A DNA stretch of 64,000 nucleotides from a virus. Made by a program: the position numbers and the translations under genes. The stretch spans positions 1 through 64,000 of IMG/VR virus record IMGVR_UViG_3300005264_000064. The stretch is one strand, 5' to 3'. This document shows, in pieces, positions 1 through 64,000 of this stretch (position 1 is the stretch's first letter; each line of letters starts with the position of its first letter). The notes beneath the pieces were generated by a model that was not told the DNA's origin, searched no databases, and was given only the letters and a program-made list of their open reading frames with translations.

Positions 1-1
1 T

Positions 2-445
2 GCCTTTGTACAGAAGCGGTGGAATGACGCTCCTGATAGTGATGGGTATAACGCGCTGTTGGCTGCTGCTAGTAGATACAGACGAAGTAAACTAGTGAAA
101 CAACTGATGGCACAGAGCCTGCTGCCTGTGAACGTAATGTTTCAAGGAGAGAGAATAAAGGCTGTGAGTGTGCTTGCGACAGAGATGGAAAATGCTGCGT
201 ACAGTAAGGACAGAATTGCTGCTGCTAAAGAGTTGCTGACAGCGACTAAAGGACCTGAACAAGCGAATGTTGAATTACAGATAGGACCAAGTAGCCAGGC
301 GATGGACTTGACGACGAAGTTATTTGACCAGTTGAGCAAGATTAGTGAAAAACAGCATGAGAGACTTGTGGACGGTGCAGACATCGGAGACGTACAGAAA
401 ATCGGAATTACGACTGAGTTCGTCGAGGCGGATGTCGATGAGTAG
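2..445 (+). CDS. Partial gene, possible terminase small subunit
   Basis: The frame is open to the left window edge, so the true start lies upstream; the internal TTG at 59 is not a convincing start. The visible 147 residues are mostly helical and charged, with a basic stretch near SRYRRSKLVK and an acidic C-terminus. It lies directly upstream of the large terminase and overlaps the next ORF by 8 bases, the usual position of a small terminase subunit that binds packaging-site DNA. No family motif is recognised; the role is inferred from position only. Confidence 0.5.
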   Translation, partial: AFVQKRWNDAPDSDGYNALLAAASRYRRSKLVKQLMAQSLLPVNVMFQGERIKAVSVLATEMENAAYSKDRIAAAKELLTATKGPEQANVELQIGPSSQAMDLTTKLFDQLSKISEKQHERLVDGADIGDVQKIGITTEFVEADVDE

Positions 446-656
446 TAGAGAAAGAGAGCCGATATTCGGAAAGATTGAGGGTGATGAAAGTGTACCTTAT
501 GAGAACTGGAAAGAGTACGAGCAGGCTGTAGTCAAAGGTGTTGAGGAGTTACCGAAAGAGATTAAGACTAGGAAGAGACCTGACTACGAGTTTAATGTGG
601 ATAAGGCACTGGACAATATCGACCTGTTGTTTAATGGGTACACCCGAGGAGCCTGA
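438..656 (+). CDS. Short ORF, possible N-terminal piece of TerL
   Basis: This 72-aa ORF starts at ATG 438, overlapping the previous stop, with a GAGG ribosome-binding site about ten bases upstream. It ends at 656 inside the start of the terminase frame. Its last residues, LLFNGYTRG, join smoothly to PEVENSLMHYF of the overlapping frame if one base is skipped near 648-652, so it may be the N-terminus of the large terminase split off by a frameshift. Alternatively it is an independent small packaging gene. The protein is acidic, with no recognisable domain. Confidence 0.5.
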   Translation: MSSREREPIFGKIEGDESVPYENWKEYEQAVVKGVEELPKEIKTRKRPDYEFNVDKALDNIDLLFNGYTRGA

Positions 657-1614
657 AGTAGAGAATAGCTTGATGCATTACTTCCTTGTGGACCTTGTCT
701 TTGGAAATATTAAGAGAGAGAACTACCCGTATTCAGAAGAAATCAACAAAAAGATTAGAATTAACAGAAAAAAGATTGCCATTATTGCAGGAAGAATGAG
801 CGCGAAGAGTACTGTGATTACTGCCTACTTACCTATCTACCTAGCAATTAAGGGAGAGATGCCTACCTTTGGGCGTATGATGTTCGTTGTAGGATTTGGC
901 GATTCGCAACAAGCAGGTGCCAAAGTGCAGGCAAATACTATTAGAGATTTCTGTGAGGACAGCACCTTCTGTAAGGACTATTTCGAGAAGATGAGGTTTA
1001 CTGATGAGGAGTGTGAGTTCATTAGGAAAGGTAACGGGAGAATAAAGAAGAGGGCCTTCATGTATAAGGTGAAAGGGGCTGCTGGGGGTAGTGTCCGTGG
1101 TATTCGTTATAGGACAGAGAGGCCAAGTATGTTTTTGTTTGATGATATTATTAAGAGTGAGGCAGATGCAAGTAGCCCGGTCATAATGAGGAAGTTGAGA
1201 AGTATGATATATGCAGACGCAGAGAATGCCTTAGGGAGCAAAGGGATGGTCATTGCAGTCAATACACCTTTTAATAAGAAAGATCCTATATACAGTGCCC
1301 TAGAGAGTGGTATATGGACTCCTATATGCTTGCCGTTGTGCGAGAGAATAAGTCTGGACTTACCACGCAAAGATTACAGAAGTAGTTGGCCTGCGATGCA
1401 CCCGTATGAGAAGATGATGGAGAGGTATGAGGATGCACACTACGGAGGAACTCTGAGGGAATTTAATCAGGAATTGATGCTGAGGATTAGCAGTGAAGAA
1501 GATAAAATGATTAAAGAGGGCATGCTTCAGTGGTATGCCAGGAAGAACATACTGAAGAATTTGGCGAATTTTACGTTGTTGATTACGACGGACTTTACTG
1601 CAAGTAACACTTAG
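634..1614 (+). CDS. terL: Terminase large subunit, ATPase part
   Basis: This is the ATPase motor domain that pumps DNA into the prohead through the portal. A P-loop is visible as AGRMSAKST, and MFLFDDII looks like the Walker B strand with its acidic pair. The frame reaches LLITTDFTAS, which matches the first catalytic Asp strand of the RuvC-fold nuclease domain, and then stops at TAG 1612-1614. The nuclease domain continues in another frame at 1616. The frame is open from 538, but that part overlaps the previous ORF; ATG 634 is the best in-frame start if the protein is not itself fused to 438-656. At 326 aa it is too short for a full TerL, normally about 500 aa. Confidence 0.8.
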   Translation: MGTPEEPEVENSLMHYFLVDLVFGNIKRENYPYSEEINKKIRINRKKIAIIAGRMSAKSTVITAYLPIYLAIKGEMPTFGRMMFVVGFGDSQQAGAKVQANTIRDFCEDSTFCKDYFEKMRFTDEECEFIRKGNGRIKKRAFMYKVKGAAGGSVRGIRYRTERPSMFLFDDIIKSEADASSPVIMRKLRSMIYADAENALGSKGMVIAVNTPFNKKDPIYSALESGIWTPICLPLCERISLDLPRKDYRSSWPAMHPYEKMMERYEDAHYGGTLREFNQELMLRISSEEDKMIKEGMLQWYARKNILKNLANFTLLITTDFTASNT

Positions 1615-1615
1615 A

Positions 1616-2113
1616 ATGGTGCAGAAATGGGGGCGTGGCGGTCGAGTGCTGGAGGTCGGTGTCGAGGTTGATGGTCAGCAGAACTTGAATATCTTTGCCT
1701 TAGAGCGCATGATGATGGAGAAGAATGTGTGGTTCAGGTTCGCAAGGCAGAAAGGCGCCGGAGTGAATACGAAGGGTATTCGGAGTAAGGCAGTCGGCGG
1801 AAATAAGCTGGAGAGATTCAAGTACGTGATGCCGAGCTTTGAGATGCAGAAGATACATTTCCCTGAGGAGATGAGGTCGACGGAAGACATGAAAGAGATG
1901 CTGGAAGAATTGGAGTACTTGACTTACGAGAGTATTAACTCGAAGAAAGATGACGGGATCGACCTAATTAGCCAGATAGCAATGATCGAATACACACTGC
2001 CTGATAACGGAATTGATAGCGTGGATGGTATTAGTGGTAGTGATCGAGGGATGTGGTCTGATATCTGGGATGGTACCCATGAGGAAGAGTCTGGTAGCAG
2101 TGTTATTTTTTAA
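1616..2113 (+). CDS. terL: Terminase large subunit, nuclease part
   Basis: This is the C-terminal continuation of the large terminase in the +1 frame. It contains GVEVDGQQ, the usual strand-turn after the first nuclease Asp, and ends with SKKDDGIDLISQI, matching the conserved DD-x-x-D element of the RuvC-type headful nuclease. The ATG lies one base after the upstream TAG, so restart by a terminating ribosome is possible, but no Shine-Dalgarno is obvious. A single-base shift between 1583 and 1614 would fuse both parts into a normal-length TerL. Whether this is an assembly indel, a real split gene or recoding cannot be told here. Confidence 0.75.
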   Translation: MVQKWGRGGRVLEVGVEVDGQQNLNIFALERMMMEKNVWFRFARQKGAGVNTKGIRSKAVGGNKLERFKYVMPSFEMQKIHFPEEMRSTEDMKEMLEELEYLTYESINSKKDDGIDLISQIAMIEYTLPDNGIDSVDGISGSDRGMWSDIWDGTHEEESGSSVIF

Positions 2114-2120
2114 GTCGGAG

Positions 2121-2142
2121 TGAAGGTGCTATTAGGTATAAT
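2121..2142 (+). promoter_or_regulatory. Late-type promoter motif
   Basis: TGAAG, nine bases, then GGTATAAT, 28 bases before the next start codon. The same TNAAG-N9-GGTATAAT arrangement recurs before four other left-arm genes, all in gaps. It fits a -10 element with a phage-specific upstream half. Confidence 0.6.
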
Positions 2143-2170
2143 AGGCTAAAATAAGTCAGTAAGGAATAAA

Positions 2171-2833
2171 ATGAAGTTATCACTGATACTAGAGCAGGCG
2201 AGAGCCGGTGAGTTGGCCTCTGTGTCAGCTAAGGATAAAACAGACAGAAAGATTGTTAGTTATGTTAATTTGGCATTGATAGCGTTGTACAATAGATTCC
2301 AGTTGTCGACGGAAGAGGCTATAATCGAGTTGCAAATGGAGCCTGCTAGGACTATATATAGTATGGACGGAACTGACCCTAATGTACTAGTTAAAGGACA
2401 ACCGATGGCAGAAGACGAATTTATGGCTATTGTCGGTGCGTATAACGAGAACGGGACTGTAATTAGTGTAAATGACGACAATGATCCTGCAAGTATATAT
2501 ACTGTCAGTTATAACCAATTGCAGGTTCCCTTAATAGCGGAGAACGCGTTTGTCAGTGTAGTATATAGGCAGAATCCTACGTTGGTAACGTACGTAGATG
2601 ATGGTAACGGAAATGCGGCAGAAGCAGATGTTCGGGTACCTATGCAACTGCTGGACGCAATGCTACACTACATTGGGTATAGAGCACATGGTGCAATCGA
2701 GGGTAACGTGCAGGCAGAAAATAACACACACTACACTAGGTTTAGATTAGCGTGTGACGAAGCGTTAGCTTTAGGAGTACTTCCCGCGGATGATACAGAT
2801 TTTGGTAGTGTAGAAAGTAAGGGGTTTTTATGA
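2171..2833 (+). CDS. Probable head-tail adaptor/connector protein
   Basis: This 220-aa protein has no motif I can name firmly. Its N-terminal helices (SLILEQARAGELASV, YVNLALIALYNRF) and later beta-rich part (TIYSMDGTDPNVL) resemble podoviral adaptor (gatekeeper) proteins that bind under the portal. It lies downstream of a late-type promoter, with AAGGAATAAA before the ATG, and overlaps the tail fibre gene by ATGA. An adaptor role is inferred from fold impression and position. Confidence 0.45.
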   Translation: MKLSLILEQARAGELASVSAKDKTDRKIVSYVNLALIALYNRFQLSTEEAIIELQMEPARTIYSMDGTDPNVLVKGQPMAEDEFMAIVGAYNENGTVISVNDDNDPASIYTVSYNQLQVPLIAENAFVSVVYRQNPTLVTYVDDGNGNAAEADVRVPMQLLDAMLHYIGYRAHGAIEGNVQAENNTHYTRFRLACDEALALGVLPADDTDFGSVESKGFL

Positions 2834-4347
2834 GAAGAAGTAGTTTTCAGTCTGTTGATGTGAGTATGTCAAGAGAGATATATAGTCAGTACGAAGATGT
2901 GAAGGTAGTTGCTGATAACATCGAAGACGTTGTCAAGGTTGCGGACGGTGTTGACGACAGGACGTTTACGGCGGCGGTGGCGGTTACAACTGAGCCATTT
3001 AAGAGTGAAGTAACTACTGTAGCTGGGGCAGCTACCGAGGTGTCTACTGTAAGCGGAATCTCTGCTGACGTTGTCACTGTCAGTGGGTTACAGACAGAAA
3101 TACAAAGTCTCGTAGCTGACAAGGTAGCACTAGACAGTTTATACGCAGATAAGGCTACACTAGACAGTTTATACGCAGATAAAGCAACGTTGGATAGTTT
3201 ATTTGCAGACAAAGCAACACTAGACTCATTAGTAGCCGATAAAAGTGTGTTGGACAGTCTGTATGCGGATAAAGCCGTATTGGACAGTCTGTATGCGGAT
3301 AAAAGTGTATTGGATACTGTACACAGCAAATTAGCAGAAATCGAAGTAGTCTCTGCAGATATCGACAGTGTTATTACCGTAAGTGATAATATGTTAGCCG
3401 TGAACAGATACTCAGATACGTATTACCCTCCAAGTGCTACTGCTCCTACAACTAAACCTAGTGGCGGAGCAAGGGTTAAAGGTGATATGTACTTTAATAC
3501 GACTGAGGGTAAACTAAAGGTATTTGACGGCACTATTTGGGATAATGCGGGTAGTACTGTAAACGGTACTAGCAAGAGAGCAGTTATTGTTGCTACGGAA
3601 GGACAGACGGTGTTTTCTGTCGCTGGTGGATATGACCCCGGGTATGCAGATGTATATTTGAATGGTAGAAAGCTATTAAACGGAACAGATGTATATGTAA
3701 GCAGTGGAACAGATGTAGTTCTATCAAGTGGAGCTGCTGCAGGAGATGTAATAGACATAGTGGCATACGGGGCGTTTGTGTTAGCAGATTTCTACAGTAA
3801 AGCTGAGATCGACTCAAAAAACAATACGAAAGTGTCAAAGACGGGTGATGAAACAATAGCAGGGGTTAAAACATTTTCAAGTTTTCCTGTTACTCCATCA
3901 AGTGAACCAATCGGTAGCTATGATGTAGTTAACAAGAAGTATGTTGATGATAGTGTAGGGGAGTCAATTCCTTCTGGCGTAATAACTATGTGGAGTGGCC
4001 TCATAAGTGCAGTTCCAAGCGGTTGGTTTCTTTGTAATGGAGCAAATGGTACTCCAGATTTAAGAAATAGATTTGTTTATGGTGCAAGTGTAGATGGGGA
4101 CGTAAGTGCAGTTGGCGGTAGCACGACTACGTCAGAGGCTGGTTCACACACACACAGCATACCAATATCGGGCTGGTCTTATTCAACATCAAACGCAGCA
4201 GGGTATTTGCTCACAGGAAGAAAGTCAGGTGTTATGCACGCAGAGTATGCAAGAGCAAGCGCAACCCAAAATGTAGCTGGCAGTGGGGCTCATACTCATA
4301 CTACGTTACCACCATACATGAAATTAGCATACATAATGAAAGGGTAA
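2830..4347 (+). CDS. Tail fibre with collar-domain C-terminus
   Basis: A 505-aa fibre protein for host attachment. The N-terminal third contains a coiled-coil-like ladder of 10-residue repeats (consensus LDSLYADKAT, about residues 98-167). A beta-rich middle follows, then residues near 380-505 match the phage tail collar family: a GVITMWSGLI start, PSGWFLCNG, TPDLRNRFV, GSHTHSIP, and a GAHTHTTLPPYMKLAYIMKG end. The HTH pairs are typical metal-coordinating residues of such receptor-binding tips. The start overlaps the upstream stop (ATGA). Two small chaperone-like genes follow. Confidence 0.85.
   Translation: MRRSSFQSVDVSMSREIYSQYEDVKVVADNIEDVVKVADGVDDRTFTAAVAVTTEPFKSEVTTVAGAATEVSTVSGISADVVTVSGLQTEIQSLVADKVALDSLYADKATLDSLYADKATLDSLFADKATLDSLVADKSVLDSLYADKAVLDSLYADKSVLDTVHSKLAEIEVVSADIDSVITVSDNMLAVNRYSDTYYPPSATAPTTKPSGGARVKGDMYFNTTEGKLKVFDGTIWDNAGSTVNGTSKRAVIVATEGQTVFSVAGGYDPGYADVYLNGRKLLNGTDVYVSSGTDVVLSSGAAAGDVIDIVAYGAFVLADFYSKAEIDSKNNTKVSKTGDETIAGVKTFSSFPVTPSSEPIGSYDVVNKKYVDDSVGESIPSGVITMWSGLISAVPSGWFLCNGANGTPDLRNRFVYGASVDGDVSAVGGSTTTSEAGSHTHSIPISGWSYSTSNAAGYLLTGRKSGVMHAEYARASATQNVAGSGAHTHTTLPPYMKLAYIMKG
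3121..3330 (+). repeat. Seven 30-base tandem repeats in the fibre gene
   Basis: Seven consecutive 30-base units encode a 10-aa repeat of the type LDSLYADKAT, degenerating in the last unit. Adjacent units 1/2 and 5/6 are almost identical while others differ at silent sites, suggesting recent expansion or conversion. The repeats probably form a coiled-coil or stacked helical shaft. Confidence 0.9.
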
Positions 4348-4350
4348 CAG

Positions 4351-4815
4351 ATGAACATATATTATTTTGATGAAAACGGAAATCAAACTGGAAGCGGAAC
4401 AAGTGCAACTTGTCCAAGCGAGGAAGCAACGGAGTTAGTGCCTAGTTCAAGTGAAGATACTTGGAATGGAACAAAGTGGATATCTCCGCCACCTCCGCCA
4501 CCTCCAACACAAGAAGAGTTAGCAAAAGAACAACAAAAAGCAATAGACAATGCTATCCAAGAAGCACTAGACAAGAAAGCCCAAGAGTTTAGATGGGATG
4601 ATATGAAATCTGCTAGAGCTGGTGCTGTGTCTGTAAAAGATACGGATAGTGGTATAGTTAGAAACATGAAAGAGAATGCACAGAAACTAACTGATTGGTA
4701 CTATGAAGTATGGGCTTATGCTAGTCAACTAGAGGCTAATGTAAAAAATGGCGATAGAGAAATACCTACTATTGAAGAGGTACTACTAGAGATGCCTAAG
4801 TACGAGGAGCAATAA
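4351..4815 (+). CDS. Tail fibre assembly/chaperone-like protein
   Basis: This 154-aa protein begins NIYYFDENGNQTG, like the short beta region of phage fibre assembly proteins. It then has a seven-proline linker (PPPPPPP, about residues 48-54) and a long helical, Ala/Glu/Lys-rich C-terminal half. It sits three bases after the tail collar fibre, where fibre chaperones are usually encoded. No diagnostic motif was seen; the call rests on layout and position. Confidence 0.5.
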   Translation: MNIYYFDENGNQTGSGTSATCPSEEATELVPSSSEDTWNGTKWISPPPPPPPTQEELAKEQQKAIDNAIQEALDKKAQEFRWDDMKSARAGAVSVKDTDSGIVRNMKENAQKLTDWYYEVWAYASQLEANVKNGDREIPTIEEVLLEMPKYEEQ

Positions 4816-6254
4816 TGAGTAAAATTAGGGATATAATAGAGAATGAAAGAGGACTGCATACTGATACCGTAGCTACTGATAGTGAGTTGCAAGGAGTTGC
4901 GGATAAGAGAATAAGTACAGTCACAAGCAATGTAATGACAAGCGGGGGTGCAACAATAGACTCTAACAGTAACTTAGTGATTACAGACGGCGTATTCACT
5001 TACACAGATGGTATAGACGGAAACGGATTTGTTAGAAGTTCAGAACAAGTTACTGAAAGCATAGACTTTGCTGGTGTTAGTGATGGACTGAAATGGGTAG
5101 GTAGAAAGTTAGACGGTAGTGGGTATATCTTTGAAGATAGAAAACCTAGTGTTGGGCTGTATGAAAAAGAAAGTGCTGATGACAACAGGCTAGTGTTTGA
5201 CGTTGAGAGTGGTAAGTACTGTACTACAACTGGTGGAGAGCTGATTACTAATGGTACATTTGATGTTGATACAAGTGGGTGGACTTCAACAGTCTATAAT
5301 GGTTCGACTTATGAAACTTCAACTAGTTCGTTAACATGGAATAGTGGTAGGGGTAAAATAGTAAATCCTACTGGTAAAGACTATGCAGCCATAGAGCAAG
5401 AGCTATCTGGTTTAACTATTGGTGCTAAGTATGTAGCACAGGCTACTTTTGATACAAGCGATACTGGGTATTTTTCAATTGGGGAGTTTTCAGCGATAGG
5501 AAATGGGGCTACTTCAGGGGAGGGATTCCAGAGCTCGGGCCTAACAACTGGGGTTTATACAATCGAATTTATAGCAACTGCTTCTAGCATGTATGTAACT
5601 TTGCAATTAAGTACTAATGTTGACGGGGCATCGCTACATGTAGATGACATCTCAGTCTACAAACTAGAGCCAACACTAGACCAACCACTAGCAACTCCTG
5701 TAAGTTTCTTGCCTAATCCTGTAATGGTAGCAAGTGAGACTCCTATGGAAATTAGAGAAGATGATGAGTTGCTTACTAACGTAATGGACAGTCTTGATGT
5801 GCAAGGTAAAGTGGCAATGGGGTCACCTATATATGGAGATAAGCCAATATACACAGGCTATGCTGGAGGGACTAGTATTAAAGCTGCAGGTGTTATATTT
5901 AACTGGACGACTGAAGTAGATACGCATAATGCCTATAATAATGGCTTGTGGACTTGCCCTAAAGATGGCTGGTATAGATTTAACCCTAGAGTGTGGAATA
6001 AGCATGGTGACACTACGATTACTACTGTAAATTCTGCTATATACATTAACGGTGAGGTTGAGACAGCATTTTACACTAGTGGTACAAATAAACAGAAATA
6101 CATAGGTGTTGAACCCACTATTCTTAAAGAACTAAAAAAGGGAGATACTATGTACATTGAAAGTGTAGCTGCTTCAAGTGCTCACTTTATATACTTCGAG
6201 GATGGTAAAGACTACACAAATATAGTAATTGAATATATAGGAGAAACAAAATGA
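4815..6254 (+). CDS. Tail spike/appendage with carbohydrate-binding and C1q-like domains
   Basis: This 479-aa protein starts by TAATG overlap. Residues about 140-285 look like a carbohydrate-binding jelly roll: they open with ELITNGTFDVDTSGW and close with a lectin-like LHVDDISVYKLE. The last 130 residues (GVIFNWTTEVDTHN, CPKDGWYRFNP, YINGEVETAF, KKGDTMYIES) resemble C1q/TNF-type trimeric heads. It is therefore a probable receptor-binding appendage with two sugar- or surface-binding modules. Domain calls are by motif shape, not by search. Confidence 0.7.
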   Translation: MSKIRDIIENERGLHTDTVATDSELQGVADKRISTVTSNVMTSGGATIDSNSNLVITDGVFTYTDGIDGNGFVRSSEQVTESIDFAGVSDGLKWVGRKLDGSGYIFEDRKPSVGLYEKESADDNRLVFDVESGKYCTTTGGELITNGTFDVDTSGWTSTVYNGSTYETSTSSLTWNSGRGKIVNPTGKDYAAIEQELSGLTIGAKYVAQATFDTSDTGYFSIGEFSAIGNGATSGEGFQSSGLTTGVYTIEFIATASSMYVTLQLSTNVDGASLHVDDISVYKLEPTLDQPLATPVSFLPNPVMVASETPMEIREDDELLTNVMDSLDVQGKVAMGSPIYGDKPIYTGYAGGTSIKAAGVIFNWTTEVDTHNAYNNGLWTCPKDGWYRFNPRVWNKHGDTTITTVNSAIYINGEVETAFYTSGTNKQKYIGVEPTILKELKKGDTMYIESVAASSAHFIYFEDGKDYTNIVIEYIGETK

Positions 6255-6721
6255 TTTTAAAAATTGCAGATGGAAAATTACATACTTTAGGGGAAGGGAC
6301 TTTGACAGAGTTCCACATCTCTAAAGGGTACAAGGAAGTGCCAACGGAGAACATTTTTACTAAAGAAGATGGTTCATACTACGAATACTATAATGATGAT
6401 TTGACTCCAGACCTAGTTAGAATACAGGCTGAGGATATGGTCAAGCTTGTGGCACATGGGGAAGAGCTTGTAAAAAAGCTGGTACAGACTGAGATTGATA
6501 AATATAACAATGCTAATGGAGTTAGATTTGAGAGTATAACTAATTGTGTGTTGTATAAAGACGATGTAAGTCATCCTCATCAGCAATTTTGTGTTGACAT
6601 AGTTGCGTATAATAGCTTAGTATGGAAAGAAGCTAGAGAGCTACAGCCTACAGTTATGGCTATGAACCCATTACCGACAGATGATGAATTTATAGCTATG
6701 TTTACAAAGTTTGGAGTATAG
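6251..6721 (+). CDS. Small protein following tail spike, possible chaperone
   Basis: This 156-aa protein is coupled to the spike gene by ATGA. It begins with a beta segment (LKIADGKLHTLGEG) and has a helical middle (LVRIQAEDMVKLVAHGEEL) and an acidic tail. I recognise no family. Position directly after an appendage gene suggests a fibre/spike assembly factor. Confidence 0.4.
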   Translation: MILKIADGKLHTLGEGTLTEFHISKGYKEVPTENIFTKEDGSYYEYYNDDLTPDLVRIQAEDMVKLVAHGEELVKKLVQTEIDKYNNANGVRFESITNCVLYKDDVSHPHQQFCVDIVAYNSLVWKEARELQPTVMAMNPLPTDDEFIAMFTKFGV

Positions 6722-6722
6722 T

Positions 6723-7325
6723 ATGATACACATATGGAATATAGCTAAGTTCTTAGTGATGTTCATATTTCAGCTTATAATGACAATTATAGGCTGGTTT
6801 GTGATACCGATAGGAATGTTATGGATGGAAGAGTATGTACCTAGCAATAGAACTAGTGTACTAGTACCTAACCAAAAAAGGTTTAAATGGAAATGGTTTG
6901 ATGCTATATGGGGTAATAGTGAAGATGGGATAGCAGACATTTACTATGTGAAGAAGTATGTCAATGATGTAAGTAAGTACGAAGCTACTTGGTGGAGGAC
7001 TTACAACTTCATGGCGTTACGCAATCCAATTCACAATCTAGCATTAGCTATGGGCGTACACGATTTCATAGATGATTATAAATGGAAAGGAAATCGCTAC
7101 ACAGAGGACAGAATTGGACACGAGGGTTTTGTTTGGAGCACTGCCATAGGCGTTGATGGTACAGAGTATCACATGTATAGATGGTGTAAGCTTTGGACTA
7201 AAACACATGGTATAGAGTTAAATATAGGGTATAAGAACTTTAATATTGGTAAGCTACCTAAGTATTATAAATATAGTTTTACTGTAAGTATAAACCCTTT
7301 TAAGAAATTTGAGCCGGCAAGATGA
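6723..7325 (+). CDS. Membrane-anchored phage protein, DUF7338-like
   Basis: A 200-aa protein with a long N-terminal hydrophobic stretch (about residues 6-34, IAKFLVMFIFQLIMTIIGWF) and a soluble remainder rich in Trp, Tyr and Lys. ATG 6723 is chosen because GGAG precedes it at good spacing and it follows the upstream stop by one base; the ATG at 6711 would overlap that gene. The RNPIHNLALAMG segment recalls a small family of phage membrane proteins near lysis genes. Function unknown; envelope localisation is likely. Confidence 0.5.
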   Translation: MIHIWNIAKFLVMFIFQLIMTIIGWFVIPIGMLWMEEYVPSNRTSVLVPNQKRFKWKWFDAIWGNSEDGIADIYYVKKYVNDVSKYEATWWRTYNFMALRNPIHNLALAMGVHDFIDDYKWKGNRYTEDRIGHEGFVWSTAIGVDGTEYHMYRWCKLWTKTHGIELNIGYKNFNIGKLPKYYKYSFTVSINPFKKFEPAR

Positions 7326-7744
7326 AGTTAGCGTTATATAAAGGCGAAGGTGATTGGACTGATAAAGTAATTAGATGGTGGACTAGAAGTGAGTATAGTC
7401 ATTGTGAAATAGTAATAGATGACGTGTGGTATAGCGCCAGTCCCAGAGAAGGAAACGTCCGAGCCAAGGAAATAGAGCCGCAGGAAGGCAATTGGGATTA
7501 CGTAGAAATAGTGTGTAGTCCTGAGCAAGAGCAGATAGTGTTGGGTACATTTGAAGCAAATATGGGTAGTGGGTATGACTACATGGGTATAGTATTAAGT
7601 CAAGTATTGCCTATAGGTATACAAATGAGTTACCGTTGGTTCTGTAGTGAGATATGTGCTCAAGCACTAATGTACGCTAACTTAATGACAAGAACCAAAA
7701 GAGCACAATGGTATAGTCCAGAGAGACTAAGGAAAGCATTATGA
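7322..7744 (+). CDS. Permuted NlpC/P60 (papain-like) hydrolase
   Basis: This 140-aa protein has the order of circularly permuted NlpC/P60 enzymes: SEYSHCEIVID near residue 30 (the His-containing strand), SGYDYMGIV near 83, and RWFCSEICAQAL near 104 carrying the probable catalytic Cys. Such proteins act as amidases or peptidases on peptidoglycan or acyl links. It overlaps neighbours by ATGA on both sides and precedes DUF5675 and holin-like genes, so a lysis or entry role is likely. Confidence 0.65.
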   Translation: MKLALYKGEGDWTDKVIRWWTRSEYSHCEIVIDDVWYSASPREGNVRAKEIEPQEGNWDYVEIVCSPEQEQIVLGTFEANMGSGYDYMGIVLSQVLPIGIQMSYRWFCSEICAQALMYANLMTRTKRAQWYSPERLRKAL

Positions 7745-8175
7745 AGACAGTATACCTGTATAGGCTAGAGAGTACCGATGAAGGGACTTTTGGAGTTATG
7801 GTTGTCGACGGGCACTGGTGGTACTCACTTGAGCTGCCTGACAGAGACAACCAACCTAATGTAAGTAGGATCCCTGCAGGAGAATATAATGTAGAGAGAC
7901 GATGGAGTGGACACTTTAGAAAAGAGACATACTGGGTACGGGGTGTACCCGAGAGATCGTACATACTAATTCACGGTGCGAACTTTGCTGGGGATGAGGA
8001 ACTAGGATGGCAGAGTCATTTGCAGGGGTGTATTACCTTAGGAAAGCGGATTGGTAGTTTTCCGAATAAGTACGGCAAGGTGCAGAAAGCTGTACTTAGT
8101 AGCAGGCAGGCAATTACAGCATTTGAAAAGTATTTAGACAAGGAGCCTTTTAGATTGGTGGTAAGTAATGTGTAA
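7741..8175 (+). CDS. DUF5675 family protein
   Basis: A 144-aa protein with the DUF5675 pattern: SLELPDRDNQPNVSRIPAGEY, then RGVPERSYILIHGANF, then LQGCITLGKRIG. The layout (HxxN, then GC) resembles a YkuD-like catalytic fold, but activity is not established. It is translationally coupled to the preceding NlpC/P60-like gene and followed by the holin-like gene, as in many lysis modules. Confidence 0.75.
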   Translation: MKTVYLYRLESTDEGTFGVMVVDGHWWYSLELPDRDNQPNVSRIPAGEYNVERRWSGHFRKETYWVRGVPERSYILIHGANFAGDEELGWQSHLQGCITLGKRIGSFPNKYGKVQKAVLSSRQAITAFEKYLDKEPFRLVVSNV

Positions 8176-8190
8176 CAGAGGGAGAAGACT

Positions 8191-8793
8191 ATGGATTTTT
8201 TAATGAATATATTTAGCGGTGGGCTATTAGGAGCAGTGACGAATTTGTTTGGGGCTTGGATGAAGCACAAGGATCAGCAAGAGAAGAACAGTCATGAATT
8301 GAAGATGGTGAAAGCTACTAGCGAGGCAGCATTAGCGGAAATACAAGCTAACGTACAAGTCAGCAAGGTTGTTGCCGAGGGTAACGTACTGATGGAGGAA
8401 GCTAGAAGTGATACAGCTGAGAGTATTGGCCGTAGTGGACTGATAGAGAACCTGACAGGTAAGTACCTGAAAGATGGAATTGTTGAGAAAATGATTGACG
8501 ATAATAGCTGGACGGGTAAGGCGTTTAGGCCATTGTTGTATGGGCATCTGCTGCTTATGGATGCTGTTAGGGGTCTAGTTAGACCAGTACTGACTGTCGG
8601 TGTAATCGGGTACATCTCGTTTGTAGTAAATAAGACGTTAACCCCGTTTGTATTAAGTGGGGATGCTGAGTTGTTAATGCGTACAGTAACACAGCCTAGT
8701 GTACAGTTACTGCTGTTTAGCGCAAGTACTATGGTAGGGTTCTGGTTTGCGGATAAATCAATGGCTAAGGACTACAGGAAGAGTAACAAGTAG
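8191..8793 (+). CDS. Holin-like membrane protein
   Basis: A 200-aa protein with a short hydrophobic N-terminus, a charged helical middle (residues about 30-75) and two C-terminal hydrophobic segments (VRPVLTVGVIGYISFVV and VQLLLFSASTMVGFWFA). This matches 3TM-type phage holins that make the cytoplasmic membrane leaky for endolysin. GGGAG precedes the ATG. Its place after two wall-active-type genes supports a lysis role; holin function itself is inferred. Confidence 0.65.
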   Translation: MDFLMNIFSGGLLGAVTNLFGAWMKHKDQQEKNSHELKMVKATSEAALAEIQANVQVSKVVAEGNVLMEEARSDTAESIGRSGLIENLTGKYLKDGIVEKMIDDNSWTGKAFRPLLYGHLLLMDAVRGLVRPVLTVGVIGYISFVVNKTLTPFVLSGDAELLMRTVTQPSVQLLLFSASTMVGFWFADKSMAKDYRKSNK

Positions 8794-8809
8794 CAACCTT
8801 AAGCCACGG

Positions 8810-8831
8810 CTAAGAGCATGTTAGGTATAAT
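8810..8831 (+). promoter_or_regulatory. Late-type promoter motif
   Basis: CTAAG, nine bases, GGTATAAT, 27 bases upstream of the portal start. It is a copy of the recurrent left-arm motif. Confidence 0.65.
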
Positions 8832-8858
8832 GTTTGCAGATACTAAAGGAATAAATAA

Positions 8859-10859
8859 ATGAAGATAGATACTAAAGAGCTACTGAACGCACTAAAGTTA
8901 GACTTGCAAGCAGCTGAAGAGATGAAGGTGACTAACGACAGTAAAGTACAGAAAAGAAGAGATACCTACGAAGGTAAGCTGTACGGAAATGAAGAAGAGG
9001 GTAAGAGTAAAATTGTACCTAAGGTTGCTAAGAGACAAAGTGAATGGGCGCATGCAACAGTGAAGGATCCATTCGTTGGGAGTCCGGATATTGTAAAATG
9101 TAACCCGATTACTTTTGACGATACTCAGACAGCGAGGCAAGCGGAGATACTGTTGAATTTTCAGTTCTGTAGACAGTTCGATAGGTATGGCTTTATGACT
9201 AAGAGTCTTAAGGTGTTGGATGTCGATGCTACGTTAGTAGTACAAACTGGTTGGTTGTACGAGGATGAAGAAGTCGAAATTGAGAGAGAAGTTGTAGGTA
9301 TAGATGAGTACGGCAATGAATATGTGACCAGTGAGATAGTGACTGAGACAAAAGTGATTAAGAATAGACCTACTGCGAAAGTTTGTCGTAGTGAGGATGT
9401 TTATCTAGATCCGACGTGTCAGGATAATATGGATAATGCACAGTTCGTAATTTATAGGTATGAGACTGACCTCAGTACGTTGAGGAAGGATGGTAGGTAT
9501 CATCACCTTGATGACTTGTTGAAAGAGAGAAGTGACGACGATGCTTCTGAGTATGAGGTTAACGATGGAGCGTTTAAGTTCCAGGATGACCCTAGAAAGA
9601 AGATGGTTGTTTATGAGTACTGGGGAAACTATGACATTGATGATGACGGTGAAGTCGAGCAGATAGTGTGTGCTTGGGTTGGTGACATTGTTATCAGACT
9701 CGAGGACAATCCGTACCCAGATAAGAAGCCTCCGTTTATCGTAGTACCTTATAGTAGTGTACCGTTTGAGTTATATGGTGAAAATAACATGGATGTTATT
9801 GACGATCATCAGAAGGTAATAACTGCCGTGACTAGAGGTATAATTAATAACATGGCGCAAAGTACTAATGGACAAGTTGGCCTTAAGAAGGGGTCGTTGG
9901 ATCCTACACAAAGGAAGAAATTCTTTGCAGGCAAGAACTTTGAGTATAACGGAAACCAGGCAGACATATGGCAGGGTAGTTATAATCAGATTCCGTCGAG
10001 TGCCTTTGACATGTTGGGAATGATGAATAATGAGGTCGAGAGCCTGACAGGTATTAAGGGGTTTAGCGGTGGAATTAACGGTAACGGACTTGGAAGTAGT
10101 GCAACTGCTGCGAGGGGTGTACTGGATGCGACCAGTGTAAGAAGACTAGATTTAGTTAGAAACCTAGCAGAGAATTTGATCAAGCCGTTGATGAGAAAGT
10201 GGATGAGCTATAACTCAGAATTCCTAAGTGACGAAGAAGTGGTTAGAATTACTAGCGAGAAGTTTGTTGAAGTTAGACGTGATGACTTGGGCGGGAAGAT
10301 TGACATAGATATTGCCATCAGTACTGCAGAGGATAATGCTGCTAAGAGTCAGGAGTTAAGTTTTCTGTTGCAGACACTCGGTAATAGTGTACCGTTTGAG
10401 CTGACTCAGAAGGTGTTGGGTAAGATAGCAAGGCTGAGTCGTATGCCGGACTTAGAGAAGGAATTACTGGAGTTTAAACCAGAGCCGGATCCTATGGAGC
10501 AACAGCTTAAGCAATTGGAGATAGAGAAGTTGAAGGCAGAGATTGCAGCGATTAAAGCGGATACTAGAGAGAATCTAGGGGATGAAGCAGAGAAATTCGC
10601 GAAGGCTGATAAAATTAAAGCAGAGACTCAGAAGATATTGAGTGAGACTGAGAAAATTAGTAGCGAGAAAGACTTGAAAGATCTACAGTTCCTGAAAGAA
10701 GACGAGCAGATTGACGCGATAGTAAACAGAGAAAACCTGGCTATTAAGCATGCGCAGGAGTTAGAGAAAGCAGAACAGGCAAGGTTGATAAACTTAGAAG
10801 CAATGCAGCATCAAATGCGTGCTGGTGATAAAAACATAGGAGTAGTGACAAATGGGTAG
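8859..10859 (+). CDS. Portal protein
   Basis: A 666-aa podoviral portal, the dodecameric ring for DNA entry and exit. Characteristic parts are the N-terminal helical region with RRDTYEGKLYG, the wing region (AHATVKDPFVGSPDIVKCNP), the stem-proximal AVTRGIINNMAQSTNGQVG, and a long helical C-terminal barrel (about residues 540-640) rich in Glu/Lys/Ala. Length and order fit N4/P22-type portals. Its own promoter lies upstream, and the scaffold and capsid genes follow closely. Confidence 0.85.
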   Translation: MKIDTKELLNALKLDLQAAEEMKVTNDSKVQKRRDTYEGKLYGNEEEGKSKIVPKVAKRQSEWAHATVKDPFVGSPDIVKCNPITFDDTQTARQAEILLNFQFCRQFDRYGFMTKSLKVLDVDATLVVQTGWLYEDEEVEIEREVVGIDEYGNEYVTSEIVTETKVIKNRPTAKVCRSEDVYLDPTCQDNMDNAQFVIYRYETDLSTLRKDGRYHHLDDLLKERSDDDASEYEVNDGAFKFQDDPRKKMVVYEYWGNYDIDDDGEVEQIVCAWVGDIVIRLEDNPYPDKKPPFIVVPYSSVPFELYGENNMDVIDDHQKVITAVTRGIINNMAQSTNGQVGLKKGSLDPTQRKKFFAGKNFEYNGNQADIWQGSYNQIPSSAFDMLGMMNNEVESLTGIKGFSGGINGNGLGSSATAARGVLDATSVRRLDLVRNLAENLIKPLMRKWMSYNSEFLSDEEVVRITSEKFVEVRRDDLGGKIDIDIAISTAEDNAAKSQELSFLLQTLGNSVPFELTQKVLGKIARLSRMPDLEKELLEFKPEPDPMEQQLKQLEIEKLKAEIAAIKADTRENLGDEAEKFAKADKIKAETQKILSETEKISSEKDLKDLQFLKEDEQIDAIVNRENLAIKHAQELEKAEQARLINLEAMQHQMRAGDKNIGVVTNG

Positions 10860-11163
10860 TGTACTGGACAGTAATGTAACGGGTGTGAGTGTTAACGCAG
10901 AGAAGGCAAAGGCGTATGACGCAAGTATTGCAGCAAGTAATATGAGTAAGGCTGCTGAAGCTGGGCGTGCTCAAGGTGTACAAGAGGGTGCACAAAGTAT
11001 GCTGAGTAGAGTAGCAGAGTACTTCAAAGGCTGGGGTGTACCCGAGACAGCAGAGTACGACGGCCTAGCAGGAAGAGGGTACGATCAGCTGATGGATCAG
11101 AGTAATTACAGACAAGGTATTGGTGCTTATAGTGATGGTACCGGCATGTACAACAGACAATAA
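10852..11163 (+). CDS. Small virion-region protein
   Basis: This 103-aa protein overlaps the portal end by 8 bases, with GGAG upstream. It is Ala/Gly-rich with a helical middle (AGRAQGVQEGAQSMLSRV). It contains one copy of the dispersed 10-mer GGGTGTACCC. No family recognised; it lies between portal and scaffold and is likely a structural or assembly accessory. Confidence 0.55.
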   Translation: MGSVLDSNVTGVSVNAEKAKAYDASIAASNMSKAAEAGRAQGVQEGAQSMLSRVAEYFKGWGVPETAEYDGLAGRGYDQLMDQSNYRQGIGAYSDGTGMYNRQ

Positions 11164-11172
11164 AGGATTAAT

Positions 11173-11424
11173 ATGGAACCACAAGGACAAGAAGGATTAG
11201 CAGGAATGGGCGTAGCACAAGACCCACAAGCACAGCAGATGGAACAAATGATACAGGAAGTAGCACAGCTGCTGATGCAGGGTATAAGTCCTGAAGAGTT
11301 GTTGCAAAAAGGAGTACCACAACAAGTAATCGAAGCAGCGATACAACTAGTGCAGCAACAAGGAATGGGCCAGGGTGTACCCGAACAACAGGGGCTCGCG
11401 GCAGGCGGAATGATGGCGGGTTAA
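11173..11424 (+). CDS. Gln-rich small protein
   Basis: An 83-aa protein of low complexity, rich in Gln, Met and Gly, with a predicted helix (MEQMIQEVAQLLMQ) and a Gly-rich tail. Similar Q-rich small proteins sit between portal and capsid genes in podoviruses, but no family is recognised. AAAGGA precedes the start. It contains one GGGTGTACCC copy. Confidence 0.55.
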   Translation: MEPQGQEGLAGMGVAQDPQAQQMEQMIQEVAQLLMQGISPEELLQKGVPQQVIEAAIQLVQQQGMGQGVPEQQGLAAGGMMAG

Positions 11425-11431
11425 GCCGTCC

Positions 11432-11453
11432 TTAAGAGATAGCAAGGTATAAT
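11432..11453 (+). promoter_or_regulatory. Late-type promoter motif
   Basis: TTAAG, nine bases, GGTATAAT, in the 84-base gap before the pre-scaffold gene. A perfect match to the recurrent consensus. Confidence 0.65.
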
Positions 11454-11508
11454 GGGTCAACGAATCACCGTGTATACGGACTCGAATTTAAAGTGAAAAG
11501 GAATGATA

Positions 11509-11802
11509 ATGTGTATCATTAACCAAGAAGCTGTAACATCAAGACCAGTAGAGTATTGGTTAGAGCAGGCAGGATGTTTAGAGAGATTGCAGAGTAATGC
11601 AGACTTTCAGACATTGATGAATGGGTATCTCGAGGATATGAGAGATACAGGAGTTGAGATGCTGGCAGGCATATCAGATGAACAGAGAAGTGAGGTTATC
11701 GAAGTACTCGTTGGAATTAGTTACCTTAGAGAACATCTACAAGATGTGAAAGAAATTGCCGAGAGTATCGAGCAAGATAGACTTGAAGGGGAACTAGAAT
11801 GA
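11509..11802 (+). CDS. Small helical protein before scaffold
   Basis: A 97-aa acidic helical protein. ATG 11509 is preferred over 11503 because AAAGGA abuts 11503 directly but stands six bases from 11509. It contains CIINQEAVTSRPVEYWLEQ and an acidic helical tail, with no known motif. It is coupled to the scaffold gene by ATGA. Confidence 0.55.
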   Translation: MCIINQEAVTSRPVEYWLEQAGCLERLQSNADFQTLMNGYLEDMRDTGVEMLAGISDEQRSEVIEVLVGISYLREHLQDVKEIAESIEQDRLEGELE

Positions 11803-12998
11803 GTACAGAAGTAGATATGTTGCATATGTCAGATGAAGATTTTGAAGCTGCGTTTAACCAAGAGGTGAGCACACCAGATGAAGAAATAGAGCAGGAAACT
11901 GTTGTCGATGAACCTGAAGAGGCAATCAAAGAGGACGAACCTGAAGTAATTGAAGGTAACAGCAAAGAAGAAGAAGAAGAAAATGTCTTGGAACAACCTG
12001 GTGATCAGGATTCCGATGATGAGGGTACTGCAGAGGTAGAGGAAGAAACTGAAGACGAAGGCTCAGAGGAAGACGAACCGACGGGTGAGGCTAAGGATGA
12101 GGAACCAGAGGCAGAAGTGGAAGTCAAAACTGAAGAAGTACAGACAACACCAGAGAAGCTAGTTTATAAAGCTAATGGGAAAGAGTTTGAATTTACACAA
12201 GAAGAGGTTGTCAAAGAGTTCGGTAAGACGTTTGCGCAGAGTATGAATTATACTCAGAAGATGCAGGCGATAGCACCGTACAAGAAGATGATTTCAGCTA
12301 TGGAAGAGGAAGGCTTGACGCAGGATGATATGAACTTGATGATCGACGTGTTGAAGGGTGACAAAGCAGCGACAGCAAGCTTACTAAAGAGAACAGGCGT
12401 AGAAGCACTCGATTTAGACGAAGATGTTGACGATGGGTATCAGCCTAACAGTTATGGTCGGAATGAGACTGAACTGGCAATTAAAGAAGTTGTTGACGAG
12501 ATCAGCAGTGACGTAGAGTACCAAGTAACACACCACGTGATAGAGAAAGAATGGGACGATAGAAGTAGGGATGCCTTTGTGAAGAATCCTCAACTGATTA
12601 AAGAGTTACATTCTGATGTACTGAACGGAGTGTACGATAAGGTGAGTCCAGCGGCGTTGAAGATGAAAGTCTTGGATGGTGCAAGGAGATCAGATTTAGA
12701 GTACTACGTGGCAGCAGGTCAGCAGTATTACGCTGAGAAGCAGCAGCAGAGATTGTCAGAGGAGAATAACGCTAGGTTAGCAAAAGAGGCCAAGCTGGAA
12801 GCAGCTAGGGTTCAGAAGCTTGAGCAAGTAAAACGTGAAGAGAAGGCAAGAGTAAACGTGACTCAGAAAAGTGAGCAACGTAGACGAGCAGCACCTACTA
12901 CTAGTAGAGCAGGAAAGCCAAGAGTTACCGATTACTTGAATACGGACAGAATGTCGGATGAGGAATTCTCTGCATTTATGGACAAACAACTAAAATAG
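11799..12998 (+). CDS. Capsid scaffolding protein
   Basis: A 399-aa protein with a very acidic N-terminal third (Glu/Asp runs, about residues 20-115), a helical middle and a basic coiled-coil C-terminal region (LAKEAKLEAARVQKLEQVKR), ending in SDEEFSAFMDKQLK. Acidic tail plus helical C-terminus immediately upstream of the capsid gene is the standard pattern of internal scaffolds that direct prohead assembly and then leave. No protease motif was seen. Confidence 0.8.
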   Translation: MSTEVDMLHMSDEDFEAAFNQEVSTPDEEIEQETVVDEPEEAIKEDEPEVIEGNSKEEEEENVLEQPGDQDSDDEGTAEVEEETEDEGSEEDEPTGEAKDEEPEAEVEVKTEEVQTTPEKLVYKANGKEFEFTQEEVVKEFGKTFAQSMNYTQKMQAIAPYKKMISAMEEEGLTQDDMNLMIDVLKGDKAATASLLKRTGVEALDLDEDVDDGYQPNSYGRNETELAIKEVVDEISSDVEYQVTHHVIEKEWDDRSRDAFVKNPQLIKELHSDVLNGVYDKVSPAALKMKVLDGARRSDLEYYVAAGQQYYAEKQQQRLSEENNARLAKEAKLEAARVQKLEQVKREEKARVNVTQKSEQRRRAAPTTSRAGKPRVTDYLNTDRMSDEEFSAFMDKQLK

Positions 12999-13007
12999 GA
13001 ATAAGAA

Positions 13008-14255
13008 ATGGCTTACGAACCAGGATTAAATTATAACGGAGGGACTACAGGAGCTCCTTCAACAGTAGATGGAGCAGCAGGAAATGGACAGTTAACACAG
13101 TACCATTATAACAAAAAGGCGATCATAGATATTAAAGACGAGATGATTTTATCTCAGATGTCAGGTACTATGGCTCAGCCAAAGCACAAGGGTAAAGAAG
13201 TAGTTAAACACAGATATGTTCCTTTATTAAGTGATGAGAACAACAATGCAGGTAATGTCGGTATCGATGCTGCTGGTGTTGAGTATGCTGGTGGTAACCT
13301 TTACGGTTCTAGCAGAGGAACTGGTTTTATTACAGGTAAACTACCTGACTTAGGTGAAGATAGCGGTAGAGTAAATAAGGTATCTTTCTCAAGAAAAGAA
13401 GTTAGAGGAAACATTGTTAATAGAGGATTTTTCTTTGAGTGGAGTAAGGATGAAGTTAACTTCGATTCTGATAAGAAATTCAAGCAACATGTGACTACAG
13501 AAGCTGTTAGAGGTGCGAATCAGATTAATGAAGACGTATTGGCTATTGAATTGATCAATGGTGCTGGTGTGAACTATTACGCAGGTGTAGCAACTACAGA
13601 TGCAACTATAGATGCAAGTTCAGTTCCTACGATTCAAGACTTAATTAGACTTGATACAGAGCTTGACAATAACAAGTGTCCTAGAGATACTAAAGTTATT
13701 ACAGGTAGTACACTCACTGATACTAAGACTGTTGCTGCAGCTAGATACATGTTTATATCTCCTGATGTAAAGATGGACTTTATGGCAATTAAAGCACTTA
13801 ACGGTGTTGATGACGCATTCGTTCCAGCTAACCAGTACGAAGCGGCTACAGGCAATAAGAAGATGATTAAGACTATTCACGGTGAGATAGGTAAAGTTGG
13901 TCCATTCAGAATTGTTGTTCATCCTAAGATGGTTAAGCTTTCTGATGCATCTGGCGCAGCAGTTGGTGCAGCGTGGACAAGTAATGTAACTAATGATCCT
14001 TTCAGAAATGATGGAAGTAAGTTCGAAGTTTATGCTAACCTTGTTGTTGGTTCAGAAGCGTTTACGCACATTGGATTTGAGTTCGGTGCAGGTACAGCAG
14101 GTAAGTTCGATGTTACAACTAAGAGTCCTGAAGAGTTAAGAAGTAAGGAAAACCCTTATGGAAAGACTGGTATGACAGTAATAGAGTTCTGGAACGGAAT
14201 TCTTATAGAACGTCCAGAGTGGATAGCTGTTTATAAAACATGTGCGTCTTACTAG
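13008..14255 (+). CDS. Major capsid protein, N4-gp56 family
   Basis: A 415-aa HK97-fold capsid subunit. The opening (YHYNKKAIIDIKDEMI), the conserved GNIVNRGFFFEWSKDE region, the middle ARYMFISPDVKMDFM and the ending IEFWNGILIERPEWIAVYKT resemble N4-gp56 family capsid proteins. The gene follows the scaffold with AGGAATAAGAA before the start and ends in TAG, showing that TAG is a normal stop here. Confidence 0.85.
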   Translation: MAYEPGLNYNGGTTGAPSTVDGAAGNGQLTQYHYNKKAIIDIKDEMILSQMSGTMAQPKHKGKEVVKHRYVPLLSDENNNAGNVGIDAAGVEYAGGNLYGSSRGTGFITGKLPDLGEDSGRVNKVSFSRKEVRGNIVNRGFFFEWSKDEVNFDSDKKFKQHVTTEAVRGANQINEDVLAIELINGAGVNYYAGVATTDATIDASSVPTIQDLIRLDTELDNNKCPRDTKVITGSTLTDTKTVAAARYMFISPDVKMDFMAIKALNGVDDAFVPANQYEAATGNKKMIKTIHGEIGKVGPFRIVVHPKMVKLSDASGAAVGAAWTSNVTNDPFRNDGSKFEVYANLVVGSEAFTHIGFEFGAGTAGKFDVTTKSPEELRSKENPYGKTGMTVIEFWNGILIERPEWIAVYKTCASY

Positions 14256-14339
14256 TAAGTAACCACTGAAGACCATTAAGCAAGGTTTAAGCGTATAAGT
14301 GATATAGCACCTCTAAGATAACATCAAGGAGGTATCACG

Positions 14340-14531
14340 ATGATACACTACACTTACTTACTAATGGATCCGGACTCTGATAAAATGTATATCGGAGTCA
14401 GGTCCTATAAAGGCAACCCGGTAAACGAAGTAGTAGTGCAGTACTTACTAGGTGCAGGGGGTGTACCCATTCATCAAACACAGACAGCGAGCGGTGGCGA
14501 GAGTCCAATACGTCAGTATCACCAGACGTAA
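14340..14531 (+). CDS. GIY-YIG-like fragment
   Basis: A 63-aa ORF beginning HYTYLLMDPDSDKMYIGVRS, like the first two strands of GIY-YIG endonucleases (YxYLL...YIG). The catalytic Arg/Glu region that should follow is missing; the rest is a short Gly/Gln-rich tail with a GGGTGTACCC copy. It has a strong AAGGAGGT ribosome-binding site, partly complementary to ACCTC at 14309-14313. It may be a degraded homing endonuclease or a small repurposed gene. Confidence 0.5.
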   Translation: MIHYTYLLMDPDSDKMYIGVRSYKGNPVNEVVVQYLLGAGGVPIHQTQTASGGESPIRQYHQT

Positions 14532-14557
14532 AACAAGATAACATATAAGGAAACAAG

Positions 14558-15055
14558 ATGACTAGAGATGAGTTAAAAGTAAAAGCGAAAGAGCTTGATG
14601 TAGAATATAAGAGTAATATTAGTACTGACAAGCTAGAAGAATTAGTGGAAGCCGCAGAGATGGCAAAAAAGGAAGCTGGGTATGAGAAACCAATAAAGAA
14701 GAAAGATGATGAGCCTAAGAGAGTTGATAAGGCGACTATGAGAAAGAACGCAATGCTGATGAAGAGATGTATTATTACACCACTTGATGAGAGACTCAGA
14801 GGAGCTCCAAGTGAGATGTACAGTGTAGGTAACGGGTCACTAGGATTTATTAAAAAAGTAGTACAGTTTGGTGTAGAAACTTTGGAGCCTATGGTAATAA
14901 TTGAGCATCTTAGAGATAAGCAGGCACTAATTCAGCAGGCTACTGTTGTAAAAGGTATGCCGAAAGTAACGAAGAAACTAGGTAAAGCATTTGCTATCGA
15001 GATGCTGCCGGATTACACTGAAGAAGAGTGGAAAGCAATTAAAGAGAACAAGTAA
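14558..15055 (+). CDS. Virion-associated protein with LEM/HeH-like N-terminus
   Basis: A 165-aa protein. Its first 40 residues (TRDELKVKAKELDVEYKSNI) resemble the small HeH/LEM helix-extended-helix motif found at ends of phage virion proteins. A Lys/Glu-rich linker and a mixed alpha-beta domain (LDERLRGAPSEMYSVGNG, VETLEPMVIIEHLRDK) follow. AAGGAAA precedes the ATG. Head or neck accessory role inferred from position after the capsid gene. Confidence 0.5.
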   Translation: MTRDELKVKAKELDVEYKSNISTDKLEELVEAAEMAKKEAGYEKPIKKKDDEPKRVDKATMRKNAMLMKRCIITPLDERLRGAPSEMYSVGNGSLGFIKKVVQFGVETLEPMVIIEHLRDKQALIQQATVVKGMPKVTKKLGKAFAIEMLPDYTEEEWKAIKENK

Positions 15056-15061
15056 TTAGTA

Positions 15062-15081
15062 GAGGTCCTAGTGGGGACCTC
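15062..15081 (+). terminator. Hairpin between virion genes
   Basis: GAGGTCC and GGACCTC form a perfect 7-bp stem with a 6-base loop in a 52-base gap. There is no T-run after it, so it may be a weak terminator, an RNA-processing site or an mRNA stabiliser. Confidence 0.5.
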
Positions 15082-15107
15082 GTCTAAATACTTATAAGGA
15101 TTAATCA

Positions 15108-15758
15108 ATGGCATTGAATATAGAGAAAAGAGTTAGAGCACTAGCTACTGACAACTGGGGTGCCTGGACAATCACTACAGACGCACCGCCTTACACAGAT
15201 ACAAATTATACAGACATTGGGCTAGGATTAGCGCAGTACAGAGTCGCAAGTCTCACAGATATAAATATAGCAGATTTCACTAATGGTAGTGCAGTAGCAG
15301 TTGATGACGGTTTTGAGTGGGAGGGTACAGGTGTGTTTGATGTGCTCATGAAGGCAGTGAACGGCAATGTTCGAGTAGAGTTTGACAGTGGTAGAATTAC
15401 TGGGCCAGACTACGCTACAGTGTATTTAGGATCTATACAAACGGCCATTCAGTCGGCGATGCAGTTCTTATTACAAAAGCAGCAGACAGAAGCTCAGACA
15501 GATACAGCCAGAGAACAGAAAAACTTACTACTGAAACAACAGTTACTTGTCGAGAGACAGACTAAAGGGTTTGACGACGATGCTAAGCAGAAATTACTGA
15601 AGCAGACACTAGATAGTTGGTCAGTGGCGTATTCAGTAGCCCAAGATTCCAATTCAATTCCTGATACCATTAAAGTTAACGTAATTGATAGTATTATGAA
15701 AGATGCGTATACTAACCTAGGTATTGCGGTAACTAACGACCCTATCGGAGAACAGTAA
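15108..15758 (+). CDS. Virion-region protein with beta and helical halves
   Basis: A 216-aa protein. The N-terminal half is beta-rich (WGAWTITTDAPPYTDTNYTD, VRVEFDSGRITGP), like a small jelly-roll or neck protein. The C-terminal half is Gln/Lys-rich coiled coil (about residues 120-175, FLLQKQQTEAQTDTAREQKN). No family recognised. It heads a run of overlapping genes that includes the ACP and ketosynthase genes; its stop overlaps the ACP start as TAATG. Confidence 0.5.
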   Translation: MALNIEKRVRALATDNWGAWTITTDAPPYTDTNYTDIGLGLAQYRVASLTDINIADFTNGSAVAVDDGFEWEGTGVFDVLMKAVNGNVRVEFDSGRITGPDYATVYLGSIQTAIQSAMQFLLQKQQTEAQTDTAREQKNLLLKQQLLVERQTKGFDDDAKQKLLKQTLDSWSVAYSVAQDSNSIPDTIKVNVIDSIMKDAYTNLGIAVTNDPIGEQ

Positions 15759-15997
15759 TGGAAGAGGTACTAGAGTATATCAACTCCGAGATCAGAGAAG
15801 AGAGAGGCACTAGAGTGACTATCGATAGTAGTCTCCGAGATGCTGACCTGGACAGTTTTGGTATCACGATGGTGTTTGTGGCCCTTGATGGAGAATACGA
15901 TTATTTTACCAAAGGCGGGTACGGCAAAGACCCATTCAAAGAGATACAGTATGATAAAATTACTATTAAAGAGATTGTAGAGACATGTATGTTATAG
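15758..15997 (+). CDS. Acyl carrier protein
   Basis: A 79-aa acidic four-helix protein with the ACP attachment motif DADLDSFGITMVF; Ser33 is the probable 4'-phosphopantetheine site. Length, acidity and helix pattern fit a discrete type II ACP that carries acyl chains as thioesters. The start overlaps the upstream stop (TAATG) and its end overlaps the next gene, a ketoacyl synthase, by 13 bases, so the two are co-translated. ACP genes are unusual inside a phage structural operon. It would need a host phosphopantetheinyl transferase, as none is seen here. Confidence 0.8.
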   Translation: MEEVLEYINSEIREERGTRVTIDSSLRDADLDSFGITMVFVALDGEYDYFTKGGYGKDPFKEIQYDKITIKEIVETCML

Positions 15998-16839
15998 ATT
16001 ACCAGTACAGGGTACCTACAGTTGACTGTGGGGACCACTTAGAGATAGAGGGGATTACTCGTGACGATTACACGACTGCACAGTATGTTGAAGGAGCTGA
16101 TAAGATAGTACTGACAAAGCCTACAGCAGTGCTATTCGCAGGAGGGGTGGGTATACATCAGTCTGAGAGTAGAGATGTAACTAGTACTAATAAGCGATAT
16201 GTTGGAAGCGTACCGTACGGTAAGAGTAAAATGCTGGTTAAGGAGATATCTGCGTACAGCCTACACAAGTGGGTTGGTGAGATGGAAAATAATGAGCTAG
16301 TGTGTTACGCGAGTATTAACCACAATACATGTGCTAGTAGTATGCACAGTGTCTACGAGGCACAGAGACTACTGGATAGTGGAGAAGTAGATGAAGTTAT
16401 TGTGATTACAGAGGAGAGAACGAGCTTTAACACGATCAGAATTTTCAAAGAGCACAACATCCCTCTTACAGTGAGTGATGGTTTTGCAATCGTCAGATTT
16501 GGAAGAGAAGGTGCTGTAGAGGTCACGGACACGAAGTGGAAGTATGAGTGGGGTAGAAACCCTTTTGGGACTAGCATTGAAGGGTACAAACTAGTAACAT
16601 CAGAATGTGATGTTGTTAAGCCTCATGGTACAGGGACAGACAGTAATAATGAAGCTGAGGTTGAGTTAGTTGCTGGTAAAAAGACAGTGTACTACAAGCC
16701 TAAGTATGGACATATGCAGGGTGCTAGCTCTCTAGTTGAGATGTGTCTAGTGATGGACGATGATAATGTACACGGGGACGTATTGTGTGTAGCGGCAGGT
16801 TTAGGGGGTTTCTACGGCTCTTGTGTGATACATAAATGA
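15985..16839 (+). CDS. Beta-ketoacyl-ACP synthase-like (KAS) enzyme
   Basis: A 284-aa thiolase-fold protein with the full Cys-His-His triad of decarboxylating ketosynthases: C116 in NTCASS, H214 in KPHGTGTDSNNEAE and H243 in KYGHMQGASS. It is shorter than FabB/FabF (about 410 aa); the N-terminal half is reduced. It should condense malonyl-ACP with an acyl primer, or transfer acyl groups, using the ACP encoded just upstream. It overlaps the ACP gene and is coupled by ATGA to a GNAT-fold gene. No reductase or dehydratase genes are near, so it is more a modifying cassette than a full fatty-acid pathway. Confidence 0.8.
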   Translation: MYVIDYQYRVPTVDCGDHLEIEGITRDDYTTAQYVEGADKIVLTKPTAVLFAGGVGIHQSESRDVTSTNKRYVGSVPYGKSKMLVKEISAYSLHKWVGEMENNELVCYASINHNTCASSMHSVYEAQRLLDSGEVDEVIVITEERTSFNTIRIFKEHNIPLTVSDGFAIVRFGREGAVEVTDTKWKYEWGRNPFGTSIEGYKLVTSECDVVKPHGTGTDSNNEAEVELVAGKKTVYYKPKYGHMQGASSLVEMCLVMDDDNVHGDVLCVAAGLGGFYGSCVIHK

Positions 16840-17333
16840 GAACAAGGTACAAGACAAAGGCAGGAGGAGTTTACGAAGTTAGAAAGTGCAGTATAGAAGA
16901 AGTAGCGGGACACTACCAGAAGCTTAAGGGGAGTACTGAAGACGTTAGTGAAGAGGAGTACTTAGGACGCATGACTAAAGCTGCGGAGCAGAAATGCGCG
17001 TGGGTAGTTATCAAAGACGGCGTAGAAGTAGCCCACATATATGTGTACAAAGTTATCAACATGTGGTTGACTGCTAGTATATGGAGTAAAGATACTATCG
17101 GGGCGTTATTGATGTTCAAGGCGCTACACGATGAGCTGGGGAATATAACAATTAGGCATATACCGCATGCGGATAGGCCTATGGAGCTTAAGTCACTAGC
17201 AACTAAGAAAAGTATTAGGTTGTTCCATGCAGGTAATGAGTATGTACGAATTAGTACCAAAGAGATGGAAACGAAATATAGGCGAATGTATGAAGTACTA
17301 GGAGTCCAGAAATGCCAGGAGCAAAAAAAGTAG
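16836..17333 (+). CDS. GNAT-fold acyltransferase-like protein
   Basis: A 165-aa protein resembling the GNAT-fold internal-core gene of T7-like phages (gp13-type): AWVVIKDGVEVAHIY, then WLTASIWSKDTIGALLMFKA, then IRLFHAGNEYVRI near the end. GNAT-fold enzymes move acyl groups from CoA or, in the HlyC-type toxin activators, from acyl-ACP. It is coupled by ATGA to the ketosynthase gene and overlaps the next virion gene by 22 bases. Acyl transfer from the local ACP to a virion protein is an inference. A purely structural role is possible, since the acyl-CoA loop is not clear. Confidence 0.5.
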   Translation: MRTRYKTKAGGVYEVRKCSIEEVAGHYQKLKGSTEDVSEEEYLGRMTKAAEQKCAWVVIKDGVEVAHIYVYKVINMWLTASIWSKDTIGALLMFKALHDELGNITIRHIPHADRPMELKSLATKKSIRLFHAGNEYVRISTKEMETKYRRMYEVLGVQKCQEQKK

Positions 17334-19849
17334 TAGAGAGTATTATTGACGCAGTTGTGGACGTAGTTGAGGCGATTATAGACGCAATAGGGGATATATT
17401 AGAGTTTATATGGAAAGATATACTAATGCCTGTGTTCGAGTTTATAGTAGGTTTGTTTGGTATCGAGGATGAAGATGTAATATCAACACAGGTACTGACG
17501 CAGCGTGTTGTACAGGATGATGTTAAAATGAGTGACCTGATGACAAAGATTGCGTTGGAGGAACAACAAGCTCCTGTAGGTATAATAGATAGGCTACAGG
17601 CTTACTCAGAAATTACACGTAAAAGATATAGTGGCTACTTTACCTACGGTGACGAGACTTTCTTAGATGGTTTGCCCGAAGGGAATTTACGAGCACTAGC
17701 AATTAACGAAGGCGTGATAAAGACTACGATTGATAACATTTACGGGATTGACGCCACGCTCATAAGTACAGAGCTAGGTGTTGTAGATAAAGAGGCTTAT
17801 GTAGGGTTTCACCTTCAAGAGTCATACGGCTATACACCTTACAACAACGTCCTGCCTTATGGGGGTGTTGATTGGAGTGTATCTAATATAGATTATAACT
17901 ACACAACTGATGTGTACGACGTGTATATCAGGAGACAAGAAGATCAGACTACTACTACAACTACAACTACGACAATTTCAGTCACAGACAACGTACAAGG
18001 AGCAACAGCTCTTAGTAAGAGTGCGGAGGCTGCGACAACTTATGTTGAGCTGACGATTGACGGTAGCACGCACACAATCGACGTGAGTGAGGGTGCTTGG
18101 GCGTATAGCTTAGCGGGTTACGTGGATGGTAGTTACCTGTACACAGTGGTGGAATATGATGTTAGTGGTGTAGTAGTAACTACTTATGACGACACGGTGC
18201 TTGTTAATAACTACGAAGTAAAAAGAACCTTAGTAGAAGAGCGAGTAGTGGTTGTGGGAAGTATTCAAGGGGAGTTTAGTAATGTTGTAACTGTTCTCAG
18301 TGACACTTCTGAGGATGTCCTGGTAGGTACTACAGTTGAAAGTGTCGAAGATGTAGTAAGCGTTGTGGATGAGGTAGATGTAACATTTGCGACTGATATA
18401 CTCCAAGTAAACTCTTATGAACCTGTAAGGTACTATAAGGTAGTTTACTACACAGTTGACGCAGGTGAGTGGTTGTACTGGGTGTACAAAGCCGGTGCGG
18501 GGACGTACCCTGATGTTGACAACACTTCAGAGTACACAAAAGACTTAGACATGTTGCCAGTAATTACGGTGAGAAACAGCACGATTAGTATCAATGAGGA
18601 TAAGCAGAGTGCTAGGTATATTCAGTCTAAGAAGATGCTAAACTTCTTAGGTATAGAGATTGATAGCTTCACAGAAGGTATTGAGGAAAGTCCCAATATA
18701 GATACCATAGAGGACACATTTATACATTTCGGACTGTTACCAACAGATAACTCTAAGGTAGTTTCGAAAGTGTTGTTCAAGACTTTCGACTATGTGTTTT
18801 ACGACAGTGGTCTTAACCAAGAAGGAAAGTACGTCACAACAATGACGGAAGGTAGTTATAATGCAGCGATGTCCTGGTCTTCGCAGACAAGAGTGGTTGT
18901 TGATGGGATAATAGGAAGCAGAGGGCATTACGAGCATGCAATAGTAGGTAAAAACTTAGTCATGAAATGGCAGGCTGCAGAAGAGCAGTATGTAGTTTTA
19001 ACTATAACAAACTTAAGTAGTGTAACATTTATAGATAGGCAAGGGCTAGTAGGATGTGCCTCTAAAGATGTTGACAGGGACGGATTTTACGTACCTCTGT
19101 CTTACTTCTTTGTAACACAGCTTAGTCCACTGGAGCAGTATGAGTTGTATAACAGAAGCTTACTGCTATCGAACTACGCGGCAGATGTACAGCATTTGGA
19201 GTGGTATGAGACTGATGGGTTTATGAGCTTCTTGCAGATTATTGCAGTTATTATCACAATAGTTAGTTTTGGGTCAATGGCTTGGGTTAACGGAGTAGGG
19301 TTTACCGCTGCGGCAGTGACACAGGCAGCAGTAAATGTAGCGATAGGTTTAGCGGTATCGATAGGTGCCACAATGCTGTTAAAGCTGGTTATGGAAAGTA
19401 CTGACAGTGAATTTGTTAGAATACTCGCTGCGGTAGTATACATAGTTGGGATGTCCTATGGTGCAGGCATGGCAATGCCCACAGACGCAAGTATGCTGGT
19501 ACAAGGTGTTACAATGTTCGCTACAGTAGTGGCTACAGCAAGTACCGCAGTAAGTATTAACACTAACATTGAGATGGCTAAACTACAAGAAGAAATGGGC
19601 ATATTTAATACTAAACTTGAACAAAGAGAAGAGGAGTTAGACAAGGCACAGGAAGCTTTAGACGTGGGGTTGAGCGTGGAAGAAATTACAGGAATAGTAA
19701 GCCTAGAGTTAGAGCCTGCGTACTTGTACGGAGTTGATGCGATGATGCACAGGGCAGTGGGTATGCAGTACGAGTTTGGCACTATGTACGATTACGGACC
19801 TCTAGTTGGGGACTTTTATGAAAAGAAAAAGCAATTAGGTGTAGTTTAA
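17312..19849 (+). CDS. Internal/ejection membrane-active virion protein
   Basis: An 845-aa protein. The first 60 residues form an amphipathic, Ile/Val/Asp-rich helix run (ESIIDAVVDVVEAIIDAIGD). The middle is beta-rich, with a Thr homopolymer (nine T, near residue 214). Residues about 640-760 hold three or more hydrophobic segments (LQIIAVIITIVSFGSMAW, AAVNVAIGLAVSIGATML, ILAAVVYIVGMSYGAGM). A coiled coil follows. Membrane-inserting segments in a late virion gene upstream of the vRNAP suggest an N4 gp52-like or T7 gp14-like DNA-ejection protein. It is also the neighbour and possible target of the ACP/KAS/GNAT trio. Confidence 0.6.
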   Translation: MPGAKKVVESIIDAVVDVVEAIIDAIGDILEFIWKDILMPVFEFIVGLFGIEDEDVISTQVLTQRVVQDDVKMSDLMTKIALEEQQAPVGIIDRLQAYSEITRKRYSGYFTYGDETFLDGLPEGNLRALAINEGVIKTTIDNIYGIDATLISTELGVVDKEAYVGFHLQESYGYTPYNNVLPYGGVDWSVSNIDYNYTTDVYDVYIRRQEDQTTTTTTTTTISVTDNVQGATALSKSAEAATTYVELTIDGSTHTIDVSEGAWAYSLAGYVDGSYLYTVVEYDVSGVVVTTYDDTVLVNNYEVKRTLVEERVVVVGSIQGEFSNVVTVLSDTSEDVLVGTTVESVEDVVSVVDEVDVTFATDILQVNSYEPVRYYKVVYYTVDAGEWLYWVYKAGAGTYPDVDNTSEYTKDLDMLPVITVRNSTISINEDKQSARYIQSKKMLNFLGIEIDSFTEGIEESPNIDTIEDTFIHFGLLPTDNSKVVSKVLFKTFDYVFYDSGLNQEGKYVTTMTEGSYNAAMSWSSQTRVVVDGIIGSRGHYEHAIVGKNLVMKWQAAEEQYVVLTITNLSSVTFIDRQGLVGCASKDVDRDGFYVPLSYFFVTQLSPLEQYELYNRSLLLSNYAADVQHLEWYETDGFMSFLQIIAVIITIVSFGSMAWVNGVGFTAAAVTQAAVNVAIGLAVSIGATMLLKLVMESTDSEFVRILAAVVYIVGMSYGAGMAMPTDASMLVQGVTMFATVVATASTAVSINTNIEMAKLQEEMGIFNTKLEQREEELDKAQEALDVGLSVEEITGIVSLELEPAYLYGVDAMMHRAVGMQYEFGTMYDYGPLVGDFYEKKKQLGVV

Positions 19850-19869
19850 GGTAAGAAAGGGTATAATGA
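19848..19869 (+). promoter_or_regulatory. Late-type promoter motif
   Basis: TTAAG, nine bases, GGTATAAT, starting inside the last codons of the preceding gene and 24 bases before the next start codon. Confidence 0.6.
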
Positions 19870-19893
19870 TGAAAGATAGTATAGGAGAAAATA

Positions 19894-20448
19894 ATGACTA
19901 AAAATAAATATGGCAACACGTCGTTCAACACAAGACCTTCTACATACACGGATATGATGTATGGGACTGGGAAATATAAAAGCTATTCCCCCTCAATGTA
20001 CAGTGATGTGTACACAGGGGCACAAATGTCAGGCGGGCCTATTAAAGTAGCCCCCTCACAGGTTGGTGGATTCCCTGAAGGACTCGCCGGCAGTAAGCTA
20101 GCGGGGGTCTACGGGGCGGTAGGTACAAAAGTACCTCAGACGAAGACAGGTCCAGGTTGGATGGGTAAAGGTGGTTACTTGGATACAGGTGCTAGCGTTG
20201 TCGGTGCTCTTAGTGGGCTAGCAAGCGCATACACAGGGTACAAGGGGCTACAACTAGCTGAAGACGAATTTGAGTTTAATAAAGCATTGTCACAGACTAA
20301 CCTAGCTAATCAGGCGAAGTTGATTAATGAGCAAAGGCTTAACGCAGGTAATGTTGGACTCGCGCTAGCAGGGAACACTATGTCTGAAGCAGATAGGACA
20401 GCTACCAGAAGTAAAATTACTGCAGGCAATGTTGCCGGAAAGATATAG
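19894..20448 (+). CDS. Virion-associated protein, Gly/Tyr-rich
   Basis: A 184-aa protein with a disordered Tyr/Ser/Gly-rich first half (MMYGTGKYKSYSPSMYSDVY), a hydrophobic Ala/Gly stretch (VVGALSGLASAYTGYKGL) and a helical C-terminus. No family recognised. GGAG precedes the start and a late-type promoter lies upstream. Position among ejection-type proteins suggests an internal virion component. Confidence 0.5.
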   Translation: MTKNKYGNTSFNTRPSTYTDMMYGTGKYKSYSPSMYSDVYTGAQMSGGPIKVAPSQVGGFPEGLAGSKLAGVYGAVGTKVPQTKTGPGWMGKGGYLDTGASVVGALSGLASAYTGYKGLQLAEDEFEFNKALSQTNLANQAKLINEQRLNAGNVGLALAGNTMSEADRTATRSKITAGNVAGKI

Positions 20449-20457
20449 GGAGACACT

Positions 20458-22398
20458 ATGGGTAGACCAATATCGTGGAAAGATGTAGGATTTAGAGGTG
20501 GAAGTGCAGCCAACATGGCAGTAGCTCAGCGGGGGTTTAATAACCTCGGCAAAGCTGCTAAGGACTTTCAAGATAAAATAGCAAAAGATGCTGCTTACGA
20601 GGATACGCTGCAGCAGAGAGCAATTGAGAATGAGAGAGCAGATACTAGTCTAAGACTGTTGCAGAATGCTGATACGAGAGCGCAAGGTGAGGTTACCAGA
20701 GCACTTACAAGTGAGCAGGCTATCAAGGACGCGCTTCTGGGTACAGCCAAGAGTGCAGCAATAGATAGCAAAGTAAACAACGCGTATGAAGAGTTGACTA
20801 AGAGGTTCAAAGGTAACTATGGTACTGGATTAGAGACAGATGAGTACACGCGAGAGTTGGACAAGCTCAACGCACAGGCGATAAACGCGCACAAGCAAGG
20901 GAATATCTTTGGAACTGTGTATGACTCACATGCCTATGGGCAGAGAGTGCTGGAGGAGGCCTTGAAAAATGGTGCGACCCCTAGTGAAGCGAAGGCTGCT
21001 GGTGTACATGCAGAGAAGATGTATGAGCAGAGATTGAGTAATGAGGACGCAGCACGTAAGGCACAGCTTCTGGGTACTATCAATGCTAGCGAGACAGCTA
21101 ATGTCAAAGCAATTATGGATAGTGTGTCGACCGTGACTAGCAAGACTGGGACCACCAGCGGAGGTAAGGGAAGCAGTAAAAGTGGTCCAGGTAGTAACAA
21201 AGCCTTTTGGACAACACCTGCTGCAATGAACATGGACGCCACAATAGCGACTCTTAAGAAGAACGGCGTGGACGACAGCTGGCTGAATACTGACGGGGAG
21301 TTAAAAGACGCAGGGAAATTGTCGGAGGTACTTAGGAGTGCGTATACTACAGACCCAAAGACAGGGAAAGTAGTATACTTCTCACCTAAGCTGCAGTCTG
21401 ACTTACTGACGAGAGCGATCGGGTCTAATACATTTGCGGGTAACCAAGTAGTTACTGATAGGCTAGTTAAGTTGATTGAAGAGGCTAAGAAAGATCCACT
21501 GTTGTTGCAGTCTATATCGTCTGGGCACGATGGTAGCAAGGGCGGGCGTACCAGCAGTGTGTCAGTGAAGTCGAAGCAGATGTCACAGGCACAGAGTGAC
21601 GCGATAGCTAGCCTTAGGACTCAGGCAAGAAACGCAAGGGCAGCGATTGAGAGAGAGTACGCGCTACCTACTGCCTCTAGCGAATTTAGTAAATACTTCG
21701 GAGGTGGACAAAAGACTGTAGAGCCTGCTGTAGTGAATGGAAGTAAGACGAACAAAGAGGGCAAGGTGTACAAGACAGCAGGTAATGACTTGCTGGTGGA
21801 AACAGTAAAGAAGACGAAGCCGAAGGTCGACAGCAGGGGTGGTACCCAGACAACGAATAGTACCGAAGGTACGAACGATGCGGATATACTGTCTAGAGCA
21901 TTCGAGCAATCAGATGCGCAGGCAGTTGAGAATGAGAAAGACGGGTTTGGGGGAGAGCAGCTAACAGCCTTAGAAAAAGCTGTAGCACTTCGTGCTGAGC
22001 AGCAAAAACAACGACAACTCGATACCCGTAACGACAGAGAAATTCTTAGGGACAGGCTGAAAACACAGGTAAATCCTACAGGCAGTGGCGGGCAAGATCC
22101 TTTTAACTTGAAGGATGCACGAGCACAACTTAGCTGGTTGAGTGATACTTTAGGGTTAAATGACAAAGGTATTAACATTGATATAGACCCTCGTAACTTG
22201 CAGAGTGGCCTATTCACACAGCAACCAACTAGTCCTCGTAGGAATAAAATGTTGCAAACTCCTCAACTAACTCCGTTGCAGTTAAGTGAAATAGCGAAGC
22301 AACCACCAGAGGAACTAGAGCGTACCTACAACAAATTAGGCGAGTTAGACAAGTTGTTGCTTGCGCAATACCTACAGACACATAGAAAGAAACAATAA
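20458..22398 (+). CDS. Internal virion protein, largely helical
   Basis: A 646-aa protein dominated by Ala/Lys/Glu/Gln helices, with low-complexity Gly/Ser/Lys linkers (GTTSGGKGSSKSGPGSN) and a Gln/Arg-rich C-terminal third. No enzymatic motif was seen. Size, helical content and location directly upstream of the virion RNA polymerase fit the N4 gp51-like internal proteins that enter the cell with the polymerase. AGGGAG precedes the ATG. Confidence 0.5.
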   Translation: MGRPISWKDVGFRGGSAANMAVAQRGFNNLGKAAKDFQDKIAKDAAYEDTLQQRAIENERADTSLRLLQNADTRAQGEVTRALTSEQAIKDALLGTAKSAAIDSKVNNAYEELTKRFKGNYGTGLETDEYTRELDKLNAQAINAHKQGNIFGTVYDSHAYGQRVLEEALKNGATPSEAKAAGVHAEKMYEQRLSNEDAARKAQLLGTINASETANVKAIMDSVSTVTSKTGTTSGGKGSSKSGPGSNKAFWTTPAAMNMDATIATLKKNGVDDSWLNTDGELKDAGKLSEVLRSAYTTDPKTGKVVYFSPKLQSDLLTRAIGSNTFAGNQVVTDRLVKLIEEAKKDPLLLQSISSGHDGSKGGRTSSVSVKSKQMSQAQSDAIASLRTQARNARAAIEREYALPTASSEFSKYFGGGQKTVEPAVVNGSKTNKEGKVYKTAGNDLLVETVKKTKPKVDSRGGTQTTNSTEGTNDADILSRAFEQSDAQAVENEKDGFGGEQLTALEKAVALRAEQQKQRQLDTRNDREILRDRLKTQVNPTGSGGQDPFNLKDARAQLSWLSDTLGLNDKGINIDIDPRNLQSGLFTQQPTSPRRNKMLQTPQLTPLQLSEIAKQPPEELERTYNKLGELDKLLLAQYLQTHRKKQ

Positions 22399-22405
22399 GC
22401 TAACC

Positions 22406-22427
22406 TTAATGTGCTATCTGGTATACT
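22406..22427 (+). promoter_or_regulatory. Late-type promoter motif, divergent copy
   Basis: TTAAT, nine bases, GGTATACT, in the 57-base gap before the vRNAP region. It has two changes from the consensus but the same spacing. Confidence 0.5.
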
Positions 22428-22455
22428 ATACTAAGATAATGCATTAAGGAACATA

Positions 22456-23598
22456 ATGAAAGATATAAACTTAAACGACCTATTGCAGCCAGCTGACTTA
22501 GCGGTTGAGGGAGTTACAGCAGCGTTGCCTGCATATACACCAGATACTAATACAAATACAAGTAACCCGAAGGTAGCGGGACTAGAAGCACGTAAGAAAG
22601 CTAAAGTTACCTCGTTGTCTGGTACCTTTCAGGCTGATACACTGTTGAGGATGAACGACGCCGACAGTCTGGTAACTACATTGTCAGTAGCGGATGTAGA
22701 AGACCCGATGTATGCCGGTGGAAACACAAGAAGTGCGACGGATGTGAAGTACGGGTACGACGCTGTTGAGATAAGCCATGAGAGAGCCGACGGTAGTGTG
22801 AGTGACCCTCTTGCAGAGATTAAGAAAAATAAGTGGAAAAGACCTCAACTAGACTTAGTGGCAAGTTTGATGGGGAAGACTGTTGATGAGGTTACTAGCC
22901 AGGATGTGAATGACGTTGGTAACATGCAGCAGATACAGAAGTTGGCGGATCTTAGTAACCCTGAAGGTCATGGGTGGAAGGCTCCTCTGATTAAGGGTAG
23001 TGAACGCACGGATCTGACTGGGTACTACAAGGATGAAAATGGTAAAGACCTAGACATCCCGTTGAATATATCGATTACAAGTAAGCAGGTTGGTGAGGGT
23101 ACTTATAGACCGACGTACTCGTTTGGCAATGTCGATGGGTATGACGTGACTAAAGCGACTGAGAACGACCCTAGACTTAATGCGAATTATGCGTACGCAC
23201 AACAAGCTAGCGATGCAGATGCTGAGAGAATATACCAGAAGGCGTTAGCAGAGCTTAATGGTGATGGGTATTTAGAGACTATGATGAAGAACACTGCGGC
23301 TGGAGTTGGTGCGATGGCTGCTGATTCTGTTGATGCGGTATTTGACTTAGGTGCCGGAATAGGACAAAGAGCATATGAAGGCATTACCGGAAAGAAAGTA
23401 AAACCTGAGGACTTGAAGAACTTAGGTATGCTCGGATTTGAAGTGGACGACAATGGGTACGTCCAACATAAATGGGACTATGAGAAAGGCAAGGATGCCA
23501 TTGACAGTAAAAAGGCATACCAGAACTTACTTGGAGTTGATAATAGTAAAATAGAGGAGAGTGCTGCTGCATACACCAGTACTACCATATCGAAGTAG
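22456..23598 (+). CDS. N-terminal part of virion RNA polymerase
   Basis: A 380-aa ORF with its own promoter-like motif and an AAGGAA site. The end, SAAAYTSTTISK, stops at TAG 23596-23598. The next frame, though its first usable start is a GTG at 23610, is open back to about 23550 and encodes protein-like sequence (EVVPPLVVDSFVYMKAL) straight through this stop. A one-base shift would fuse the two into one protein of about 2890 aa, closer to N4 vRNAP (about 3500 aa). N4 vRNAP has a large N-terminal domain with no known motif, and none is visible here except an Ala/Gly-rich segment (GVGAMAADSVDAVFDLGAGI). Confidence 0.65.
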   Translation: MKDINLNDLLQPADLAVEGVTAALPAYTPDTNTNTSNPKVAGLEARKKAKVTSLSGTFQADTLLRMNDADSLVTTLSVADVEDPMYAGGNTRSATDVKYGYDAVEISHERADGSVSDPLAEIKKNKWKRPQLDLVASLMGKTVDEVTSQDVNDVGNMQQIQKLADLSNPEGHGWKAPLIKGSERTDLTGYYKDENGKDLDIPLNISITSKQVGEGTYRPTYSFGNVDGYDVTKATENDPRLNANYAYAQQASDADAERIYQKALAELNGDGYLETMMKNTAAGVGAMAADSVDAVFDLGAGIGQRAYEGITGKKVKPEDLKNLGMLGFEVDDNGYVQHKWDYEKGKDAIDSKKAYQNLLGVDNSKIEESAAAYTSTTISK

Positions 23599-23609
23599 TA
23601 CCCCCATTA

Positions 23610-26600
23610 GTGGTCGACTCGTTTGTGTATATGAAAGCACTGATGAGTCCTAAAACTGCGGTACAAATGCTGATGGGTGCCACTAATCAACATCTTGAAG
23701 AAAGACTGAAGAATAATGATGGTGATCATGCTAACTGGGAAGAAGTACTAGCTGCAAGTGCAGGAACATCTGTGGAACTGGCTACGGACTTAATTGCAAG
23801 TAAAATGACCTTTGGGATAGGCAAAGGCGTAGGGGCAGTAAATAAGAGAATACTAGGTGCACTGTTCGGTGCAGCGGAGAAATCTAGTAAAAGTATGGTG
23901 AAAACTGTAGCAGTTAAAACAATGAAGACTATAGTCGGAGCTGGAGCAGTTGCCGCAGAAGAAGGCTTAACAGAAGCTGCACAAGAAGCAATGGGTGTCG
24001 TAATAGAGAGGCTACATACGGCAGGATACTCTGACGGTGACATAGATAAGATGTTTGACGAGAAGACTATGAAGAGAATCCGTGAAGCAGGGTATATGGG
24101 CGCATACATTGGTCATGGTCAAGCTGTTATGGGTAAAGGCTTGAATGCTGTCGGGTACGGTGCCGGAAAAGGTGCTAAAGGCCTGGCAGAGAAGATCAGT
24201 AACAAGTACAAGAAAGAGAGCGGTACCGATAAAGCAAGTAATAAAGCACGTGTCGCTGCGGTTAAGAAAAGGTTGCAGGCGGACCTGCGTACACGTGGCG
24301 AATACACGGACACTGTGGACTTAAGCGCACTACCTGATGAGGGGTTGATGGGGCAGTTCAAGGAGTTGAAAGTCCTGTATCAGGCATCTCAGCAGGTTGG
24401 CGATGATAGATTAGAGAAGGAATATGGTAAGAGACTGAAGTTGTTTACAACTGAAGTCGGTAAGAGACTTGGGGATAGAAAAGGTAGCGTAGAGGGACTA
24501 ATAGATAGACCGTTAGGGAATAGAGAAGTTGCCGGAGACTTCTACGACGAGGCGTTTGACGCAGCTGCAGAGGCTATTGATGACGGTAGTGCGGACTACG
24601 AGACAGCGAAGCTGATACACGCTTTAGGTGGGTTAGACGCTGTGAATATTGATGGTATTAACGACAACGTTAAGGACATGTTGAAGCAGATTGATGGTGA
24701 CTTGGCAGACGTGATGACAGCGGAGTTTGTTGATAAGAGTTCACAGAAAGATACTGCTATCGGGAAATTTGTTAAAGATAGTGCTATGGATAGAGTGGAG
24801 AGTATCGAGAAAGCATATAGAGATACGTCGGGTACTATCCAGAAGTTGCAGAATAAGTACATAAATGTACTGAAGAAGATCGGCAAGAGTAGAGTGAAGG
24901 ATGGTACCAGCACGAAAGGTGCTGGTGATACTGACTACAGTATTGGGTTAAAGGCGGTTGCTGCTGGAGAGAACGTAGAGGCATTGAGAGACCTGGTAGG
25001 TGAGACTAGTGATGCCGGGGTGGCTGTGAAAGACGTGATACAGCATTTGATTACGTTGCATAATAAGGAAGATAAGAACAGTACTGTCGTAGGTAAGAAA
25101 ATAAAGGTGGCTGAGGATAGGCTTAAGGGGCTTATCAGTAGGGCTAAGAGGGTCGGGGCGAAGATTAATACTAGTACGCAGAGGGCTGGGTACGAGACGT
25201 TAGTGACCACTGTGGCGGAGATCGGTGAGCTTAGAGCACAGGTAGAGGGTACGGAGGATGCTGAGAAGCGTGCCGAGGCTAGTGCTACCTTAGGGGTGTT
25301 AGAAAAGAGTTTGAATGAGCAGCTGATTGGTAACACGCTGTTTAATAAAGATGCTGTTATGGACAAGTTAGTAAGTAACTTGAAGGCAGTGAAGAAAAAG
25401 CAGGATGCAATTAAGGTACTTAGCAGCAAGAAAGATCTACAGGCGTTTATGAAAGCTTATGGGCGTAGCATTAAAAGTCCGAAGATAAGAAAGGCAGTTA
25501 ATGCTGCGATTAAGAAGATGAAGGCGACAGACAAGATTGGCGGTCTTAGTAAGGGCGTAAGAGCAGCTATACTGAGGGCGGCTAGGGTGAAGAGAACTGA
25601 GTTCTCAAAGAAGGTAAAAAGCACTGAGAGTGCAATCAGATTTGTTGGTCTGGAGAGATACAACGGTAATAGTGTAAAGAACGGTGCACTGGATATTATT
25701 GCTGGCGCGTTGGCAGATAAAGAAGTCACAGTTGTGAAGAGCATCGAGAAAAGAAAAGAGACTAAGAGTAGAGTTGACGAATTGCGCGAAACAGTGAAGT
25801 CACAGATAGCGGATGACACTGGGCTTGAGAGCTTGACAGTTAGTGGTAAAAAGAGACGCAAAGTAGCAGGTAATCTAGGTACGTTGGAGAAGACACTCGA
25901 AAGTGGGGAGAGTACCCAGAAAGAACTGAGAGAAGCGTATGCCTCGCTAGAAGCGTATAAGAGAAAGTTAGATGAAGAGCATAAGGAAGCGCTGGACAGT
26001 CTTAAGGAAGTTCATGAGATTAAAGCGGACATTGAAGAGAATGCTGTCGGGGATGCCTTTCAGGAGATGCTGATGAGTGTTATCAGCGAGCATGACGGGG
26101 TGTTGAGTAAGGCTGCTGTTGGTAGTTTTATAACTAGAGCTAAGGCTACTATATCAGCAACTGAGAGAAAAATAGAGCTTAAGGCGCAGTTCGATGCAGT
26201 AGGAATGCCTACAGTAGAGACTATTGATAGAGCACTCGAGTTAGGGTCTATTGATGATGAGGCTGCTGAATTGATGAAAGAGGTCATTGCTAGTGACCTT
26301 GACGCTGGAGAGATGAAAGTTTTCGGCGAGTTAGTTAAGTTTATGTATAGCATGGTTCCTGGGATGGACTCAGCGGATGTGCTTAGTGATGAAGATGTAG
26401 CAGGTGTACTAACTAGTTACCTTGAAAGTAGGGTGGACATGATGTCTAAGGCATCTAAGGTACTTGGGGCGAAGTCACCGATTAAGGTTGCTGTGAAGGA
26501 AGAGAAGATCGCAGGTATTCATGAGAAGACTGCGGAGACTATTGATAGATTTAGATCGACAAGGGAAGCAGTACAGCAAGATATGCAGGCTGAGTTGAGG

Positions 26601-29600
26601 AAGATTAGAACCGCTAAGACTATGCTGTCGGTGGATAGACGTAATAAAGAGCTATCTAGAAAGCAGAAGAGTGGCCTGCAAGCGTTGTTGAAAGACGCTG
26701 AGGATAATATCAAGAAACTTAAGAAGAGTTTGATGGTTGAGACGGGCCAGATGGTTAAGGTTATCAATGAGAGCTCTTTAGAGGCTGCAGTTAACGATGA
26801 GTTGAAGAAGCCTACAGGAAAAAGAAATAACGTAGGTAAGGTTGTTAATACTATTGAGAGTCACAATGAAGGTGGTAAGAACCATAAGGATGTGACATCA
26901 GCGTTGAATTCAATAGTGGCACTGACTGACATGGTTACTTTTAGTGACACTATGGCTAATAGCATTGACTTTGAGGCTCAAGAGGCGTTGAAGGCATTGG
27001 CAGATGACGTTAATGAAGTGCTAAGTGAGGCGTTTTATAAGGGTACTGATGTAGATTTTAATGTACATTTGTACGCGAAGAATGTAGTACAGAGATCGCT
27101 GATGACGTTGGCGGAAGGGGCTAACAAGAGTAAGCTGGAAGGTAAGGACCTTAAGTTTACAGATACTGTTGCATTTGCGATACATACGACGGCGATGAGT
27201 GTGCTGGACACAGAGTTACTGGGGTGGATCGGGTACAAGGATGACGAGCAGTTGAACAAGTTCTTCGGTAACCCTGAAGCGACGGGTGAGTTGCCCGGTA
27301 GTAATAAGGCAGGTAAGTTGAGACATGCGTACCCATTGAAGTATGCACAAGACCATGCAGGTAAGATATTTGCAAAAGCGTTGGGTATGGACTTTAAGAC
27401 AGCTGCAATTTCAGATAAGCAGAGAGCAATAATATACACGCAGTTGGGGCATATTATAATTACGTACATGAAGCAAGCTGGGTACCTGAAGAAAAAAGAC
27501 TTAGTTTACACTGTGGAACAGCAGAATGTGCATAGAGTTAAAGGTAACAAGATTACGTCGGCGTCAGCGGCTACTCAGAACTTTGTAGTGGTAAACGACC
27601 AGTACAAAGGTAAGAACGTTGAGAAGCTTAGAGCGTTGATAAATGAGGGTGGTATTAGTGACTTCCTGGATGTGTTTATGCCGGATAGAGAGGCGAATAA
27701 GAAGTTTGATACTGTGGTAGTGCACGGAAAGAATGATACCCCGAAGAATACGATGATAGGTAAGAACTTGTCAGTGTTGTCTCAGGATGCGATTAGCAGT
27801 GCGGAGAATACTGCGTATACGTTGAATCAGGAGAAGACAAAAGAAGTGCTGGCAGAGTACGATCAGTTGACTGTGAAAGAGGACGGTACACTCAAAGACC
27901 CTCATATGGACGAGGCAGAAATTGTCGAGTATGTTAATGAAGGGGTAGCGAGTAAGTTCTTCACTCAGTTCGGTGTGATGACGCCTAAAGAGATTGCTGG
28001 TAGTGCGATGCTGTATTCGGATAGAAATGCAGCGTATGAGAACTACAGCACATTCGTGCGTACTTTAGGGTACTTGAGAGAGCTTGATGATAATATTGAT
28101 AAGACTAGAAAAGACATAGCTAGTGTGATTGGTGGTGATAACGTAGGTGCGTTGCCTGTGTATACTAAGTACTTTTACAGTAAGAATGGTAGATTCTTTA
28201 TGGATGCAGCTAATGGCCTGAATCCGCAGACAGAGAAAGAACTGGCTAGATGGTTGTTGACTCCTAGTGGGACGACTAGCCAGGTGGTTACGAGTAAGGA
28301 AGTTATGACTGACGAGCGTAACAGCGGTGTGTTGAATGCTGCTGTTGGTGTAGCGCAGGCATTTGGGCACAGCATTGACAAGTCTACTACGACAGAGTCT
28401 ATTGCCTTTGGTACTAGAATGCTGCAGATGAACTTAGCTGAACTGAAGAGTATGCGTAACAGACTTGCGGCCGGTGAAGACGTGCAAGTTGAATATGGGT
28501 ACAGAGCGATTAACTTTGTCGATGGTAGTGAGAGTGGTGTACTGAAGAAGACTGCGTCTATTGGTAAAGAGCATGAGGTACAAAGACAAGTCGTGTTAGA
28601 TAGCTTGATTGAGAGAGCTAAAGGTAGTGACTCGTTGACTGCTCCGTACGAGATTGACGGTGTGACTAACGGTACTTACTTCAAGACAGCGGAGGCACCT
28701 GTTATCGAAGGGTTCGAGAGTATGTTGAGTAAGACCGGGTTTTATACTGAGAATATGAAGATCTTTGGAACTACTTTTGGGAAGTTGACGGTTAAGCCGT
28801 CGTCTCAGGATGTAATAGCGTTGACTAGACATGTTGCCGCGGGTAAGTCTGATGAGCAGATTGCAAAGGAGTTAGGCTTTGCAGAGCTGCAGATGAGTGC
28901 TGCAGAGAAGAAGTTCTTTAATGACGCGTACGTGTCTATCATTGATGGGTTTACTGTGTTGGAGACTGCTGATGATGCGATGGTATGGGTTAGAGATAGA
29001 CTAAAGAATCTCGACAAGGGCATGGTTAACGCTGGGATTGTGGCGATACCTCAGCTGTATGGTAGTGTAAGACACTTTATGCCGTCAGCGAAAGATAGGT
29101 TAGGTATGGTAACTAAGGCGTTTAGAGATTTTGTCAAATATCCGAAGATGACCTTCGACTACGGTGCGGCGGTGAATAACGTTAGAAAGACATTCGTTAA
29201 TGACATTACAAACGCAGTACTGACTAACGTGTTAACAGAGGCGCAAGAGTTGTTAGAGAGCACTGGAGACATTGACAGAAAGAAGTACGAGAGTCTTCTT
29301 GGCTTGCTTATAGCAGATGCTGCTAGCGCTACAGATAAGGACATTAGAAAGGCTGTGGCTGACGCTGTTGCCGGTATGCAGAAAATGGATATTGAGAAAG
29401 CTGTTAAGATGCCTAAAATGGCTAGCATGGATGTTGTGAAAATTAACGGTAAGATTGTTAGCGTAGGTAAGAACGTTACGTTGCACGGTATGGTCAGTCA
29501 GATGGTTGACGTCCTTGAAGGTAATATGATTAAAGATAAGCTGTTGAAGGACAGTAGTGCGCTGATTGATTATAATAATACGTTGAATACTGCTGCGAAG

Positions 29601-31139
29601 CTTATGGGACATATATTTAAAGTGAAGCTTGAAAAAGGTCTTGAGAAGATAACAGAGTATAACAAGGCTGACCTTAGCGCCAGGGGTATTGACGTAAGTA
29701 AGGTGGAAGCGTCTGTTACTGAGCCTAGTATAAAGCAGGTAGAAGAACTTATAGTTGAACTGGACAGACAAGGGTTTACGCCAGTTGTCAAAGTACCGGG
29801 AAGTTCGGTTGGTGACGGCTCTGGTATTGAGCTGATAGACACTAAGGTGGCTAAAGATAGTGATTCTGTACAGGCACCGTTAGCGGAGGGTGCTAAAGAG
29901 GGTAAGAACTCTATGAGCAAGACGGTATCGACTATATTGAAGGAGCCTGCTGTAGTGCACGCGCTAGCAAGTGTAACAGATACTCACTTCAGTGATGGTG
30001 CAGCGATGGCAGAGTTGTTGAAGAGATATGGAGTGACACCGATACATGACGCTGTTATACTAAACGGGGCGATTGCAGATAGAATTTCAGAGCTGTACGG
30101 GGAGAAGAGTTTTACGATTATGATGGCTCATAGCCCTGTGCACAACTATGCGGATAAGTTGAAGCAGATGTCAGACCAGTTGACAGCGGGTGAGATGGAG
30201 GTACTGTTGACTGGGCTTGAAGGCTTGCCTGACGTAGAGAAGGTAATACTCCCGGCTAGGTACGCAGTGATTGATGAGAATGGTATACCCGAATATGGGA
30301 ATACAGTACAGGAAGAGATTGATAAAGAGTCTAAAGTTGATGTTACACCTGCTGAGGATTTACTTGAGCAAATGAGAAGATGGGGATTACTCGTTGCAGA
30401 GAACAAAGATAAGCTACTGGCGCAAGACATCTGGATAAGCCAGTTAGCGGGCACTGTGAACGGCGTGTATGAGTACAAGCGCGGAAGTATTTCACACGGT
30501 CTTACGGAGATCGAAACAGGACTAACGCATACGGAAACTGCTGTTGAGGTGACTCCGGGGGTTGTGTCAAAGAAAGTCCTGCCTGAGAGACTCTTTAAAG
30601 TGATATGGGGACATACTATAAGACAGGCAATTGGCGAGATTACAACGATTAGCGCAGTGGACCGTACACTTGTCAACACGGAACTGAGGAAGGCTGTAAA
30701 TGAGAATCCGGAACTTGCAGAAGATAAGAAGTACTGGAGCAGTAAGAAGGGTCTTGTCAGCGCACTTACAAAGATCTCAGTTATTGTAGGGCAACGAGAA
30801 GGAAAGCTTAGAGAACTTACTGACGGCGACGTAAATGAACTGATACAGCTTCTGCACAGCGCAGCGGGTACGGAGACTCCTGTTGCTATCATTGACCTGT
30901 ATAATGAGTACATCCTACCTAAGTTGAAAGAGAGAGGTCTTGATGACTTAGGAGAGTGGGTGGAGGATGAAGTGGGGAGTACCGATAGAGCAAATAACCA
31001 AGAGGAAGAAGATATAAGCGGTAATGAAGCTGAAGAAGAGTATACTAGTGAAGATAAAGTTGCTGAAGGTATTAGCGGTCTAGACGATCCAGTAGCACAG
31101 CAAATAATAAGAGACAACTTAAATGAATGCGGAGCGTAG
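23610..31139 (+). CDS. N4-like virion RNA polymerase (vRNAP)
   Basis: A 2509-aa giant single-subunit RNA polymerase packaged in the virion and injected to transcribe early genes from hairpin promoters. Signatures in order: SKNGRFFMDAANGLNPQ (GR motif, R1528), NFVDGSESG (motif A, D1638), RDFVKYPKMTFDYG (motif B, residues 1839-1852, aligning with T7 R627, K631 and Y639) and PIHDAVIL (motif C, D2147). The 110-residue distance from the GR motif to motif A equals T7 spacing. The first 1500 residues are helical (injection domain). The GTG start at 23610 lacks a ribosome-binding site, so the true N-terminus is probably the 22456 ORF. It ends in TAG, in frame with the next gene. Confidence 0.88.
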   Translation: MVDSFVYMKALMSPKTAVQMLMGATNQHLEERLKNNDGDHANWEEVLAASAGTSVELATDLIASKMTFGIGKGVGAVNKRILGALFGAAEKSSKSMVKTVAVKTMKTIVGAGAVAAEEGLTEAAQEAMGVVIERLHTAGYSDGDIDKMFDEKTMKRIREAGYMGAYIGHGQAVMGKGLNAVGYGAGKGAKGLAEKISNKYKKESGTDKASNKARVAAVKKRLQADLRTRGEYTDTVDLSALPDEGLMGQFKELKVLYQASQQVGDDRLEKEYGKRLKLFTTEVGKRLGDRKGSVEGLIDRPLGNREVAGDFYDEAFDAAAEAIDDGSADYETAKLIHALGGLDAVNIDGINDNVKDMLKQIDGDLADVMTAEFVDKSSQKDTAIGKFVKDSAMDRVESIEKAYRDTSGTIQKLQNKYINVLKKIGKSRVKDGTSTKGAGDTDYSIGLKAVAAGENVEALRDLVGETSDAGVAVKDVIQHLITLHNKEDKNSTVVGKKIKVAEDRLKGLISRAKRVGAKINTSTQRAGYETLVTTVAEIGELRAQVEGTEDAEKRAEASATLGVLEKSLNEQLIGNTLFNKDAVMDKLVSNLKAVKKKQDAIKVLSSKKDLQAFMKAYGRSIKSPKIRKAVNAAIKKMKATDKIGGLSKGVRAAILRAARVKRTEFSKKVKSTESAIRFVGLERYNGNSVKNGALDIIAGALADKEVTVVKSIEKRKETKSRVDELRETVKSQIADDTGLESLTVSGKKRRKVAGNLGTLEKTLESGESTQKELREAYASLEAYKRKLDEEHKEALDSLKEVHEIKADIEENAVGDAFQEMLMSVISEHDGVLSKAAVGSFITRAKATISATERKIELKAQFDAVGMPTVETIDRALELGSIDDEAAELMKEVIASDLDAGEMKVFGELVKFMYSMVPGMDSADVLSDEDVAGVLTSYLESRVDMMSKASKVLGAKSPIKVAVKEEKIAGIHEKTAETIDRFRSTREAVQQDMQAELRKIRTAKTMLSVDRRNKELSRKQKSGLQALLKDAEDNIKKLKKSLMVETGQMVKVINESSLEAAVNDELKKPTGKRNNVGKVVNTIESHNEGGKNHKDVTSALNSIVALTDMVTFSDTMANSIDFEAQEALKALADDVNEVLSEAFYKGTDVDFNVHLYAKNVVQRSLMTLAEGANKSKLEGKDLKFTDTVAFAIHTTAMSVLDTELLGWIGYKDDEQLNKFFGNPEATGELPGSNKAGKLRHAYPLKYAQDHAGKIFAKALGMDFKTAAISDKQRAIIYTQLGHIIITYMKQAGYLKKKDLVYTVEQQNVHRVKGNKITSASAATQNFVVVNDQYKGKNVEKLRALINEGGISDFLDVFMPDREANKKFDTVVVHGKNDTPKNTMIGKNLSVLSQDAISSAENTAYTLNQEKTKEVLAEYDQLTVKEDGTLKDPHMDEAEIVEYVNEGVASKFFTQFGVMTPKEIAGSAMLYSDRNAAYENYSTFVRTLGYLRELDDNIDKTRKDIASVIGGDNVGALPVYTKYFYSKNGRFFMDAANGLNPQTEKELARWLLTPSGTTSQVVTSKEVMTDERNSGVLNAAVGVAQAFGHSIDKSTTTESIAFGTRMLQMNLAELKSMRNRLAAGEDVQVEYGYRAINFVDGSESGVLKKTASIGKEHEVQRQVVLDSLIERAKGSDSLTAPYEIDGVTNGTYFKTAEAPVIEGFESMLSKTGFYTENMKIFGTTFGKLTVKPSSQDVIALTRHVAAGKSDEQIAKELGFAELQMSAAEKKFFNDAYVSIIDGFTVLETADDAMVWVRDRLKNLDKGMVNAGIVAIPQLYGSVRHFMPSAKDRLGMVTKAFRDFVKYPKMTFDYGAAVNNVRKTFVNDITNAVLTNVLTEAQELLESTGDIDRKKYESLLGLLIADAASATDKDIRKAVADAVAGMQKMDIEKAVKMPKMASMDVVKINGKIVSVGKNVTLHGMVSQMVDVLEGNMIKDKLLKDSSALIDYNNTLNTAAKLMGHIFKVKLEKGLEKITEYNKADLSARGIDVSKVEASVTEPSIKQVEELIVELDRQGFTPVVKVPGSSVGDGSGIELIDTKVAKDSDSVQAPLAEGAKEGKNSMSKTVSTILKEPAVVHALASVTDTHFSDGAAMAELLKRYGVTPIHDAVILNGAIADRISELYGEKSFTIMMAHSPVHNYADKLKQMSDQLTAGEMEVLLTGLEGLPDVEKVILPARYAVIDENGIPEYGNTVQEEIDKESKVDVTPAEDLLEQMRRWGLLVAENKDKLLAQDIWISQLAGTVNGVYEYKRGSISHGLTEIETGLTHTETAVEVTPGVVSKKVLPERLFKVIWGHTIRQAIGEITTISAVDRTLVNTELRKAVNENPELAEDKKYWSSKKGLVSALTKISVIVGQREGKLRELTDGDVNELIQLLHSAAGTETPVAIIDLYNEYILPKLKERGLDDLGEWVEDEVGSTDRANNQEEEDISGNEAEEEYTSEDKVAEGISGLDDPVAQQIIRDNLNECGA

Positions 31140-31142
31140 ACA

Positions 31143-34100
31143 ATGGGAGAATGTAAAACACCTGAAGAAGTAAAGAAGTCACTACAAGCTGCGGGGGTCA
31201 AAGGTGACTCCCTCCAGCAGGCAATGATGATAGTGGATAAAGCGAATGTACTGGTAGCGAATGGGGAAGCAACTACGAAGAACATCGCAGCTAAAATAGA
31301 CGATGGTGTCAAAGCGCCATTCGTTAACCTAGGGCTGAAACAGGTTCATGTTAGCCGTGGTAGAGGAGTTGTTACCGCTCGTGTGCTATACAACTCAGAG
31401 AACCAGGATGTAATACTACAACTCAACAAAGAAGAGTACACGTTTGGTGCAGAGGATGATTTTACTAGTAGACCGAGTAAGGCCAGTGGTAGGACTATCA
31501 GAGCCAAAGGAGTAGCAGCCCTCAGGGATGAGGGGTACGGGATGTCTTCGAAGAAGGCAGGTAGTACAGTTGTTACAACTCCTGAAGGTCTTGTGAAGGC
31601 GATAGTTAAAGGAGTGTCACCGATTAACGTGATGACTCGTGCAGGTACCAAGGGGCTTAAAGAGGCCGGGTATGTACTTTCGAGTGGTATTACGTGGAAG
31701 CTTGCGGATGGTACTAGTGAGAAGAAGGAGGCACTTGCTGACAAGGGTGTACCCATTACTCCGCGTACTGAGGTGTATCAATTAGGTGTTGACTTCCTCC
31801 AAAGTGAGAAGAATAAAGCAGTGCAGGTGTTGGTCGATGAAGTTGCTAGAGTTAAAGTTAAAGAATTTAGTAGTGTGTTCGGTGCGATTAGTGACTTAGA
31901 GACTTTCACGGTCGTGAGGCCCGGTGACAAAGAGTTCAGAGCAGAGTGGCAAGTGTTGCAGGACATTAGTCCAGAAGCTGGGGGTGTACTGTACACTCTG
32001 AGTGCTGTCAACAAAGTTGCCCATGCTAATGGCAGTAATGAAAGATTGCCTATGTACGTAAAGGTCGACGGTGTTGCTAGTGAGTTACTGGGGATTGTTG
32101 TGAGAGATGGCAGTATTAAGTACGTCGTAAAGAGCAAAGTGGTTAAGTATGTTGATGGTGGAGCGCTGAGTACCGATGAAACAAAGACTGGGAAAGAGCT
32201 TTCGGGTGGAAATGAGGTGTGGGTACTAAAGCCTAAGAACCTTAAAGACGTCGAAGGCCTTGTAGGTAGTGGTAGTGCGGAGACAGCCGAGTTGGAGAGA
32301 AAAATACAAGAGCAGTTGACGACATCGATGTTCGGGATGAACAATGCACTGAAGCCGGAGGCGTTTAAAGAGCTAGCTAGTAGAAATGCTGTAGAGTTTG
32401 AGAATGATAAGACCGCTGAGGGTATTGTCAATGTCAGTAATAACGGTAAATTAAAAGTATGGGTTTACAGAAAGAACAGCAAGGACAGCGAGGGCAATCA
32501 TAAGTTGGCTGGTGTAGTTGAATCAGAATATGCTGTTGGTGATAAGGTTGTGCTGAGTGATAAGTGGAAGAACGGCGAGATAAGGGTTGATAAGTACAGT
32601 GAAATACTGGAGAGTAACGATGGGGCTCCTGTACTGTTTAACACTAGTAACAGTAAGAAGAAGTGGAAGAAGAGCGGTTTTAAGCAGAGTAAGTATAGGC
32701 ATAAAGATGTAGTGGATAATAATGGGTTAGTGGAGCTGGCTAGGGAGTTGCAGGAGGCGTCAAAGACGGATGTTGGAGTAGAACATCAAGAACACCTCAT
32801 CGAGGTGCTGGGGCGTATTGCTGGGGCACATGTGATGGAAGAGACGGACGTGTACTTGAGTAAGAGTAGTACGAAGAATGGGATGGTTGAAGGGTTCTAC
32901 AACTATGTAGAGAAGAAAGGTATGAAGGCTGGTGTGTACTTGACGGATAGTGGGATGGTTAATACTGACGGTGATATGAGTATGTTGGAGACGTTCGCGC
33001 ATGAAGTAATACATACTATTGAGAAGACGGGGTTGTCTTTGAGTAGTCCTAGAGTGGTGCAGATTAGAAGAGAACTTGAGGCGATGCGTGAGTACATTAT
33101 GGGTAAATACGATTATACTATGTTGCTGGATGACAGCGAGACTGCCAGTAGGAGGGCTAAAAGGAAGGCGAAGGCTACTTGGGAGTACATGGTTAGTGAT
33201 AATGGGCTGCATGAATTTGTGGCACTCGGGTTGACTAACGAGAAGCTTGCGTCGAAGCTGAAAGATGTTTCGTACAAGGACGTGAAAGACGCCGGTGTGA
33301 ACAGCGTATTTGGTAAACTTATGCAGATTTTTGCTAGGACTGTTGAGGCAGTGCTTGCTGTGATTAAAGGTGAGGTGCCGTTAGGGCGTAAAGATAGCTT
33401 TGAGGCGTTGCTACATATGAACATTGAGTTAGGGAAGATATCTAGAAATACTAAGAGGAGCAGTGTAAAGAATAACCTTAACACCTTGAGGAATACGCTT
33501 GATAAAAAAGTAAGTAATGCAATTAGTAAGTTACTGAAATCAGATAAATTGGGTACACTCGGGCTGGAGAGTATAACTAGTAAGCCTAAGTGGTTGAGAC
33601 CTTTCTTCCTTATACCTAAATTGGGTAAGTTACTGGCGTTGGGTGATGTAGGTAAGGGTACGCTGTACTATGCCCTAGACGCTATTGGTCTAGACACTGG
33701 CGGAGCATTCCAGATGTTGTTGAGGAACTTTATTACCCCGGATGACTTGGATAAGACAGTAGAGAAGTTGGGATTGTTGTCCGCTAATGTAGATACACAG
33801 AGATCTCAGATTATTAAGGATATGACAGCGAATGTTAAAGGTGAATTAGGTAAAGATATAACTGATAGGATTGAAGAAGATTTAGGTAGGGTGCTTGTTA
33901 TGGGTGACCTGCAGGCATTACTCGGTAAGTTTACGCCTAAGCAGATTAGTGCCCTTATAACTAACGACAGTAAGCTTGAAGAAGCTACTAAGAAATATAC
34001 AGATGAAGTGTTTAAAGGTGCTGGTAATAGAGGTAACATGGTGTATAACCAAGCTAAAGGCTTGGCGTATTTGATGTATAGCGGTAAAGGGAACGAGGCG

Positions 34101-36338
34101 CAGTTACCGAATGCTAGGGCGATTGTGGACGGTTTCGGTACAGCTGGGCATAAAGTTAATAGAGCTCCTAAGCTGACTAAGAGCGTTGATGTGTTGGTAA
34201 GTTTGAAGGCGTTGAAGATGCTTAAAGAGGATATTGACCCGAGTACCATTATGTATATTGAGAGTAACCCGGATGCGGTTAAGCATGTGTTGTCTGCGAT
34301 GAAGTATCATGAAGAGAACTTCTCTGGGGAGTTATTTAAAGAAGATAACTACAATAGAGTTAAGGGACATGCTGCCGAGGTCGCTAATAGTAACGTTGAG
34401 ATTAGATTTGGGCTGCTTAGTGATGAAAAGAAAATGAAGGCTAAAGGCTTTACGAAAGTTAAAGAGCTGGAGAGTAGGGTTGGTAAGGGTAAGGTAGCCG
34501 TGTACGTAAACAAGTTTCCTACTGACGCGTCGTTTACTAAGCAGGCAATTAGGTTGACTGATACTAGTAGAAGAGGTACAGATATTGAAACTATGTTGAG
34601 TAACAGCTATGATGATGAGACTCAGACGTTGATGATTGATAGTTTTAAGGCTAAGGTTGAACAGCTTACTAGTGATCAGTGGGTGTCGGATAGCACTGTG
34701 TACAGAAAGCTGATTGGTGAAATGGCTAAGAATGTGAAGAAGGACTATGAAGTGAAACGTCGTAAGTTGTTGAAGGCTTACAATGGGGACTCTAAGGCTT
34801 TTGATCGTGAGAGTGTTAACGATGGCTTTATGCCGACGTTTACTAAGGAAGGTAAGGTTGCTACGTATAGATTGCAGATGAACAGAGAGATGAAAGAAGA
34901 CCTGTTGAATTTGGATACTAAGGTTAGTAGGCTAGTTGGGCATACGTTCGGGCAGACTATGGATGTGCTGGAGACTATGAAACAGAATAAGCGTACTATT
35001 GATGTTATTGAAAGGGATATGAGGGCTAACTACAGACTTGGTAGTAAGTTTGGTAAGAACAGATTTAAGTATAAGCTAATAAAACCTATGCAAGCTGCTA
35101 AAGGTGAGGAGATAGGTTATTGGGAGATGCTGCCTTACGCGGCTAAGGAGAGGTTTAAAAAAATCGCATCAGCTCAGTACAAGAAAGCACTTAGAGAGTA
35201 CATGCCTAAAGGGCTACGTAAGGGCTCGGCGGAGTATAACGTGGAGGCTGAGAAGATTAGGGAGAAGTACTACGGGGTACCGATTAGAGAAGATTTGGCT
35301 AGGTATTATCTAGGTGAGAGATCTATGAGTGTTGCTAACACTAGACTGGTGAAGATGTTACCAGCAGCTGTTCAGAAGAATATAGCTAGGGCAGGTGCTG
35401 TGTGGGTTGACATTGTGCAGATTGCTAAGACGAATATTATTGCTAAGCTGCCGCAGGTTGTTGTAGGGAATGGTATATCGAATACTGTGCTGATGGTTCA
35501 GTACGGAGTACCTGTAACGAAAGTAGTGTCGTTACCTGCGAAGGGGGTTAGCGAGTTACACAAGTATAGAGTTAACGTGAAGAAAATTCGTGCTATAAAT
35601 GCAAAGATGACGACTGCGACAGCGAGAGAGAAAAGTAGGTTGACAATTGAAAGAAAGAGATTGGAAAATGAGAATAAGGATAACTCGGCTGAGTATTTGA
35701 TTAGAAATGGTGGATTTTTAGGATTGGTTGAAGAATTGGCAGAAGAGGATAATGCGTACAGAAATCATCTTGTGAATGCGTTTCACGGATTAGTAGGTAA
35801 GATGCCTAATATTGCACAGACGTTGGTTAATTACCTGACGTTGAACAGCAAGACGGCGCCTTTTCAGTTTATGGAGAAAGCGATACAGGAGCATGACTTT
35901 GCGACTGGGTACGCTATATTTATGCACCTCTATGGTCAGAGGTTGCTGGAATTTGAAAAGAGTAAAGGCAGTAGAGCTACGACTGCGGAACAGAATAAAA
36001 TTCGTGATGAAGTATTTATTACTTCAAAAGTGGCGACTGTGCTGTATAGTAAGTTGGATAATAAGTACGTGAAGTACCTGAATGATACTGGTCCGGTGAT
36101 CTTTACTAAATTTGCTGTAGGTGCGAACAGAGTTATTAAGGAACTGACTGAGAAACATCCTGTGAGTGCACTGATGACTATGGGGGTTCAGACAGTACTA
36201 CCTGTCGATGATATGTTAGACCACTCCATCATAGAGACAGACTGGACTAACTTAGTTAACACACCGAGTGACATTCTTGATAGCGCGTTTTACACTATCT
36301 TTGAACTGCCTGATGATATTAAAAGTGCTTTGAGGTAG
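31143..36338 (+). CDS. Large ejection-type virion protein with HEVIH metallopeptidase motif
   Basis: A 1731-aa protein. It lies in the same frame as the vRNAP, one codon past its TAG stop. GGAG at 31131-31134 gives it its own start at ATG 31143. Near residue 620, LETFAHEVIHTIEKTG is a HExxH zinc-peptidase motif. The C-terminal third is helical with some hydrophobic patches (VVVGNGISNTVLMVQYGVPV) and ends in KLDNKYVKYLNDTGPVIFTK. It is probably a DNA-ejection or cell-entry protein. It could also correspond to the C-terminal injection domain of N4 vRNAP encoded separately. The peptidase might act on the envelope or on host proteins after entry. Confidence 0.6.
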   Translation: MGECKTPEEVKKSLQAAGVKGDSLQQAMMIVDKANVLVANGEATTKNIAAKIDDGVKAPFVNLGLKQVHVSRGRGVVTARVLYNSENQDVILQLNKEEYTFGAEDDFTSRPSKASGRTIRAKGVAALRDEGYGMSSKKAGSTVVTTPEGLVKAIVKGVSPINVMTRAGTKGLKEAGYVLSSGITWKLADGTSEKKEALADKGVPITPRTEVYQLGVDFLQSEKNKAVQVLVDEVARVKVKEFSSVFGAISDLETFTVVRPGDKEFRAEWQVLQDISPEAGGVLYTLSAVNKVAHANGSNERLPMYVKVDGVASELLGIVVRDGSIKYVVKSKVVKYVDGGALSTDETKTGKELSGGNEVWVLKPKNLKDVEGLVGSGSAETAELERKIQEQLTTSMFGMNNALKPEAFKELASRNAVEFENDKTAEGIVNVSNNGKLKVWVYRKNSKDSEGNHKLAGVVESEYAVGDKVVLSDKWKNGEIRVDKYSEILESNDGAPVLFNTSNSKKKWKKSGFKQSKYRHKDVVDNNGLVELARELQEASKTDVGVEHQEHLIEVLGRIAGAHVMEETDVYLSKSSTKNGMVEGFYNYVEKKGMKAGVYLTDSGMVNTDGDMSMLETFAHEVIHTIEKTGLSLSSPRVVQIRRELEAMREYIMGKYDYTMLLDDSETASRRAKRKAKATWEYMVSDNGLHEFVALGLTNEKLASKLKDVSYKDVKDAGVNSVFGKLMQIFARTVEAVLAVIKGEVPLGRKDSFEALLHMNIELGKISRNTKRSSVKNNLNTLRNTLDKKVSNAISKLLKSDKLGTLGLESITSKPKWLRPFFLIPKLGKLLALGDVGKGTLYYALDAIGLDTGGAFQMLLRNFITPDDLDKTVEKLGLLSANVDTQRSQIIKDMTANVKGELGKDITDRIEEDLGRVLVMGDLQALLGKFTPKQISALITNDSKLEEATKKYTDEVFKGAGNRGNMVYNQAKGLAYLMYSGKGNEAQLPNARAIVDGFGTAGHKVNRAPKLTKSVDVLVSLKALKMLKEDIDPSTIMYIESNPDAVKHVLSAMKYHEENFSGELFKEDNYNRVKGHAAEVANSNVEIRFGLLSDEKKMKAKGFTKVKELESRVGKGKVAVYVNKFPTDASFTKQAIRLTDTSRRGTDIETMLSNSYDDETQTLMIDSFKAKVEQLTSDQWVSDSTVYRKLIGEMAKNVKKDYEVKRRKLLKAYNGDSKAFDRESVNDGFMPTFTKEGKVATYRLQMNREMKEDLLNLDTKVSRLVGHTFGQTMDVLETMKQNKRTIDVIERDMRANYRLGSKFGKNRFKYKLIKPMQAAKGEEIGYWEMLPYAAKERFKKIASAQYKKALREYMPKGLRKGSAEYNVEAEKIREKYYGVPIREDLARYYLGERSMSVANTRLVKMLPAAVQKNIARAGAVWVDIVQIAKTNIIAKLPQVVVGNGISNTVLMVQYGVPVTKVVSLPAKGVSELHKYRVNVKKIRAINAKMTTATAREKSRLTIERKRLENENKDNSAEYLIRNGGFLGLVEELAEEDNAYRNHLVNAFHGLVGKMPNIAQTLVNYLTLNSKTAPFQFMEKAIQEHDFATGYAIFMHLYGQRLLEFEKSKGSRATTAEQNKIRDEVFITSKVATVLYSKLDNKYVKYLNDTGPVIFTKFAVGANRVIKELTEKHPVSALMTMGVQTVLPVDDMLDHSIIETDWTNLVNTPSDILDSAFYTIFELPDDIKSALR

Positions 36339-36351
36339 CTTAGGCTACTTC
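36332..36351. terminator. Hairpin at convergence of the two arms
   Basis: GAGGTAGC and GCTACTTC form an 8-bp stem (one G-T pair) around a TTAG loop, spanning the stop codons of the two converging genes. It probably limits read-through in both directions, although there is no clear T-run. Confidence 0.55.
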
Positions 36352-36467
36352 TCCGTTGGTGGTATCTTCTTTTTAGGCTTACCTATGGTGAGCTGAAGGA
36401 GTCTATCTAGGTAGCCTGCGAGCTTATCGCTTACAGGCTTCTTTTCTTTTGTTTCTGCAGTTGCCAT
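36345..36467 (-). CDS. 40-aa basic protein
   Basis: Small ORF: ATG at 36467-36465 overlaps the stop of the upstream ORF (TAATG). The product begins MATAETKEKKPVSDKLAG and ends KKKIPPTEK. It is Lys/Pro-rich with one helix (YLDRLLQLTIG). It is the last gene of the right arm, six bases from the opposing arm. No family recognised; coupling and absence of any other gene in the gap support it. Confidence 0.5.
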   Translation of the reverse strand: MATAETKEKKPVSDKLAGYLDRLLQLTIGKPKKKIPPTEK

Positions 36468-36634
36468 TAGCGCATCCTTAGATGTCGGGACACAAGTGCT
36501 TGTCTAGCTTCTGCTATTAAGGCACTTGGACTGAATATATCGATTTTTACTGATAGTATGTCGTTAGTCTTTTTGGTATCGCGATATACTTTCTTCAGTA
36601 CTGCTTTAGTTATTTTATACGCTTGTTTTGTCAT
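36467..36634 (-). CDS. 55-aa basic protein
   Basis: Small ORF starting MTKQAYKITKAVLKKVYRD, with AAGGAA seven bases upstream. The middle (ILSVKIDIFSPSALIAEARQ) is followed by a basic end. It is coupled to the 40-aa gene downstream. Function unknown. Confidence 0.5.
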   Translation of the reverse strand: MTKQAYKITKAVLKKVYRDTKKTNDILSVKIDIFSPSALIAEARQALVSRHLRMR

Positions 36635-36636
36635 AA

Positions 36637-37089
36637 TTAGTTCCTTTTATGTAGTAAGGTTTGAAGTTCGGCTTCAGGTCCTACGAAGTCTGCGGGCTTG
36701 TTTAGTTTGCCTGCTGAGTCTGTCTTTTGGCCGAGCTTTGTAAAATTGGCTTTCATTACTATATTGAGAGCCTTCTTTATTGCACGATGATCGAGTCCTA
36801 GCTTGGCCATGGAACCGACAGCGAAGACCACTGCATCACATGCTTTGTCTAAGCGATCGACGTCAGAGAGAGTACCCGAACAACAATTTGTAATGTAGCG
36901 AGAGTGTGACTTAGGGTCTGCGCAGGTTACTGCTGTTGTACCATGTGACAAGTAGCCTAGATTTACTGTGTCAAAACCCTCGAGGGCTTCTTCGATGAGG
37001 AAAGAGGCTTCGAGTTTGTCGTCGTAACCCTTGTTGAGGAGACCCGCTTCTTTATTAAAGCGGATGATTTCTTTGATAGGATCGAGCAT
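36637..37089 (-). CDS. MazG-like nucleotide pyrophosphohydrolase
   Basis: A 150-aa all-alpha protein with MazG/HisE-type metal-binding motifs: SFLIEEALEGF, then DKACDAVVFAVGSMAKLG, then KANFTKLG. Such enzymes hydrolyse NTPs or dNTPs to NMP and PPi, and phage versions may clear unusual nucleotides or alter alarmone levels. ATG 37089 is used because it overlaps the upstream stop as TAATG. The gene follows the Tad2-like gene in a metabolic and anti-defence tail of the operon. Confidence 0.7.
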   Translation of the reverse strand: MLDPIKEIIRFNKEAGLLNKGYDDKLEASFLIEEALEGFDTVNLGYLSHGTTAVTCADPKSHSRYITNCCSGTLSDVDRLDKACDAVVFAVGSMAKLGLDHRAIKKALNIVMKANFTKLGQKTDSAGKLNKPADFVGPEAELQTLLHKRN

Positions 37090-37475
37090 TACGCAACGAC
37101 CCAGTTGTCTGCTAATATGTCCTCTGTGTCCGGTTGCCACGGCAGTAGATTGTCTCCACTAACCATAGTGAAATACGGTTGTGGGTAATACTCCGCGTTG
37201 TCAATTATGACAGCTTCTGTCTGCGTGACTAAGTAAACTGACGCTGCTGCTCCCCATGTTGTACGTCTGATTCTGATGTTGTTGTCGTCGTTTTTCACGA
37301 TGTCGAGGATGTCGGAGAAATCGTAAGTGCCGTCAGTATCTGGTTCGCAGATTGTTTGCTGTCTCATCTGGCTTTCGGCAATTTCTTGAAGTTCCGCGTT
37401 AGCTTTTTCAAGCTCCTCTTGCCTAAGTGCATATTCCATGTACTCCATGAAGTCTAATAGTGTTGGTTGTCTCAT
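37089..37475 (-). CDS. Tad2-like DUF2829 protein, anti-defence candidate
   Basis: A 128-aa protein. An N-terminal helix (MEYMEYALRQEELEKANAEL) precedes a DUF2829 domain (about residues 50-128): IRIRRTTWGAAASVYLV, PQPYFTMVSGDN, LPWQPDTEDILADNWVV. Tad2 proteins of this fold bind and sequester cyclic nucleotide signals of Thoeris, and some homologues CBASS signals. The characteristic LPWxPxxxDILAxDW ending is present. The extra N-terminal helix is not part of the usual core. AAGGAAA precedes the start. Sponge activity is inferred from family. Confidence 0.75.
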   Translation of the reverse strand: MRQPTLLDFMEYMEYALRQEELEKANAELQEIAESQMRQQTICEPDTDGTYDFSDILDIVKNDDNNIRIRRTTWGAAASVYLVTQTEAVIIDNAEYYPQPYFTMVSGDNLLPWQPDTEDILADNWVVA

Positions 37476-37484
37476 GTGTTTCCT

Positions 37485-38840
37485 TTATGTTAATAAATCT
37501 TTACTAAAGATATTTTCTGACCATTCCGCCATATTACTACGGATAACTTTTGACAAGTTAACAGCGTGTAGGTGGATTAGTGGCTGGGGTTTTGTTGCCT
37601 CGTTCATTAAAACAGAGAGGCCGTTGTTGAATTTGGTGACATACTGGTTATCAATCTGACGTTGAGAGCCTATAATGATTACTTTGCAGTCTTTACCAAT
37701 ACGCGTTAGCATCTTCTGGAGTGAAGCTTTAGATTGACCTTGTACTTCATCTATGATAATGACAGCGTTAGTGAACGTACGTCCTCTGAGGCCGAGGCCT
37801 GTTAGGAGTTGTATGTTGTAACTTTCGTAAGCGTCTGCTATTTTGCTTTGTATCATAGCCTCGTAGCCTGATTGTGAGCCTTTCTTCTTTGAGTACTTAG
37901 CTCGCATAATGTGTTCTAGTGAGTCTTCTACCGGGGTGAAGTACGGGTTGACCTTTTCATCATTACCGGAGCGGAAGCCCATTTCCTCGATTTTTTCAAC
38001 GTCGTCGATTGAGGCCCTGATGTATACTATTGAATCGTAGGGATTGTTGCCTTTGACTAGCCTCATAGCGTTGGAAAGAGTTACCAGGGTTTTACCGGAG
38101 CCCGCTCTTGCCTCGCATATTATAACATCGATGTCTGGGCGTTGTATTGCCCTGCTTAGGAGGAGTTGCTCAGCGCCTATCGGATTAACTTCCTGTTTAC
38201 GTAGTTCAGCCTCAGTTGCACGGCCTATGATTTCGATTACTCCACGGTGGACAATGCCTAGTTTGGTATTGCCTGACGTTAGGTCAGTGAATATGTAATT
38301 GTGGTTTTCTAGAGTGTAGTCTGGGTCTATTTCCGCAATAGCTGCGTTATGCAGATTTGGGAAGAACTCAGAGGGTACATTGAGGTGTTTTGTGAACTTA
38401 TATGTAGTCTGTTCAACTTCTTTTAGGTCAGAGACCTTGAGACCTTTAGCCATTGCTTGTATGCGGCAGGCTACGTCATTTGACATGAACGTTGTGTCGC
38501 AGAAGGAATTGTATGCAGTGGCGATTGAGATTATCTTCTGGTCGTTATTGCTGTTTTCCGGGTACGAGGGTGCTGATACTATCTTGATGGTGACATCGTC
38601 TATGATCAATGTGGCTTCTGTTAGGTTGCCTATGACGTTGTTGATCTTGATGTTAGTGGATTGTGCCAGAAGACGGCCGAATGCTCTTGCTTGATAGCCG
38701 AGTTCGTTTAAGAGTGTCTTCTTGGTATCGAGTTCCTGGACTACGGTCTCAGGAAGAACTATTGTATAGTCCTGCCCTAGTGTGAGGATGTTATTGTGGT
38801 CTAGTAGGATGATGTTTGTGTCGAGGACTAAATGTTTCAT
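37485..38840 (-). CDS. phoH: PIN-PhoH ATPase
   Basis: A 451-aa two-domain protein. The N-terminal PIN-type ribonuclease domain (KHLVLDTNIILLDH, then acidic VVQELDTKK) is followed by a PhoH ATPase: Walker A ARAGSGKTLVT, Walker B VIIIDEVQGQ and the GSQRQIDN sensor. PhoH2-type enzymes act as RNA helicase and nuclease. The ATG at 38840 overlaps the ClpP-like stop (ATGA). PhoH is frequent in marine phages. Confidence 0.85.
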   Translation of the reverse strand: MKHLVLDTNIILLDHNNILTLGQDYTIVLPETVVQELDTKKTLLNELGYQARAFGRLLAQSTNIKINNVIGNLTEATLIIDDVTIKIVSAPSYPENSNNDQKIISIATAYNSFCDTTFMSNDVACRIQAMAKGLKVSDLKEVEQTTYKFTKHLNVPSEFFPNLHNAAIAEIDPDYTLENHNYIFTDLTSGNTKLGIVHRGVIEIIGRATEAELRKQEVNPIGAEQLLLSRAIQRPDIDVIICEARAGSGKTLVTLSNAMRLVKGNNPYDSIVYIRASIDDVEKIEEMGFRSGNDEKVNPYFTPVEDSLEHIMRAKYSKKKGSQSGYEAMIQSKIADAYESYNIQLLTGLGLRGRTFTNAVIIIDEVQGQSKASLQKMLTRIGKDCKVIIIGSQRQIDNQYVTKFNNGLSVLMNEATKPQPLIHLHAVNLSKVIRSNMAEWSENIFSKDLLT

Positions 38841-39403
38841 GCTGCTACCTTTCTGTCCCAACGTTCCTTGACTTCTTCACTGTTGAGCCACATGTCACGG
38901 CCGTCGATTACAGCGTCCATTTCGTCTTCTGTAAGGAAACCTGCGTAGGCTGTTCTGAAGAACTCGTTGAGGTGTGCATCCTGGAATTTTTGCTGACTTT
39001 TCAACTCGTGACCTTTACCTTGTAGGCCACTACTGTAGTTGTGTACCATAAATGACAGGTGGTCGGATATTATTATACGATGGGCGAACATCGGGATTAT
39101 AGTACCCGCTGAGGCAACTGTGCCTGTTAGGTGTGCAATAACTATGCCCTGGGTGTTCTTCATTGCATCGCAAATAGCTAGAGCTGAGTCGATTACACCG
39201 CCAGGGGTGTTGATATGGAGAATTAGCTGTTCACCTTTGTCGAGGGTGCTAATTGAAAATGCTAACTTGTTGTACATAAAGGGGTCTTCAATACTTCCAT
39301 GCAGGTAGGCGTGATACACGTCCTTAGATTTGATTATGGGTACCTCATGGTCCCAGACTGACTTGTCGTCTACTTTTGGCTCGTGCGGGATTATTATTTC
39401 CAT
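38837..39403 (-). CDS. ClpP-like serine protease
   Basis: A 188-aa ClpP/crotonase-fold protease: ILHINTPGGVIDSALAI (oxyanion strand), GTVASAGTII (nucleophilic Ser), FMVHNYSSG (His), with an acidic residue in DGRDMWLNSEE completing the triad. No Clp ATPase is seen nearby. In many phages such proteins serve as prohead protease, but here the gene lies among metabolic genes, so it may instead use a host Clp partner or act alone. It overlaps PhoH (ATGA) and starts by TAATG. Confidence 0.8.
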   Translation of the reverse strand: MEIIIPHEPKVDDKSVWDHEVPIIKSKDVYHAYLHGSIEDPFMYNKLAFSISTLDKGEQLILHINTPGGVIDSALAICDAMKNTQGIVIAHLTGTVASAGTIIPMFAHRIIISDHLSFMVHNYSSGLQGKGHELKSQQKFQDAHLNEFFRTAYAGFLTEDEMDAVIDGRDMWLNSEEVKERWDRKVAA

Positions 39404-39684
39404 TAAGTTTCCTTTACTGTAATTTCTTTAGTTCGATTTACTATCACGTTTTCTACGAATGTGATCAGTATATTGTCTATTGTGTCGAACGGACTTGACT
39501 CATGTTGCACGTTTATTTGCTTTATGGCAAATGCCGCTACTGCGCCTTTGGCAAGTTCACGTATTCGAGGTTTTATGTACGCAAGGATTTCCTCCTCAAC
39601 TCTGTCAATGAGTTCGGACTGGATTGCCTGCTTAGCGAATTCTGTTGCAACGCGGTCGTTATCGTGAGTTGGTACTGATGCCAT
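39403..39684 (-). CDS. Small helical protein, function unknown
   Basis: A 93-aa protein. Two adjacent ATGs follow AAGGAGG; the second (39684) has the better six-base spacing. The sequence is helical (ELIDRVEEEILAYIKPRI, AVAAFAIKQINVQ) with a short polar tail. It overlaps the upstream gene by 26 bases and the ClpP-like gene by TAATG. No family recognised. Confidence 0.5.
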   Translation of the reverse strand: MASVPTHDNDRVATEFAKQAIQSELIDRVEEEILAYIKPRIRELAKGAVAAFAIKQINVQHESSPFDTIDNILITFVENVIVNRTKEITVKET

Positions 39685-40231
39685 CATGTTCCTCCTTAGT
39701 GGCTGATTTCTTACTTTCGAAGTATTGAAGGAATGCTGCATTCGTTGCTGCATGGTCTAGGTGTGAAAGTCCGGACTCTGGGTCGTGACTTTCTCCTGCT
39801 CTGTAAGCTTCAAGGTGGCGATATAGGGCATCGAGGTAGCGTTCTTCTGCATTATCGACGAGTTGCCAGTTGTTGGGGCCATACTTGGAGGCACCAAAAG
39901 TAAGAACTTCTGCAATGCCTTTGATAGCAACTGGTGGGACTAAGGAGTACCGTAATTTACCAGTATCGTACTTACGACCCTTAGTGGGGGTGTTTTTGGT
40001 AGTCTGCAGTATACAACTTATACAGTAGTCTGAGCCTGATTCAGCAGACTTTTTTCCACATTTAGTGCACGTAGGTGTTTTGTCTTCGTATTCGAACGAG
40101 TACTCCTTGTCTTCGATGGATTGCCGTATTGCAGCTCTCAGGACTTCGTTAGGTAGTTTTTTACTCTCACTAGCTGATGTGTATTTGTCGCAAGTATTTT
40201 TTGCTTCATGAATGTGTGCTTCTAGGCTCAT
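39659..40231 (-). CDS. dATP/dGTP pyrophosphohydrolase-like (PF18909 type)
   Basis: A 190-aa protein. A small zinc-ribbon-like CTKCGKK...YCISC lies at about 54-74. A domain typical of phage dATP/dGTP diphosphohydrolases (MazZ-related) follows: GRKYDTGKLRYSLVPP, VLTFGASKYGPNNWQ, RYLDALYRHLEAYRAGE, LSHLDHAATNAAFL. It should shape dNTP pools during phage DNA synthesis. MazZ homologues can belong to 2-aminoadenine DNA pathways, but no PurZ is visible. The start is by ATGA overlap with a small gene upstream. Confidence 0.75.
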   Translation of the reverse strand: MSLEAHIHEAKNTCDKYTSASESKKLPNEVLRAAIRQSIEDKEYSFEYEDKTPTCTKCGKKSAESGSDYCISCILQTTKNTPTKGRKYDTGKLRYSLVPPVAIKGIAEVLTFGASKYGPNNWQLVDNAEERYLDALYRHLEAYRAGESHDPESGLSHLDHAATNAAFLQYFESKKSATKEEHDGISTNSR

Positions 40232-40395
40232 GTCAGCAGCTTTATCAGAGTCTTACGGGTTGGGCCTTTCTTTGGGGAACGGATCATGGAAGGGTTTGCT
40301 TTACATAAAGCCTTCATGTTGTCGTAGCCACATAAGCGGATGATTTGTTTCTTGGATAAGAGCAGTAAGTCTGCTCTTGTATATTCTGTTGGCAT
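40228..40395 (-). CDS. 55-aa protein, SAP/HeH-like helices possible
   Basis: A short ORF starting MPTEYTRADLLLLSKKQI behind a strong AAGGAGG site, and ending in ATGA overlap with the next gene. The sequence (RADLLLLSKKQIIRLCGY, then basic RSPKKGPTRKTLIKLL) looks like a small helix-extended-helix DNA- or RNA-binding unit, but this is only an impression. Confidence 0.55.
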   Translation of the reverse strand: MPTEYTRADLLLLSKKQIIRLCGYDNMKALCKANPSMIRSPKKGPTRKTLIKLLT

Positions 40396-40404
40396 TGCGC
40401 CTCC

Positions 40405-40881
40405 TTAGAATAACTTGAATTTTCCGAAGATTGTCCATAGCTGGTAGCTGCGGAGATGTTCGAGAAAAGATGATGAGTCTTGGGTACTCTCTTTGGCTGA
40501 TTGTAGAGCCTTAAGAGTAGACGCCTTTGTGTGAGGAATGTCACACTTGGAGCAGTCACAATGTTTGACGTTGCCTGTTGTAAATACAGCGCTAAATCTG
40601 CTATTAATTGTGCATATAGATTCAGTGATGTATCCCTGGATGTCAGGTGCTGGGTTGTCTACTACTTTGAAGTGAGGACAAGCACACTGGAAACAGTTGA
40701 GGTCTTTCATATTGTGACAGCGTGTGTTCGACTTGTAGAGAGGACAGAAGTCTGGCTCATTCTTTCGCATGTTATCGTACATGAAGTACTGATAGACTGC
40801 CTCCGGGGATTTATCCCGGAGTGAGCCATAGATTGCTGCAACTTTCTTCGAGTGTTCAGCTGACCATTCTGAATATGTCAT
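40405..40881 (-). CDS. Cys-rich small-domain protein
   Basis: A 158-aa protein with about ten Cys in the pattern of the Cys-rich small domain (PF04071 type): DFCPLYKSNTRCHNM, LNCFQCACPHFK, KHCDCSKCDIPHTK. It probably binds zinc or an Fe-S cluster; function is unknown. ATG 40881 is chosen for its AAAGGAA. It lies directly downstream of the class II ribonucleotide reductase, so a redox role is possible. Confidence 0.6.
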   Translation of the reverse strand: MTYSEWSAEHSKKVAAIYGSLRDKSPEAVYQYFMYDNMRKNEPDFCPLYKSNTRCHNMKDLNCFQCACPHFKVVDNPAPDIQGYITESICTINSRFSAVFTTGNVKHCDCSKCDIPHTKASTLKALQSAKESTQDSSSFLEHLRSYQLWTIFGKFKLF

Positions 40882-40894
40882 GGACGAGGTTCCT

Positions 40895-43800
40895 TTAGAA
40901 TTCGAGTTCACAATTGCCTCCGGAACAACCGGATGATCCTAGAGTGTCCACATCAACGAATTTCTTTGCTGAGAGGTGTGTTGTCCAGTTAATCTCGGAT
41001 GCTGTTGACGTTATTTTCCACCACTTGTGGAGGTTGTAAACGTCTTTGAGGCAGTTGGCGCATTGGTCTTCTGAGTCGAAGTTAAATGCGAATTTCTTGA
41101 AGCGACGTACGAAGTCTCTTTTTAGGAGATCTTTGTGGTCGTCTGTTAGAGTTTCACCATAACCTAAGCATGTACTGATTGCAGTCCACAAGTCATTGTT
41201 GAAGGCAGAAAGTCCTGCTTCAATGAGGGCTGATGTGAATAGTGCTGGTTGGCCATAGGTTTCAACGATTTGCTCGTGTGTGAATACCTCTGTGAACGGT
41301 GCTTGTGGGTACGCCCTATCTCCTGCTGCTGATAGGAGTGATACTCCGCAGAGTGAGCGACGGTTTTCGTAGATGTAGTCTGTAACAGCATCCCAGTCGT
41401 CTACTGTTATCGTGTTTGAGACGTTGTGTTTGAGGAATGGTTTAACGCACAGGTCGTGGTTTGTTCCATGCTCGATCCAGTAGTCTTGTGCTAATTTAAC
41501 GTATTCTAGCTGCTTTACACCTAGTAAGTCTGACTTGTAAATTGAGCCTTCGATAGGTTCGATTGGAAACCCTATGGTGTAGTCTAACGAAGACCATACT
41601 GATGTCTCTACCATAGAGGGGTTTGTTGCTGCGAATAGCTGTCCTACTTCTGTCTCCTTGTTCATTTGAACGTGACGGATGTACCGTGGCGAGTGTTCGC
41701 CATGAATGCCTGATGCAGTGCCTAGAAGGACACTAGCGTTGCCGCTGGGCTTCACGCAAGTTACTCTTGCTGCTTGGTTGATACCTATTAATGCTGCTAC
41801 TGTTTTATTCCAATACTTAACCTCATTTGCACCATCAATCATGTTCTTTTTGTCGAATAGAACCTCTGGGTTGTTCATCCATCCAGTAACCCCGACACCT
41901 ATTAGGGCTTCACGGTCGACGATTTCCTTAGTAGCTTTTGAGACATACGAGAAGTCCGTATAACCCGCCTGTAGTGTACCGATAATGGCACCTGCCTTAC
42001 ATTGAGCTAAGAATTTTTCTCTAGTCGTACTTAAGCTACCATTCAGTTCTGAAAGGTTGCACATCTGGAATCCTGACCTGCCATCCGGGGTGTACCCTTG
42101 CATACCAATTTCGACGCAAGGGTTGAAGAGAATGTCTAGGTCGTCTGTCCAAACAAAGCCAGGTTCACCAGAATGTTTAACTGACTCCATAATAGATGTG
42201 AATTGTTCCTTAGTAGTATCAGAGCGGAGTAGTACTGCTGAATTATTACTACGTCCTCTTTGTGAGGCTTTTTCCCACCAGTCTCCTGTCTTACATGTAA
42301 TCATATCTTGGTCGTCGGCGGAGAACATGCAGATAGTGGCTGCTCTTCGTACTCCTCCTGAGATTACCGCATCTGCTATGTGCATGACACAGTCATAGGC
42401 TGCTAGTGTTGTTAGGCGAGTTTGACCGTTGCTTAAGAGTGACTTGATTAAATTCTCAATTTTGTCTAGTGCTTTACGTAGTGGTTCTGGGCCAGGTGCC
42501 TTGAAGCCTCCTGAGATCTCAGCGCCTTTTGGGCGAATTTGTGATAGGTCAAAGTAGACGGGGTGTCCGCTGTTAGGTTGATCGACGAAGAAGGAATTCA
42601 TCAGGGCTTGAACTGCGTCAGCCCACCCTTCAATTGAGTCGTCTACTATGTGGTTGATAGGTGTACCTGAACGTTTAGCTATAGCTGGGAGTTTGGCAAT
42701 GTGTTGCTTTTGCACTGAGAAGCCGACACCGCAGCCGCATAACATCAGCCAGAAGCACTCGCCGAAGAAGTCTGGGCGATCAAGGTAGGATGCTGTGCAG
42801 TTACCTGTCACTATCCCGCCTTCTAGAAGGAAAGAATGGTCGTCTTCTACTTCAAGGCACCAAACTTCTTCAGTCCCTAGGGGACTGATATCAGTAACTT
42901 TAGTTACTGCTGAGGTCTTTCCTCCTGGATGGTCTTTTATAGTGAACTTAATAGTGTACGGGCGTATGCCATAGTTAGTGACTTGATTTGTCAATTCTGT
43001 CTCACTAGTTATAGTAATACCAGCTATCGGAAAGCACTTTCTGATGAAATTGATGTGTTCTAAATCAGAGGCTTGTATAGAGGTATAGCGTTTGCCAGAC
43101 TTGTTTTTAGCCTTCTCACCATCTGCTTGTAAGTAACCTGCAACAAATGCACGGATTAGACGTGGTTCGTCTACTGAAGGGTCTGGGGAAGTTTTCTTAT
43201 ATGTCCCGGTGTAGGCATAAAAATCCCCAGCAAGAGACTCAGTAGTGGATGTTTTGAAGCCTAGGCGACTGAAACGCTCAGCGAATTGCTTATCATGACC
43301 ACATAAGCGGATGTGAGAGTGCTTGCCGTTTATGGCTCCGTCCCCGTAGACTAAACCGTATAGCCAGTACTTTTGTTCGTCTGTTGGCGCTGTGTCGAAG
43401 TTAAAATCTCCGAAATAGTCAAACGGCTTTAGTAGTTTGTCTCCTACGGCTAATGCTGTAGTGTCTGTGCCATCAGCGAGTAACCATCTGTGGTCTTTCG
43501 TGACTTGTTTAGTGTAAATGTTTGTCCCACGCTGAATAGTTATTGAATACAACTGCTGAGTGCCGTAGTTCTTGACTACTGCTTTTTTCCAAGCACCAGT
43601 ATGTGTAAGTACTCGAATGTTGGCTCCATCTACAAAGTTGTTGAAAGATCTGAGGCCTTCTGAGGTTACAAAAGTTGTATTAGCTGAGAAGCAGTTATAC
43701 ATCTTTGCGTTCTTGCTTAAGAGTTGCTCCCCTCCGAATTGAAGAGCTCTTTGAGCACCTAGTATTTCCTTGTTAGTGTATGCGTCTTGAGCATACTGGA

Positions 43801-43969
43801 TTAAAGACTCAAGTTCCGGTGTCATTACTGACTTGTAGCGGGTGCGATGCATCTGCATTACACGAGCGACAGCCTCAGGCCACGTTTCATAGCGGCTGAG
43901 GTTATTGTCGTATCTAGCATATGACTCATAGAACTTGGCGTCTGCCATGAGCTGTGCTGTCTTAGTCAT
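40895..43969 (-). CDS. Class II ribonucleoside-triphosphate reductase with intein
   Basis: A 1024-aa precursor; removing the 298-aa intein leaves about 726 aa, the size of monomeric B12-dependent RTPR. Extein landmarks: LQFGGEQLLSKNAKMYN before the intein, then CTASYLDRPDFFGECFWLML and GCGVGFSVQKQH. Later come NPCVEIGMQ, FQMCNLSEL (radical Cys region) and the C-terminal redox pair SSGCSGGNCELEF. It reduces NTPs to dNTPs using adenosylcobalamin, independent of oxygen. HU lies immediately upstream. Confidence 0.9.
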   Translation of the reverse strand: MTKTAQLMADAKFYESYARYDNNLSRYETWPEAVARVMQMHRTRYKSVMTPELESLIQYAQDAYTNKEILGAQRALQFGGEQLLSKNAKMYNCFSANTTFVTSEGLRSFNNFVDGANIRVLTHTGAWKKAVVKNYGTQQLYSITIQRGTNIYTKQVTKDHRWLLADGTDTTALAVGDKLLKPFDYFGDFNFDTAPTDEQKYWLYGLVYGDGAINGKHSHIRLCGHDKQFAERFSRLGFKTSTTESLAGDFYAYTGTYKKTSPDPSVDEPRLIRAFVAGYLQADGEKAKNKSGKRYTSIQASDLEHINFIRKCFPIAGITITSETELTNQVTNYGIRPYTIKFTIKDHPGGKTSAVTKVTDISPLGTEEVWCLEVEDDHSFLLEGGIVTGNCTASYLDRPDFFGECFWLMLCGCGVGFSVQKQHIAKLPAIAKRSGTPINHIVDDSIEGWADAVQALMNSFFVDQPNSGHPVYFDLSQIRPKGAEISGGFKAPGPEPLRKALDKIENLIKSLLSNGQTRLTTLAAYDCVMHIADAVISGGVRRAATICMFSADDQDMITCKTGDWWEKASQRGRSNNSAVLLRSDTTKEQFTSIMESVKHSGEPGFVWTDDLDILFNPCVEIGMQGYTPDGRSGFQMCNLSELNGSLSTTREKFLAQCKAGAIIGTLQAGYTDFSYVSKATKEIVDREALIGVGVTGWMNNPEVLFDKKNMIDGANEVKYWNKTVAALIGINQAARVTCVKPSGNASVLLGTASGIHGEHSPRYIRHVQMNKETEVGQLFAATNPSMVETSVWSSLDYTIGFPIEPIEGSIYKSDLLGVKQLEYVKLAQDYWIEHGTNHDLCVKPFLKHNVSNTITVDDWDAVTDYIYENRRSLCGVSLLSAAGDRAYPQAPFTEVFTHEQIVETYGQPALFTSALIEAGLSAFNNDLWTAISTCLGYGETLTDDHKDLLKRDFVRRFKKFAFNFDSEDQCANCLKDVYNLHKWWKITSTASEINWTTHLSAKKFVDVDTLGSSGCSGGNCELEF
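42800..43693 (-). mobile_element. LAGLIDADG intein in ribonucleotide reductase
   Basis: Intein of 298 aa (precursor residues 93-390). It starts CFSANTTFVTSEG (nucleophile Cys1) and has the block B-like TKDHRWLL. It carries two DOD homing-endonuclease motifs, YGLVYGDGAI and VAGYLQADGE, and ends EVWCLEVEDDHSFLLEG...VTGN, followed by extein Cys. The penultimate residue is Gly instead of the usual His. Insertion is within the conserved active-site region (MYN/CTAS), a common intein target. Confidence 0.9.
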
Positions 43970-43971
43970 AG

Positions 43972-44211
43972 CTAAGCTACTTGTAGCTTAAAGGCTTCAA
44001 ATGGACGGAATTTAGGCACTACTTTGCCGTTTGCTAGCTTGAACGGTTCGAACTTGCCGAAGCCGGCGATGCTGACAGTGTTACCTTCACTTACTTCTGT
44101 AGTGATGATGCCGAAGAAATCCTCTACGAATCTCCTAGACTGTACTTTTGTTTCGAAGTTATCGAATTCGTACACGCGCTCGATTAAAGCGTCTTTGTTA
44201 AATGTTGCCAT
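43972..44211 (-). CDS. HU/IHF-type DNA-binding protein
   Basis: A 79-aa protein, slightly shorter than HU (90 aa). It has the HU N-terminal helices (FNKDALIERVYEFDNFETKV), the GNTVSIAGFGKFEPFK core and a shortened DNA-binding arm with the FRPFEAFKLQ end. It bends and compacts DNA and may aid replication or recombination. GGAAC lies before the ATG; it is upstream of the reductase in the same operon. Confidence 0.85.
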   Translation of the reverse strand: MATFNKDALIERVYEFDNFETKVQSRRFVEDFFGIITTEVSEGNTVSIAGFGKFEPFKLANGKVVPKFRPFEAFKLQVA

Positions 44212-44222
44212 GTGTGGTTCCT

Positions 44223-44516
44223 TTACAATTTTATTAGTGTTCTGCTGATGCAGACACCATTGTCGTCAAACGTCTCTGATAGTTTGACACCTGGTACGAA
44301 TGTAACGGCCTCTGCTACGTTGCCGTACTGTTGTGTAGTAACTTGAGCTACGCAGCCTATTGGTGTTTCCATTACCTTAGTGGACTTCATCCATTCTTCT
44401 GCAACGCTCGATGCTTTGCTTAAGAGCTTGAATTTGTCACCGTCGCCCCAGAATACTATATCTTTGACGTTCTTTGTAGCTCCGTTTGAGTCGGTGTTAC
44501 TGAGTGTTTTTGTCAT
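44223..44516 (-). CDS. 97-aa protein of unknown function
   Basis: A beta-rich small protein (IVFWGDGDKFKLLSKASSVA, VAQVTTQQYGNVAEAVTFVP). It has AAAGGAG before the ATG and lies between the polymerase and HU genes, so a replication accessory role is plausible. No motif recognised. Confidence 0.55.
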   Translation of the reverse strand: MTKTLSNTDSNGATKNVKDIVFWGDGDKFKLLSKASSVAEEWMKSTKVMETPIGCVAQVTTQQYGNVAEAVTFVPGVKLSETFDDNGVCISRTLIKL

Positions 44517-44563
44517 GTGGCTCCTTTATGTGATGTTGAAGGGTGTTTAGTGGCACACCCTCC

Positions 44564-46417
44564 TTAGCCATGGAATGAGTCGAGGACTGACTGGATGTCG
44601 GAAGTCGATGCGTTGTGCGGGATTTGTCTCATGTCGGCCCAGTCGTATCCGATTTCAGCCGTTGCTTCGTTACGGATGGTCTGGTTGTCCATGAAGTCCC
44701 TTGTTAGAACGGGTACAAGCCAGTTGTTGAGGGCCTGGATGATGACGGGATCGTCGTCTACAACATAGTAGATGGAGTCATAGATGGTGGAAATGCACTC
44801 GATTGAGTCTTGGAGTCCTGAGGCATCTATGAGTTGGTGTACTTTGTTGATTGCCAGTAATGTGAGGAGAGACCAAAACTGGCAGGTGGCGTTATTGAGA
44901 GTACGTATGTCCTTACGAGGCGAGTCGGTGCTAATGTAGCAGCCGAGGCCTAGGTGGATTTTGCCGTTGTCCTTTGCTGTAGGGAGGACGTACTTCTCTC
45001 GGTATTCGGTGATACCGGGATACAAGACTTCGTGGTAACGGTTGAATATGGCTTCAGCCGCGGGTAAAGAGATCTTGAGGGACGAGGCTACCTTTGGCGG
45101 GTATGAGCCATAACTTAAGCCAAACGTGGCAGGCTTTCCTTTTTGTCGGATTGCCTTGAGGGGTTTGTGGCCGTCTTCTACAAGGCGGTAGAACTCGGTG
45201 ACGTCGATTCTAGTGTCGTCGGTGAGGGTCATGTGCTCTGCTATTTCTTCCTTGAAGTACCCGTAGGCATTTAGGCAATGGCCGTCGAGGCCGTCGAGGA
45301 ATATTGAACACTTGTTGGTGTCTCGTGAAAGGGAGGCGATAACACGGTCTTCTAACGCACCGTAATCGATTGCCAGTATCACTTTGCCTGGAGGGGCGAT
45401 GAGGCATTGCTTGACAGGTTTTGCGTAAATTGATCTTGTTGAAGGGAGATTCAACATGTTAGGATTGGAACTTGTTAATCTAAATGATTTCGCTCCGAAG
45501 AGCTTTATGTTTCCGTGTAGTCTTCCATCGTGGGTGTACTCGTAAAACCCGGCGATGAAATTTTGTTTGACTATGGCTGAGAATGAGAAATCAATAAATG
45601 CCTGAGTAAAGTCCTTGATGTCTTCGTTGTCGGTTTCTCTGTTGACGCGTTCTACTTCGTCGCGGTCCCACGATGGTAGACCTGTATCCTTTGATTTCTT
45701 GTCGGATTCCAGGCCGAGCCAGGCGAAGAGCTTACCTTTTTGTAGGGATGAAGCAGGGTTAAACGGTGGAAGTGGTATTGTATCGACGTTGCTAATTAGA
45801 TCGTGGTATGCTCTGTTGTAAATTGTTGCCTTGTCGATTGCTAGTTGCTTCATTGCTGCTTTCGCGTATTTGTTGGATGGTGCTATTTTCTTGGATAGTA
45901 GGAGGCGAATAGCTGGGTGTTGTGACTCGTAACGCTTGCAGAGGCGTGCTGGCCATTTGGGTACACCCGTTGGTAGAGTGTCTGTTGGTGGTACAGGTTT
46001 ATTGGGCATGTCCTCAATTACTTGCTGCATAAAGTAGGAACGATGCTCCATCTTGGAAGGGTCGAATTCTTTTAAATAGTGTTTGGGTGTTCGCATCTTG
46101 GAACGCTTTTCGGCTATGAATTCGGCCTTGAGTGTAGTGTGCTGCAATGTCTGGAATTGCCGGATTAACGGGTTCTTGGCTAGTCTGCGAGTAACATCTG
46201 CTAAGACGTTGTCGAGGACTTGCTCTAGGGCTTCGACTTTAGTGAGGTCGATGGGAATGCCGTTGTGCATGATACGGACGGTGTCTTTGATTAAGTGCTT
46301 ACTGACTTGATGATAGAATTGTCCCTCAGGCGGACTGACTGTTCTAGGTTCAGGAGCAGGTAGTAAGTCGTGGGGGCTGTACCCAGGATCTGAAGTTGAT
46401 GGTATTGTGTATGTCAT
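44564..46417 (-). CDS. Family A DNA polymerase, polymerase domain
   Basis: A 617-aa stand-alone polymerase domain. Motif A is LAIDYGALEDR (D351), motif B is RQKGKPATFGLSYG (R424, K428, F432 at the position of E. coli F762, Y436) and motif C is TIYDSIYYV (D547), with Tyr-Asp-Ser in place of the usual His-Asp-Glu. The 3'-5' exonuclease is a separate gene just upstream, with a 9-base gap and its own AAAGGAG, so the split is genuine. Together they total about 840 aa, like one-piece N4-type polymerases. It replicates the phage genome with the Sak4/SSB and helicase genes nearby. Confidence 0.9.
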   Translation of the reverse strand: MTYTIPSTSDPGYSPHDLLPAPEPRTVSPPEGQFYHQVSKHLIKDTVRIMHNGIPIDLTKVEALEQVLDNVLADVTRRLAKNPLIRQFQTLQHTTLKAEFIAEKRSKMRTPKHYLKEFDPSKMEHRSYFMQQVIEDMPNKPVPPTDTLPTGVPKWPARLCKRYESQHPAIRLLLSKKIAPSNKYAKAAMKQLAIDKATIYNRAYHDLISNVDTIPLPPFNPASSLQKGKLFAWLGLESDKKSKDTGLPSWDRDEVERVNRETDNEDIKDFTQAFIDFSFSAIVKQNFIAGFYEYTHDGRLHGNIKLFGAKSFRLTSSNPNMLNLPSTRSIYAKPVKQCLIAPPGKVILAIDYGALEDRVIASLSRDTNKCSIFLDGLDGHCLNAYGYFKEEIAEHMTLTDDTRIDVTEFYRLVEDGHKPLKAIRQKGKPATFGLSYGSYPPKVASSLKISLPAAEAIFNRYHEVLYPGITEYREKYVLPTAKDNGKIHLGLGCYISTDSPRKDIRTLNNATCQFWSLLTLLAINKVHQLIDASGLQDSIECISTIYDSIYYVVDDDPVIIQALNNWLVPVLTRDFMDNQTIRNEATAEIGYDWADMRQIPHNASTSDIQSVLDSFHG

Positions 46418-46426
46418 TAGTCTCCT

Positions 46427-47098
46427 TTACGTATTACTTTTATTGACTTCTTTTAAGTAAGCCTGCTGGGCTTGCCAAAGAGCGTAAGTAGCCGCAGCGT
46501 CTATCCCTGCATATTTAATCAGCTTTTCATCGAAGAGGTTGTCTTCTACAAATTTGTCGGCAGAGACAGCCCAGGCTCCATACTTGTGGCCCATTAGGAG
46601 CTTAAGTTGTGTATTAGCTTGCCAACTGTTAACGTGATTGAGGATGGACTTTGCTAGCTGTTGTGTGTCTTCGTAGTTCTTAGGGAACTTGCCTGTTTGA
46701 TAGTAAATATGTTTAAAGTCGAATGAAGCGTTGTGCCATATTTGTAGAATATCTGTCGTCGTTAGCCAGTGAAGTACTCGACGGGTGACTAGCGGTTTGT
46801 CTAAGATAACGATACGTGCTGACGTATCACTGTCAGTAAATGAGACGTGTGTCAGACGGGATAGTGATGGATGTGACAGACCCGTGGAGTTAATACGTTG
46901 TCGGAGTACTCTTTTGCGTAGTTTGTCACTAGAGATTTCTAGCTCTTGTGCGTATCTAGTTTTGTCTTCAGCAGAGTACTTTGAGGCTGTTTCAAAGTCG
47001 AAGGCCGCAACAGGTCCCAAGTTATTGAGCCAACGGATAGCAGTAAATGGGTCGTTAGTGTACTCATAATCGACTTTCGTGTTTAGGGTTTTGACCAT
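46427..47098 (-). CDS. DnaQ-like 3'-5' exonuclease (polymerase proofreading subunit)
   Basis: A 223-aa DEDD exonuclease: AAFDFETASKY (Exo I), IWHNASFDFKHIYY (Exo II), AGIDAAATYALWQ (Exo III, D-type with preceding Tyr). It is the proofreading domain that in most phages is fused to the polymerase encoded next. AAGGAG precedes the start, and the gene keeps its own stop, TAA. Confidence 0.85.
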   Translation of the reverse strand: MVKTLNTKVDYEYTNDPFTAIRWLNNLGPVAAFDFETASKYSAEDKTRYAQELEISSDKLRKRVLRQRINSTGLSHPSLSRLTHVSFTDSDTSARIVILDKPLVTRRVLHWLTTTDILQIWHNASFDFKHIYYQTGKFPKNYEDTQQLAKSILNHVNSWQANTQLKLLMGHKYGAWAVSADKFVEDNLFDEKLIKYAGIDAAATYALWQAQQAYLKEVNKSNT

Positions 47099-47107
47099 GG
47101 GTACTCC

Positions 47108-48532
47108 TTATAGGTGTTCAGCGTTGTAGAGACGGTGGCGTGCTCTAGAGCAGGCGACATAGTATAAGTAGATCTCAGACTTCATTTCCTGTGGAAGAGC
47201 CTGTGGGCAAAAGTTGTCTGGCAATTGGTCAAAGATTTTGCTGAGGGCGTGGTTCATATCATCTGCTAGAGAAACGAAATCTGCCTCTAGACCTTTGAAG
47301 GAGTGGGCAGTACCCACAAGGTAATTTGTCTTTGTCTTTTCGTGTGACTTAGCCTCGTTGTAGCAACTTGTTATATCTTCTGCTCCGTAGCGTTGAATTA
47401 AAGCTATTGCATTCTGTAGTGAGATGTCGTCCTCGTGCAAGTGCTTTAGGTACATTAGAGGTGTACGAAATTGGGCTTTCAGTTCATCGTCTAGAAAGTA
47501 CTCATCTACGTCTTGTTGTAGATGTTTGAAAGATGGGTCACCTATGAAGCCCTTGAACGTGAGTTTCATTATTGAGAGTATCGGTTTAAAGATTGTATCG
47601 GCTGCTCGGACTAAGGTGTACGGCGTGCGGTGCCTGTTTAGTACCATTAGTTGACTGATTAGACCAGCGTTGGTACGTGAGATAAAAGCAGTTGTTGGTG
47701 TCTTTGGTGTAGGACTGTCGACTCCTAGAAACTGCATGGTGGGATCGATGTTTGCGTTTGCGAATGCCTGTATTGACGCGGCTATTTGCTTTGAGACACG
47801 GAATGACTGTGTCATAGTAAACAAGGTGCCTTGGTTTTTCATTACATCGAAGCAGTTGATAGTGTGATTGAAGGCGAAGATATTTTGCATTGCGTCGCCA
47901 ACTAGGATCTTTTTCTTTGCTGGTAGTAGCTTGAAAATTTCTAGTGTGACTTCGTTTAAGTCTCCTGCTTCGTCTAACATAAGGAGGTCAAGCTCGTCAT
48001 ATTCTAAGTCTCCCGACGCTAGTAACAGGTGGAAGTACTTGAGGTAGAAGTCATGGGAAGCTTCGATGTCGCCTTCCATCATTAAGTTGAGGTGACGAAC
48101 GCAGTGGTCTGCTATTACTCGTGGTATTTCATACTCTTCAGCGAATTGCTCGAAGGATGTGAACCTAGAGAGGCAGAATTGCTTTATGTACTCTAGGATA
48201 GCTACTTTTTGATCGTAACGTTTTACTTTTTGTATAGAGCGGTAGTTGAACATACCTAGCTTTATGTTGCGGTCTACGACTGTCGGGCGGTATGCTAATG
48301 AGTGCGTAGTACAGCAAGTAACTGAAGAGGGGAATTTTGTCTTGGCCTCCGTCGCGACTGCTTTTGTGTATGCTAGGTAGAGAGCGCTACTAGGGTTTAA
48401 TTGCTTAGAGATTTCGACAAGGAGTGAGGTCTTACCGGAACCGGCTACTGAGCTGACTAATGTGAGGGCATTGTCGGCTGTGTCTGATTTAATATGGTCT
48501 ATAATTGCTTGCTGCTCAGGTGTACAGTTCAT
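47108..48532 (-). CDS. SF1 UvrD/Rep-like DNA helicase
   Basis: A 474-aa superfamily 1 helicase. Motifs: SSVAGSGKTSLL (I), LAYTKAVATEAKTKF (Ia), LLMLDEAGDLN (II, DEAGD instead of DEAQD), VGDAMQNIFAFN (III), TAHSFKGLEADFV (V) and YVACSRARHRLYN (VI). It is shorter than UvrD, with reduced 1B/2B domains. It probably unwinds DNA in replication or recombination, being placed directly upstream of the exonuclease and polymerase genes. Confidence 0.88.
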   Translation of the reverse strand: MNCTPEQQAIIDHIKSDTADNALTLVSSVAGSGKTSLLVEISKQLNPSSALYLAYTKAVATEAKTKFPSSVTCCTTHSLAYRPTVVDRNIKLGMFNYRSIQKVKRYDQKVAILEYIKQFCLSRFTSFEQFAEEYEIPRVIADHCVRHLNLMMEGDIEASHDFYLKYFHLLLASGDLEYDELDLLMLDEAGDLNEVTLEIFKLLPAKKKILVGDAMQNIFAFNHTINCFDVMKNQGTLFTMTQSFRVSKQIAASIQAFANANIDPTMQFLGVDSPTPKTPTTAFISRTNAGLISQLMVLNRHRTPYTLVRAADTIFKPILSIMKLTFKGFIGDPSFKHLQQDVDEYFLDDELKAQFRTPLMYLKHLHEDDISLQNAIALIQRYGAEDITSCYNEAKSHEKTKTNYLVGTAHSFKGLEADFVSLADDMNHALSKIFDQLPDNFCPQALPQEMKSEIYLYYVACSRARHRLYNAEHL

Positions 48533-48584
48533 TTATTATTTTGTCCTTTATTTTAATTTTTATTAGTGTTTATTAGTCAATGCC

Positions 48585-48718
48585 TACATTACTGTAGAGG
48601 GTGTACCCATTAATCTATGGAAAATGCTGGCTCTTGAACTATTAGAGTAGTCGTGGCTGTTTACAATGAAGTAGACTTGTGACATTAAGGTATCCTTACG
48701 TAATGGGTACCCTCTTTG
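48585..48718 (-). repeat. Long-range inverted repeat in a 152-base gap
   Basis: The gap between the helicase start and the 83-aa gene holds TAGAGGGTGTACCCATTA at 48592-48609. It can pair with TAATGGGTACCCTCT at 48699-48713 (inside the end of the 83-aa gene), with two bulged bases. The left arm includes the dispersed 10-mer GGGTGTACCC. The 90 bases between look unstructured to me. It may be an attenuator or an RNA element related to those near the RT, but it lacks their GATGNA hairpin. Confidence 0.5.
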
Positions 48719-48936
48719 ACGAAGGTTAGGGAATTGAGTATTAAAGTTTGCTGTTCTGTGAGCGGTTGCCAGTAAAAACGTGATAGGTGGGTATACCTAC
48801 GTTCTTGTGCTTGTCCACACTCGGGACAATAGCGATGGGAAATAATGTCTGTGTGCATAGGCTGCCCTAGGTATGTCGACTGAGTAGCTTTGTGAACATT
48901 AACCCAATTATGTAAATGTATCCCGAAGATTTTCAT
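48685..48936 (-). CDS. 83-aa protein with a CPxC knuckle
   Basis: A small protein with one CPECGQAQERRY zinc-knuckle-like segment in the middle and His-rich flanks (IHLHNWVNVHKATQ). Only one CxxC pair is present, so zinc binding would need the His residues or a dimer. AAAGGA lies before the ATG. Function unknown. Confidence 0.5.
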   Translation of the reverse strand: MKIFGIHLHNWVNVHKATQSTYLGQPMHTDIISHRYCPECGQAQERRYTHLSRFYWQPLTEQQTLILNSLTFVKEGTHYVRIP

Positions 48937-48986
48937 AGCGGTCCTTTGTAGATATTAGAGAGCCCTCCGAAGAGGACTCGAAATAG

Positions 48987-50126
48987 CTAAATGACGGTGT
49001 ATGTGTTGCGAGAAATCTCGCCTCTGTCGTCTTTGAAGGTAATTGACTTCATTGTACCTAATTGACGTCGGTACCCCATGTCATGGGCCCAGAAGTTGTT
49101 GGAGGGTATGTTGCGGAAGGACTCAGCCTTGCATATACGTCCGTCGACAACTGCGTCCACATGTGTGTGACCGAAGAAAGCGTAACGAAACTTTGAGTCA
49201 GAGAATGTGCTGGCGCAATCTACTGCGAGTACTTCACCTGCATTCTTCATCTTCAATGAATCGCCGTGGGCGAATTGAAAGATGTTTTGTCCGAAGTGGT
49301 GATACTTGATAGGATTGGCTGAATCACATACAATGACTCGTGGTTCGTTGCGGTAGTATTGAAGAATTACTTCGCGGACTGCGGTACTCATAACGAATGA
49401 GTGGTTACCAATTATGTTATAGAAGTAGACTATCTCGTGTTTAGCGAGGGCCTTGTCAATTAGATTGATTAAGGCTTTATACGCTACGCGTAGAACTTTA
49501 GGTAGTCTGCTGTCGACGTCTAGCTGGTTTCCTGATTTGGCGGTCGTGTTAGATGTAGAGTCTGCTTCTACGAGATCACCAAGGTCAACTACAAGACCGT
49601 ATTTAGACATAGGGGCAGCGTCTACTAAGTAGGTAACGGCTTTGTCTAGTTCAGTTTCTGCTGTGTGAATGTCCCAATCTTTGCCAGTTTCATCACCCCA
49701 AGAGAGCATTCCGAAGTGTAAGTCATTGCTGATATACATCGTTAGTGAGTGCTCGTCTAGGTTGACGTCTGCTAGCGGCTCGGGTACGGGTTCACTCGGT
49801 GTGAGTGTTGCTGCTAGATTTTTAACTGCATCAGCTACTGCTGACAGTTGGTCTTCCTTTGCAACGTCTGACTTTACCCACTGAATTATGACATTTCCAG
49901 AATCATCATACAGCGTACTTGTGCCTTTTAGGACCTCTCCAACAGAGACATAGTTCCCAGAGTCTATAGGCAGTAAGCCCTTGCGTCGGTAACGTTCTAG
50001 GCGTTCCTTTACGCGTTGTTTTGACATCTTTGGGTTTGTCTCCCGTATACGTTCGAGCATGGCAGTAAGGTTGTGGTTACAGTCATTAGCTATTGTTATG
50101 AATTCTTCTGACTTTATATACGTCAT
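48987..50126 (-). CDS. Metallophosphoesterase with N-terminal HTH-like region
   Basis: A 379-aa protein. Residues about 1-55 look like a helix-turn-helix (MLERIRETNPKMSKQRVK). From about 125 on it has the five phosphoesterase motifs: ISNDLHFGM, DLGDLVEAD, IIGNHSFV, FAHGDS, FFGHTHVDAVV. Such phage proteins are often DNA nucleases or DNA-end processing enzymes in replication modules. The N-terminal DNA-binding look supports action on nucleic acid. AAAGGAG lies upstream. Confidence 0.75.
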   Translation of the reverse strand: MTYIKSEEFITIANDCNHNLTAMLERIRETNPKMSKQRVKERLERYRRKGLLPIDSGNYVSVGEVLKGTSTLYDDSGNVIIQWVKSDVAKEDQLSAVADAVKNLAATLTPSEPVPEPLADVNLDEHSLTMYISNDLHFGMLSWGDETGKDWDIHTAETELDKAVTYLVDAAPMSKYGLVVDLGDLVEADSTSNTTAKSGNQLDVDSRLPKVLRVAYKALINLIDKALAKHEIVYFYNIIGNHSFVMSTAVREVILQYYRNEPRVIVCDSANPIKYHHFGQNIFQFAHGDSLKMKNAGEVLAVDCASTFSDSKFRYAFFGHTHVDAVVDGRICKAESFRNIPSNNFWAHDMGYRRQLGTMKSITFKDDRGEISRNTYTVI

Positions 50127-50174
50127 CGAACTCCTTTGTGTTGATCTAGGACTTACTCCGAGGATGCCTTGATG

Positions 50175-50903
50175 CTATTTGAACTTTGCGAATTTACTAC
50201 CAGCAGTACCCGTTTTCTTTGGTGCTGGGGCTTTCTTACCGCCTTTGCTACCACGTTTTGCTTCGATCCAGGCTGCTACCTCTTCTGGAGTTGGGGCTGC
50301 TTCGCCTGCTGATTTATTTTCTTTATAGAAAGGCTGGGTAGTAGCGTCTTTAGTTAGGATCTTTTCTAACTGAGCGCCTAGTACTACCTTGTCGTCATCT
50401 TCTTTCTGTGTTAACTCGTCAGCTGTTGCGCCTTCTGCTGAAAAGAAGTTATAAGGAACCATAGATTCTCTGATTTCGCCTTTGTATTTAGTAAACTCTT
50501 GTTTGATTTGGATTTTAATTTCCAAGTCTGCTAAGTCTGTTAAGCACATAAACTCTTGAGGCTTGTTATCCTTACCTACGTTGTGCACCTCTTCTTCCAT
50601 TGTCGGCTCTTGTCCATCTTCCATACCACCTATTACTAGTAGTTTATTTAGTAGACGTGCTCCGATTTCGTTTGTAGACTCGTCGATGTTTTGTACAGTC
50701 GAGCCATATATAGTCTGAGAGTTACCGTTGTAGTCTACGTTCATATTGAAAGAGACTGCACCTTTTGCTGATTGGTCTAATGAAACGAAGTTAATTTTAA
50801 CATCGTAAACTCCTGATGCGCCTATAAAAGATGATCCTGTAGATTCTTTTAACGCGTCTTTATTTTTACTTACTTTAAGCGGGTTCGAGCTAAAGTTCGA
50901 AAT
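50175..50903 (-). CDS. Probable ssDNA-binding protein with ATT start
   Basis: The first ATG (50744) has no ribosome-binding site and cuts into protein-like sequence. The frame is open upstream for 53 codons to an ATT at 50903, reading ISNFSSNPLKVSKNK and GASGVYDVKINFVSLDQSA, with no ATG, GTG or TTG. The full product is 242 aa: a beta-rich core (SFNMNVDYNGNSQTIYGS), an acidic middle and a Lys/Pro/Ala-rich tail ending SKFAKFK. This resembles phage SSB/annealing partners of Sak4. The start overlaps the Sak4-like gene by 14 bases, so initiation on AUU or a frameshift from that gene is needed. Confidence 0.6.
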   Translation of the reverse strand: MSNFSSNPLKVSKNKDALKESTGSSFIGASGVYDVKINFVSLDQSAKGAVSFNMNVDYNGNSQTIYGSTVQNIDESTNEIGARLLNKLLVIGGMEDGQEPTMEEEVHNVGKDNKPQEFMCLTDLADLEIKIQIKQEFTKYKGEIRESMVPYNFFSAEGATADELTQKEDDDKVVLGAQLEKILTKDATTQPFYKENKSAGEAAPTPEEVAAWIEAKRGSKGGKKAPAPKKTGTAGSKFAKFK

Positions 50904-51552
50904 CTACTACCTGGTCTGTTAACTTACTAAGTTGTGCCATATGTTCTGCTAAGTTGTAGCTTTCTACTGGTTGGCTAGCTGGTAGGTCATTTAGAACTGT
51001 ACGTGCTGGGAACTTTGTTGAGCGGTGATGAATAATACGTTTATTGTTTTTAGTTTCTACAAATACGCTATTATCAACTTCTGCAAGGAAGCCCCCTCTT
51101 TTGGCAAAATTACCTTTTCCCACTAAGTTGTACATAGCGGTGTCGGGATCCCATATTGCATGAGAGATTAGCACTACATTTATGTCAGATCCTATGAGAG
51201 TATTCTGGACATACGAGGTAAACTCATTTATTTCTCTATCTAATTCTGAGTAGACTTTAAACCCTGTATGTTTTTGGTTACAGTTATCTAAGATTGTATC
51301 GAATATTTTTGATACGGAATCCCACACAATCGTTGCTGGGTACGTGCTAAACTTACTTTTGTAAGCCTCTATCTTAGAATTTGTTAGCTTAATTAGCTCA
51401 TCAACTGAATCAAATGTTGTGATGTTTGTATGAGGTATTGGAAAGGGGTAATTCTTACCGTCATGAGACATTACAAGTGTATCTTTTAGTGGTTCTGTCA
51501 ATGTAGTTTTACCCGCGTTAGACTGCCCACTTACTAATAGTTTAATTGCCAT
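50890..51552 (-). CDS. Sak4-like RecA-fold ATPase
   Basis: A 220-aa ATPase with Walker A GQSNAGKTTL at the N-terminus, ATIVWDSVSKIF as Walker B and NVVLISHAIWD as a sensor-like strand. This is the AAA_24/Sak4 pattern of short RecA-like phage recombinases that help single-strand annealing with a partner SSB. The probable SSB gene overlaps its end. The start has AAGGAATT before ATG and lies next to a 374-base non-coding region. Confidence 0.75.
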   Translation of the reverse strand: MAIKLLVSGQSNAGKTTLTEPLKDTLVMSHDGKNYPFPIPHTNITTFDSVDELIKLTNSKIEAYKSKFSTYPATIVWDSVSKIFDTILDNCNQKHTGFKVYSELDREINEFTSYVQNTLIGSDINVVLISHAIWDPDTAMYNLVGKGNFAKRGGFLAEVDNSVFVETKNNKRIIHHRSTKFPARTVLNDLPASQPVESYNLAEHMAQLSKLTDQVVDFEL

Positions 51553-51703
51553 ATAATTCCTTATTATTTTAGTATGTAGCTGATAATACCATCAGGAAAT
51601 AGATCTCCTTGAGGATTACCAAGTGTTAGAATTAACAAAGTTAATTCGCCTATGGAGCATACCGATATAAGTACTACCTGTTGTTGGTATTGTCACGGCT
51701 ACT
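51553..51703. other. Non-coding spacer with short hairpins
   Basis: This is the upstream leader of the Sak4-like gene. It holds two perfect short hairpins, CTGAT/ATCAG around 51580-51595 and GAATTAAC/GTTAATTC around 51630-51648. No ORF with a ribosome-binding site is visible. It may be part of the neighbouring RNA element or an mRNA leader. Confidence 0.4.
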
Positions 51704-51926
51704 CCTTGTATTAAGTTGTCACAATAAAACTAAGTACCAAATTTTCGCGCTAAGATGTCCTGGATTCTAGATCTGGCTGATGCAGCATGCGCTAGGTAGT
51801 TATCGTGAGCTTTAGCGTAGATAACTACCTTATTAGTACCATTATGTTACATAGCTGATGGAGGCTACTACAGTACTAACGTAGTTATTGTTCGTACTTA
51901 GCTTTAATGTAACAACTTAATGAAGG
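51704..51926 (-). ncRNA. Retron-like structured RNA candidate, distant copy
   Basis: Terminal inverted repeats TTAAGTTGT (51711-51719) and ACAACTTAA (51912-51920), extended by CCTT/AAGG, enclose about 220 bases. Inside lie a hairpin GGTAGTTATC/GATAACTACC (51795-51829) and, 22 bases on, TAGCT-GATGGA-GGCTACT (51852-51869). The same order and nearly the same spacing occur in the two elements downstream of the RT gene 7 kb away. Strand is inferred from the RT. The motif TGTTACAT/ATGTAACA further brackets the conserved hairpin. No ORF fits here. Confidence 0.6.
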
Positions 51927-52868
51927 CTACTTTAGTCTATAGTCTTTGTAGAGTAAATAGTTAAGTGATGGATTTTCTTTTGACTTTTGCATTGTTTCTG
52001 CCACTAGTTTAAGGAGTGATGTGATGAAACGAATGTCGTCGAGGTTAATGTACTCTGTTGTTTGGGTACACGTCGCTGGATAATCTTTTATTTTGTTGCC
52101 TTTGGTTCCTGTCCTGTTGATATTGTCACGAGTAATCCAGATAATTCGGATACGGTCCACTTTGTACCCTAACGCTGTGTAGATGTAGGCGTAGCATAGA
52201 AGCTGAAGCTTATAGGCATAGGGGATTGTTTTAGGTGGAGTAAGTGCAGACGTGGTTTTGTAATCCTCAATGCAAAGTGACGTTTTATTTCCTTGGGCTG
52301 CGTCACATGACCCACATACGTGATAGCCAGGAATAACTTCAGCGTGTATGAGTTCTTCGGAGTGTGCTGGCAGACCATTCTGTCTGATGTACTGAATGAG
52401 GGCGTTACCCATTGGTTTATATTGTTGGAGTATGATGTCGGCGTCTATATCTGGATTTTGCCAACGTTCGCTGAGTAGTTCCTCGATGTCGCATTTAACA
52501 TCGTCTTTATAACGTACATCGTCGTCGTATGTTTCATCGTTTGGAGCAGGCTGTAGGGTGTCAAATTCCTCTAGTAGCTGAAGGAATTGTTGTTCGTAGT
52601 TGGCAGGTATTTTACCTTGGGTGAATAAATACTTCCACATTTCTCGTGAGTCGACTTTCTGTGTCTTGGTAAAGTCCTCTGCTATAAAGTGTATTAAAGT
52701 TCCGAGCACACTGGCCGTTGAACCTGTGAAGCCTTCGTTACCGAGGATTTCAGTGTCATACCACTTATGCGGTTCTTTAAAGAACCTTGCAAACTGTGAT
52801 GGAGATATTCCCTCTGTGTTAGGAGGAAGGACTGACTTCCCACTGATATAGTCTAATTTAGTTTTCAT
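51927..52868 (-). CDS. Cas4/RecB-like PD-(D/E)XK nuclease
   Basis: A 313-aa nuclease with RecB-family motifs: SVLGTLIHFIAEDF (His), HVCGSCDAAQG (Asp), LCIEDYKTTSA (D-Y-K) and AYKLQLLCYAYIY (QxxxY). There is no four-Cys Fe-S cluster as in Cas4, although Cys are present near GSC. It may resect DNA ends for recombination with the Sak4/SSB pair or degrade host DNA. Its stop codon lies in the AAGGCTACT end of the RNA element. Confidence 0.8.
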   Translation of the reverse strand: MKTKLDYISGKSVLPPNTEGISPSQFARFFKEPHKWYDTEILGNEGFTGSTASVLGTLIHFIAEDFTKTQKVDSREMWKYLFTQGKIPANYEQQFLQLLEEFDTLQPAPNDETYDDDVRYKDDVKCDIEELLSERWQNPDIDADIILQQYKPMGNALIQYIRQNGLPAHSEELIHAEVIPGYHVCGSCDAAQGNKTSLCIEDYKTTSALTPPKTIPYAYKLQLLCYAYIYTALGYKVDRIRIIWITRDNINRTGTKGNKIKDYPATCTQTTEYINLDDIRFITSLLKLVAETMQKSKENPSLNYLLYKDYRLK

Positions 52869-53826
52869 GGACGCGCCTTTTCTTGTAATATGATAGTAAG
52901 AGATGATCGAGGAATTTCCTATCTACTTCTTCTGGGAGGTCACTGTTTCGTATTAGCTGCTCTACTTCGTCAAGTGCAACTTTGATGTTATCTAGAGTTG
53001 CTGACAATAGGGATTCATCTGTGTTATATTTGACTTGTTTGACGCTGTCTGCGTACGCTAAAGGGAACTTGATATTGTTTGTCGATATGAGTTCTCGTAA
53101 TTCTAAGGTTACCCGTAGAGCATGACTGAGGGCCTTCCAGTCAGTACCTGTTGCTGAGGACTTAGCCCGTGAACCGTATTGGTCACGTGCTGCGAGAACT
53201 CTGTCTTTTAGGAGCTGGACAGGTAGAGACATGTCATGAAGCTTGCCGAGAACTGAGATGTACTTCTTACCCTTTTGTTCTATGCGCATGATGTATTTAT
53301 ACCCTTCTGTAGATACTTGATAGCAGTTGGAACATGTAGAAAGGTGTTTTGCAAATTCTACTATTTCTCCATAGCGTGAGCCCTTGATGCCGTACTTCGA
53401 TGCTTGTTGCATGCAGTAACCTACAAATGATGATGTGTTGTTTGTTAGAAGTTTGTCGAGGTTTCTGTGAAGTGTGTCGACAAAACTCGGGTCAGAAAAA
53501 ATTGCTGAGGATGATTTCATTGAGAACAGTAGGTCGAGGGCAGATGTTTCTCCCTTGCTGAGAAGCTTAAAGTATTGCTGGACACTGTAGAGACTGATGT
53601 CGATGTCGTCTGCTGTGTTCTTTGAGTTCTGGTTACCGGATGAGTACTCGTATGTGGACTTGTTGCTGCCAAGGATGACAGAGTCAATCGATGGTAGGAA
53701 GATGCCCTTGTAGTCGATGTCGGATGATGGAGAGTCTGTGCCATACAAGGTACTACCGAATTCTGTTAGGTAGATGAGGCGGTCGCCTGGTTGTAATAAA
53801 GATTTAGCTCGTTGTACGGGTGTCAT
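52858..53826 (-). CDS. Nucleotidyltransferase (Pol beta superfamily)
   Basis: A 322-aa protein with the nucleotidyltransferase signature TEFGSTLYGTDSPSSDIDYKG at residues about 21-41 (GS then DxD), followed by a third acidic strand (DDIDISLYSVQQYF). A helical C-terminal half follows. It resembles predicted nucleotidyltransferases common in large phages. It is sandwiched, with overlaps, between the nuclease and an RNA ligase, so tRNA end or RNA repair is a plausible role; the substrate is unknown. Confidence 0.75.
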   Translation of the reverse strand: MTPVQRAKSLLQPGDRLIYLTEFGSTLYGTDSPSSDIDYKGIFLPSIDSVILGSNKSTYEYSSGNQNSKNTADDIDISLYSVQQYFKLLSKGETSALDLLFSMKSSSAIFSDPSFVDTLHRNLDKLLTNNTSSFVGYCMQQASKYGIKGSRYGEIVEFAKHLSTCSNCYQVSTEGYKYIMRIEQKGKKYISVLGKLHDMSLPVQLLKDRVLAARDQYGSRAKSSATGTDWKALSHALRVTLELRELISTNNIKFPLAYADSVKQVKYNTDESLLSATLDNIKVALDEVEQLIRNSDLPEEVDRKFLDHLLLSYYKKRRVHEN

Positions 53827-54814
53827 TGAGTAGTCCTATAAAATATGTGCGAGCTAGTCTGCTTAGGGGTTTGCTGACCTGTTTTGTGGTGAGTTTAGCC
53901 TCTTCTAGTATGTCATACTCTTCCTTCCAGGTGTCTTCGAGGACCCACTTTAAGTAAGTACCTAGCTCTTTGTAACTGATGTCTTGTTCCCAGTTGGGGC
54001 CATAGATTTCAAATATTGCCTGTTGGCAACGTTCAGGTGAGAATAGCTGGCGTGCTACGCGGTCGTAATTGGCGGTGTTTGCTAATTCCTCTGGAGTAAA
54101 TGGTTGTTTGGGTACACGAGAAGCTTTACTGTGTTTATCCCCTTTCACTTTAAAGCGGATTACTTTATCATTGAACATTGCTTTCCAGACTACACCTTCA
54201 CCGATAAGATTAGTGTCGTCAGGTAGGTAGTGTGCGGCTACTGGGCAGCAGTCTTCTACTTCTTGTGTATATGGTGCTAAGAGAGTTGTCAGTTCTTCCA
54301 AAGACTTGGAGAAGTCGATAGCTATTGATTTGTAGTAGAATGACTGAATAGCATTGTACGCCGGTAGATTCAATTCTGGATTTAACCAAGGCTCTGTTGT
54401 TGTGGGACTCGTATCTTCTATATGACTTTCGATTTCGAAAGCGTAGAATGATTTTGGTAATTTGCTGATGCCAATGTTCTTTTGAATACCTTTGCCAGCG
54501 AATTCTCCGAAGACGATAACGGTCTCTTTGGGGTGTTGGATGGCGTTAAACAGTACGTCGAAAGAATGTTTGTGCTCTACTACGTACTTGGCGAAACCCA
54601 TATGGTCGTCTTCTGGAGTAATGATTTTGTTGCGAGACTGTGCGTAACGAGTACCATCTGGTAGTTGTACTACAGCAGCATTGACTCCGTGGAGTTTAAC
54701 TGTACCACTGAAGTTGATAGTTGGATACGGAAGGTTGTCGTACTCAGCTTGTTCACGAATTGCTTTGTACACGTGACGGAATTGTTCGATTGATGGGTAC
54801 TTGTAATGTGTCAT
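53804..54814 (-). CDS. RNA ligase (Rnl2/REL-like)
   Basis: A 336-aa ATP-dependent RNA ligase: motif I TVKLHGVNAAVV (adenylated Lys), motif III-like VIVFGEFAGKG, motif IV GEGVVWKAM and motif V RFKVKGDKHS. A helical C-terminal domain follows. It seals nicked RNA such as tRNAs cut by host anticodon nucleases. It overlaps the nucleotidyltransferase gene, and phosphatase-type genes lie on the other side, which supports an RNA-repair module. AAAGGA lies before the ATG. Confidence 0.85.
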   Translation of the reverse strand: MTHYKYPSIEQFRHVYKAIREQAEYDNLPYPTINFSGTVKLHGVNAAVVQLPDGTRYAQSRNKIITPEDDHMGFAKYVVEHKHSFDVLFNAIQHPKETVIVFGEFAGKGIQKNIGISKLPKSFYAFEIESHIEDTSPTTTEPWLNPELNLPAYNAIQSFYYKSIAIDFSKSLEELTTLLAPYTQEVEDCCPVAAHYLPDDTNLIGEGVVWKAMFNDKVIRFKVKGDKHSKASRVPKQPFTPEELANTANYDRVARQLFSPERCQQAIFEIYGPNWEQDISYKELGTYLKWVLEDTWKEEYDILEEAKLTTKQVSKPLSRLARTYFIGLLNDTRTTS

Positions 54815-54815
54815 G

Positions 54816-55082
54816 TTAGTCCTTTAGGTTGATTACTGAGCTGTCTTGAAGGTAGTGAACGCCGCGTATGTTGTAATAATGGTGGAAATCGTGGTTGCCA
54901 GCGACTAAGAATTTGTCCTTATAAGGCTGTTGACAAAACCAGTCTAGGAACTCAATAGATTCATCTTTGTGCTGTACCCGAGAAGCAGTGAAGTCGCCAA
55001 CATGGATTAAGACGTCAGCTGGTGGTAGGTTACGTGGTTTGTAGCCGTGGGTGTCTGATATGCAACATATGGTCATATTCAT
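54816..55082 (-). CDS. Truncated metallophosphoesterase
   Basis: An 88-aa ORF with only the first three phosphoesterase motifs: CISDTHGYK, LIHVGDFTA, VAGNHDFHH. The C-terminal half with the GHxH motif is missing, and the next gene starts two bases later, so this is a real truncation rather than a frame error. ATG 55082 follows the upstream stop as TGATATG. It may be a remnant or a small protein that binds one metal or a partner. Confidence 0.65.
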   Translation of the reverse strand: MNMTICCISDTHGYKPRNLPPADVLIHVGDFTASRVQHKDESIEFLDWFCQQPYKDKFLVAGNHDFHHYYNIRGVHYLQDSSVINLKD

Positions 55083-55083
55083 A

Positions 55084-55311
55084 TCAGTGTTCTCTACCAA
55101 AGTAGTTGTACACTGCAGTGTAGAGCTCCAGTAGTACCATTCGCATTGCTACTATTGCTGTTAGTAAGAAATAAATTATACCTACGTTAGTCAAATATGC
55201 TGCAGGCTGTTCTAAGATACTGGTATGTGGCTGTGTGTACACAGCTAGGACGAAAGGTGACCCTAGTAGTAGTATAGTTTTTAGGTGTGTTAGTACTTTA
55301 TGTTTTGTCAT
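55084..55311 (-). CDS. Small membrane protein, two TM segments
   Basis: A 75-aa protein with hydrophobic segments TILLLGSPFVLAVYT and NVGIIYFLLTAIVAMRMVLL. It has AAAGG upstream of ATG and a start spaced 12 bases from the next small membrane gene. Function unknown; inner membrane location likely. Confidence 0.6.
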   Translation of the reverse strand: MTKHKVLTHLKTILLLGSPFVLAVYTQPHTSILEQPAAYLTNVGIIYFLLTAIVAMRMVLLELYTAVYNYFGREH

Positions 55312-55323
55312 GTCTGGCCTTTG

Positions 55324-55431
55324 TTAGTCTTCATTTACCGCGTTATATAGCATTACGCCTAGTAGTATGAATGCTGCTACAATTGGTGCAAAAACCACTA
55401 TGAGGCCTACTGTATGCACTAAAGCGGTCAT
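55324..55431 (-). CDS. 35-aa single-TM protein
   Basis: A micro-ORF starting MTALVHTVGLIVVFAPIV by ATGA overlap with the phosphatase gene; one hydrophobic segment covers most of it, with the acidic end NAVNED. It is a likely inner-membrane microprotein, possibly related to superinfection exclusion or lysis timing, but nothing proves this. Confidence 0.55.
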   Translation of the reverse strand: MTALVHTVGLIVVFAPIVAAFILLGVMLYNAVNED

Positions 55432-56144
55432 ATCTGTCTCTTTACTTGGACTACTTCGAAGGATGGTAGTAGGATAGCTGTGAGGTACCCGCGATGGCGA
55501 GTGTCGTAACAGCAACCTGTGTCGAGGTTAAGGGTGTTATGTTTATATTCGGCTGTTGGTGGTTGAGTGTAAGTGTTAGTATATTTTCCTTGCTTCCAGT
55601 AATCGACTGGTGTGTGGCCGAATACGTTGAAGTAAAGTTGCTTGCGAGGTCTAGTGGAGCGGTTCCATGTTGACGGTTCATCGAGTAAGGTGTGCTGACG
55701 GCAGGCGTCGTCATGGATAGCAAAAAGTCCCGTAATGTCAGTGTGCGATACAATGATTGGTAGGCCTTCTGACGTGACATGGCCAGTGTTAATTGCTAGC
55801 GGGAGAGTTTTGAAGTATTCTATGTCGGAGTACAGCTGTTGCATGTCGTCGGAGTATGACCGTATACAAGTACCACCGCCGTTGGTATACCATGGGGTGT
55901 ACTCTATGTCAGCGGATTGGAGTGCGGGAGAGTCCTGAATGGCCATGAGCTCATGGTTGCCAACTACACATTTGTAGTTGTTGTCACGAAATAATTTGAT
56001 TACTTTAGCGGAGTCAGGGCCTCTGTCGATGAGATCTCCTACAGCGACTACGTTTGTTGTTGTGAGGTCTACTTTAGTAAGGAGCTCTTGTAATTCAGAA
56101 AAACATCCGTGGATATCTCCGATGATTAGCGTTTGTCGTTTCAT
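55428..56144 (-). CDS. Lambda-type Ser/Thr protein phosphatase
   Basis: A 238-aa PPP-family phosphatase: IIGDIHGCFSEL, AVGDLIDRGPDS and VVGNHELMA, then IIVSHTDITG and a later NTGHV His. This is the size of lambda phosphatase (221 aa). It dephosphorylates proteins, or in some homologues cyclic 2',3' RNA ends. Being next to RNA ligase and nucleotidyltransferase genes, either protein signalling or RNA-end healing fits. AAGGAAAAAAG lies before ATG. Confidence 0.85.
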   Translation of the reverse strand: MKRQTLIIGDIHGCFSELQELLTKVDLTTTNVVAVGDLIDRGPDSAKVIKLFRDNNYKCVVGNHELMAIQDSPALQSADIEYTPWYTNGGGTCIRSYSDDMQQLYSDIEYFKTLPLAINTGHVTSEGLPIIVSHTDITGLFAIHDDACRQHTLLDEPSTWNRSTRPRKQLYFNVFGHTPVDYWKQGKYTNTYTQPPTAEYKHNTLNLDTGCCYDTRHRGYLTAILLPSFEVVQVKRQI

Positions 56145-56440
56145 CTTTTTTCCTTATAGAGCTGACATATTAATTTTGTCGTGTCGTGTACTCTTGCTTT
56201 TGACCACCAATATGGGAGGTCTAGTGATCCTAATCCGTAACGTAACCACAGGACTTGCCCAAAGAAGGTGTCCTTGAACATGTGGTCTTTACTGAGGTCG
56301 TACTTGCAGAGGAACTCCAGGGCTTCTGCTGCTGAGGCCTTGCGCCAACGGTACGTGAGTAAGCCTGGGGATTCCAGTGGTACTTTCTCTTTTACCATGA
56401 GTACTTGTTTACAGAATCCCTGTTTAAACATATATTGCAT
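56141..56440 (-). CDS. 99-aa protein of unknown function
   Basis: A Lys/Leu/Trp-rich small protein with repeated helical elements (YRWRKASAAEALEFLCKYDL, VHDTTKLICQLYKEKR). It ends in ATGA overlap with the phosphatase gene. A weak AAAGG lies before the ATG, inside the end of the RtcB-tail ORF. No motif recognised. Confidence 0.55.
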   Translation of the reverse strand: MQYMFKQGFCKQVLMVKEKVPLESPGLLTYRWRKASAAEALEFLCKYDLSKDHMFKDTFFGQVLWLRYGLGSLDLPYWWSKARVHDTTKLICQLYKEKR

Positions 56441-56442
56441 GA

Positions 56443-56592
56443 TTAGCCTTTGATATTGAGGATGGGCACCACTCTGTCTAGGACTTCTACTAGGTCGGAC
56501 TGGTTGTTCATAACCTCGAAGATGTTTTTGTAGGCTAGAGGCGCCTCGTCTAAGTTGCTGTCTGAGTGGTTTGTTGCTAGATCTGGTCTCAT
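56443..56592 (-). CDS. RtcB C-terminal tail micro-ORF
   Basis: A 49-aa ORF with a strong AAGGAG site. Its residues LDEAPLAYKNIFEVMNNQSD and then LVEVLDRV...NIKG match the C-terminal end of RtcB RNA ligases (EAPxAYKxIDxVMxxQxDLVEV ... VKG), including the terminal Lys-Gly whose Lys contacts GMP in RtcB. The catalytic body of RtcB (about 360 aa) is absent. It lies between the primase and phosphatase genes, close to an RNA-repair group. It may mimic or compete with the host RtcB tail, or be a remnant. Confidence 0.7.
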   Translation of the reverse strand: MRPDLATNHSDSNLDEAPLAYKNIFEVMNNQSDLVEVLDRVVPILNIKG

Positions 56593-56632
56593 TTAACTCC
56601 TTTGTAGGTATTGTTTCTATCGTAACCTGTAG

Positions 56633-58876
56633 TTAAAATCTTCTAATTTGCTTAAGTATAGTTTTCTCTAGACGTTCTTCGCTTAATGGGGATACCCAGA
56701 AGTCGTTGATGTCTTTGACTAAGTCGATGATTTCTTCTACTGAAGCACCTAATTCTTTGGCATGGTGTGCTGCTGAAATTAGTCGACGAGATCCCTGTCC
56801 GTCAGGTGCGTCGTAGGCATAGTTGAATGTTGCCATAGTGTCACCGAGGGCTGAGGTTTTCTGAGCTGCTGTTAGGGCCTTCGTTGTTGAAGGATTCTTC
56901 GCTGTGTCGTTAGCGTGCATAATGTGGTCACGTACCTTGATCGGTGAGGCGTCTGTTACGGACAGTACTGGAGATGTCGAGTACGAGAAGAATATCTGTG
57001 ACTGAGGTAGTGGATCTACATTAAGAGCTAGCTCACGAGCTATTGACTTGTAGAACGGAATCCATGCGTCGCTGTCTAGGGTGACGACGGCTTCTAATTC
57101 GACAATGACACGAAACTTAAAGTTATTTTCAGGGTCTGACGATAGGGCCACGTGGTGGTTGATGTCGGATAGAATGAAGTGAGCTTCGTCGGCGGTTATT
57201 GTGGAGTCATCGATGTCGAGGACTAGCCATTTGGTACCTGGTAGGAGGTTGTCCTTATTTCGGATACCATCCTTGAAGCGGTACGGACTATAGGCAAAGT
57301 CTCCTTTTAAGAGGTCACCTAGTTCAGCGAACGTTGTTTCTGCTACCTCGAGACCGGAGTTTGCTGTAGAGGCTACCTTATTTTTGGCAGCGTCGATTAG
57401 CTTTTTGTCTTTAGTAGGTACTGCATTGAATATAGGGGTGTTATCTATTTCTTTATAGGTAATGTTGATTGCCGTTACTGGTTCAATGCCTTCATACGTA
57501 ATGCCTGTTTCTGATGCTGTATAAACACCGTTAACATCGTAAGAAGCTGATAGGTGACAAAGATCTCGTAGTTTTTCGATCATGCGTCCTACCCCGTTTA
57601 TGTACCCTAATTTACGTAACATGTGCAGAGATGCTGTAGATTGGTTGTTAACTGCGTTTGCTCGCATATAGTCGGAGAATAGTTGATATGGCTCTTTGAT
57701 GAGTTCGTTTTCGAAATTTGATAAGTCGTCAGCTAGTAGTTCACAGAAGTTGATGGCATGGACATAGTCTTCTGGCTCAATGCGGTCGTGTTGATTGTAG
57801 AGGGCGTAAGCACCTGCCATTTTAAGTGCCTTCCATTGCATATGTTCACGTGAAATTGTAGCTATTGGGTGTAAGGGTGACATTGTAAGCGCAACTTCCT
57901 GGTTGTAACGTTTATACGTGGCGAATAAGAAACGTACCTTAGGGTTTACTTCTAGTGGTTGTCCTAGATGTTTTAGTCCCCACTCAGTCACTATTTCGAC
58001 ACCAGTATTTACTACGGCACGTGCCTCTAGGGCTTTGTCGTCTATTGCAATTTCTGCTTGTATCATCTCCTCGTTGCTTGTGTAATGTACGAGTGGCATT
58101 TCCTCAGGGTTGAAATTGAAGAATGAACGTCTAGCGAGGCGGTTGGAAAACTCCTCACGAAAGAGGTTCTTGGATACCTGGCTTTCGAGTAAGTTTGCCT
58201 GAGAGCCTGCGAATACTGCTGATACAGGAAGGTTGCGGATAGAACGTCCTTGCTCCTCCTTGGCTCCAATTAACTTGACTTCCTTGTGGCCCGTGTCATA
58301 GACTTCTGACATAAAAAGCATAAGTTCTTTGGCGTTTCCTGATGCAAGTTCGCTTGTTACTTCACCAGTGTAGATAAAACCACCGCCGATACCGGAGTCT
58401 TCAAGGTCATTGAAGTGCATAGTCAGACCCTTGATTGAGGATGCTGATGATGCAATGATGTCTTCTGGTTGTCTATAGAACTCTTCATAGTTTTCTGGTG
58501 CTCTAGGGTTGTCAACTCCTGCCTCCATGGCTCTACGGATTGCAAGGTTTGTTGCTTCTACTTGTCTGCGAGACTCTAGTTGGTCGTAGCCTGATTTGAA
58601 GCATTTACGTGCTGCGTTGATTGAGGAGTCTTTTCCTTTTCCCGACTTTGCAAATATGAAAGTTAGGCAGTTGACGGGGATTAGTCCGCCATCCCAGTGT
58701 TGGATATTGCGGCGTAGATGAGATGCAAACAGCATTGCTTCTGTTGCAGCGATAGTTAATTTCATTCGGTGAGGTATTGCTGCAGGAATAGCCTCTGCTA
58801 CTTTGGTGACTATTGGTGCATATGTATTTGACAAAGCTCCTGCTTTTAGAAGTTCGTCTCTTGTTATATCTAGCAT
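56633..58876 (-). CDS. Primase/helicase-like replication protein
   Basis: A 747-aa protein. The N-terminal ATPase-like half (DUF3987-like) shows FAKSGKGKDSSINAARK as a degenerate P-loop and GGFIYTGEVTSEL as a Walker B-like strand. A later part (LPGTKWLVLDIDDSTITADE, NNFKFRVIVELEA, DPLPQSQIFFSY) resembles archaeo-eukaryotic primases and their C-terminal PriCT-like end (DGQGSRRLISAAHHAKEL). It probably primes and opens phage DNA, like the N4 primase/helicase genes. AAAGGAATCC lies before the start; the RNA elements lie just upstream. Confidence 0.6.
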   Translation of the reverse strand: MLDITRDELLKAGALSNTYAPIVTKVAEAIPAAIPHRMKLTIAATEAMLFASHLRRNIQHWDGGLIPVNCLTFIFAKSGKGKDSSINAARKCFKSGYDQLESRRQVEATNLAIRRAMEAGVDNPRAPENYEEFYRQPEDIIASSASSIKGLTMHFNDLEDSGIGGGFIYTGEVTSELASGNAKELMLFMSEVYDTGHKEVKLIGAKEEQGRSIRNLPVSAVFAGSQANLLESQVSKNLFREEFSNRLARRSFFNFNPEEMPLVHYTSNEEMIQAEIAIDDKALEARAVVNTGVEIVTEWGLKHLGQPLEVNPKVRFLFATYKRYNQEVALTMSPLHPIATISREHMQWKALKMAGAYALYNQHDRIEPEDYVHAINFCELLADDLSNFENELIKEPYQLFSDYMRANAVNNQSTASLHMLRKLGYINGVGRMIEKLRDLCHLSASYDVNGVYTASETGITYEGIEPVTAINITYKEIDNTPIFNAVPTKDKKLIDAAKNKVASTANSGLEVAETTFAELGDLLKGDFAYSPYRFKDGIRNKDNLLPGTKWLVLDIDDSTITADEAHFILSDINHHVALSSDPENNFKFRVIVELEAVVTLDSDAWIPFYKSIARELALNVDPLPQSQIFFSYSTSPVLSVTDASPIKVRDHIMHANDTAKNPSTTKALTAAQKTSALGDTMATFNYAYDAPDGQGSRRLISAAHHAKELGASVEEIIDLVKDINDFWVSPLSEERLEKTILKQIRRF

Positions 58877-58898
58877 AGGATTCCTTTATTTTATTTAT

Positions 58899-59121
58899 GT
58901 AATTAAATGGATAGTACACGGTACTGAAAAATTTCTGAAGGAATTGGTCTCCAGGTGTTAACATGTGCTGCCCATAGTGGTGTCCAAACAATTTAGAATA
59001 AATTGTTCGGGGAGCCACGGTTGGGCAGCACATGTTAGTGAATAGCGTTGTGTTACATAACCGATGTAGGCTACTACACTATCCGGTGTGCTTATTCTAC
59101 CGATACTACCCATTTAATTAC
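58899..59121 (-). ncRNA. Retron-like structured RNA candidate 1
   Basis: An 18-base terminal inverted repeat (58899-58916 with 59104-59121, one mismatch) encloses the element. A 16-bp perfect stem (TAACATGTGCTGCCCA, 58959-58974, with 59022-59037) holds an inner AACAATTT/AAATTGTT hairpin. Twenty bases on lies TAACC-GATGTA-GGCTACT (59058-59075). On the RT strand the order is repeat, conserved small hairpin, long hairpin, repeat, as in a retron msr-msd. It ends about 20 bases before the primase start and abuts element 2 with no gap. Confidence 0.7.
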
Positions 59122-59334
59122 ATTACTGCTACCAGAAACCTACACGTACGAGACTAGCTCTATGCTAGACATGTGTTGAACTGCATTGAACCTGAGAGAT
59201 CTCTCGTAGAGTAGATTCTGGGTTCATTCAGTTCAACACATGTGGTCATAAGCAGTTTATAGATAGCCGATGGAGGCTACTCCACTTACGTGTGTGTTGT
59301 TTATTTCTACGTGTAGGCTTGTGGTAGCAGTAAT
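59122..59334 (-). ncRNA. Retron-like structured RNA candidate 2
   Basis: Terminal repeats ATTACTGCTACCA (59122-59134) and its complement (59322-59334), plus CCTACACGTA/TACGTGTAGG (59139-59148, 59308-59317), enclose the element. A long hairpin (59169-59192 with 59220-59243, base ACATGTGTTGAACTG) is followed 20 bases later by TAGCC-GATGGA-GGCTACT (59264-59281). A small CTAGC/GCTAG hairpin lies on the other side. The architecture equals element 1 although stem sequences differ, so base pairing is kept while sequence is not. Confidence 0.7.
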
Positions 59335-59336
59335 TG

Positions 59337-59457
59337 AGTCCTGCTGAACTGTAGGCATACCCTGGCTTTCTCCCGTCTACAGGATTTTAAGAATATGTGT
59401 AACGGAGTATGTACACCGCCTATTGTGGTCGGATCTCTGTTACAAAGAATTTCCAGG
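59337..59457 (-). ncRNA. Third structured element downstream of RT
   Basis: AGTCCTG and CAGGAACT (one bulge) bracket a CTGTAG/CTACAG hairpin near 59349-59382 and a GTAACGGAG/CTCTGTTAC stem near 59399-59443 with an inner CCG/CGG hairpin. It lies immediately after the RT stop. It lacks the GATGNA-GGCTACT hairpin, so it may be a divergent family member or an RT 3' regulatory element. Confidence 0.45.
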
Positions 59458-59471
59458 AACTGTTAGTTTGG

Positions 59472-60215
59472 TTATCTGAGAGCTCTTGGTAGTAAGAGTC
59501 TTGACGAGGTGACTAAACCTCCGAGTGATGGACCATTTCTTTGGTGTCTGGCACATCTGATTTTCTTACGTATTTTTCTGGTAGGTGAAATACCTTCTGA
59601 TCCTACCATGACTCCTAGAATACGACGGTTGCCGAATTTGGCGTGATGTATACGGGTTTTAGCCGGGTTGATGGTAAGTCCGTAGTCTGACATGACCTCG
59701 GTGACTATTGCTATTGCTTCGTTGAGTTTTGTATATGACGAAGGCGGAAAAGATAGTTGGATATCATCGGCGTATACCGTAAGTTTGTAGTCTGTATAGT
59801 ATATATCGAATATGTCGCAGATTTCTTTTACCGGTGTAAGTAGATATATGTTTGCAAGCATAGGAGAGGTTGCAAAACCTTGTGCAAGAGTACCATCCGT
59901 GTGGGAAAAATGCTCAGGGTTTTCTAGAGGTACGTTAATGGCATCTATTTTGATTGTGTCGAAACAATTAGATATGTCGAGGCCGATAGTATGGGCGTAG
60001 CCTATGTGCTGGATAGCTGCTGTTACACAGTTCCTGTCTTTGATGAATCCATGGAAAATTTTGTTGTCTCCGAAAAGTTGCGTTTCTCTTGAGTTAAATA
60101 GTGCTGACAACGTTGGTAATATGTTACGCTGTGTAGCTAGCAGATCTGCGTCAGGTGCACATATTCTACGATGTTTGCCGTTCTTTTTCTTTATAGTAAA
60201 TTCACGGTATGTCAT
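59472..60215 (-). CDS. Retron-like reverse transcriptase
   Basis: A 247-aa RNA-dependent DNA polymerase: FTIKKKNGKHRRICAPDADL (RT1), FHGFIKDRNCVTAAIQH (RT2, retron-like HGF), IGLDISNCFDTI (RT3, D80), LAQGFATSPMLANIYL (RT4), VYADDIQLS (RT5, D150/D151), YGLTINPAKTRIHH (RT6) and RRILGVMVGSEG (RT7). The thumb is short, giving a compact enzyme. AAAGGA lies before ATG, 9 bases after the JAMM gene stop, so it is in that operon. The structured RNA elements follow directly. No endonuclease or maturase domain is present. It is close to retron or UG-type RTs; exact class undetermined. Confidence 0.9.
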   Translation of the reverse strand: MTYREFTIKKKNGKHRRICAPDADLLATQRNILPTLSALFNSRETQLFGDNKIFHGFIKDRNCVTAAIQHIGYAHTIGLDISNCFDTIKIDAINVPLENPEHFSHTDGTLAQGFATSPMLANIYLLTPVKEICDIFDIYYTDYKLTVYADDIQLSFPPSSYTKLNEAIAIVTEVMSDYGLTINPAKTRIHHAKFGNRRILGVMVGSEGISPTRKIRKKIRCARHQRNGPSLGGLVTSSRLLLPRALR

Positions 60216-60224
60216 GTATGTCCT

Positions 60225-61460
60225 TTATTCGGGGTATGCTTCTTCGTGGTATTTCGCTAGTTGTTCGTCTGTGAGATTAACAAGGATAGCTTTATCTACA
60301 CCTATTGCGAGTAGCTCTTCTTGCATCACAATCTTGTCATACTCACGTACTGCTAGCTCGTCGTTGATTTCTTCGTAGCCTTCTAATATTGTTGTAACTA
60401 AATCTTTGCGTGAATAGATACTGTAATCGGTATAGTCCAGGTTAAAGAAGTCGTCTATCGTATGTGCCGCGGCATATAATTTTTCTAAAGGTAGTTGCTC
60501 TAGCTCAGAGAGTTCATACATCTTTGGCACATCTGGTCGTTTTACACTCATTCCTGGTAGTTGTGGAGTTTTAAGCCAGCTGCCTGCGGAAGTATAACGG
60601 AACGTAGACGGTGATATTGCCTTCTTTGTTACGTGCTTAGGGTTAATTAAGAGAAGCGGTAATAGAGTAGTTTGTAGGATGGAAACCAAGGCTGTGTTAT
60701 GGGTTTCCAATAAGGCCGAATTCTTAGCTCTAATTTCGTAGGGTGTATCTTTGCATTGTCCTAGTAACCTTTCTACTGTACTCAGTTGTATGGGTACTCC
60801 CAGTGCTATAGAGTGACAGCGTGCTTCTGTATACGTTGTAGTAGACTCTGTTGAGTTTACGATGCGATACTCTGTGTGCGCTAAGTTGCACTGCCCATTG
60901 TCGATAGCCATAATTGATGCAAAATTCGGTGTTAGGTTACCGGATGTTAATGGGTATACTATACCTGGCTCAGTGATCGTACGGTCTAGATCTGTACCAG
61001 AGAATGATTGTCGCGCAGAGCCTCCAGGATGTCTGTGGATACTGTTGACTGTTGATGTTACAGGTGTGAATTTTACGTTGAACAGATCTTCTAGTTGCTG
61101 CTGGAGGGATGTACCCAATAGCTTAGTTACCTGAGTAGTGTGTACTGGTCTTATTTTCTCTGATGTGGCTTTGACGTCTTTTAATTCGAAGTCGATGTGT
61201 GCACTAGTTACCTGTTGTGGGTAATTGAAGAATACTGTCGGTACTGCGACGTCGAGTATTGAGTCGTCGGCTGCTATGTGCCTGAAGACTAGAGCGTAAT
61301 AGTGCACTTGGAATTCGTTGGAAATTGCTGCAGGGCCTGACCGTGTGTAGATTTCCTGTAGGGTTGCTTGGTTTAAGAGTAGAACTCCTTGATGACGTGA
61401 TGACTCGTAAGTCTGGAAGGTCTTCTTAGTCTTCTGTTGTGGTGGTATTATTGGCTTCAT
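60225..61460 (-). CDS. JAMM/JAB isopeptidase-like protein
   Basis: A 411-aa protein with a JAMM metalloprotease motif: H142-x-H144-P then S154-x-x-D157 (IHRHPGGSARQSFSGTD). JAMM enzymes cut ubiquitin-like proteins from targets or process their tails. The C-terminal 100 residues are helical and acidic. AAGGAA lies before the ATG, which overlaps the E2-like gene by 35 bases. In PRTRC and Bil/CBASS-type cassettes a JAB protein accompanies E1 and E2, matching this order. The catalytic Glu upstream of the motif is not certain. Confidence 0.75.
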   Translation of the reverse strand: MKPIIPPQQKTKKTFQTYESSRHQGVLLLNQATLQEIYTRSGPAAISNEFQVHYYALVFRHIAADDSILDVAVPTVFFNYPQQVTSAHIDFELKDVKATSEKIRPVHTTQVTKLLGTSLQQQLEDLFNVKFTPVTSTVNSIHRHPGGSARQSFSGTDLDRTITEPGIVYPLTSGNLTPNFASIMAIDNGQCNLAHTEYRIVNSTESTTTYTEARCHSIALGVPIQLSTVERLLGQCKDTPYEIRAKNSALLETHNTALVSILQTTLLPLLLINPKHVTKKAISPSTFRYTSAGSWLKTPQLPGMSVKRPDVPKMYELSELEQLPLEKLYAAAHTIDDFFNLDYTDYSIYSRKDLVTTILEGYEEINDELAVREYDKIVMQEELLAIGVDKAILVNLTDEQLAKYHEEAYPE

Positions 61461-63039
61461 CGAATTCCTTTATGACATCCTGTAGTGGACGTAAGTATTT
61501 AGTTGTCAGTTTAGCGATCAGCTCAGCGCGGGCTACTTGTGCCATGCGGTAATTTTTAAAGAAGGGGTCTTTTAGAGTACTGAAGTTATCACAGGCAACT
61601 ACTTTAAAGTAACCAGAACCGACGTATATTGTAGTAATATCCGTTGAGGCCATGTTATCTTTAAACAATTGTTCAAAACGTCTTTCTGAGATTAGTGCGG
61701 GGACCTCCAGTTCTATGACATAGTGTTCGTCTTCATCTGTGTACTTTAAGCTTATTTCTTGCTGAGTGTTTGGTTGTAGCTCCAGGTAAGCGTGTATCTC
61801 TTTGTGGTAGTATGCTGCTTGTAGTGTTGTGCAGTCTTGTAACTTTTTAAGTTGGATAATAGCTGCGGCAGGACTGTTGTTCTTGAAAACAGCTATGTGC
61901 TCGGCTGGAAAAACTACTGGAGGAGTGGGTTCTTTTACTATCGGTGTGTAGTCTTCTATGTAACCTGCTTTGTGGTAAAGGAACATCGAGGTATCAATGC
62001 ATTGGTCAGCGTATAGAAGAGCTCCTGGTCGTATCAGTGTACGGTTTAGTGGTGAACCTAAGTATGAGTGATTGAGCGTTGAGAGTCCTTCAAGTGTTTG
62101 CTTCGATTGGCTGCCTGTACAGACGTTATTGAAGATTATGCGATTGTCGTCTGCTTGGATAGTTGAATATGATATATTTGCTGCTAGAAACGGGGTTATC
62201 TGGCAACACTCGCCGTTAGCGCCTGGAGTTAGACGGAGTATTGATGTTCCGTAATAGGGAGCAATGTTTCCTCTTGTTAGTAATTGGTGAGGAAGAGTGT
62301 AGTGTACTGCGGCTGGGTCGTAATATGAGTTGTAGTTCTCAGGTATGTCGACTGCTGGCACTGTCTTGACTACTGTTACTGATGTGCTATCTTTACTTGG
62401 TATTACATCTGTAATTTTAGAAGTGTCTAGTATAACTTCTGTGTTTTTCTTAGAAAGACGTAGTAAGTTGGTAACAGCTGTTGATACCTCGGCTACGGTA
62501 GTATTGTAGGACTTATACGTCTTATCCATTGCTTTTCTGTTAGGGTAGAAATAAACTAGGACTTTAAACTTTATGTTTGAATACGTAGATGTAGTTAAAA
62601 TAGCAGACGCTACCAGTGGGTGGAGTGGGTTAATCATAAGTGCTTTACTCTTTACACCCCGCAGTACTACACCGTAGAAGTTATTGCCGGCCTTTTTTAT
62701 TAGTGTATTTATTATAGGTATTGCTTCTTTGATGGTGTATTCACCATCGAGGGTTAAAATACTTTTTGTGATACTTGTGAAGAACGCTGTACCGTTTGAT
62801 TGTTCTGGATTGAAGTCTGTACCTAGTCGGCCGCGACTGACTGCTAAGCGCTTATAGACGTTTGTGTTTGTGTATATCGGAGTGATGGGTACACCCTTCT
62901 TATAGAACATCAGGGGCTCTTGGTTGCTGGGTTGTGCGCTGAAGGTAGGTACGGCGACTGCTTTTACAAACTCCTTGAACTCGGCTTTGTGCAGGCGTTG
63001 TATGAAAGTATCGCTAGTTCCGGTTATTTGATTATACAT
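61426..63039 (-). CDS. E2-like conjugating enzyme candidate
   Basis: A 537-aa protein. ATG 63039 is chosen: it follows the E1-like stop and has AAGGAT before it; the longer frame would run into that gene. Residues near 310-345 (IIFNNVCTGSQSKQTLEGLS, then NHSYLGSPLNRTL) resemble the E2/PRTRC-B signature N-x-x-C-x-G with the probable thioester Cys. The rest has no recognised domain and could include a ubiquitin-like fold, as no separate Ubl gene is seen. The call depends mainly on this motif and on E1 and JAMM neighbours. Confidence 0.5.
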   Translation of the reverse strand: MYNQITGTSDTFIQRLHKAEFKEFVKAVAVPTFSAQPSNQEPLMFYKKGVPITPIYTNTNVYKRLAVSRGRLGTDFNPEQSNGTAFFTSITKSILTLDGEYTIKEAIPIINTLIKKAGNNFYGVVLRGVKSKALMINPLHPLVASAILTTSTYSNIKFKVLVYFYPNRKAMDKTYKSYNTTVAEVSTAVTNLLRLSKKNTEVILDTSKITDVIPSKDSTSVTVVKTVPAVDIPENYNSYYDPAAVHYTLPHQLLTRGNIAPYYGTSILRLTPGANGECCQITPFLAANISYSTIQADDNRIIFNNVCTGSQSKQTLEGLSTLNHSYLGSPLNRTLIRPGALLYADQCIDTSMFLYHKAGYIEDYTPIVKEPTPPVVFPAEHIAVFKNNSPAAAIIQLKKLQDCTTLQAAYYHKEIHAYLELQPNTQQEISLKYTDEDEHYVIELEVPALISERRFEQLFKDNMASTDITTIYVGSGYFKVVACDNFSTLKDPFFKNYRMAQVARAELIAKLTTKYLRPLQDVIKEFDEANNTTTTED

Positions 63040-63047
63040 GAGGATCC

Positions 63048-64000
63048 TTAAAAATTGTTTGCTTCGGTTGTTGTCATTACGAGATTGTTGTGGTCTAACT
63101 GCCAATGGTAGTTACGATCCGGACGGAGTTTTAGTGTGCCGTCGAATTCGAAATCCATGATGTGTTTATCTGCTTCATGTAAGTCTTGGTCTGAGGCTAA
63201 TAATTTTAGTAGCTCGATCGTCATTTGTAATTGGTTCATAAAGAATGATCCAAGTTGTATGATGCCGTATGTCTCAATTTGGAGATCCATATTTTGTTTA
63301 GGGTTAAGCCAAATTGAACATGACGTGTTGGCATGAGTTGCGCAGATTAAGGGACCAATTTTTGCAAGTTCGTCCCTGTACTCGATTCCGGGTGCGCCGT
63401 ATAGTACTGTGTTATCTACTACGTGCTCTGTTGGGTGTCTCTTTACTATTTCTGAAGATATATATTTCTTTGCTGGTAAGTATTGTTCGTGTATTTCTAA
63501 TGTTCTTGAACCGAGGTTTTTTAGTAGAGGGGTAATAAGCTGTATTTTGTTCAGGTTGCCTCTGGGTATGTTATAGGCAGAACTGTCTAGTGGGAAACGC
63601 AGCATGTTAGAATACTCTACAGATTCTTTTTCGAATACTGCTACTTTTGAAAATATTTTATAGGTGCTTGTCAGCTTTGTTAATTCTGATAGCCAATAAG
63701 CTGTGTTCATTCCGGTACCCCCCGCCCCAAGAAATACGAAGTTTAACTTCTTTCTTTTGACTTCTGTCAGTAGCTGTTTAATGTCCTTTAGGGTGTACCC
63801 GAGAACTCTAAGTAGCTGGTCTGTAGGGACTTTTTTTACGTTTAGATACTCTGCTACAAATGGTGAGATAGCTACTGCCGTTGATGGTATATCGCTATTT
63901 TCTTGGATTTGTTTTTTGTCGCCGTTGTATCTAAACATTAATCGAGGAAAGAAGCTGTCCATTACTACGTTGGAAAGTCCTGACTTTGGTCTGTCGAAGA
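63048..64000 (-). CDS. ThiF/E1-like adenylating enzyme (partial)
   Basis: A Rossmann-type E1/ThiF protein: FVFLGAGGTGMNTAYWLSEL (ATP-binding GxGGxG, about residues 79-84 from ATG 63962) and AVFEKESVEYSNMLRFPL (the E/D...SN..R element that contacts ATP). It then has LNKIQLITPLLKNLGS and a C-terminal ATHANTSC with a possible Cys. The frame stays open to the window edge, and ATG 63962 has no ribosome-binding site, so the gene probably starts outside. It adenylates a ubiquitin-like or sulfur-carrier C-terminus. Here it heads an E1/E2/JAMM series, as in PRTRC and bacterial ubiquitin-like systems. Confidence 0.8.
   Translation of the reverse strand, partial: FDRPKSGLSNVVMDSFFPRLMFRYNGDKKQIQENSDIPSTAVAISPFVAEYLNVKKVPTDQLLRVLGYTLKDIKQLLTEVKRKKLNFVFLGAGGTGMNTAYWLSELTKLTSTYKIFSKVAVFEKESVEYSNMLRFPLDSSAYNIPRGNLNKIQLITPLLKNLGSRTLEIHEQYLPAKKYISSEIVKRHPTEHVVDNTVLYGAPGIEYRDELAKIGPLICATHANTSCSIWLNPKQNMDLQIETYGIIQLGSFFMNQLQMTIELLKLLASDQDLHEADKHIMDFEFDGTLKLRPDRNYHWQLDHNNLVMTTTEANNF

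What the first reader, a model, noticed from the sequence alone, without database searches (positions are those of the whole stretch)
22456..31139. Virion RNA polymerase recognised, with its N-terminus in another frame
Seen: GR motif, motif A, motif B and motif C with near-T7 spacing identify the 2509-aa protein as an N4-type vRNAP. The 380-aa upstream ORF meets it at 23596-23610, where frame 3 is open through the stop, so a one-base shift gives a single protein. This could be a sequencing indel, a real split or programmed frameshifting.
Basis: partly seen in the sequence, partly recalled or inferred. Interest (0 to 1): 0.6.

Follow-up and report, generated by a model that had tools for sequence, protein, structure and literature searches.

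The report
Two-chain virion polymerase, terminal cysteines

Summary
The window (from a 102,937-bp IMG/VR virus record) encodes an N4-type virion RNA polymerase (vRNAP). All six catalytic residues map one-to-one to N4's.

The reported break (380 aa / 2509 aa) is real in the sequence. It is probably an indel or recent mutation: it falls mid-domain, the downstream ORF has no ribosome-binding site, there is no slippery site, and five relatives have one intact ORF there.

It is genuine. Five relatives have it at the same place (Alteromonas phage AD45-P1 and four metagenomic contigs), with all three stop codons, gaps of -1 to +26 nt and all frame relations. This excludes readthrough or frameshift, as earlier authors had supposed for AD45.

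Single-chain vRNAPs are cysteine-free (22 of 22 here). In all six split pairs each chain has exactly one cysteine: within the last four residues of the polymerase chain and at residue 4 of the CTD chain. Best explanation: an interchain disulfide replaces the peptide linker. Inferred further: the reducing cytoplasm cuts it, freeing the CTD, which autoinhibits transcription in N4. The bond itself is not shown.

The parts
22456..23598 (+). N-terminal piece of the vRNAP (380 aa, frame 1), cysteine-free, with Shine-Dalgarno AAGGA; frame broken at its 3' end
23550..23598 (+). stretch in which frames 1 and 3 are both open; the net -1 frame change must lie here, most likely after about 23569; no slippery heptamer
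23610..31139 (+). vRNAP chain 1, rest of NTD plus polymerase domain (2509 aa from the mechanical GTG, which has no Shine-Dalgarno); a single cysteine, Cys2507
28182..28199 (+). T/DxxGR motif KNGRFF, R1528
   Evidence: aligned to N4 R1421; position
28650..28673 (+). motif A EIDGVTNG, D1683
   Evidence: aligned to N4 D1556
29121..29165 (+). motif B FRDFVKYPKMTFDYG; R1839, K1843, Y1851
   Evidence: aligned to N4 R1663, K1667, Y1675
30042..30056 (+). motif C IHDAV, D2147
   Evidence: aligned to N4 D1948
31128..31130 (+). codon TGC of Cys2507, third residue from the end of chain 1, its only cysteine
   Evidence: conserved in 6 of 6 split pairs
31131..31134 (+). Shine-Dalgarno-like GGAG for chain 2 (duplex -7.1 kcal/mol)
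31137..31139 (+). TAG stop of chain 1, 3 nt before the ATG of chain 2 (same frame here; other frames and stops in relatives)
31143..36338 (+). vRNAP chain 2, C-terminal domain (1731 aa), a single cysteine, Cys4
   Evidence: PHROG 2206 E=3.5e-111; PDB N4 vRNAP for its family
31152..31154 (+). codon TGT of Cys4, the only cysteine of chain 2
   Evidence: conserved in 6 of 6 split pairs
31155..32820 (+). lineage-specific N-terminal extension of chain 2 (about residues 5-560), no detectable relative; approximate limits
33000..33014 (+). zincin-like HEVIH motif (residues 620-624) at the start of the C2-like part; [ML]EEVxH in the five AD45-type chains
19894..20448 (+). small cysteine-free gene at the gp52-like position (PHROG 2646-like), probable ejection protein
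   Evidence: role by position
20458..22398 (+). 646-aa cysteine-free gene directly upstream of the vRNAP, at the N4 gp51 position, probable ejection protein
   Evidence: role by position only

Best explanation
The locus encodes a two-chain version of the N4 virion RNA polymerase. Chain 1 (22456-31139) is the N-terminal domain plus the polymerase domain; chain 2 (31143-36338) is the C-terminal domain, made from its own start site. Shown: the split is a conserved gene architecture at the polymerase/CTD boundary, and each chain carries one cysteine, exactly at the two ends the split created. Inferred (about 0.7): these two cysteines form one interchain disulfide, so the ejected protein is still a continuous string. 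Inferred further (about 0.35): the bond forms or persists in the oxidising virion and periplasm and is reduced in the host cytoplasm, releasing the CTD that in N4 autoinhibits transcription. The N-terminal frame break at 23550-23598 is not part of the mechanism; it is most likely an indel in this contig or a recent mutation.
For: Split: same position in six phages, with stops TAG/TAA/TGA, gaps -1 to +26 nt and all three frame relations; one group in the tree, 93/94. Chain identity. Cysteines: 6 of 6 chain-1 proteins (2391-2802 aa) have one Cys, 1-4 residues from the C-terminus; 6 of 6 chain-2 proteins (1390-1731 aa) have one Cys, at residue 4. Single-chain vRNAPs: 0 Cys in 22 of 22. Background Cys in the window's other genes is 0.9%, so cysteine is strongly avoided elsewhere. 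Random placement of one Cys per chain would give this pattern with about 1e-11 even if only two lineages are counted. Other ejection-protein candidates are Cys-free, so no other cysteine partner is ejected with them as far as tested. N4 CTD autoinhibits transcription and joins the polymerase by a flexible linker (PMC12633501). Disulfides between virion proteins exist in a crassvirus particle (PMC10172136).
Against: No bond was observed; homodimeric bonds or another use of the cysteines are possible. The six pairs come from one clade, with only two deep lineages; the window's place is on a long branch. The window's record has no glutaredoxin or credible thioredoxin of its own, so host enzymes would have to reduce the bond. 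N4's C1 domain has no visible counterpart in chain 2, and autoinhibition has been shown only for N4.
Confidence: 0.66

Rival explanations
1. The polymerase/CTD break is an annotation or sequencing error, or is read through, so the product is one chain. This is the reading in the literature for AD45: GenBank 'potential frameshift'; PMC10654107 suggests miscalling or stop-codon readthrough and concatenates the ORFs.
For: AD45 record annotation; PMC10654107; in the window and in L017 the two ORFs are in the same frame.
Against: Six independent assemblies with different stops, gaps and frame relations; start sites with Shine-Dalgarno (window GGAG -7.1; AGGA in L016, L017 and L028; weak in AD45); L017 has a second in-frame stop; the terminal cysteine pair exists only in split forms.
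Confidence: 0.04
2. The N-terminal break (380 aa / 2509 aa) is biologically real: a programmed -1 frameshift, or two separate proteins.
For: Both pieces are coding and nothing but the frame is disturbed; the two pieces lie end to end.
Against: No slippery site; no Shine-Dalgarno before any early start of the 2509-aa ORF, against clear ones at 22456 and 31143; five relatives have one ORF; the break falls inside the NTD and carries no cysteine.
Confidence: 0.1
3. The split is real, but the terminal cysteines serve something else: disulfide-linked homodimers, binding of a metal or cofactor, or attachment to another virion protein.
For: One cysteine per chain also permits chain1-chain1 and chain2-chain2 bonds; copy numbers in the virion are unknown; AD45 and L028 chain 1 end in His-Cys.
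Against: Both cysteines arise only with the split and at exactly the two ends it makes; His is not conserved next to them; the probable ejection partners are cysteine-free.
Confidence: 0.22
4. The cysteines are tolerated at flexible ends by chance or shared descent and do nothing.
For: All six pairs share one origin; free ends may tolerate cysteine better than the interior.
Against: Kept at 19-25% identity between two lineages about 3.3 changes per site apart, while the rest of 23,881 residues has no other cysteine; single chains with free ends never have one (22 of 22).
Confidence: 0.06

Closest known systems
Escherichia phage N4 vRNAP (gp50; Schitoviridae)
   Same: Domain order NTD - T7-like polymerase - CTD; all six catalytic residues aligned; CTD homologous from about N4 2409 on; gene directly downstream of the gp51-like gene; cysteine-free interior
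   Different: N4 is one 3,500-aa chain with no cysteine; here two chains (about 2,890 + 1,731 aa if the NTD piece is counted), one terminal cysteine each; no visible N4 C1 domain; about 540 extra residues at the start of chain 2
Alteromonas phage vB_AmaP_AD45-P1 vRNAP region (KF005317, deposited as 'potential frameshift')
   Same: Same split at the same place (2481 + 1409 aa), same single terminal cysteines
   Different: NTD frame intact; 21-23% identity; shorter chain 2; first His of the HExxH motif replaced by Glu
Alteromonas phage PT15-A5, Vibrio phages VBP32 and BUCT194 vRNAPs
   Same: Closest single-chain layout (polymerase, short linker, C2-type CTD with HExxH at its start)
   Different: One chain, no cysteine
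Shigella phage pSb-1 three-ORF vRNAP
   Same: vRNAP annotated as several ORFs
   Different: Breaks lie inside conserved blocks with the continuation in another frame, and no cysteines: looks like indels, a useful negative control

Membership tests
N4-type virion RNA polymerase | T7-like motifs T/DxxGR, A, B and C with catalytic R, D, R/K/Y, D | tested here: met
   Residue-by-residue profile alignment, E=1.5e-43
N4-type virion RNA polymerase | Large CTD homologous to N4 2376-3500 | tested here: met
   E=7e-91 profile-profile; PHROG 2206; PDB N4 vRNAP E=4e-25
N4-type virion RNA polymerase | Single polypeptide of about 3,000-3,800 aa | tested here: not met
   Conserved split into two ORFs in six phages
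N4-type virion RNA polymerase | No cysteine | tested here: not met
   One terminal cysteine per chain; interior cysteine-free
N4-type virion RNA polymerase | NTD of N4 type before the polymerase | tested here: inconclusive
   No significant match of P0001 or P0002 N-terminus to the N4 NTD; colinear, partly weak match to AD45 NTD (E=5e-4 and 0.26)
N4-type virion RNA polymerase | Packaged in the virion and ejected | not testable with these tools
   Needs virion proteomics
Schitoviridae (N4-like phage) | Hallmark genes: portal, major capsid, tape measure | tested here: met
   PHROG 1216 E=3e-177, PHROG 1357 E=6e-85, PHROG 2120 E=4e-73; formal classification not attempted
Programmed -1 ribosomal frameshift (at 23550-23598) | Slippery X-XXY-YYZ heptamer in the zero frame | tested here: not met
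   None in the doubly open stretch
Stop-codon readthrough (at 31137) | Downstream ORF always in the same frame | tested here: not met
   Frame relation varies among six phages
Disulfide-linked heterodimer | One reactive cysteine on each partner and none elsewhere | tested here: met
   Cysteine placement in six pairs
Disulfide-linked heterodimer | Observed covalent S-S bond | not testable with these tools
   Needs non-reducing gels or mass spectrometry of virions

The most novel reading that the evidence does not exclude
A disulfide bond replaces a peptide linker in a giant ejected enzyme and works as a redox fuse: it keeps polymerase and inhibitory CTD on one string during transit through tail and periplasm, then is cut by the reducing cytoplasm, so transcription switches on only after delivery.
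Probability: 0.35. Interest if true: 0.88.

Novelty: new variant of a known kind. Interest (0 to 1): 0.74.

Why it matters
How a 3,500-residue enzyme is pushed through a 35-angstrom channel and becomes active only inside the cell is an open question. These phages offer a natural experiment: the chain is cut at one linker and, apparently, rejoined by the only two cysteines in the whole enzyme. That makes the roles of chain continuity and of CTD inhibition testable with one isolated phage (AD45) and a reducing agent. It also corrects an assumption in the literature that the AD45 split is a gene-calling error or readthrough.

Tried and rejected
Programmed frameshifting at the NTD: no slippery site. 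Homologues of the 380-aa piece: none in phages or IMG/VR, so the break could not be checked on a close relative. Pfam and PHROGs do not recognise the polymerase chain; PDB sequence search misses the polymerase part; only profile-profile comparison and weak tblastn hits to AD45 see it. AlphaFold of the polymerase domain with six sequences failed (pLDDT 35.5), so no fold search was made. IMG/VR scans with P0002 alone and P0003 alone found nothing; repeated alignment scans added no further split pair. The window's lineage-specific start of chain 2 matches nothing. A phage-encoded redox partner as a required part: no glutaredoxin or credible thioredoxin in the window's record, although four of five relatives have glutaredoxin-like matches, perhaps serving their ribonucleotide reductases. 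I first equated the window's HExxH with the N4 C1 motif; searches place it at the start of C2, as in A5, VBP32 and BUCT194. The original AD45 paper (PMC3821669) is not held, so its own view of the split was read only through its GenBank record and PMC10654107.
Full report
What was checked. ORF 22456-23598 is in frame 1, ORF 23610-31139 in frame 3, and frame 3 is open from 23550 onwards, so a net -1 change anywhere in 23550-23598 would fuse them. The window is part of a 102,937-bp virus record with N4-type portal, capsid and tape-measure genes.

Polymerase identity. The 2509-aa protein alone aligns to the RNAP domain of eleven schitovirus vRNAPs with E=3.8e-18. As a family of six it aligns with E=1.5e-43, and R1528, D1683, R1839, K1843, Y1851 and D2147 fall on N4 R1421, D1556, R1663, K1667, Y1675 and D1948. 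Motif A is EIDGVTNG, which fits the published vRNAP motif ExDGxxxG (PMC10654107). The spacing is wider than N4's and not T7-like. Structure prediction was attempted and failed, so the fold rests on the profile evidence.

The N-terminal break. Relatives found by a polymerase-domain alignment and a CTD alignment, plus AD45, all have one uninterrupted ORF from the NTD to the end of the polymerase: 2481, 2431, 2802, 2510 and 2391 aa. Residues 21-197 of the 2509-aa ORF align to AD45 528-684 (E=5e-4), and the end of the 380-aa ORF aligns, weakly but in the right order, to AD45 315-410 (E=0.26); so the break lies inside the NTD. The 380-aa ORF has a Shine-Dalgarno site (-6.1 kcal/mol), the 2509-aa ORF has none at its early starts (-1.4 to -3.1), and the median of other genes is -5.8. 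There is no slippery heptamer. Codon statistics, helped by three TGC codons that frame 3 would otherwise use, place the change between about 23569 and 23598. The most economical reading is an indel in this contig or a recent mutation. Without reads or a second genome this stays an inference.

The second, conserved break. The polymerase ORF ends at TAG 31137-31139 and a 1731-aa ORF begins at ATG 31143 with a GGAG site (-7.1 kcal/mol). That ORF is the vRNAP C-terminal domain: PHROG 2206 E=3.5e-111; its family profile hits solved N4 vRNAP chains with E=4e-25; profile-profile E=7e-91 to N4 from about residue 2409 on. In N4 the polymerase ends near 2103, a flexible linker follows, and the CTD spans 2124-3500 (PMC12633501). 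AD45 has the same division, 2481 + 1409 aa, deposited as one 'potential frameshift' feature and put down to miscalling or readthrough in PMC10654107. Four further contigs have it: 2431+1390, 2802+1394, 2510+1439 and 2391+1394 aa. Junctions differ in stop codon (TAG, TAA, TGA), gap (-1 to +26 nt) and frame relation. Readthrough or frameshifting cannot give that; two genes can. In the CTD tree the six split pairs form one group (93/94), with the window and the base of the AD45-type clade about 3.3 changes per site apart.

The cysteine pattern. Published work notes that N4-like vRNAPs have no cysteine and explains it by passage through the tail and the disulfide-forming periplasm (PMC2784036, PMC3915230, PMC3715699, PMC4837373). 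All 22 single-chain vRNAPs counted here have none; the annotated Klebsiella phage BaqKoxi protein has one only in a leader upstream of the start shared with pSb-1, and the L023 ORF may be incomplete at its 5' end. In all six split pairs each chain has exactly one: in chain 1 (window, AD45, L014, L016, L017, L028) at 3, 3, 4, 1, 2 and 1 residues from the C-terminus, counting the last residue as 1, and in chain 2 always at residue 4. The window's other genes hold 0.9% cysteine. The two probable ejection-protein genes upstream in the window, and the gene just upstream in L014, L016, L017 and L028, are cysteine-free. So, as far as tested, the terminal cysteines have no cysteine partner in the ejected set other than each other or copies of themselves. 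They persist at 19-25% identity between the two lineages.

Mechanism. Shown: two genes, conserved position, one cysteine at each new end. Inferred: an interchain disulfide restores the string NTD-RNAP-S-S-CTD. This would keep order during ejection, as the peptide linker does in N4, where a beads-on-a-string passage is proposed (PMC12633501). It would also be the one linkage that the cytoplasm can cut. [quoted passage not shown] Disulfides between virion proteins are known from a crassvirus structure (PMC10172136). Against over-reading: no bond was seen; the C1 domain of N4 has no visible counterpart here; homodimer bonds are possible; the timing of bond formation is open.

Control. Shigella phage pSb-1, whose vRNAP is annotated as three ORFs, has breaks inside conserved blocks (one within the HExxH helix) with the continuation in another frame, and no cysteines. 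The window's N-terminal break resembles that kind; its polymerase/CTD break does not.

Verdict. The reported frame break is real in the sequence but probably ordinary. The polymerase identity is right. The notable finding is next to it: a genuine two-chain vRNAP with a cysteine at each end of the cut, seen in two deep lineages of one clade.

Noticed in passing
window 40895-43969 (-): The 1024-aa ribonucleotide reductase gene matches B12-dependent RNR insertion-domain and RNR families and carries an intein-like segment with a LAGLIDADG match.
   Followed up: no
window 37485-39403 (-): PhoH-PIN fusion and ClpP-like protease genes just downstream of the vRNAP module; AD45 has a ClpP-like gene at a comparable place.
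   Followed up: no
window 31155-32820 (+): About 540 residues at the start of chain 2 have no detectable relative in AD45-type chains or single-chain vRNAPs.
   Followed up: partly
L002 9896-9916 region and equivalents in L014, L016, L017: In the AD45-type chain 2 the zincin HExxH reads [ML]EEVxH (first His lost), whereas the window keeps HEVIH. N4's own HExxH (2228) belongs to a different subdomain, C1; PG11 has both motifs.
   Followed up: partly
L028 (CALIBI010000067.1): A phage contig of this lineage is binned in a Sulfolobales archaeon MAG; probably a binning contaminant.
   Followed up: no
L035 805-850: The annotated start of Klebsiella phage BaqKoxi vRNAP seems to lie upstream of the true start; the product is annotated as DNA polymerase.
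   Followed up: yes
L030 (pSb-1) 5194-15982: The three-ORF vRNAP of Shigella phage pSb-1 looks like two indels inside conserved blocks rather than real genes.
   Followed up: yes
records of L002, L014, L016, L017: Four of the five split-vRNAP relatives have glutaredoxin-like matches, two of them over the family cut-off; the window's record has none.
   Followed up: partly
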